Shown in pieces: positions 1 to 25,094 of a DNA stretch of 25,094 nt. The position numbers and the translations under genes are program-made. Each line of letters begins with the position of its first letter. The stretch's first letter is position 1. The DNA is from a virus, in the IMG/VR virus record IMGVR_UViG_3300037264_000792, positions 1 to 25,094 of that record; one strand, given 5' to 3'. Below the pieces are notes generated by a model that made no database searches, was not told where the DNA came from, and saw only the letters and a list, made by a program, of their open reading frames with translations.

Positions 1-2
1 TT

Positions 3-362
3 AGGCTCACAGTGCCGCTCATCGCGCTCGTCGGGCTCGTGGTGCTCGGCTTCAAGGCCGACGACCTGACCGTAGGCTACCTCGACGGGTGGTTCTTCAG
101 CGAGGCGCAGGCACAGGGGCTGTCGGACAAGGTGTCCGAGGTCGAGAAGAAGGTCGACGACATAAGGCAGAAGGTTGACGCGAACCGCGTATCTGCGGTA
201 GAGCGCGAGATATTCCGCCTGCGCATCGAGTCGTGCATGGCGACCGGCGCGCTCAAGACGGCCTATGCCGACCAGACGGCGCAGCTCGTCGCCGAGTGGC
301 GTAGGCTGACCGGGCAGATCGGCAATCCCTCGACCTACGTTGACTGTGAGGACATAGGATGA
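3..362 (+). CDS. Partial membrane-anchored coiled-coil protein (5' end outside window)
   Basis: The reading frame is open to the left edge, so the gene probably begins upstream. The first in-frame start inside the window is a GTG at 12. The visible N-terminus is a hydrophobic stretch (PLIALVGLVVLGF) that looks like the end of a membrane anchor. It is followed by a charged, heptad-like helix (SDKVSEVEKKVDDIRQKVD) and a second helical region with one Cys (RIESC) and another near the C-terminus (YVDCED). The stop overlaps the next start as ATGA. I do not recognise the family. A membrane-anchored helical phage protein could be a lysis-related spanin-like or holin-associated protein, but nothing decides this. 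Confidence 0.6.
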   Translation, partial: RLTVPLIALVGLVVLGFKADDLTVGYLDGWFFSEAQAQGLSDKVSEVEKKVDDIRQKVDANRVSAVEREIFRLRIESCMATGALKTAYADQTAQLVAEWRRLTGQIGNPSTYVDCEDIG

Positions 363-1198
363 ATCAAGAGTACGAGATTCTCCGCTTTGCGTTCTTGCTG
401 TCCGACGTGGACTTCGTGCGGTGGTATTGCAGCAATCACTCGCTGTCGCGCGCCGCGGTCGACCTGGTTGGCAGGCAGCTACCGCTGTATGAGTTCTCCC
501 TCAGCGACGAGGCGTACCTGGCGCACTATGACCACCACGAGGGGAAGTTCTACGCCGAGAGCGCCACGGAGTTCGCCCGCCGCGACTGGAGCCAGGAGGC
601 ACGGGTGCGTGCGATCTGGTCCGCGCTGCTCGACCTCCCCGTGCGCCCGCGTCGCGTGCTGGACTACGGCTGCGCTACGGGGCACGTGAGCGCCGTGCTC
701 GCCAAGAGGATGCCGGACGTGGAGTTCGTCGGGACGGACATCATGCAGCAGGCCGTGGACATGGTGAGAGCACGTGCCGTGCCGAACCTGACGGCCGCGC
801 GAACGAACGCCCTCACGACCGTCGGTCAGTTCGATGCGATCATCTGTGCCGAGGTGCTGGAGCACGTCCGCGATCCGTACACCCTGCTCGACACGCTGGA
901 GCAGGTCTTCATGATGGGCGGCGGGCGCTTCATCATCACGGTGCCGAGCGGCCCGTGGGAGGCCGAGGGCTTCGACGCCAACCCTGGCGGGCGCGAGCAT
1001 CTGCGGCACTGGGGCGCGATAGATCTGTCGGAGGTCTTCATGGAGGCGAAGTCCGTCTACCTGCACTCGCATGTCTCGCGGTTCGGCATCACGGCCGGTC
1101 ACACGGTGTGCGTCGCGCGCGGGCGCGCAGGAGTGGTGAACATGGAGCGTAAGTTGCGGTACTATAGATTAGTCCTTCAGCGATGCGAGGTGGCGTGA
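359..1198 (+). CDS. Class I SAM-dependent methyltransferase
   Basis: 279 residues. The Rossmann-type methyltransferase core starts near residue 99. Motif I is VLDYGCATGH (100-109), the ribose-binding acidic residue is D127 in FVGTD, and the later AEVLEHV segment (164-170) precedes the IITVPSGPWE strand. This pattern is the Methyltransf_11/23 type, which includes sugar, lipid and small-molecule methyltransferases. The first 98 residues are helical and unassigned. The start is set by the ATGA overlap with the upstream stop and by GAGGA at 347-351. The core is clearly paralogous to the middle domain of the fusion protein at 4773-7733: both have LDYGC..GH, EVLEHV..P, a glycine-ended IT.P.G.WE block and NP..R.HL.H. 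That relation suggests both modify related, possibly sugar, substrates. Acceptor unknown. Confidence 0.85.
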   Translation: MNQEYEILRFAFLLSDVDFVRWYCSNHSLSRAAVDLVGRQLPLYEFSLSDEAYLAHYDHHEGKFYAESATEFARRDWSQEARVRAIWSALLDLPVRPRRVLDYGCATGHVSAVLAKRMPDVEFVGTDIMQQAVDMVRARAVPNLTAARTNALTTVGQFDAIICAEVLEHVRDPYTLLDTLEQVFMMGGGRFIITVPSGPWEAEGFDANPGGREHLRHWGAIDLSEVFMEAKSVYLHSHVSRFGITAGHTVCVARGRAGVVNMERKLRYYRLVLQRCEVA

Positions 1199-1626
1199 TG
1201 GACGTCGACAAGATCTTGGAGCAGCGTCGCGCCTTCCAGCGCGCGAAGTTCCACGGGCGCGTCGGCGATCCGGACTATCCGCACGGAGGCGGCGGTGGGG
1301 GCGGAGGTGAAGGGACAGCCGGTTGGGGAAGTACGAGCACGGACAAAGATCGCGGGCCGGCCGAGACAAGATCGGGCAGAAAGGCTGGTAAGAACGGTGG
1401 TCAGGGTAGCTATGATCACGGGTACCTACCGGGGGATTTGGTTCGTGTAAAGAGCCAAATTCAATCCATCGGAGGTAAGGAGGCGCGGATAGTTGATGCG
1501 TCTCCGAGCGGAAAGTTTTTAGTCGTGCAAGTCGGGCGGCAGACGCCGCTTTCTGTAGATGAGTCAGATGTCGATTTGAAAGAGATAGGTCCTGGGTTCT
1601 ACCACGAGAGGTCGATGAGGCCATGA
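1198..1626 (+). CDS. Small phage protein with Gly-rich linker and SH3/KOW-like C-terminus
   Basis: 142 residues from the ATG at 1198. This ATG overlaps the upstream TGA and has GAGGTGG at 1186-1192. An in-frame ATG at 1183 lies before that ribosome-binding site and is less likely. The N-terminus is a short charged helix (DVDKILEQRRAFQRAKF). It is followed by a run of eight glycines (bases about 1284-1307) and a polar disordered linker. The last 70 residues start PGDLVRVKSQIQSIGGKEA and look like a small beta-barrel of the SH3/KOW type. The second half is clearly less GC-rich than its neighbours, so the two halves may have different origins. It sits directly before the protease and overlaps it by four bases. 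Function unknown; a minor head protein is possible. Confidence 0.7.
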   Translation: MDVDKILEQRRAFQRAKFHGRVGDPDYPHGGGGGGGGEGTAGWGSTSTDKDRGPAETRSGRKAGKNGGQGSYDHGYLPGDLVRVKSQIQSIGGKEARIVDASPSGKFLVVQVGRQTPLSVDESDVDLKEIGPGFYHERSMRP

Positions 1627-2804
1627 AGAAAGTCGACATCTGTGACTACCCGATCTTCGAGGTCGGGACGTGGAACAAGATGGAGTTCGCCGAGGCGGAC
1701 ATCCAGGAGATCGCCGACAACTACGTCGCACTGGAGTCGCAGCACCAGGTCCCGCTCAAGCTCGGCCACAACGAGGAGCAGCCGCTGACCGACGGCCAGC
1801 CTGCGCTCGGCTGGCTCCAGAACGTGCGTCGCGTCGGCAAGCAGCTCCTCGCCGACTTCGTCGACGTCCCCAAGGTGGTTAAGGAGCTCATCGCCAAGAA
1901 GAGATTTCGCGCCGTCAGCATAGAGCTGCTGATGGGTCTGAAGCGCGGTGACAAGACGTACAAGTACGTCCTCGACGCCGTGGCGATCCTGGGTGCGGAC
2001 CAGCCTGCCGTCCACACTCTTCCGGACTTGAACCTGTTCCTCGCGAAGCGATCCCTCGCCTATGATGAGGGTGGTCGTCGCGTGCGGTTCGAGCGGCAGG
2101 TAGATCGTAAGATTGTCTTGAATCAGCAACGACCATCAGGAGGTCACATGGACGAGGAAGCAAGAGAGGAGATGCGGCGGGCTGTCGCTGCGGCGGTCGC
2201 CGCGGCCGTCGCTCCTCTGAACACGCAGCTCGACGCGCTGCGGACGGAGAACGCCGACTGGCGAGGCAAGTTCTCCGCGGAGGAGACGAAGCGCATCGCG
2301 GCAGAGACCACGGCCAAGCAGCTCAAGGCTGAGGACGAGGAGCGCGCCAAGGTCGCGAAGAAGAGCGCGGTGAAGATGGCGCGCGACGCCGTCACCGCGC
2401 TGCTGGAGGAGGGCGTCAAGACGAAGCAGATCACACCGGCTCAGCGCGAGAGCGCGGTCGCCATGTTCGGCATCGACGAAGACGAGCGCGTCCTCAAGCT
2501 CGACGTGGACAAGGTGCGGGCGTTCTTCGCCATCCGGGACAAGAAGGTGGTTCAGATGTCGCAGCAGAGCACGGCGAGCGGCGGTGGAGGCGGCGAGGAG
2601 GAAGGGGACCCGGATCGCGTTCACAAGGACGTATTCCAGGAGGTCGACCGGCGCACGCGCCTGGAGATCGCGAAGAACTCCAAGATGACGTACCGCGACG
2701 CCACGCGAGTCGTGTTCGCGCAGGACCCGGAGCTCCACAGGGAGTACGTCCACACGGATCCACCGCGGTTCCAGGCCAAGGCGCAGGCGGGAGGTGAGGC
2801 GTGA
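1623..2804 (+). CDS. Prohead maturation protease fused to scaffold domain (Mu gpI-like)
   Basis: 393 residues. Residues 1-150 resemble the Mu-gpI type of head maturation protease. They include a conserved PLKLGHNEE block with H49, the PALGWLQNV strand and a FRAVSIELL block with S99, which are plausible catalytic His and Ser. The family trims scaffold and capsid proteins during prohead maturation. Residues from about 176 are an Ala-rich coiled-coil helix (EEMRRAVAAAVAAAVAPL) followed by long charged helices, a Gly-Glu linker and a C-terminal helical domain, as expected of a scaffold. A strong internal ribosome-binding site marks a nested scaffold start (separate entry). The gene overlaps both neighbours by four bases and lies just before the decoration and capsid genes. 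The catalytic residues are inferred from motif position, not from an alignment. Confidence 0.85.
   Translation: MKKVDICDYPIFEVGTWNKMEFAEADIQEIADNYVALESQHQVPLKLGHNEEQPLTDGQPALGWLQNVRRVGKQLLADFVDVPKVVKELIAKKRFRAVSIELLMGLKRGDKTYKYVLDAVAILGADQPAVHTLPDLNLFLAKRSLAYDEGGRRVRFERQVDRKIVLNQQRPSGGHMDEEAREEMRRAVAAAVAAAVAPLNTQLDALRTENADWRGKFSAEETKRIAAETTAKQLKAEDEERAKVAKKSAVKMARDAVTALLEEGVKTKQITPAQRESAVAMFGIDEDERVLKLDVDKVRAFFAIRDKKVVQMSQQSTASGGGGGEEEGDPDRVHKDVFQEVDRRTRLEIAKNSKMTYRDATRVVFAQDPELHREYVHTDPPRFQAKAQAGGEA
2138..2144 (+). promoter_or_regulatory. Internal Shine-Dalgarno for nested scaffold start
   Basis: AGGAGGT lies inside the protease coding sequence, immediately before the in-frame ATG at 2148. 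Most genes here have weaker signals, so a seven-base match within a coding region is unlikely to be chance. Confidence 0.7.
2148..2804 (+). CDS. Nested in-frame scaffold protein (internal start in protease gene)
   Basis: An ATG at 2148 is in frame with the protease gene (codon 176) and is preceded by AGGAGGT at 2138-2144, an almost perfect Shine-Dalgarno. Spacing is short at three to four bases. It would give a 218-residue protein beginning MDEEAREEMRRAV, which is the coiled-coil scaffold part without the protease. This is the arrangement known from lambda C/Nu3 and Mu I/Z, where a protease-scaffold fusion and a separate scaffold share a C-terminus. The start falls exactly at the domain boundary, which strengthens the call. 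Confidence 0.75.
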   Translation: MDEEAREEMRRAVAAAVAAAVAPLNTQLDALRTENADWRGKFSAEETKRIAAETTAKQLKAEDEERAKVAKKSAVKMARDAVTALLEEGVKTKQITPAQRESAVAMFGIDEDERVLKLDVDKVRAFFAIRDKKVVQMSQQSTASGGGGGEEEGDPDRVHKDVFQEVDRRTRLEIAKNSKMTYRDATRVVFAQDPELHREYVHTDPPRFQAKAQAGGEA

Positions 2805-3205
2805 GTCACGAGAGCGAGAGCATGGGCTACACGGTACAGGCGGCGAATGATTTTCGTTCGCTGCTGTATCGCGTGGTCGACATCGGCGGCAATCTGTCAG
2901 TGGCGGGCGGCGTCAGTGCGCTCGGCATCGCGCAGACGCGGCCGAACAGCGGGCAGTACCTCGGCGTCGGGTACTTCGGCGTCATGAAGGCGGTCGCGGG
3001 TGCGATCATCACGACTCCGGGCTATCCGCTGACCACGGCGGCGTCCGGCTACGTGATCGCAGCGGTCTCGGGGAGCCACGTCATCGGTCGCTACATCCAG
3101 CCGGGCAGGACTGCCGGTGCGGCGTGCGCGAGCGGTGATCAAATCACCGGGTTGTTCAACTTTGCCAACGGTCGTCCCATCGGGGCCGGCTCCGGCTACG
3201 TGTGA
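2801..3205 (+). CDS. Capsid decoration/cement protein (DUF2190-like)
   Basis: 134 residues. A GTG start overlaps the protease stop as GTGA and is preceded by GGGAGGTGAGG at 2789-2799. A later ATG at 2822 has no good ribosome-binding site. The protein is small, beta-rich and glycine/alanine-rich, with a GVGYFGVMKAVAGAIITTPG block followed by LTTAASGYVIAA and a C-terminal ITGLFNFANGRPI block. This resembles the small head decoration or cement proteins often encoded directly before the major capsid gene, which stabilise expanded heads. Position between protease/scaffold and capsid agrees. Family assignment is by pattern recognition. Confidence 0.72.
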   Translation: MSHESESMGYTVQAANDFRSLLYRVVDIGGNLSVAGGVSALGIAQTRPNSGQYLGVGYFGVMKAVAGAIITTPGYPLTTAASGYVIAAVSGSHVIGRYIQPGRTAGAACASGDQITGLFNFANGRPIGAGSGYV

Positions 3206-3219
3206 GGAGGCAAGCACAC

Positions 3220-4227
3220 ATGAAGCAGACATCAAACATCGTGCTGACTCCCGGCGTATCCTGGGCTCAGTTCGGAGCAACGACAAACCCGCACGTCCAC
3301 GTGGATCAAGTGCTCAGCAACATCGTGCAGGGGTACAGACCCAACGCGAGGATCTGGGACCAGGTCGCGCCGCAGGTCTCGGTCGGCAAGCAGTCGGACT
3401 TCTACCTCGTGCACGATCGCGGCGACGCGCTCCGGCGTGAATCCGCGTTGCGTGCTCCGGGTCGTCCGGCGCGCATCGTCACGCGAGCGATGGGGAGCGG
3501 TACGTTCTTCGCCCTCAACTACGCGCTCAAGATGGCTGTGCCGATCGAGGACGAGGTCAACGCGGACCCCATGTATCGTACCGAGCTCCTGGAGGGCAAC
3601 GCCTTCCATCTCGTGGATCTGCTCGATCTGGACATCGACGCGCGAGTGGCGACCCTCGTCACGACCGTGGCGAACGTCGGTTCGGGCGCGGGCGTGTCGT
3701 CGGCGTGGAGTACCAACAACGGCAATCCGATCGGCGACATGAACGCGGCCATCGACATCGTGGAGGACTCGACGGGCAAGCGCCCGAACCAGGCCACGAT
3801 GGGGAGCAAGGCGTGGCGCTCGCTTCGCAGGCACACCGACGTGAGGAACCTGATCTTCGGCACGAACAACGGCGGCGGTTACCCGTCGACGACGCAGGTG
3901 GCGAACCTGTTCGAGCTGGACAGGATCAACGTCGGCGGGACGTACGAGAACACGGGGAACGAGCTCCAGGGGGAGACGATCTCCGCGGTGTGGGCGGACC
4001 ACGTGGTCCTGCATCGCACGGCTCCGGACGGTCCCGGCCAGCGCGACGTGTCGGCCTTCCGGTCGTTCCGCTGGAATGCTCCCGGCCTGGCAAACATGCA
4101 GGTCGAGCGCCATCCCTTCGACTCGAAGATCAAGGCGCAGGAGATCGAGGTCGGGTACTACCAGGACGAGCGAGTGACGGGGCGGACCTACGCCTATGTC
4201 ATCCGCGCAGTCAACTCGTCGACCTAG
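3220..4227 (+). CDS. Major capsid protein
   Basis: 335 residues from ATG 3220, which has GAGGAGG at 3204-3210 with nine-base spacing. An in-frame GTG at 3202 precedes that signal and is rejected. Length, composition and position right after protease/scaffold and decoration genes fit a major capsid protein of the gpE/Mu-T kind with the HK97 fold. Typical features are an N-terminal FLxNIVQGY-like opening helix (VLSNIVQGYRPNARIWDQVA), the AMGSGTFFALNYALKMAVPI segment, a central helix starting with DLLDLDIDARVATLV, an ATMGSKAWRSLRRHTDVRN helix and a C-terminal YYQDERVTGRTYAYVIRAV strand. It would form the icosahedral shell. A 150-base gap follows, the largest in the window. Confidence 0.85.
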   Translation: MKQTSNIVLTPGVSWAQFGATTNPHVHVDQVLSNIVQGYRPNARIWDQVAPQVSVGKQSDFYLVHDRGDALRRESALRAPGRPARIVTRAMGSGTFFALNYALKMAVPIEDEVNADPMYRTELLEGNAFHLVDLLDLDIDARVATLVTTVANVGSGAGVSSAWSTNNGNPIGDMNAAIDIVEDSTGKRPNQATMGSKAWRSLRRHTDVRNLIFGTNNGGGYPSTTQVANLFELDRINVGGTYENTGNELQGETISAVWADHVVLHRTAPDGPGQRDVSAFRSFRWNAPGLANMQVERHPFDSKIKAQEIEVGYYQDERVTGRTYAYVIRAVNSST

Positions 4228-4377
4228 TCGGGGAAGACGAGTCGGCCGTGGGACTTGGCATATTTCGTCCTTCGCAGTTAACGGAGACGCGCTTCGGCGC
4301 ACAAACTTCGAACGCCGCTGCCGCGATGAGCGCAGCTCCGGACACGGGTAACCGGAAGATTCTAAACTAGAGGAGAG
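4228..4377 (+). other. 150-base intergenic gap after the capsid gene
   Basis: This is the longest non-coding stretch. It holds a small perfect hairpin GCGC-TTCG-GCGC (4289-4300) with a cUUCGg tetraloop but no following T tract, so it is not a clear terminator. A 40-codon frame from a GTG at 4248 to a TAG at 4368-4370 could encode a tiny protein (start VGLGIFRPSQ), but no ribosome-binding site supports it. The gap may carry an mRNA-stability or processing element that lets the capsid message be expressed at higher level than downstream genes; this is inference. Confidence 0.4.
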
Positions 4378-4383
4378 ATGAAG

Positions 4384-4578
4384 ATGTTGCGATCACTGGA
4401 CCCGGAATCGGACTTCGCCAAGCCGAAGGCCGCCAAGGACATGAACGAAGGCGAAAAGGACTACGTCATGCGCGCGACCAAGGACGACGAGACGGCCCTC
4501 GTCAATCGTCTGGCTCGCGAGCGCCATCAGGACGCTCTGCGAGACGCTATGCTCGGCGACAAGAAGGGGGGCAAGTAG
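4384..4578 (+). CDS. Small charged protein, copy 1 of a tandem pair
   Basis: 64 residues from ATG 4384, which stands six bases after AGGAGAG (4371-4377). The ATG at 4378 touches that signal and is less likely. It is highly charged and lysine-rich, with no membrane segment. It begins MLRSLDPESDFAKPKAA and continues KDMNEGEKDYVMR. The next small gene begins MLRPLTPDG and continues RELNDGERHNLQR, so the two share an MLRxLxP start and an NxGE+ block. I do not recognise a family. The position between capsid and glycosyltransferase genes suggests a minor head protein or assembly factor, unproven. Confidence 0.6.
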   Translation: MLRSLDPESDFAKPKAAKDMNEGEKDYVMRATKDDETALVNRLARERHQDALRDAMLGDKKGGK

Positions 4579-4728
4579 ATGCTGCGCCCGCTGACGCCGG
4601 ACGGTCGACGTCCGAAGACTGACCGCGAGCTGAACGACGGCGAGCGCCACAACCTTCAGCGTCAGCGGGACGGCGGGCGCAACCTGCGCACGGAGCGCGG
4701 GACTCAGCGAGATCGACGTGAGAAGTAG
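4579..4728 (+). CDS. Very small basic protein, copy 2 of the tandem pair
   Basis: 49 residues. The ATG at 4579 directly follows the TAG of the previous gene and is in the same frame, with a G-rich run at 4566-4571 as a possible ribosome-binding site. The protein is strongly polar and arginine-rich (MLRPLTPDGRRPKTDRELN at the start, RTERGTQRDRREK at the end). Similarity to the gene before it (MLRxLxP, NxGE+) suggests a duplication followed by divergence. It could also be expressed by stop readthrough of the upstream gene, since the frames match and only the TAG separates them. Function unknown. Confidence 0.5.
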   Translation: MLRPLTPDGRRPKTDRELNDGERHNLQRQRDGGRNLRTERGTQRDRREK

Positions 4729-4772
4729 AGCCACAGGCTCGACACCAACTACCCTACACGGGAGAATCTACA

Positions 4773-7733
4773 ATGCAGTTCGTGTTCATCTGTCCTGGCA
4801 TGCCGTTCAATGGCGACTTCATTCAGCGCGGGCAATCGCTCGGCGGCTCAGAGACCGCCTGCTACTACGTCGCGCGCGAGGTGGCGCGCCTAGGGCATCG
4901 CGTGCTCCTGTTCACAAACCAGCGCGACGCCGGCGGAAAGCATGACGGAGTGGACTATGCCTGGGCCGGCCCGCAGAGCGAGGCGTTCCCAGCGGGGGAG
5001 TACGCCCAGTCGTTCGCCAGTGCCACACCGACGGACGTCCTCGTCGTGCAGCGCGCCACCGGCCTGTTCGCGGCCCCGCACGCGGCGTCGGTGGCGTTCT
5101 GGTGGCTCCATGACCTCGCTCTCGTGCGCGCGGGGCAGGCGGCCAGGGTCGATCTGTTTCAGTACGACGGTGTGCTGGCGGTCAGTGAGTGGCATCGCAG
5201 TCAGATCGCGGAGGTATGGAACCTCCCGGTTGATCGCATCGGCGTGGTGCGCAACGCCGTTGATGGAGCTCTCTACACGGGCGAGGGTCAACCGCCGCGG
5301 CGCGGCCTGCGGCTGCTATACCAGTCTAGGTTCGAGCGTGGCATCGACTACCTCGTCAGGCCGGGCGGCATCATGGATCGCCTGGCGGACAGGCGGCCGG
5401 ACGCCATCCTCACTATCTGCGGGTATGACAATCAGCCGGACCATACGCGCGGGTACTATGAGGGCGTCATGGCGCGCGTGAAGAAGATGCCGAACGCCCG
5501 CGTCATAGGGCACCTCGGCAAGGTCGAGCTGGCCAGGCTGCAGGAGTCACATGACCTGATGGTCTATCCCAGCACGTTCGAGGAGACGAGCTGCATCAGC
5601 GCCATCGAGGCGCAGTGCGCCGGCCTCCCGTTCCTCGGGTCTGCGGTCGGGGCGCTGTCGGAGACGTGCGGTGACGAAGGCGGAGCCAGGCTCCTGCCGC
5701 TGATCGAGGGTCGGGCGGACGAGGACGCCTTCGTTGAGTTCCTGGCTGGCGTCGATGGAGAGACCCTGAGCGTCATGCGAGACGGGCAGCTCGCCGCGGC
5801 CGGGCGCGTGTCGTGGGAGGCGTCGGCGCAGGAGCTCGTGCGTCTGGCCACGGAGGCCATGGAGCACCGACGTTCGAACATGTTCTCCATGATGCGCACG
5901 ATGCTCGACAGGTCGGACACGATGCTGGCGCGGCAGTTCGCGCGCACGGTCAGCTCAACACCAGACGTTCATGGTTGCCTGCCCGAGATAGCAGAGCTTG
6001 ATGCTGCGTATTCCTTCGTGAAGGATCCAGCCGCGCACTATGACAGCGACGAGGCCGTGGCTGACATCGAGCGCGGCGGGCTGGACGTCACGCAGAGTCT
6101 GCGGTTCATGGAAACCTCCAGGCAGATCATGAAGGGCAGGCCGAGCAATCTGCTGGACTACGGCTGCCAGAAGGGACACTATCTTTGGTCGCTGGTCATG
6201 GGCAGCGAGCGGACCGGGCTGCGCTACACGGGCATTGACGTATCACCGCGCGTCATTGACTGGGCGCGCAAGAACTGCCGGCCGGTCGGCGCAGAGATCA
6301 GGTTTGAGGTTGGTGACGTCATGCAGCCGGACTTTGATTACAATAAGTACGGCAAGTTCGACGCGCTGCTGCTGGGTGAGGTGCTGGAGCACGTCGAATC
6401 GCCCGAGCTGCTCATGCAGAGGCTCGCGCCGCTCCTGATGGACGGCTGCCACGTGGTCATCACGACGCCCTACGGAGACTGGGAGGGCAAGGACTACGCG
6501 CGCAACCCGCGCGCGCCCAGATACCATCTTCACCACTTCGAGCGCGCGGACATGGAGGATTTGTTCGGCGGGCAGGAGGAGTTCCTAGTAGTCGCGGTGC
6601 CGGCCGGGCGCAGCGATCGCAGTCCGCTGGGCTCGCTGGTCACATCATTCGTGTATCGTGAGACCGCCGGGATCGTCAAGTCGCTGGACTGGTATCGCAA
6701 GATGTCGGTCATGGTGCCCAGGCAGACGCTCAGCTACTGCGCCATCGTGCGAAACGCGGAGCACGTCATACTGCGCAGCCTCATGTCGGTCAACCTGGTC
6801 GCCGATGAGTTCATCGTGGCGCTGGACAAGTCCACGACGGACGGGACGCGCGCGATCCTGGAGAGATTCCACGATCAGCACGCCGGGTACAGGCGCTTTG
6901 AAATCATTGATGCCGAATCTCCGTTGAACATCGGGTTCGATGAGGCGCGCAATCGGACGGTCGACCTGGCCCGCGGAGACTGGGTGCTGTGGCTGGACGC
7001 CGACGAGGAGCTGACCCACGCTGAGCGGGCGTTTCGGTACTTGCGCGGGAGCGTGTTCGATGGATACGGGGTCGCCCAGCACCACATGAGCGCCGATCCG
7101 GTGGGGGTGCTCACCACGGACTGGCCGGTCAGGATCTTTAGGCGCGCCCCGTACCTCAGGTTCAGCGGTGTGGTCCACGAGCACCCGGATGACACGGAGC
7201 GGCCGAACAGCGGCCCGCGCGCGCCCGCGCAGGTGATCGACGTCAACATCATGCACCACGGCTACACGACGGAGGAGGTGCGCCGCAGTAGGTTCCAGCG
7301 CAACCTTCCACTCATTCGCCGTGACAGGGCTCAGAATCCGAGGCGGCTTCTCGGCAAGATGCTCTGGCTGCGAGACCTGGCCCACGTCTGTATGTTCGGA
7401 CTGGAGCAGACGCGGGGGATGGTCACGGAGGAGATGCTGGCCACGGCTAAGGAGGGTATCGAGCTGTGGGAGGATCTGCTGCGTGAGTCCGAGAAGTCTC
7501 AGATGGCGGCCAGGATGCTGCGAGACGGGCTAGAGTTCTACAGCACCTTGGTTGGGGTGCTTGGTAGCGGCTTCGAATTTCAGGTGCAGATGCACGCTGC
7601 ACGTGATGCGCCGGCCAAGCTGGACGCCGGGCAGAAGAGAATGGGCAGGTTCCTCAATCGCGAACACCTGAACGGATACCTGCGAACGTGCGTCGATGAG
7701 CAGGTTCAGCCCATCGTGAGCAGGTATTTCTAA
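4773..7733 (+). CDS. Trifunctional fusion: GT4 glycosyltransferase - SAM methyltransferase - GT2 glycosyltransferase
   Basis: 986 residues, ATG 4773 with GGGAGA at 4760-4765. Residues 1 to about 400 are a GT-B, family-4-like glycosyltransferase: an N-terminal LGGSETACYYVAREVARLGH block, VSEWHRSQI, RNAVDG at the linker, and the EX7E donor-binding motif E271-E279 in EETSCISAIEAQ. Residues about 440-640 are a class I methyltransferase with LLDYGCQKGH (motif I, D462-H469), TGIDVS and EVLEHVESP (536-544). Residues about 650-860 are a GT-A, family-2 glycosyltransferase: CAIVRNAEHVILRSL, DKSTTDGTRAIL and the metal-binding DADEE at 742-746. The last 120 residues are helical. All three active-site signatures look intact. 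Such enzymes transfer sugars from activated donors and methylate the product. Lying inside the structural operon, it may decorate virion proteins. Alternatives are host surface glycan or phage DNA modification. Confidence 0.88.
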   Translation: MQFVFICPGMPFNGDFIQRGQSLGGSETACYYVAREVARLGHRVLLFTNQRDAGGKHDGVDYAWAGPQSEAFPAGEYAQSFASATPTDVLVVQRATGLFAAPHAASVAFWWLHDLALVRAGQAARVDLFQYDGVLAVSEWHRSQIAEVWNLPVDRIGVVRNAVDGALYTGEGQPPRRGLRLLYQSRFERGIDYLVRPGGIMDRLADRRPDAILTICGYDNQPDHTRGYYEGVMARVKKMPNARVIGHLGKVELARLQESHDLMVYPSTFEETSCISAIEAQCAGLPFLGSAVGALSETCGDEGGARLLPLIEGRADEDAFVEFLAGVDGETLSVMRDGQLAAAGRVSWEASAQELVRLATEAMEHRRSNMFSMMRTMLDRSDTMLARQFARTVSSTPDVHGCLPEIAELDAAYSFVKDPAAHYDSDEAVADIERGGLDVTQSLRFMETSRQIMKGRPSNLLDYGCQKGHYLWSLVMGSERTGLRYTGIDVSPRVIDWARKNCRPVGAEIRFEVGDVMQPDFDYNKYGKFDALLLGEVLEHVESPELLMQRLAPLLMDGCHVVITTPYGDWEGKDYARNPRAPRYHLHHFERADMEDLFGGQEEFLVVAVPAGRSDRSPLGSLVTSFVYRETAGIVKSLDWYRKMSVMVPRQTLSYCAIVRNAEHVILRSLMSVNLVADEFIVALDKSTTDGTRAILERFHDQHAGYRRFEIIDAESPLNIGFDEARNRTVDLARGDWVLWLDADEELTHAERAFRYLRGSVFDGYGVAQHHMSADPVGVLTTDWPVRIFRRAPYLRFSGVVHEHPDDTERPNSGPRAPAQVIDVNIMHHGYTTEEVRRSRFQRNLPLIRRDRAQNPRRLLGKMLWLRDLAHVCMFGLEQTRGMVTEEMLATAKEGIELWEDLLRESEKSQMAARMLRDGLEFYSTLVGVLGSGFEFQVQMHAARDAPAKLDAGQKRMGRFLNREHLNGYLRTCVDEQVQPIVSRYF

Positions 7734-7750
7734 CACAGGAGTAACAGACC

Positions 7751-8197
7751 GTGTCATCCATGACGAACGCACTTGAGACTAACCTGGGACTTTTGATCTT
7801 CCAGAACGCGGACCTTGCCAACGTCGGCGACGCGGCGGGCCTGCAGAACTCCGCGGCGGCGGGCAGTACGCAGCTCGCCCTCGCCACGTCGGCACTGACA
7901 GACGCGGATACGCTGCTCACGGCGACGGAGGTCGCGTACACGGGCTACGCGCGACCGCTCCAGGCTCGCAACGCCACGGACTGGACGAGTAGCGCGGATA
8001 CGATCAGCAACGGCACGCTGGAACAGTTCGGCGAGATGACGGCGGGCGGACCGGACACGGTGGTCCACGTCGGCCTTGGGCTGCTGGGATCGGGCAACCA
8101 GCTCGATCTTCATCAGGACCTCGCGGCCGATCTCGTCATCAACAACGGCGTCAATCCGCAGTTCGCCATCGGCGCGCTGGACTGGGTGTTCGCATAA
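7751..8197 (+). CDS. Phage tail-fibre-like/virion structural protein
   Basis: 148 residues. GTG start at 7751 with AGGAG at 7737-7741. The layout is N-terminal ALETNLGLLIFQNADLANVG, then DAAGLQNSAAAGSTQLALAT, a TEVAYTGYARPLQARN block, and a beta-rich C-terminus ending NNGVNPQFAIGALDWVFA. This is the pattern of a common small phage protein (short helix that contacts the virion, AAYTGYAR strand, C-terminal beta sandwich) often annotated as tail fibre or structural protein. It likely forms a small virion appendage. The assignment is from recollection of the family pattern, and the attachment site, head or tail, is unknown. Confidence 0.65.
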   Translation: MSSMTNALETNLGLLIFQNADLANVGDAAGLQNSAAAGSTQLALATSALTDADTLLTATEVAYTGYARPLQARNATDWTSSADTISNGTLEQFGEMTAGGPDTVVHVGLGLLGSGNQLDLHQDLAADLVINNGVNPQFAIGALDWVFA

Positions 8198-8209
8198 GGG
8201 AGAATGAAC

Positions 8210-8584
8210 ATGGCAAACGACATGGTTACCGGAAAGAAGAGGAACATCGGGCTGCTTGGTCGAGAGTTACGGCAGTTCAGGAAGATCAAGCTTCTTTCGT
8301 CAAACGTCGAGATGAGGGTCGACCCGTCGCGGTGGATCCAGATCGCTGGCTCGAAGGAGTTCGACGCAACGAGCACGCGGTTCTTGCGTGTGTCGCGACA
8401 TAAGACCGAGGCCAACAGGTTCCTCGTGCACGGTATGCGATCGACGCTGAGGGGGAAGACGGCCGAGGTCGACGCTGAGGTGTACGAGCTCGCCGCCGCC
8501 GCGGAGGTGCTGCCGTCCGTGATCGCGCAGGTGGCCGAGCACTGCGGCGTCGAGTCGCTCGTCGCGCAGGTCAAGCTCCCGTGA
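8210..8584 (+). CDS. Hypothetical phage protein
   Basis: 124 residues from ATG 8210, six bases after GGGAGA (8198-8203). The ATG at 8204 abuts that signal. It is basic at the N-terminus (TGKKRNIGLLGRELRQFRK), followed by mixed alpha/beta sequence with RWIQIAGSKEF and a strand pair RFLRVSRHKTEANRFLVHG. It ends in an Ala-rich helix EVYELAAAAEVLPSVIAQV. No membrane segment, signal peptide or recognised catalytic motif. The stop overlaps the next GTG start by four bases, suggesting translational coupling with that gene. I do not recognise the family. Confidence 0.65.
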   Translation: MANDMVTGKKRNIGLLGRELRQFRKIKLLSSNVEMRVDPSRWIQIAGSKEFDATSTRFLRVSRHKTEANRFLVHGMRSTLRGKTAEVDAEVYELAAAAEVLPSVIAQVAEHCGVESLVAQVKLP

Positions 8585-8901
8585 GCCTGCGTCAGCGCGT
8601 CATCGCGGCCATCCGCGCGCCCAAGCACATCGGCGAGCGGCTGCTCGCCGGGACGCCGTTCGCGGTTGATGTGCGCGGCGTCAAGGTGGTGTTCACGCTC
8701 GGTAGTCGGCACATCGAGCTTGACTACGACGACGCGCTCAGCATCGGGCTGCTGCTCTTCAAGGGCGGCAAGATCGCGAAGTTCAACGCCGGCGACACGT
8801 CGCGGCGTCTGATGGGGTTCGCTGACCTCACCGACGCTAACGTGGACGAGGCCGTCGAGCAGATGCGTCGAGACAGAACTGCTGCGTTCGTGAGGAGATA
8901 A
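8581..8901 (+). CDS. Hypothetical phage protein, coupled to the preceding gene
   Basis: 106 residues. A GTG start overlaps the previous stop as GTGA. The sequence has a basic N-terminal helix (SLRQRVIAAIRAPKHIGERL), a beta hairpin (FAVDVRGVKVVFTLGSRHIELDYDD), a short hydrophobic helix (ALSIGLLLFKGGKIAKF) and a C-terminal charged helix (DEAVEQMRRDRTAAFVRR). The hydrophobic part is too short and interrupted to be a sure membrane helix. No family recognised. Coupling with the upstream gene suggests that the two products act together. Confidence 0.65.
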   Translation: MSLRQRVIAAIRAPKHIGERLLAGTPFAVDVRGVKVVFTLGSRHIELDYDDALSIGLLLFKGGKIAKFNAGDTSRRLMGFADLTDANVDEAVEQMRRDRTAAFVRR

Positions 8902-8905
8902 TTCT

Positions 8906-9472
8906 ATGCCACGCCCCTACGCCCTGACCGTCATTAATCAGCAGGTCATCGGCACCGCGCTCGCGAACAGCACGACGCGGACCAACCTGCTGCCGACAAA
9001 CTCGAAGTACATCATGGCGCCGAACTGGGACATCGGCTTCGGCACGCAGATGCACATTCGCGCTGGCGGGCGCATCTCGAACATCGTCACGGCTCCAGGC
9101 ACGCTGACGCTCGATCTTGGGTTCGGCTCGGTCGTCGTGTGGAACGGCGGCGCGATGGCGCTGAACGTCGTCGCCAAGACGGACGTGACGTGGGACTTGG
9201 ACCTGATTCTCAGGTGCAGTGTGTTCGCCACTGGCGTCAACTCGAAGATGTACGGCCGCGGCAAGTGGACCTCGGAATCGGTCATCGGCTCGCCGCTCGT
9301 CTCGGTCGGCGGCGTCGGTGTGTTCAACCTGCCGGTGACGTCGCCGACGGACGGTACGTCATTCGACAACAGCCTGACGACTAACGACGTCGGTCTGTAC
9401 GCCACGTGGCAGACGGCGAACGCGGGCAACAGCATCCGCTGCGACGACTTCTCGCTTGAGCTGAAGAACTAG
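8906..9472 (+). CDS. Virion-associated beta-sandwich protein
   Basis: 188 residues, ATG 8906 with GAGGAGA at 8892-8898. The protein is almost entirely beta-strand in pattern. It includes GTALANSTTRTNLLPTNSKY, MHIRAGGRISNIVTAPGTLT, a GRGKWTSESVIGS block and a C-terminus NAGNSIRCDDFSLELKN. I recall this LANSTT ... RAGGRISN ... TLTLDxxFG pattern from small structural proteins of many tailed phages, where it behaves like a fibre or head-surface domain. The C-terminal half of the protein at 10303-11283 has the same strand order (GRILTVRIGGNLL...GTPTVRLEI...GG), so the two share a domain. Role at head or tail is undecided. Confidence 0.65.
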   Translation: MPRPYALTVINQQVIGTALANSTTRTNLLPTNSKYIMAPNWDIGFGTQMHIRAGGRISNIVTAPGTLTLDLGFGSVVVWNGGAMALNVVAKTDVTWDLDLILRCSVFATGVNSKMYGRGKWTSESVIGSPLVSVGGVGVFNLPVTSPTDGTSFDNSLTTNDVGLYATWQTANAGNSIRCDDFSLELKN

Positions 9473-9481
9473 GCAAATGTC

Positions 9482-9609
9482 ATGGCGCAGACGAGTATCG
9501 CGCGACATGGGTAGACACGCAGGACCGTGCGAGCTCGCCGGCAGAGGCGCAGATATCGGTGCCGATCTCGGGGCCGAACGCTGGGACTATCACGCTGTCG
9601 ATCATCTAG
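9482..9609 (+). pseudogene. Small frameshifted gene or C-terminal remnant of a virion protein
   Basis: No open gene is present, yet one frame reads like real protein: DEYRATWVDTQDRASSPAEA, then QISVPISGPNAGTITLSII and a TAG at 9607. That frame has no ATG or GTG before the late GTG at about 9565. An ATG at 9482 (MAQTSIARHG, then stop) lies one frame away and just before the conserved-looking part. Adding one base near 9487-9489 would join them as a protein of about 42 residues starting MAxDEYRATW. So this is either a frameshift mutation, a sequencing error, or the tail of a gene replaced by recombination. The following gene is in the same frame, six bases beyond this stop. Confidence 0.4.
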
Positions 9610-9612
9610 CTA

Positions 9613-10302
9613 GTGGCCGCTGAACTAACAGGCACTCCGACTGCGATAACTTGGGCCGCCGGGGCTGATCCGGCCGGACAGTCCATCACGATCCCTGGTG
9701 ATGCAACAGCCGTTTACATGTTTTGGGCTTATTTCGATCCGGCAGATGGCAACGGCCTAGCGTCTGCCACGCTGAATGGTCTCAGCCCTGCTCAAACTTT
9801 TGAGCTTGCCACCGGCACTCCGACCGACGCGACGGCAACGGGTGTGGCGGTGTGGTACTTACCAAGTACCGGCTCGCAAACGCTTGACGTGGCGTGGGAT
9901 AGTACGCCCACCGAGGGACCGACCTGCATAGTGGCGTATGTCAAGGGCGGCAACACCACCGCATGGCGCGATGCCGACGCCGACCACGATGAAACGACGA
10001 ACGCAGTCACCGTTACACTTACCACTGTCGCTGGCGATCTAGTAATCAAGTTCGATCAGAGATTCCATGACAGCACTCCTCCGAGTACATCTGCCGGTTG
10101 GACCAGCGCCCAAACTCATGATGGCGACGCCGAAGTGTCTAGGCTTAGCTACATTTCGGCTGCTGGAGCGACTCAAGGCTGCGATTCAGAGGATGAGAAC
10201 TACAGCTCCATCGTCGCTATTTCCATCCCAGCGGCTGCTGGTGGCGGTGGCCAGTGGGGCCGCGATCAGGGTTACTTCTACAGCCGGCCGGGGAGAGTGT
10301 AG
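9613..10302 (+). CDS. Probable beta-rich phage surface protein, less GC-rich than neighbours
   Basis: 229 residues from GTG 9613. No clear ribosome-binding site is seen, so the start is uncertain. The first recognisable strand begins near ELTGTPTAITWAAG, close to this start. The sequence is Thr/Ala/Ser-rich with many predicted strands (VYMFWAYFDPADG, GVAVWYLPSTGSQTLDVAWD, CIVAYVKGGNTTAWRDADAD) and ends with a Gly-rich tail (AAAGGGGQWGRDQGYFYSRP). The fold pattern resembles jelly-roll or concanavalin-like modules seen in phage appendages and carbohydrate-binding proteins, but I cannot name a family. Codon use is visibly more AT-rich than flanking genes, which points to separate acquisition. 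Its stop abuts the next GTG. Confidence 0.6.
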   Translation: MAAELTGTPTAITWAAGADPAGQSITIPGDATAVYMFWAYFDPADGNGLASATLNGLSPAQTFELATGTPTDATATGVAVWYLPSTGSQTLDVAWDSTPTEGPTCIVAYVKGGNTTAWRDADADHDETTNAVTVTLTTVAGDLVIKFDQRFHDSTPPSTSAGWTSAQTHDGDAEVSRLSYISAAGATQGCDSEDENYSSIVAISIPAAAGGGGQWGRDQGYFYSRPGRV

Positions 10303-11283
10303 GTGTGGTCGTTACCTGATACTGGCGAGGGCGACAGCACGTTGCAGGCGGTGCTCTTTCAAGAATACCTCGACGCGCTCGTCGCCGGCATGTCCGGCAT
10401 TGACTGCGTTCTGTCCGGGCTCGCGGTGACGGGCGGCGCCGACATGACGCCGGCCGTCGCGAAGGGCTCAGTGCTCAGCAATCGCGTGATGTTCGCCGTC
10501 GCTGCGGCCGACGTCACGATCTCGGCGGCCGATGGCACGAATCCTCGTCTCGACCTGATCGTCGTCAACAGTTCCGGGGCGCTCGCCGTCAGAACGGGCA
10601 CGGCGGCGGCATACGTCGAGGGCGTGAGCGGCCCGAAGCCGCCAGCACGCAGTGCGAACGACGTCATCATCGCCGTCGTCTACGTGCCGGCCGCCGATAC
10701 GACGATCGGCACGTCGCAGATCGTCGACCTGCGCGTGCAGCCGAACTTCCCGGTAGTCATCCACAAGGTGACGACGGTTCGCACGGTCAACACCACGGCG
10801 GCGCAGATCAGCTTTTGGGCGACGCCGCCCGTGATCCCGAACGGGCTGTTACTCGCTGGCCGCATCCTGACAGTTCGGATCGGCGGGAACCTCCTGATCA
10901 ACAGCGGTACGCCGACGGTGCGCCTCGAGATCGTGTACGGCGGCACGACCATATACTCGTTTATCAGCGCGGCGTCGGTCGCTGACGCCGATCGTGCTGC
11001 GTACGTCCTGGAGTTTGATCTCGTCGCGCAGGGAAACGCGGACCAGGCGCTGGCTGGTACGTTCATGCTCGGCGACATCGTGGCCGCGCGGCCGACGCCG
11101 ACGACTGGCATCGGTGGCTGGCAGGTGAACACCGCTACGGCGGAAGCCCCGCCCGCGATCGCAGGATCGGCCGCGGTCGACTCCGACGCGGCCAACAGAA
11201 CGCTCGACGCGTTCATCACGATCTCGACATCGAACGTGGCGAATGAGCTGGTCGTCGAGTACGCCTACCTAGAGCTGCGCTGA
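10303..11283 (+). CDS. Tail/head fibre-like structural protein with two domains
   Basis: 326 residues. GTG 10303 directly follows the previous TAG and has GGGAGAG at 10291-10297. Residues 1 to about 145 match a widespread phage virion domain pattern: an N-terminal helix (LQAVLFQEYLDALVAGMSG) followed by strands SVLSNRVMFAVAAADVTISA, NPRLDLIVVNSSGALAVRTG and NDVIIAVVYVPAADTTIG. This domain usually attaches fibres or baseplate-type proteins. The C-terminal part (about 165-326) is a beta sandwich with GRILTVRIGGNLLINSGTPT and a final ELVVEYAYLELR, parallel to the protein at 8906-9472. The likely role is a virion appendage, possibly receptor- or glycan-binding. Specific location on the particle is inferred only from context. 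Confidence 0.68.
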   Translation: MWSLPDTGEGDSTLQAVLFQEYLDALVAGMSGIDCVLSGLAVTGGADMTPAVAKGSVLSNRVMFAVAAADVTISAADGTNPRLDLIVVNSSGALAVRTGTAAAYVEGVSGPKPPARSANDVIIAVVYVPAADTTIGTSQIVDLRVQPNFPVVIHKVTTVRTVNTTAAQISFWATPPVIPNGLLLAGRILTVRIGGNLLINSGTPTVRLEIVYGGTTIYSFISAASVADADRAAYVLEFDLVAQGNADQALAGTFMLGDIVAARPTPTTGIGGWQVNTATAEAPPAIAGSAAVDSDAANRTLDAFITISTSNVANELVVEYAYLELR

Positions 11284-11284
11284 C

Positions 11285-12505
11285 ATGGCACTGCGCGTAG
11301 GCATAGGGCGCGTCGGGATCGGGACGGTCGGCCACGCCGGGCCCGCGGCCGCACCGCCGGTCTATCCGGTCTTCATCCTCCGCGATCACCTGCCGGAGTT
11401 AAGCCCGACTGAGCTATTCTATCCGGAGCTACTGGCTCGACGTCACATTGTCTCTGTTTCGGCCGGCGTCATCAACGATATGGTTGCGTCCGGGCTGCTA
11501 TCCATCTCCGGTGCGGCGGACTTGGACGCCATTGGGCAGCTCCTGGCTTCTGGGCTCTTGTCTGTAACTGGCGCGGCGGACTTGGACGCGCGTGGCCGTC
11601 TGGACGCGCTCGGGGTGCTGTCGATATCTGGTGCGGCAGACCTGGACGCGGCGGGGCAACTCGTGGCGGCTGGCGCTCTGATCATCGTAGGTGCGGCGGA
11701 CCTGGACGCCATCGGGCGAGTGCTCGCGGTCGGCAGCCTATCGATCACCGGTGCTGCGGACCTTGATGCGCCGGGCCGACTGGATGCGCTAGGCGCGCTG
11801 TCCATCAACGGTGTCGCTGACCTTGATGCCGTCGGGCGAATGCTGGCCGTGGGGGCGCTCGTTATCTCCGGAGTGGCCGACCTTACTTCTGGCAGCACGG
11901 TAGACCTGTCAGCCTCAGGCTCGCTGGCGATAACGGGGAGCGCAGATCTAGACGCCGTCGGCAGAGTAACGGCAGCCGGCAACCTAACCATCGTCGGCGC
12001 GGCGGATTTGGATGCGCGCGGCCGTCTGGACGCACTCGGGGCACTGTCGATCTCGGGGACAGCGGACCTCGACGCCATCGGTCGTCTGGTCGCTGCTGGC
12101 GCACTCGTGATAGACGGCTCCGCCGTGCTCACTAGCGTAGACATGAATGCTAACGGTAGCCTGTCGATCTCCGGGGTCGCCGAACTGGATGCCGTCGGTC
12201 GACTGGTCGCGGCCGGCGCGCTGACAGTGACGGGAGCGGCGGACCTAGACGCGGTCGGCAGACTGGAGGCGTCAGGGGCGTTGGTCATCGCTGGTGTCGC
12301 GGACCTGAACGCAGTGGGGCGACTGGAGGCGGCGGGTCTTCTCCAGATCGTCGGCAGCGCTGAGATTATCGACGGCAACGCCATCAAGTACGTGGTCGCC
12401 ATCGTGGTCGGTGCCGAGATGCTGCGGGTGATCACCGGAGCTCAGAGCTTGACGGTCGTCGACACTGAAGTGAAGAGCCCCATAGAGACTGACACGGTGC
12501 ACTAG
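11285..12505 (+). CDS. Repeat protein of about fifteen 20-residue units (predicted beta-solenoid)
   Basis: 406 residues, ATG 11285 one base after the previous stop. Residues 1-67 are a unique N-terminus, starting MALRVGIGRVGIGTVG, with a Pro-rich segment. Residues 68 to about 361 are tandem 20-residue units with consensus AxGALSIxGAADLDAxGRLx: fourteen complete units plus one partial. Units 7 and 11 vary in length (22 and 19 residues) and lack the DAxGR part. The alternating LxIxG and ADLDA pattern suggests two short strands per unit, as in a beta-solenoid or beta-roll. The last 40 residues are unique (VVAIVVGAEMLRVITGAQSL). Low-complexity Ala/Gly/Leu repeats of this style occur in phage structural proteins. 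A rod-like appendage is my inference; many units carry Ser/Thr in the LSI/LTI strand. Confidence 0.72.
   Translation: MALRVGIGRVGIGTVGHAGPAAAPPVYPVFILRDHLPELSPTELFYPELLARRHIVSVSAGVINDMVASGLLSISGAADLDAIGQLLASGLLSVTGAADLDARGRLDALGVLSISGAADLDAAGQLVAAGALIIVGAADLDAIGRVLAVGSLSITGAADLDAPGRLDALGALSINGVADLDAVGRMLAVGALVISGVADLTSGSTVDLSASGSLAITGSADLDAVGRVTAAGNLTIVGAADLDARGRLDALGALSISGTADLDAIGRLVAAGALVIDGSAVLTSVDMNANGSLSISGVAELDAVGRLVAAGALTVTGAADLDAVGRLEASGALVIAGVADLNAVGRLEAAGLLQIVGSAEIIDGNAIKYVVAIVVGAEMLRVITGAQSLTVVDTEVKSPIETDTVH
11486..12367 (+). repeat. Coding tandem repeat, 60-bp period
   Basis: The 20-residue units are encoded by a 60-bp repeat. Segments such as gcggacttggacgc recur once every 60 bases (for example about 11516, 11576, 11636 and 11696). 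Units 5-8 and 9-12 match best as blocks of four: each block starts with a unit ending in GRLD, its third unit loses the DAxGR part after ADLTS/AVLTS, and its fourth is ASGSL/ANGSL. This implies past duplication of a 240-bp block as well as of single units. Confidence 0.75.
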
Positions 12506-12516
12506 CGGAGAAGAAT

Positions 12517-13248
12517 ATGGCAGAGGTTAGACGCGTAACGCTAGGGTCCACGTTCAAGGTGACGTGGATCAACTCTGGGGCAGTCGCCAGCCCCATCACG
12601 TTCAACATCATGAGCGGCTCTGAGTCGCTGGTGTCGTCGTACTCTGGAGTGGACAGCGGCAACGGGCATTACTACGCGGACGTGGCCGTCAGGACTCCCG
12701 GGTTGTACCAGGGTCGCTGGTTCGCGACGATCAGTGCCAACACCTACATCAACGGGGAGTGGTACGCGGCGTTCCCGGTCGACACCGACCAGCCCGGACG
12801 ATACATCACGTGGGATGACGTCGTCCACAGGTTCGTCGGATTCGGTGACGTCGCAGACGCGCTCAAGGCTGCGAGCCACTATCTGTCGTACGCCGAGGCG
12901 TACATCGACGGGAGACTCGGTGCGACGTTCACCATTCCGTTCAGCAACAACAACCAGACGGTGCGCGACCTCGCCATCGACGTCGTCTACGCGCGCTCCA
13001 TCCGAGGTTCTCTCAACGAGGAGTACAAGAACCTCTGGGCTGAGGTCAACTCGCGCATAGGGGCGCTGGTGGGCGGCACCGAGGTCATGGTGACGAACAG
13101 TGGGACTATCGTGGCTGAGGAGCAGAGCACTCCCGCGTGGAGCAGCACTGAGGAATACCATCCGTTCTTCGCAGCCACGTTGCCGCACATCGATATGGTG
13201 CCGAGTAGCTCACACATGCAGGCGGAGTACGACGAACGTGGCCTCTAA
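12517..13248 (+). CDS. Head-tail connector (gp36/DUF1320-like) with N-terminal Ig-like domain
   Basis: 243 residues, ATG 12517 with GGAGAAG just upstream. Residues 1 to about 88 form a beta-rich module (RRVTLGSTFKVTWINSGAV ... GHYYADVAVRTPGLYQGRW) resembling an immunoglobulin-like fold. From about residue 94 the sequence fits the gp36/DUF1320-type adaptor: YITWDDVVHRFVGFGDVADA, an amphipathic helix HYLSYAEAYIDGRLGA, then VRDLAIDVVYARSIRGSLNE and LWAEVNSRIGALVGG. Adaptors of this group sit beneath the portal and join head to tail. It heads the series of completion, terminator and tail tube genes, as expected. The Ig-like domain on the adaptor is unusual. It overlaps the next gene by 11 bases. 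Confidence 0.75.
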   Translation: MAEVRRVTLGSTFKVTWINSGAVASPITFNIMSGSESLVSSYSGVDSGNGHYYADVAVRTPGLYQGRWFATISANTYINGEWYAAFPVDTDQPGRYITWDDVVHRFVGFGDVADALKAASHYLSYAEAYIDGRLGATFTIPFSNNNQTVRDLAIDVVYARSIRGSLNEEYKNLWAEVNSRIGALVGGTEVMVTNSGTIVAEEQSTPAWSSTEEYHPFFAATLPHIDMVPSSSHMQAEYDERGL

Positions 13249-13696
13249 AACGCCCGTAGAGTTCCGTCCACCCCTGCCGCAGGTCGTCGCGGCGCTGAAG
13301 AAGCGCGCGCGGGAGATGCTGGACAGGTCCGTGCCGAATGCGCAGGTCGCGGTGGTCCTCGATCGGTGGGTCCAGGCGAACTTCCGCGGTGAGGGCGACC
13401 TCGTCGGCGGGTGGACACCGTTCGCGCGCGGAGGCCGATGGGTGCCGGGCGTAGGGCTGGACACCTCTGCGAGGTTGCTCCAGGACACTGGCGCGCTGCG
13501 CGCCAGCTTCCGCGCGTTCTGGGACAGCGACGTGGTAGGCATCGGGTCTGACCTGCACTATTCGGCGTACCACGAGGACGGCACGAACTTCCTTCCGCAG
13601 AGGCGCATGCTGCCGCGCGAGGACGACGTTCGTGACGAGGTGTTGGGCGTCTACCAAAGTTACTTCGACAAGCTAGCCAGGAGACCGTTGTGGTAG
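13238..13696 (+). CDS. Virion morphogenesis/tail completion protein (Mu gpG-like)
   Basis: 152 residues from GTG 13238, which has GGCGGAG at 13221-13227. Longer upstream extensions in this frame lie inside the previous gene and are rejected. The pattern LDRWVQANFRGEGDLVGGWT, then RLLQDTGALRASF, then VGIGSDLHYSAYHEDGTNF and PQRRMLP is the signature of the Mu gpG / phage virion morphogenesis family, which completes the head-tail joint. Position between the adaptor and terminator genes fits this role. The last residues overlap the next gene by seven bases. Confidence 0.85.
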   Translation: MASKTPVEFRPPLPQVVAALKKRAREMLDRSVPNAQVAVVLDRWVQANFRGEGDLVGGWTPFARGGRWVPGVGLDTSARLLQDTGALRASFRAFWDSDVVGIGSDLHYSAYHEDGTNFLPQRRMLPREDDVRDEVLGVYQSYFDKLARRPLW

Positions 13697-14148
13697 ATGA
13701 AGTTCGCGACGCGTCTGAGGTCCTGTCAGGGCTGAGAGACGCATTGAAGAGCAGCTACGCGACCTCTGACCTTCCCGTCAAGATGATGGGGCTCATTAAC
13801 AGCGACGCTGGCAAAGCGAAGAACGGATGGGTGGGACTGTACGTCAGCCGCGCGTCCCTCAGGCCGCGGACGGCGGGCGCCGGATCGCGCAACTGGGGCT
13901 TCACGCCATCTGTTAAGATCGTCGTACAGGCGAGCGACGTGCAGAACAGCGAGAACGCCTACGTACGCCTAGAGAAGTACATCAAGTCTGTCATCGACGT
14001 GGTCTTTGCTGATCCGTCCCTCGGCGGAAGGATAGACGGAACGATAATTAGCATCGACGTAGATTATGGCGCGCAAGAGGACGACGCCAAGAGCCTTCAC
14101 TTCGAGGGGGCGGTCCTCACCCTCAACTACGACAGCAGGAGTAAATAG
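13690..14148 (+). CDS. Probable tail terminator protein
   Basis: 152 residues from GTG 13690, preceded by AGGAGA at 13679-13684. It overlaps the gpG-like gene. The mixed alpha/beta pattern has an N-terminal helix (VLSGLRDALKSSYA), strands around NGWVGLYVSRASLRPR and SVKIVVQASDVQ, a helix AYVRLEKYIKSVIDVVF and final strands IISIDVDYGAQ and GAVLTLNYDSR. This order matches tail terminator proteins of the lambda gpU/gp37-like type, which cap the tail tube and join it to the head. The call rests on size, secondary-structure order and location immediately before the tail tube gene, not on a strong sequence motif. Confidence 0.65.
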   Translation: MVDEVRDASEVLSGLRDALKSSYATSDLPVKMMGLINSDAGKAKNGWVGLYVSRASLRPRTAGAGSRNWGFTPSVKIVVQASDVQNSENAYVRLEKYIKSVIDVVFADPSLGGRIDGTIISIDVDYGAQEDDAKSLHFEGAVLTLNYDSRSK

Positions 14149-14151
14149 ATC

Positions 14152-15135
14152 ATGCCATACGGACACGATTCGGTCGTCGGCATCGCGATGCAGAACTCAT
14201 ACGGCACCGCGGCAACCGCCGTTGGCTCCTTCCACCAGATCCCGCTCCTCAACGAGGAGTTCGGTCTGGTGCAGGAGGAGCTCATCTCGCAGAACTTGAA
14301 CGGCCGCTTTGATCAGGGAGACAGCTACAGCGGCAAGCGGCAGTACGGAGGGAGGTTGGAGTGCGAGGCGCAGCCGAAGGCGCTCGGGGCTCTCCTGACC
14401 GCCGCCATCAATGATCCGACGGTCATCACCAGCGGCAGCGTTAAGGGACACACATTCGTGCCGCGCACCGGGGACTGGGATCGTTTATCTCCCGGTAGAC
14501 CGTTCACTTACTACAAGTGGCTGGCTGAGCCGGTGAGCAGTAGCGCGCAGTTGTTCTATGATCTGTTCGGCGGAAGGTTCGAGTTTCAGCTCAGCGAGGG
14601 TGGGTTCGCGATGGCTCGCATCGCCGCGACTGGCGGAAAGACCGCCGTGACGGCGAGCCTGGCCCTGACGACCGACGTCGGTCGGCGCTGGCCATGGAAC
14701 CAGTCGAGCGTGTCGCTGGCGGGCACGGCCGTCTCGGTCATCAGCGATCTGTCGCTGGTCCACGACGAGGGGATCAACCCCAAGTGGTACCTCGATGGCT
14801 CGCTCAGCGCCGGCCGTGGCAGGCGTGAGCAGTTCCGAACCGTGCGCGTTAGCGGTACGCTCCTATTCGAGTCGCAGGTTGAGCTCGATAACTTCAAGAA
14901 CGAGACCACGCAAGCACTGGTATTCACGCTGCAGGACACGACGCTGGCCATCCAGTCTGGTTACTTCAACCAGCTCCAGATCAGCCTCCCGTCGTTCCGC
15001 TGGACCGAGTGGCCGATTCCGATTCGCGGTCCCAACGCACTTGAGGTCGCGTTCGGCGCACGGGCGCAGTACAACGTAGGCAGTGGGCATGCCGTGAGGT
15101 ACACGCTGCAGAACACCTTCGTCGCGTACACCTAG
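14152..15135 (+). CDS. Major tail tube protein
   Basis: 327 residues, ATG 14152 with AGGAG at 14137-14141. The N-terminus (VVGIAMQNSYGTAATAVGSF) followed by IPLLNEEFGLVQEEL matches tail tube proteins of siphoviruses and Mu-like phages, where a Y-G-T motif and a following Glu-rich strand are typical. The rest is beta-rich with an internal repeat-like strand arrangement (RLECEAQPKALGALLTAA; RVSGTLLFESQVELDNF; GYFNQLQISLPSFRWTEWP). Hexameric rings of this protein stack to form the tail tube. It is longer than minimal tube proteins of about 150-200 residues, and lies directly before the chaperone pair and tape measure. Confidence 0.82.
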   Translation: MPYGHDSVVGIAMQNSYGTAATAVGSFHQIPLLNEEFGLVQEELISQNLNGRFDQGDSYSGKRQYGGRLECEAQPKALGALLTAAINDPTVITSGSVKGHTFVPRTGDWDRLSPGRPFTYYKWLAEPVSSSAQLFYDLFGGRFEFQLSEGGFAMARIAATGGKTAVTASLALTTDVGRRWPWNQSSVSLAGTAVSVISDLSLVHDEGINPKWYLDGSLSAGRGRREQFRTVRVSGTLLFESQVELDNFKNETTQALVFTLQDTTLAIQSGYFNQLQISLPSFRWTEWPIPIRGPNALEVAFGARAQYNVGSGHAVRYTLQNTFVAYT

Positions 15136-15166
15136 AGAGTCGTCAAACCCAAGTGGGAGAAAGAGC

Positions 15167-15559
15167 ATGAAGTACCTGAGGAGCATCGTCCATGAGACGG
15201 ACTGGCAGGGAGACCACGTCAGGGCAGAGATGGAACCGCTTGATCGCGAGAGCTTCTTCGCGCTGGCGGACTCCAGGAAGGAGCAGGCGGCGGACGCCGA
15301 GGCCGGTCAGCTGGCCGTGTACGCCATGGGCGTGAGGCTGCTCGACAAGCACCTGCTGAGGTTGTCAGGGCTGGTCGACGCCGCCGGTACGCCCATCGAG
15401 AAGGAGACGGTCCTCACCAAGGTGTTCTTCATGACGCTGGTCAACGAGCTGTTCGCGGCGCTCATGCGAGGCAGCACCCTGGGGGAAGTGAAGAGCGGCG
15501 GCTCCGCGGTGAGGTCGTCCGCTGGTACCGAGGAGCCGAGGTCGACAGCTTCGACGTAG
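15167..15559 (+). CDS. Tail assembly chaperone G
   Basis: 130 residues, ATG 15167 with GGGAGA at 15155-15160. The helical body (RESFFALADSRKEQAADAEA; MGVRLLDKHLLRLSGLVDAA; VLTKVFFMTLVNELFAALMR) fits the G-type tail assembly chaperone, which coats the tape measure protein before the tube polymerises. The last 20 or so residues (GGSAVRSSAGTEEPRSTAST) are low complexity and have no structure, as is usual when the true continuation is in the -1 frame. It sits between the tail tube and tape measure genes, exactly where G/GT pairs are found. Confidence 0.82.
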   Translation: MKYLRSIVHETDWQGDHVRAEMEPLDRESFFALADSRKEQAADAEAGQLAVYAMGVRLLDKHLLRLSGLVDAAGTPIEKETVLTKVFFMTLVNELFAALMRGSTLGEVKSGGSAVRSSAGTEEPRSTAST

Positions 15560-15729
15560 GAGGGATCGGAGTCCACCAGTGGCTGGAGCTGTACAGAGTG
15601 TTCGAGCGCACCACCAGGTGGCCGGACGACGGGCCGTACCTTCGCCAGCCGTGGATCACCGTCAGGATCTTCCAGGTGATAGAGCATCAGCTTGACAAGG
15701 AGGCGAGGATAGATGGCAAACGTAGTTGA
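15167..15729 (+). CDS. Tail assembly chaperone G-T, -1 frameshift product
   Basis: The -1 frame stays open from the slippery run near 15481 to TGA 15727-15729 and encodes clear protein: WYRGAEVDSFDVGGIG, VHQWLELYRVFERTTRW, then LRQPWITVRIFQVIEHQ. No start codon serves this frame in a suitable place, and it fills the otherwise empty 15560-15712 interval. Shifting at 15481-15488 would give about 187 residues. Synthesis of a longer GT protein by -1 frameshift is conserved in siphovirus tails, with the T part recruiting the tail tube subunits. The last 17 bases overlap the tape measure start. Confidence 0.82.
15481..15488 (+). promoter_or_regulatory. Probable -1 ribosomal frameshift site
   Basis: GGGGGAAG, read G GGG GAA G in the zero frame, allows the P-site tRNA to re-pair perfectly in the -1 frame; the A-site pairing is only partial. 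A short hairpin could form six or fewer bases downstream: GAGC (15493-15496) with GCTC (15501-15504), or GCGG (15495-15498) with CCGC (15504-15507). It is close in form to the lambda GGGAAAG site but not identical. The -1 frame has to be entered in this part of the gene, and this is the best run. Confidence 0.6.
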
Positions 15730-17824
15730 GACCGTCTTCCGCGGCGTCGACGAGATATCCAATAACGTCGCGCAGATGAACTCCAGTCTGTCAAAGATGG
15801 GGGTCACGGTGTCCGGCGTCGCCTCGGCGTTCCGGCAGCTCTTGGCCATCGGCGGGATAGTGCAGCTCGGCAGGCAGTTCGTGTCCGCCAGCGACGCCAT
15901 GCAGGAGATGAACGAGACCATCGCCCAGTTCCGCGACACGCAGGAGGACGTGCTCAGGACTCAGCAGTCGCTGGCCCGCATATCGATAGCTACTGACACG
16001 GCGTACCGCAACACGTTTGAGCTCTACGCCCGCCTCGGCCTGGAGTCGGAGAAGCTCGGTCTGAGCGAGCGCGACAGGCTCCAGGTGGTCGAGGCCATCA
16101 ACCAGGCGCAGCAGCTCGCCGGTCCGCTGGCCAGGGACGTCGGTGCGGCGTTCCAGAGGATCCTGACGACGGGCGAGGTGTCCGGGCAGACATTGCTCAG
16201 GACGCTCGGCGGTGCTCCTAGATTACTCAAGGCCATCGCTGACGAGTTCGGCGTTACTACCTCGCAGCTGAAGGAGCTCGCCGAGAAGGGTAAGCTCACG
16301 GCGAACTCCGTGCTGGAGGCCGTGGCTAACCAGTCCGAGGAGATCAGGAGGGACTTCGAGAAGACCGGGCAGACAGTTGGCGAGTCGCTCACGAACGTCG
16401 GCACGGCGTTCGGGCAGCTCTTCACGAAGATAGACAACCAGCTTGGCGGCACGGGTGAGGGCGCGTCGTTCCTGCAGAACTTCGCAGAGATCCTGGCCGA
16501 TCTGGCCAAGGAAGAAACTCAGCTCGACGTCGTCAAAAACGCCCTCACCGCGTCGAGCGATAAGCTGAACGAAGCGATGGAGGCGCAGAGAGTGCTGCGT
16601 CTGGCGACCAACGAGATAGTAAGAGAGATGGCGGCAGGGGACAATACGAATGCCGACGTGCTCAGCACGATGATAGTTGAGCTGGAGAGGGCGACGCTGT
16701 TCATGCCTGCCCTGCGCGCAGAGGTCGACCAGCTTCAGGCTCTGTTCAATAAGCTGAGCGAGGAGGCCGAGGCTGCTGACGGGGCGCTCAGGGGCGGCGC
16801 GGCTGGCGTCGACGTCTACGCGGGCAAGGTCGGGGAGATGATAAAGAAGCTGGAGGAGATGGCCGCCGTCACGGGCATGACCGAGGACGAGACCATCCTC
16901 TATCAGCTGGCGCAGGAGGGAGTGAGTGAGGCCCACATCAGGGCTGCGCGCACGGCGCTGGAGGAGGTGGAAGCCCTGGAGGGCGTGACTGAGGCCCAGG
17001 TCCGTGCCGCCCGCGTGACGCTGGAGACGAAGGAGGCTCAGCTTGCCGCTGCCCGTTCCGCGTTGGCCGCGAAGGACGCCTACGACCGGTTGCAGGAGTC
17101 GATGTCTCACATGAAGGACCACGTCTCTGCATTCGTGCCATCCTTCGAGGGCGAGGAGGGACCATTCAAGGAAATAGAGATCGGACTGGAGGAGATGACG
17201 AACATGTCGGCCGAGGCGCTGGCCCAGCTCCGCGGCAAGGCAGTGGACACGGCGAGCGACGTCAGTATTGCGTGGGACCAGGCCGTGAGGAACATCCAGT
17301 CGATCATGGCGGACAATCTCTTCAATGCGTTCGATGACGGCATCAAGGGGATGCTGCGTAGCTTCCTGGACATGATCCGTCGCATGATCGCAGAAGCACT
17401 GGCAGCAAATCTAATAGAGAAGATGTTCGGCGGCGACACGTCTCAGAGCGGAGCGAGTGGATTTTTTGCCAAGATCCTTGGCTCCATCACGGGCGGTGGC
17501 AAGGGCGGTGGCAAGGGCGGCGGTAGCGTGCGCGGCGGAGCTCCGCTCGCGGGCGGCGGATGGACGACGCCAGGTGCAGTGCACCCCATCAACGAGGTGG
17601 AGCCGGAGTTCCTGGTCACGGCAGGTAGGGACCGCGTCGTGCCGCTCAGCAAGATGGCGGCGCACGGGATGGGAGCAGGCGGCGGTGCAGTGTTCGCCCC
17701 AGTCACCCACCTCAGCGTCACCGCCGTCATGTCACCTGGAGAGATGGAGATGACCATGCGGCGGAGGGATGATGCGCTGCTCGCCAAGTTTAAGATGATG
17801 CAGTTTGACGGAGAGATGACGTGA
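15713..17824 (+). CDS. Tail tape measure protein
   Basis: 703 residues, ATG 15713 with AAGGAGG at 15697-15703. The N-terminal third carries the tape-measure domain pattern: VSASDAMQEMNETIAQFRDT, ISIATDTAYRNTFELYARLG, LSERDRLQVVEAINQAQQLA, QRILTTGEVSGQTLLRTLGG, then GKLTANSVLEAVANQSEEI. The centre is long amphipathic helix. Near residues 535-580 the NLFNAFDDGIKGMLRSFLDM helix resembles C-terminal tape-measure sequences. A Gly-Lys linker follows, then a conserved-looking HPINEVEPEFLVTAGRDRVV segment. At roughly 0.15 nm per residue it would set a tail near 100 nm. It overlaps the GT gene and the next gene. It scaffolds tail assembly and is later ejected toward the host envelope. Confidence 0.88.
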   Translation: MANVVETVFRGVDEISNNVAQMNSSLSKMGVTVSGVASAFRQLLAIGGIVQLGRQFVSASDAMQEMNETIAQFRDTQEDVLRTQQSLARISIATDTAYRNTFELYARLGLESEKLGLSERDRLQVVEAINQAQQLAGPLARDVGAAFQRILTTGEVSGQTLLRTLGGAPRLLKAIADEFGVTTSQLKELAEKGKLTANSVLEAVANQSEEIRRDFEKTGQTVGESLTNVGTAFGQLFTKIDNQLGGTGEGASFLQNFAEILADLAKEETQLDVVKNALTASSDKLNEAMEAQRVLRLATNEIVREMAAGDNTNADVLSTMIVELERATLFMPALRAEVDQLQALFNKLSEEAEAADGALRGGAAGVDVYAGKVGEMIKKLEEMAAVTGMTEDETILYQLAQEGVSEAHIRAARTALEEVEALEGVTEAQVRAARVTLETKEAQLAAARSALAAKDAYDRLQESMSHMKDHVSAFVPSFEGEEGPFKEIEIGLEEMTNMSAEALAQLRGKAVDTASDVSIAWDQAVRNIQSIMADNLFNAFDDGIKGMLRSFLDMIRRMIAEALAANLIEKMFGGDTSQSGASGFFAKILGSITGGGKGGGKGGGSVRGGAPLAGGGWTTPGAVHPINEVEPEFLVTAGRDRVVPLSKMAAHGMGAGGGAVFAPVTHLSVTAVMSPGEMEMTMRRRDDALLAKFKMMQFDGEMT
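17491..17526 (+). repeat. 12-bp coding repeat (Gly-Gly-Gly-Lys linker in tape measure)
   Basis: The unit gggcggtggcaa occurs twice in perfect tandem with a third degenerate copy, encoding GGGKGGGKGGGS. It forms a flexible linker near residue 595 of the tape measure protein and is a slippage-prone site that could vary in copy number. Confidence 0.6.
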
Positions 17825-18489
17825 CGACGGAGGTCATACACTTCCCGGCCGGCATCTATCCCAGCGTGCAGCGCCTGTCACCGGACGTCGGGCCAGGTCA
17901 GTCGGTCACCGAGTCTCCGTTCACCGGGGCGCAGACGGTCAACACCTTCCGCGGCGCGGAGCGGTGGCGGCTTGAGTTGCAGCTTGAGGACCTGACCGGC
18001 GATGATCGCGCTGAGATGATGGCGTTCGTGACGAGGCTGCGCGTGGCGCATAACACCTTCATCATCATCAATCACACTAACCCGCAGCGAGGGCAGGCGT
18101 TCTTGTGGGCCACTGCGAACTGCTTCCAGATGAACACGAATTCTACTGGCTCCTCCCACGGTAGAATCTGGTTCGCCAATGCCGGAGTGAGTCCGACCAG
18201 CCTGATTCCGTTCAAGGCCGGCGACTTCTTCTCGGTCAACTCCATGCTCAAGATGACCCTGGTCGATATGCCGCCGTTGGACGGCGGGCACATCGGGTCC
18301 GTGTACTTCTGGCCGCCGCTGTTCGCGAACGTGACCTCTGGAACCAGGGCGCAGGTCTACTCTGCCTGCGGCGGCTTCCGCATGATCAGCGCCGTGCCCA
18401 TTACGACGGACCCGCCGCTCTACCGTACCAGCCTCAGCATCTCGGCCATCGAGCGAGTCAATTCCTCCTACGTGAGTGGCTTCCTGTGA
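17821..18489 (+). CDS. Minor tail protein (distal tail-like)
   Basis: 222 residues. A GTG start overlaps the tape measure stop as GTGA. The sequence is beta-rich throughout: VIHFPAGIYPSVQRLSPDVG, FTGAQTVNTFRGAERWRLEL, then a helix DDRAEMMAFVTRLRVAHNTF and strands to MLKMTLVDMPPLDGG and SVYFWPPLF. Genes immediately after the tape measure commonly encode distal tail or minor tail proteins that close the tube and carry the tip. The FxGAQTVNTFRGxERW block resembles such proteins in proteobacterial siphophages. I assign it by position and pattern. Confidence 0.68.
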   Translation: MTTEVIHFPAGIYPSVQRLSPDVGPGQSVTESPFTGAQTVNTFRGAERWRLELQLEDLTGDDRAEMMAFVTRLRVAHNTFIIINHTNPQRGQAFLWATANCFQMNTNSTGSSHGRIWFANAGVSPTSLIPFKAGDFFSVNSMLKMTLVDMPPLDGGHIGSVYFWPPLFANVTSGTRAQVYSACGGFRMISAVPITTDPPLYRTSLSISAIERVNSSYVSGFL

Positions 18490-19103
18490 GCGCGCGGGCG
18501 TTCGACGTCGGCGCTGGTGGGTACGGGGCGGAGGGCACCGAGCTGGTCGTGTTCGCGTTCTTCGACTTCCAGGGCGACCCGAAGTTCCTGCACTCGTCCA
18601 TCGGGTACATCACGCACGGCGGCGAGGACTGGGAGGGCGTCGGTGCGCTGGGGACTATGGATGCCATCAAGGAGCCTATGGGACTGTCACCGACTCGGGT
18701 TAGGCTGTCGCTGTCCCCGGTGGCCGGCGAGTACCTCAATTCCGCTATTAACGAGAACACGTGGGGAAGGCTCTGTGAGCTGTACGTCGGTAACTGGGAC
18801 GGCGTCGCGCTCGTACGAGATCCAGAGCTGCTCGTACGCGGCAAGATGGGTCCGCCCGAGGTTAGCCTCGGTGAGCCTGATAGCAGCATCGGCATCACGG
18901 TCGAGGACGTTCGAGCGTCACTTGATAGAGTCAATGGATTACGCGCGACGTTGCTAGATCATCAAGCGGAGCACGCTGGCGATACTTTCTATGCATGGCT
19001 GCCGGAGATGATGGATCATAGGTTCGTATTCAATGGGCAGAACTTCGGCATACGGGGCGGCGCTGGACGTCCGAGCATACCGGGGTCTCGCCCCATCCCA
19101 TGA
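18486..19103 (+). CDS. Minor tail/tail-tip protein (DUF2163-like)
   Basis: 205 residues. The GTG start overlaps the previous stop. The N-terminal half is beta-rich (ELVVFAFFDFQGDPKFLHSS; GYITHGGEDWEGVGALGTMD). It contains the LLVRGKMGPPEVSLGEPDSS strand pair and an ITVEDVRASLDRVNGLRATL segment. It ends with LLDHQAEHAGDTFYAWLPEM, a motif typical of DUF2163-type tail proteins (LxxDHQxxxxGDTFFxxxPxM), which belong to the tip complex next to the NlpC/P60 and J-like genes. Probably a lambda-L-like role linking tip to tube; no metal-binding cysteine cluster is visible. Confidence 0.7.
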   Translation: MSARAFDVGAGGYGAEGTELVVFAFFDFQGDPKFLHSSIGYITHGGEDWEGVGALGTMDAIKEPMGLSPTRVRLSLSPVAGEYLNSAINENTWGRLCELYVGNWDGVALVRDPELLVRGKMGPPEVSLGEPDSSIGITVEDVRASLDRVNGLRATLLDHQAEHAGDTFYAWLPEMMDHRFVFNGQNFGIRGGAGRPSIPGSRPIP

Positions 19104-19492
19104 GTAGGCGCTTGCAGACTGTCCGCAGCGTGAACGAGGCGGCGCAGGTGCGCTTCGAGTGGGGTGTGTTCGACTGCTGCGCGTTCTGTGCCCGCGTGGC
19201 AAAGAGAGTTTCGAATCGATCATTCGAGCTGCCAAAGTACGTCAGTCGTGAGGAGGCGGAGAAGCTCATCACGGAGGCGGGCGGACTGCGAGCATTGGTC
19301 GGTGACGTCACAGACTTGGAACCGACTGACGATGTCACTGCCGCGATGGACGGCTCTCCCGTGCTGGCGAGGATCGAGTGCGGCGAGACGCTAGGTGTGA
19401 GACTGGGGGACAGGATCGTGTTCAAGACAGCGCGCGGCCTGGCCTGGCTTCCCATTGACGATCCGGGCGTGGTCTGCGCGTGGCCACTGTGA
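19100..19492 (+). CDS. DUF6950-like, NlpC/P60-related tail protein
   Basis: 130 residues, ATG 19100 overlapping the previous stop as ATGA. The key pattern is RFEWGVFDCCAFCARVAKRV near residues 16-36: a WG-x-x-DC motif with the Cys at the start of a helix, as in NlpC/P60-like cysteine peptidases and the phage DUF6950 family. It continues with a small REEAEKLITEAGGLRALVG helix and LGVRLGDRIVFKTARGLAWL. The obvious downstream catalytic His is not visible, so peptidase activity is doubtful. The gene fits the lambda K position, between minor tail and host-specificity genes. It may be a degenerate peptidoglycan-active or purely structural tip component. Confidence 0.72.
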   Translation: MSRRLQTVRSVNEAAQVRFEWGVFDCCAFCARVAKRVSNRSFELPKYVSREEAEKLITEAGGLRALVGDVTDLEPTDDVTAAMDGSPVLARIECGETLGVRLGDRIVFKTARGLAWLPIDDPGVVCAWPL

Positions 19493-19502
19493 GGAGGACC
19501 AC

Positions 19503-22500
19503 ATGCCACAGGCTATAGGGTTCGTACTGGCCGGCGGCGGATTCGCGGGCGGCGCGGCGGCGTTAGGGTACACGGCAGCGGCCGGCATTGGATCAGTCAT
19601 TGCCTATCAGGCTATCACGTTGGCCGTGCTAACGGTAGTCAACCGTAAGCTCGCAGATCGTAAGAAGCTGCCTGACAACGGTGCTACGCCGAGAGAGGTG
19701 ACTGTCCGGGCTACTGACGCCTACGAATCTTTCGTGTATGGCAGGGCGATGATTGGCGGTCTGACGGTCTACAACAATACCATCACGGTGTCCGCCAGCG
19801 CTCCGAATAACACGATGGTTCACGTGGTTAAGTGGGCGAGTCATCCGGTGAACTGCCTACAGTTATTCAGGCTCGATGATAGGACGCTCGATCCATCGGT
19901 GGACTCTGTTCAGTGGAACCCCGTGACCTACGTTGGCTCCGGGCTGGTACAAACTGGCGCGTTTCGCGGGTACAACCCTGATGGCTCGCAGAGCACGGCC
20001 GAGTCGCCGACGCGGATGCGGTGGTATGACGGCAAACAGACCAGTGCAGACTTCTTTCTTAATCTCTACTCAGCGGACTGGCCGCTGACGGCCATCGGCA
20101 GAGATCGAACCTATGGTGTGATGGAGATAAAACAGATATCCGATGGAGGCGTCACTGACCAGGTCTACCAGCGCGGCTTCCCTAGCAACATCCAAGCTTA
20201 CATCCACGGCAAGAGCGTGTATGACCAGCGTCGGAGCTCCCTGAACGGCGACCCGACGTTCCTGAACACGTCTAGCTTCTGGAGCACCGGAGACAGTTCC
20301 AATGCGCTGTCATATCCACCGACGTCATGGACCATCATTGAGGGCGTAGGCGGTACGACCGATCGCGCATTGCAGGCAAAGGTCGAGAGCCGCGCTGGAA
20401 ACTGGGCGCAACTGGCGGCGTCAGAGCCGATGCGCTGCAATCCGTCGAGCCTGTACCGATGGCACATGAGGGCGCGCAGGCCGATCGGTCTCGGTCGCGT
20501 GTACCGGGCCGGCATGGCCTTTTGGACCGAGGAGGGGCTGCTGATCAATGACGGTGCCAGCACCTACCACTACTTCATGGTGGACCAGGACATCTCATCG
20601 TTGTGGACTGACTTTCACTTCACGGCCGGATCCGGCGGTACCAAGGCCGTGCCGACGTCTGGCAGGTGGGTCCGTCCGTTCATCCTGGGCGTCAACTCGC
20701 AGGTCGGGAGTCCGTCCAGCGGGACCATACTTCAGATCCAGGAACTGCGGATGTGGAACGAGTGGGGCTCCCGGCACCTGATCGACGTCGCCTCTACCTG
20801 GGAGTACAGCGTCAATCCGGCGAACTGCGCCGCCGACTTTCTGCGCAATGAGCAGTTCGGCTTCGGTCGGGAGTCGAGGCTGCCGGTCAACGCCAGCCGA
20901 TACGCTCGCAACTCTGATCCGTGCTGGCGGCGCAGAGATACGATGACCAGCGGCCTGTACTGGCGTGCGGGAGGGCAGGGCGGTGCCGCCTATGAGTCCG
21001 GCAACAACACCGCGCTGACGAACGCCGGGATGTGCTCGCTCACTTCGATCACCGGAGCTCCAATCGGCACTAGGGTGATCGTCATGCCGACCAGTGACAC
21101 GTCCCTGATGCCGGGAGGCTTCGGCGGGTACGCGGCCAGCGAGATATTCCCTGTAGACCACGAGGGCAACTACGTCGTGTCCTTTCATGGAAGATCAGAT
21201 GGCGGTCCGAGGACGTGCTTCGCCGGTCTCTACTGGCTCACTGATAGCTACACCGTACCGTCAGGCAACCCTGGTATTGCAGTCCTGCCAGCAGCGCTGA
21301 CGACGAACTGGTCAAACTACGTGGCCCTAATAGGAAGCGGTACGGGAAATGTTATTCCCGCGTCTGCACACAACGCCTGCATCCTGGTCTCTGCTCCGAA
21401 CAGTCAGGGCGCGAACGGTGCTACGACGTTCTGGTTCCAGGAGTTTCAAATACATCCCGGTACGCAGATCAGGAAGTACGTCGAACCGTGGGAGCAAATC
21501 ATGTGGGCGTCCGTCTGCTCGGCGGCCTCGTACTGCTCTGAGCAGGTGCAAACGCCGAGCGGCACGCAGGTCAGGTTCGAGTGCAACGGCCAAGGGCACA
21601 CGGGGCGCAGCTACCGAGAGAATCTGAAGGACATACTCGGTTCGGGGAACCTGCGCGTGACCTACGGTCAGTCTGGTTGGATGATCTTCGGTGGTTGGCA
21701 GGAGCCGAGCATCACGCTCAACCAGGCCGACCTCATCGGTCCGCTGGAGGTGCGCGGCGCGGCCGAGACCAGGGATCGATACAACACCGTGCGCGGTACG
21801 TTCTTTGACCGCCACCAGGACGGGAAGCAGGTCCCATCGGCGACGGTAACGGCCGCGGAGTACCGCGCGCGTGACAACAGTATGCAGCTGTTCGAGGACA
21901 TCGACCTATCGTTCACGGATGACTGGTTCGGGGCTCAGCGAGTCCAGTTCGGGCTGCTAGAGCAAGGCGATAATCAGATGATCGTGCGTGCGCCCGTCGG
22001 TTACGCTGGGCTCGGGCTCCAGGCAGGCCGCCATGTCGCGCTGCGAGCCCAGCCGATGAGCTGGGTGCCGAAGAACTTCTTGATGACGGAGCTGACCTAC
22101 GACGTTCGCCGTGGGGTCATGGCCGTGCTGCGTGAGGACTTCGCGACCAGCTACACGGACCCGACCAGCGCGGAGTACGTACCGCACAGCGGAGGATCAG
22201 TGACCAGCTACGCACCGCACGTTCCTCAGGTCAGCAGCGTGGTCCTAGCATACCTGGGCAGAGACGGCGTTCGCCTGACATGGGTCAATCCTGCCAACAG
22301 ATCATTTGAGTGGATAGACGTTCATCGTCGCGTGGGCACTACCAACGCCTTCAGCGGGTCCGCGCTGTGGAAGACGACGCGCAACGCCGAGCTGGCCGAT
22401 CCTTCCCCGTTCAGCGCCACGGCCGCGGTCACCGCCTACTACTGGTTCCAGACCAGGGATTTCGCCGGCAACATCAGCAGCGTGTATCCGGGGCTGGCCT

Positions 22501-24005
22501 CCAGTTTCTACCCTGGCCCATCGGCTGGATCTCCGCCGGCCGTCCCACAGGTCTCCAGCGTCACAATACTGTCGCGGCCGGACGCGGTCAGTCTGCGTTG
22601 GATCAACACGTCTGACAACCGGCTGTTCGAGTGGGTGGACGTCTATCGCCGCGCCACGACCAACGCCTTCAGTGGGTCGTCCCTCGTCCACTCCACACGC
22701 GGCGACGAGCACCTGGACCAGCTGGGGATCGGCGATAACTTCTACACGCACTACTACTGGCTCGTCACGCGCGACCACCTCGGCAATCAGAGTGCGCCGT
22801 ACCCCGGGCTCACATCTAGCTTCTCCGCGACACCGGTCGTCCCAGTGGCCAAGGATCCAGAGTACGTGTTTCTGGAGGAGTTCAACTACCAAACCCTGGA
22901 GCAGTTCGAGGCAGCGTGGATGAAGGTTGACGCCCCGTACGCGGCCGGCATCACGTTCCCCGAAAGCGGCATCCTGGGCGGGAAGGTCCTGCGGGCCAGC
23001 AGCGCGGAGGCCTGGTACACGTCCCGCATCAGGATCCCGTACGACCCGGAGGCTCTGTACCGGATGTCCGCCCGCGCTCGAATGACGACGAGTGGAGATC
23101 CTAGGCATAGGTACTTCGGCTTAACCGGCTACAGAGCAAACGGAATTAATCCAATTGACGTGGATAGCACTGAAGGAGCTGGAAATCAACACTACTTCGT
23201 CGTATCCGGGCACATACCCACCTCCCTCGACATCTGGGATGAGCACATCGGTCATGTGTCCGGGCACATGCCGTGGCCGAGGAGCGGATCGGTCTATCAG
23301 AACATAACAAAAGATCCGAAGCAGGCGGCGAGGATGCACGACCTGACGCGCTACGTGTCGCCGCTGTTCGTGCTGAACTACGACAACGGCACTACGGCTG
23401 CGCAGGAGATAGACTACATCAAGGTGGAGAAGGTGCCTCGGACTGGGCTCGTCTATGATCCGTACGTCAAGAACGGCAGCAATTGGGTCGGTGGTCACGC
23501 CTATAATAATACGACTAGCTATGACTTCATAAACGGTTACACTCCTAATTCTCTGGCCGGATACACTAAGGAGAGTGTATCTGGCAAATACGGAGTTGCG
23601 AACTTCACCGTTAGAAGTTACTTCACTGGCGACTTCTACTATGCGTTTTATGAAAAGCTCCGTACGAACTTCCACGCCGAGTTTGCGGAAGTCGGTTGTA
23701 TGACATTTAGCATGACGGCTGATGTGTACGTTAGTAGTTCCATTGCTACTAGCTACGGAGTCGTCCCTACAATTTTTGCCGTGACCAAGAACGGATCACT
23801 GGCTGCTCAAGGTCTAAGTCTGCTAGGGACGTACATCGTAACCAGTAAGTGGCAGGGCATTGTTGAACGAGTGACGTTTTCGAACTCCGCCATTAATACA
23901 ACATCTTATCCAGGTCCGTACTACATGGTGCCCGGCATCGCACTCAATAATCGTGACGCCTATGGTAGTTACGCTCTGGCCTCCATGAGAGTCTATCAAA
24001 CATAA
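19503..24005 (+). CDS. J-like host-specificity/tail tip protein with carbohydrate-binding-like and FnIII domains
   Basis: 1500 residues from ATG 19503, which has GAGGAGG at 19491-19497; an in-frame ATG at 19455 lies inside the previous gene. The N-terminus is hydrophobic (FVLAGGGFAGGAAALGYTAA). J-type hub sequence follows, including ATDAYESFVYGRAMIGG and, later, LKDILGSGNLRVTYGQSGWM and EVRGAAETRDRYNTVRGTFF. Two inserts (about residues 250-425 and 480-660) look like carbohydrate-binding jelly rolls that interrupt this hub. Two FnIII-like repeats follow (about 900-1000 and 1010-1110), each with a TNAFSGS block and a YYWxxTRDxxGN strand. Two more jelly-roll-like segments end the protein. It likely forms the tail tip and binds host surface glycans. 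The last part is markedly AT-richer, consistent with a swapped receptor-binding tip. Confidence 0.8.
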   Translation: MPQAIGFVLAGGGFAGGAAALGYTAAAGIGSVIAYQAITLAVLTVVNRKLADRKKLPDNGATPREVTVRATDAYESFVYGRAMIGGLTVYNNTITVSASAPNNTMVHVVKWASHPVNCLQLFRLDDRTLDPSVDSVQWNPVTYVGSGLVQTGAFRGYNPDGSQSTAESPTRMRWYDGKQTSADFFLNLYSADWPLTAIGRDRTYGVMEIKQISDGGVTDQVYQRGFPSNIQAYIHGKSVYDQRRSSLNGDPTFLNTSSFWSTGDSSNALSYPPTSWTIIEGVGGTTDRALQAKVESRAGNWAQLAASEPMRCNPSSLYRWHMRARRPIGLGRVYRAGMAFWTEEGLLINDGASTYHYFMVDQDISSLWTDFHFTAGSGGTKAVPTSGRWVRPFILGVNSQVGSPSSGTILQIQELRMWNEWGSRHLIDVASTWEYSVNPANCAADFLRNEQFGFGRESRLPVNASRYARNSDPCWRRRDTMTSGLYWRAGGQGGAAYESGNNTALTNAGMCSLTSITGAPIGTRVIVMPTSDTSLMPGGFGGYAASEIFPVDHEGNYVVSFHGRSDGGPRTCFAGLYWLTDSYTVPSGNPGIAVLPAALTTNWSNYVALIGSGTGNVIPASAHNACILVSAPNSQGANGATTFWFQEFQIHPGTQIRKYVEPWEQIMWASVCSAASYCSEQVQTPSGTQVRFECNGQGHTGRSYRENLKDILGSGNLRVTYGQSGWMIFGGWQEPSITLNQADLIGPLEVRGAAETRDRYNTVRGTFFDRHQDGKQVPSATVTAAEYRARDNSMQLFEDIDLSFTDDWFGAQRVQFGLLEQGDNQMIVRAPVGYAGLGLQAGRHVALRAQPMSWVPKNFLMTELTYDVRRGVMAVLREDFATSYTDPTSAEYVPHSGGSVTSYAPHVPQVSSVVLAYLGRDGVRLTWVNPANRSFEWIDVHRRVGTTNAFSGSALWKTTRNAELADPSPFSATAAVTAYYWFQTRDFAGNISSVYPGLASSFYPGPSAGSPPAVPQVSSVTILSRPDAVSLRWINTSDNRLFEWVDVYRRATTNAFSGSSLVHSTRGDEHLDQLGIGDNFYTHYYWLVTRDHLGNQSAPYPGLTSSFSATPVVPVAKDPEYVFLEEFNYQTLEQFEAAWMKVDAPYAAGITFPESGILGGKVLRASSAEAWYTSRIRIPYDPEALYRMSARARMTTSGDPRHRYFGLTGYRANGINPIDVDSTEGAGNQHYFVVSGHIPTSLDIWDEHIGHVSGHMPWPRSGSVYQNITKDPKQAARMHDLTRYVSPLFVLNYDNGTTAAQEIDYIKVEKVPRTGLVYDPYVKNGSNWVGGHAYNNTTSYDFINGYTPNSLAGYTKESVSGKYGVANFTVRSYFTGDFYYAFYEKLRTNFHAEFAEVGCMTFSMTADVYVSSSIATSYGVVPTIFAVTKNGSLAAQGLSLLGTYIVTSKWQGIVERVTFSNSAINTTSYPGPYYMVPGIALNNRDAYGSYALASMRVYQT
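22341..22678 (+). repeat. Duplicated FnIII-like segment in the tail-tip gene
   Basis: The 20 bases at 22341-22360 and 22659-22678 differ at one position, and the encoded domains around them align along their whole length (RRxxTTNAFSGS, YYWxxTRDxxGN, YPG). Retained similarity at DNA level indicates a fairly recent duplication or gene conversion. Confidence 0.65.
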
Positions 24006-24017
24006 GGCAAGCTTAAA

Positions 24018-24662
24018 ATGAAGTTAGATCAAGCCCGGTACTACGACGACCAGTATCGCTCAGGCCAGTACGCCGACCTGTACCGCGAGCATTCACCGGA
24101 GGCGTCGGCGGCGGACGATTGGCACGTCGGGCTCGTGTGCGCCGCCCTGACGCTGAGGCCGGCGCGCGGGCCTGTGCTCGACCTCGGCTCCGGCCGCGGG
24201 TTCTACCTGCGCGCGTGGAGTGACGCCGGGTTCGACGTGCGAGGGCGGGACATCAGCGCGGTGGCGGTCGAGGATTCGCCGTACCGCGACGTCACGGACG
24301 TGGGCGACGCCGCCGACCTGTCGCAGTACGCAGACGACCAGTTCCAGCTCGTGTTCTCGTCCGCGCTGCTGGAGCACATGACCGACGACCAGGTCAGCAA
24401 GCTCGCGCGCGGGGCGCTGCGCGTGGCTCGCTACTCGGTGCACTACATTGCGCACGAGCGCGGCGCGGACCCAGGCCACATCAACATCAAGACGCGGGAC
24501 GAATGGCTGCGGTTCTTCTACAATACTGGGGTGCCGTTCCCGTTCTCGGTGGTGAACCCGCTGTTCGTTACGAGCCCGCTGCTCATACTCTCGCGGGACA
24601 TCCCGATCACGCTTAGCACGTCTATAGCCACGGCAAACAACGCAATGGAGAAGCGCACATGA
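24018..24662 (+). CDS. SAM-dependent methyltransferase (type 11)
   Basis: 214 residues, ATG 24018 with only a weak AAGG upstream. The core has motif I VLDLGSGRGFYLRAW (from about residue 54), the acidic RGRDIS segment, an acidic DVGDAADLSQYADDQFQLVF strand and SSALLEHMTDDQVSKLARGA. This is the Methyltransf_11 fold. It is a different branch from the two LDYGC-type methyltransferases in the window. It ends overlapping the endolysin start as ATGA. Unusually, it separates the tail-tip gene from the endolysin. The acceptor is unknown; virion glycan, lipid or small molecule are all possible. DNA methylation is unlikely, since no DPPY/NPPY-type motif is visible. Confidence 0.82.
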   Translation: MKLDQARYYDDQYRSGQYADLYREHSPEASAADDWHVGLVCAALTLRPARGPVLDLGSGRGFYLRAWSDAGFDVRGRDISAVAVEDSPYRDVTDVGDAADLSQYADDQFQLVFSSALLEHMTDDQVSKLARGALRVARYSVHYIAHERGADPGHINIKTRDEWLRFFYNTGVPFPFSVVNPLFVTSPLLILSRDIPITLSTSIATANNAMEKRT

Positions 24663-25094
24663 ACAGGGTGTTCCTAGCCGCCGGTCACTACCCCGCGTCA
24701 CCGGGCGCGGGGCACGAGGGCTTCTTCGAGCACGATGAGGCCGCGGTGTGGGTTAAGGTGATGGTCAAGGCCAGCCCGGATCTGTTCTCGGAGGTTCCGA
24801 CCGGCGATCTGAAGAGCAAGACGAAGTGGGTAAACACACGCTGCCAGGACGGCGACGTGGCGGTCGAGCTGCACTTCAACAGTGCGGTCGATGCGGATGG
24901 GAAGCACGTTGGATCTGGATCAGTCACGCTCTACATGCCGGGGAGCGCGAAGGGGAAGGAGCTCGCCGTCGCGTGCCAGCGGGCGCTGTCCAGCGTCTAT
25001 CCCCCGGACCGCGGCGTTGTCGAGGGCTGGTACCGCGGCGACCAGTCCAAGGGCGCGTACTACTTCCTGGAGCGCACGACGTGTCCGGCCGTCA
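24659..25094 (+). CDS. N-acetylmuramoyl-L-alanine amidase endolysin (Amidase_3-like), 3' end outside window
   Basis: The first 145 residues are visible, and the frame is open to the right edge. ATG 24659 overlaps the previous stop. The Amidase_3 zinc site is recognisable: AAGHYPASPGAGHEG with H10, the GFFEHDEAAVWV helix with E24, and VAVELHFNSA with H72, followed by GSGSVTLYMPGSAKGKELAV, which matches the Gly-rich strand and helix after the second His. The expected catalytic Glu near the C-terminus would lie beyond the window or just at its end (YYFLERTTCPAV). There is no signal peptide, so export would need a holin or pinholin not seen here. It would cleave the amide bond between muramic acid and the stem peptide during lysis. 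Confidence 0.85.
   Translation, partial: MNRVFLAAGHYPASPGAGHEGFFEHDEAAVWVKVMVKASPDLFSEVPTGDLKSKTKWVNTRCQDGDVAVELHFNSAVDADGKHVGSGSVTLYMPGSAKGKELAVACQRALSSVYPPDRGVVEGWYRGDQSKGAYYFLERTTCPAV

Follow-up and report, generated by a model that had tools for sequence, protein, structure and literature searches.

To our knowledge, glycosylation of the virion has been reported for few tailed phages. In mycobacteriophages it reportedly depends on separate glycosyltransferase genes, not on one fusion. In these phages the C-terminal ends of both the capsid and the tail tube subunits carry the glycans (Freeman 2023, as cited in PMC12619734). The A064R protein of chlorovirus PBCV-1 carries two glycosyltransferases and a SAM methyltransferase in one polypeptide, and builds the methylated end of the capsid N-glycan; a separate chlorovirus methyltransferase, A061L, adds a further methyl group to the same glycan (PMC9614988). 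WsaE, involved in the S-layer glycan of Geobacillus stearothermophilus, is similarly trifunctional, and the methyl group caps the glycan (PMC2943079). A064R and WsaE show that one polypeptide can hold two glycosyltransferases and a capping methyltransferase. The enzyme GmaR puts N-acetylglucosamine on flagellin (PMC9638930).

The sequence analysed here, called the window, is the IMG/VR record IMGVR_UViG_3300037264_000792, 25,094 bases long. It hosts a gene in which a GT4 glycosyltransferase of GT-B fold, a helical linker, a class I methyltransferase, a GT2 glycosyltransferase of GT-A fold and a C-terminal extension follow each other in this order (Table 1). Translation and Pfam searches bear out the sequence-only reading, according to which one uninterrupted frame of 986 residues holds an EX7E GT-B enzyme, a methyltransferase with intact motif I and a GT-A enzyme with a DADEE motif. 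The frame consists of 986 codons and one stop, has a GC3 of 0.83, and would arise by chance with a probability of about 1e-13 at the local base composition. Glyco_transf_4 (residues 24-164), Glyco_trans_1_4 (181-307), Methyltransf_23 (454-598) and Glycos_transf_2 (658-749; PF00535, 3.2e-13) all score above the curated cut-offs. The AlphaFold2 model that had been proposed as a check of the three domains was built on 42 relatives; mean pLDDT is 89.8, no residue falls below 50, and pTM is 0.88.

Table 1. Features of the window discussed in the text
Feature	Position	Strand	Evidence
Stand-alone methyltransferase	359..1198	+	Methyltransf_23; paralogue of the methyltransferase domain of the fusion
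Head maturation protease / scaffold	1623..2804	+	PHROG 976, 1.4e-32
Small head protein directly before the capsid gene; second candidate acceptor	2801..3205	+	PHROG 673
Major capsid protein, HK97 fold; likely acceptor	3202..4227	+	PHROG 1005, 1.2e-50; AF2; VIA-align
C-terminal NSST of capsid protein (-VNSST), candidate acceptor tail (inferred)	4213..4224	+	Ser/Thr count
GT4-linker-methyltransferase-GT2 fusion, 986 aa	4773..7733	+	Pfam; 98 distinct full-length relatives; AF2
GT4 (GT-B) domain, residues ~1-365	4773..5867	+	Pfam; profile matches; VIA-align
EX7E of GT4, codons 271-279 (E271/E279)	5583-5609	+	Motif
Helical linker, residues ~366-450; D382, Y423, R444 near-invariant	5868..6122	+	Model; alignment
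Class I SAM methyltransferase domain, residues ~451-625	6123..6647	+	Methyltransf_23, 1.6e-16
Methyltransferase motif I, D462-x-G464-x3-G468	6156-6176	+	Motif
GT2 (GT-A) domain, residues ~645-880	6705..7412	+	Pfam; profile matches
DADEE of GT2 (D742-A-D744-E745)	6996-7010	+	Motif
VHEHP motif of GT2	7173-7187	+	Motif
C-terminal extension of the fusion	7413..7733	+	AF2 model
Fibre-like protein, Pfam Gp80 (podophage GP4 fibre), 18 bases downstream of the fusion	7751..8197	+	PF23140, 1.4e-8
Connector-like proteins	12517-13248, 13202-13696		
Tail tube	14152-15135		
Tape measure	15713-17824		
Second stand-alone methyltransferase, end of tail genes	24018..24662	+	Methyltransf_11, 1.3e-9

Each domain has the features of its class: the double Rossmann fold and EX7E motif of GT4 enzymes, the motif I and Methyltransf_23 fold of class I SAM methyltransferases, the Glycos_transf_2 domain and DXD motif of GT2 enzymes. 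In profile comparisons the nearest solved relatives of the GT2 domain belong to the polypeptide-acting group, namely GmaR (97 bits), SunS (80) and ThuS (68), the next family reaching 37 bits over half of the domain; similarity to the three spans nearly the whole domain, HE motif region included. The fusion is no SunS equivalog, as it scores 40 bits over residues 652-857 against the NCBIfam model TIGR04195, which has a 350-bit cut-off. The GT4 domain is nearest by profile to ManT (7qsg), GlgM and MshA, and its nearest solved relatives are mostly saccharide or small-molecule enzymes. By fold, SdgB, PimB', TarM and MshA are tied at a VIA-align Z of about 20, in an output which covers mostly the GT4 part, so that folds missing there are uninformative for the rest of the protein. 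PDB relatives of the methyltransferase domain include both WbdD and a D-glucose O-methyltransferase, along with many others. Acceptors vary among relatives of the GT4 and GT2 domains, and specificity is not fixed by fold similarity.

Compared by description, the fusion and A064R both feature two glycosyltransferases and one methyltransferase in a viral polypeptide. A064R, in contrast, is made by a eukaryotic virus, is 638 aa long and works on a pre-built N-glycan. Its domain order is GT-GT-MT, the first glycosyltransferase being GT-A and the second of a novel family, whereas the Pfam order of the phage protein is GT-MT-GT. The stand-alone methyltransferases of the window might act similarly to A061L. 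WsaE shares with the fusion one methyltransferase and two glycosyltransferase domains, but these are ordered MT-GT-GT, the acceptor is a lipid-linked polymer and the product belongs to a bacterial surface layer. GmaR, SunS and ThuS differ in being fused to neither a GT4 nor a methyltransferase, and the mycobacteriophages (as cited in PMC12619734) are alike in being tailed phages with virion glycans, but are other phages with other hosts. In domain order, virus group and the GmaR-type GT2 the phage protein differs from its functional analogues A064R and WsaE. No description of the phage arrangement was found in the literature searched, which consisted mostly of non-subscription papers.

The closest phage parallels were met in phages with a PHROG 1328 capsid, in which GT4-GT2 (L078-L080) or GT2-TPR-GT4 (ctKR88) fusions adjoin the capsid gene. 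The same two glycosyltransferase types are fused at the same place, and among solved glycosyltransferases GmaR is again nearest to their GT2 parts; however, the internal methyltransferase is missing, the capsid family is another one, and in ctKR88 the order is reversed. Beside capsid genes, the pair of glycosyltransferases thus turns up again, differently ordered and lacking the methyltransferase. In ctKR88, an uncultured podovirus, a row of glycosyltransferase and methyltransferase genes lies behind the capsid gene (L067:774-12000), under misleading gene names such as gtA and has synthase. On the bacterial side, a GT2 gene adjoins a GT4 gene in a flagellar locus of Dethiosulfatarculus sandiegensis that includes flagellin, FliW, FlaG, FliD and MptE-like genes. 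A flagellin motif search of other bacterial GT2/GT4 loci, carried out with crude patterns that missed the L103 flagellin too, found none, and the flagellar link therefore comes from one locus.

The proposed location of the gene within a virion operon holds, as the major capsid gene lies on one side of the fusion and the genes for connector and tail on the other. Genes for a methyltransferase, head protease, small head protein, capsid protein and a 66-aa frame precede it; a GP4-fibre-like protein, further virion proteins, connectors, tail tube, tape measure, tail proteins and another methyltransferase follow. The small head protein is kept beside the capsid gene in most related loci. The product of the upstream methyltransferase gene is 33% identical to residues 421-600 of the fusion (E 8.7e-19), and that of the downstream one has a weak NCBIfam match, below cut-off, to the oligosaccharide methyltransferase MftM. 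Promoter and terminator scans gave no signal exceeding shuffled expectation. Some other features of the window deserve mention. Two small adjacent look-alike frames of 66 and ~49 residues (LRSLDPE..MNEGEKDYVMR and LRPLTPD..LNDGERHNLQR) occupy the interval between capsid gene and fusion (4378-4727), and the first is found also in L003. A protein of 406 residues (11285-12505) contains many GAADLDAxGxLxAxGxLxIxG-like repeats with haemagglutinin-repeat-like matches, and is possibly a beta-helical fibre. The end of the large tail-tip frame (23001-24000) has a G+C of 0.52, against 0.61-0.67 elsewhere, and may be an acquired receptor-binding part.

The suggested search for the same three-domain order in phage genomes yielded 98 distinct relatives of full length, all on contigs from IMG/VR and GTDB, and none among 50,697 GenBank phage records; 72,556 plasmids similarly gave none. 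An alignment was required as query, since the fusion as a single sequence matched no viral or genome contig; the best 80 of 326 relatives from the viral search were kept. The capsid protein retrieved 62 viral contigs. In most of these the fusion comes after the capsid gene, complete copies being 28-59% identical over the full length, L003 the closest; loci without the fusion stop within ~3 kb of the capsid gene. A major capsid gene of HK97 fold lies upstream of the fusion in 93 of the 98 relatives, at no more than 1.5 kb in 85. Of the 61 relatives found through the fusion itself and not through the capsid search, 56 have the capsid gene upstream, and four of the other five start less than 400 bases from the contig start. 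On bacterial contigs, fusion and capsid gene are neighbours in Desulfobacterales, SAR324, Deltaproteobacteria (one on a 982-kb contig), Zixibacteria and others. The cultured phages RDJL6, Ottawa, Jenst, RcapMu, Bise and TJ1, related by capsid protein, have no annotated glycosyltransferase behind the capsid gene; EZ-2018a, another such relative, is an unannotated record. In Ottawa, the large unknown protein gp102, encoded two genes past the capsid gene, does not look like a glycosyltransferase by eye.

Separate GT4 genes accompany some fusions, between capsid gene and fusion in L069 (9842-10921) and L071 (8909-9997), and ~1 kb before the fusion in L200. A form that is apparently split occurs in L048 and L049 (~18000-20900), where a GT4 gene and a stretch resembling a methyltransferase lie ~8 kb past the capsid gene; the GT2 part may fall outside the sequence examined. 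L076 was discarded as a variant architecture. Its capsid gene is in two frames, followed by a GT4 joined in one frame to a penicillin-binding protein (transglycosylase, transpeptidase; 90-4365), and the arrangement probably stems from recombination or from the decay of a prophage.

The residues of each of the three active sites are nearly invariant, and purifying selection acts on them. Over 99 aligned proteins, position 271 of the GT4 is E or D in 99, E279 is kept in 97 and R186, E188 and R189 in 99; for methyltransferase motif I the counts are 94 (D462), 98 (G464) and 99 (G468), and for GT2 99 (D742) and 98 (D744). In all three domains, dN/dS is 0.03-0.17 in the closest pairs with estimable dS, dS being saturated in many comparisons, and 0.17-0.24 relative to L003. 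Distances between fusions follow those between capsid proteins (Mantel r 0.74, 93 loci), as do tail tube distances, equally (r 0.74), and two changes explain presence and absence of the fusion on the capsid tree. In L057 (15947-19927) the HEHP motif of the GT2 domain is interrupted by a 297-residue intein (residues 854-1150; Intein_splicing 7.5e-17, HNH and NUMOD3 motifs). Inteins usually sit in essential conserved motifs. Conserved sites, low dN/dS, co-inheritance with the capsid and the intein together argue that the fusion behaves like a core head-module gene rather than a passing acquisition. An intact conserved frame, three folds, their active sites, a fixed place behind the capsid gene and co-inheritance with head genes are all observed.

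A phage-encoded glycosyltransferase lying in or near structural genes is what virion glycosylation systems feature, and glycosylation of a virion protein is well supported by the context. As to which protein, the C-terminus of the capsid is the leading but unproven candidate, a lead and not a result. At least two Ser or Thr residues, often as NSST, are found among the last four capsid residues in 71 of 97 fusion-bearing phages, against 3 of 84 relatives lacking the fusion (Fisher p 3e-24). The association is phylogenetically confounded, since it goes back to one or two events on the tree of capsid proteins, and it does not count as independent evidence; the Fisher result is discounted as such because the fusion changes only twice on the tree. 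The C-terminus is flexible in the AF2 model of the capsid protein, which VIA-align matches to 3bjq (Z 28.6) and to encapsulins (~18). In the encapsulin EncA the C-terminus is on the outer surface (PMC11866011). The deeper fusion-bearing phages L054, L056 and L074 have capsids without the Ser/Thr tail, and the acceptor may differ there.

That the sugar goes to another part of the virion, such as the small head protein, the downstream fibre-like proteins or the tail tube, is rather unlikely. The fibre-like gene next to the fusion and the conservation of the small head protein beside the capsid gene in many loci would fit it, and mycobacteriophages glycosylate the tail tube as well as the capsid (PMC12619734). 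In L006, L013, L029, L039 and L040, however, a connector directly follows the fusion, with no fibre genes between, and only the capsid has mostly a Ser/Thr-rich tail: in fusion-bearing loci 73% of the capsid proteins have one, compared with 26% of the small head proteins, 15% of the tail tube proteins, 0% and 4% of the connectors and 6% of the proteases.

Targets outside the virion proteins appear far less plausible. The hydroxymethyl handle for DNA glycosylation is typically made by thymidylate-synthase-family enzymes. Of 21 long relatives (the window itself does not have the length for such a judgement), 3 have a gene of this family, whereas essentially all have the fusion. There are known phage glycosyltransferases that hypermodify DNA (cited in PMC12619734), but the gene belongs to a late head module and the relatives of its GT2 act on polypeptides; that the fusion glycosylates hypermodified bases of phage DNA is accordingly very improbable. 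Alteration of host surface glycans, by lysogenic conversion or superinfection exclusion, would have a precedent in phage glycosyltransferases that alter host serotype (PMC12619734). Yet the fusion has no predicted membrane helix (maximum 19-residue hydropathy 1.52), unlike the membrane-anchored glycosyltransferases of Gtr-type O-antigen conversion, the gene is placed among late head genes, and a tyrosine integrase is found in only 1 of 21 long relatives, all of which leaves this activity with very little likelihood.

The fusion is, in our view, quite probably a trifunctional enzyme with which the phage decorates its own head as this is assembled; GT2 would prime, GT4 extend and the methyltransferase cap. 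GT2 would attach the first sugar to a head protein, on a side chain that most likely lies in the Ser/Thr tail at the capsid C-terminus; GT4 would add a second sugar with retention, and the middle methyltransferase would O-methylate the product, capping the glycan, to which the two stand-alone methyltransferases may contribute further methyl groups. Reactions, reaction order, acceptor, sugars and donor are all what we infer. Sugar donors are probably supplied by the host, since a PF01370 epimerase is found in only 2 of 21 long relatives. The sequence-only reading had one polypeptide build a methylated glycan on a virion protein, and that part fits the genomic context, the active sites and the correlation with capsid distances. 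It also had GT4 prime the virion protein, the methyltransferase act on that sugar or an intermediate, and GT2 add the last sugar. The N-terminal, strongly conserved GT4, and a fold to which no other GT4 is a closer match than SdgB, an enzyme that glycosylates proteins at Ser-Asp repeats, are in keeping with this order. It is nonetheless probably wrong, and we regard it as unlikely: the GT4 profile is nearest to ManT, GlgM and MshA, and because the nearest solved relatives of GT2 glycosylate polypeptides, priming of the protein is more likely the task of GT2 and extension that of GT4, an order that the bacterial GT2-GT4 gene pair in a flagellin locus also favours.

On their own capsids, phages carrying the fusion probably assemble a small methylated sugar. 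We suggest, tentatively, that a large, uncultured tailed-phage lineage might routinely coat its capsid with a short O-methylated glycan, by means of one dedicated enzyme and on an exposed capsid C-terminal tail. This enzyme would be a counterpart in prokaryotes of the chlorovirus capsid-glycan enzyme, put together independently from glycosyltransferases of flagellin type. The enzyme is compact, and its three activities and acceptor are accessible with one purified protein and one capsid peptide. If true, virion glycosylation would be a core trait of many environmental phages and not an oddity, the head-module gene being present in essentially all members of a broad capsid clade, and capsid modification would be tied to bacterial flagellin glycosylation. 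Speculatively, methylated glycans could protect the virions from proteases, receptors or surface-binding proteins.
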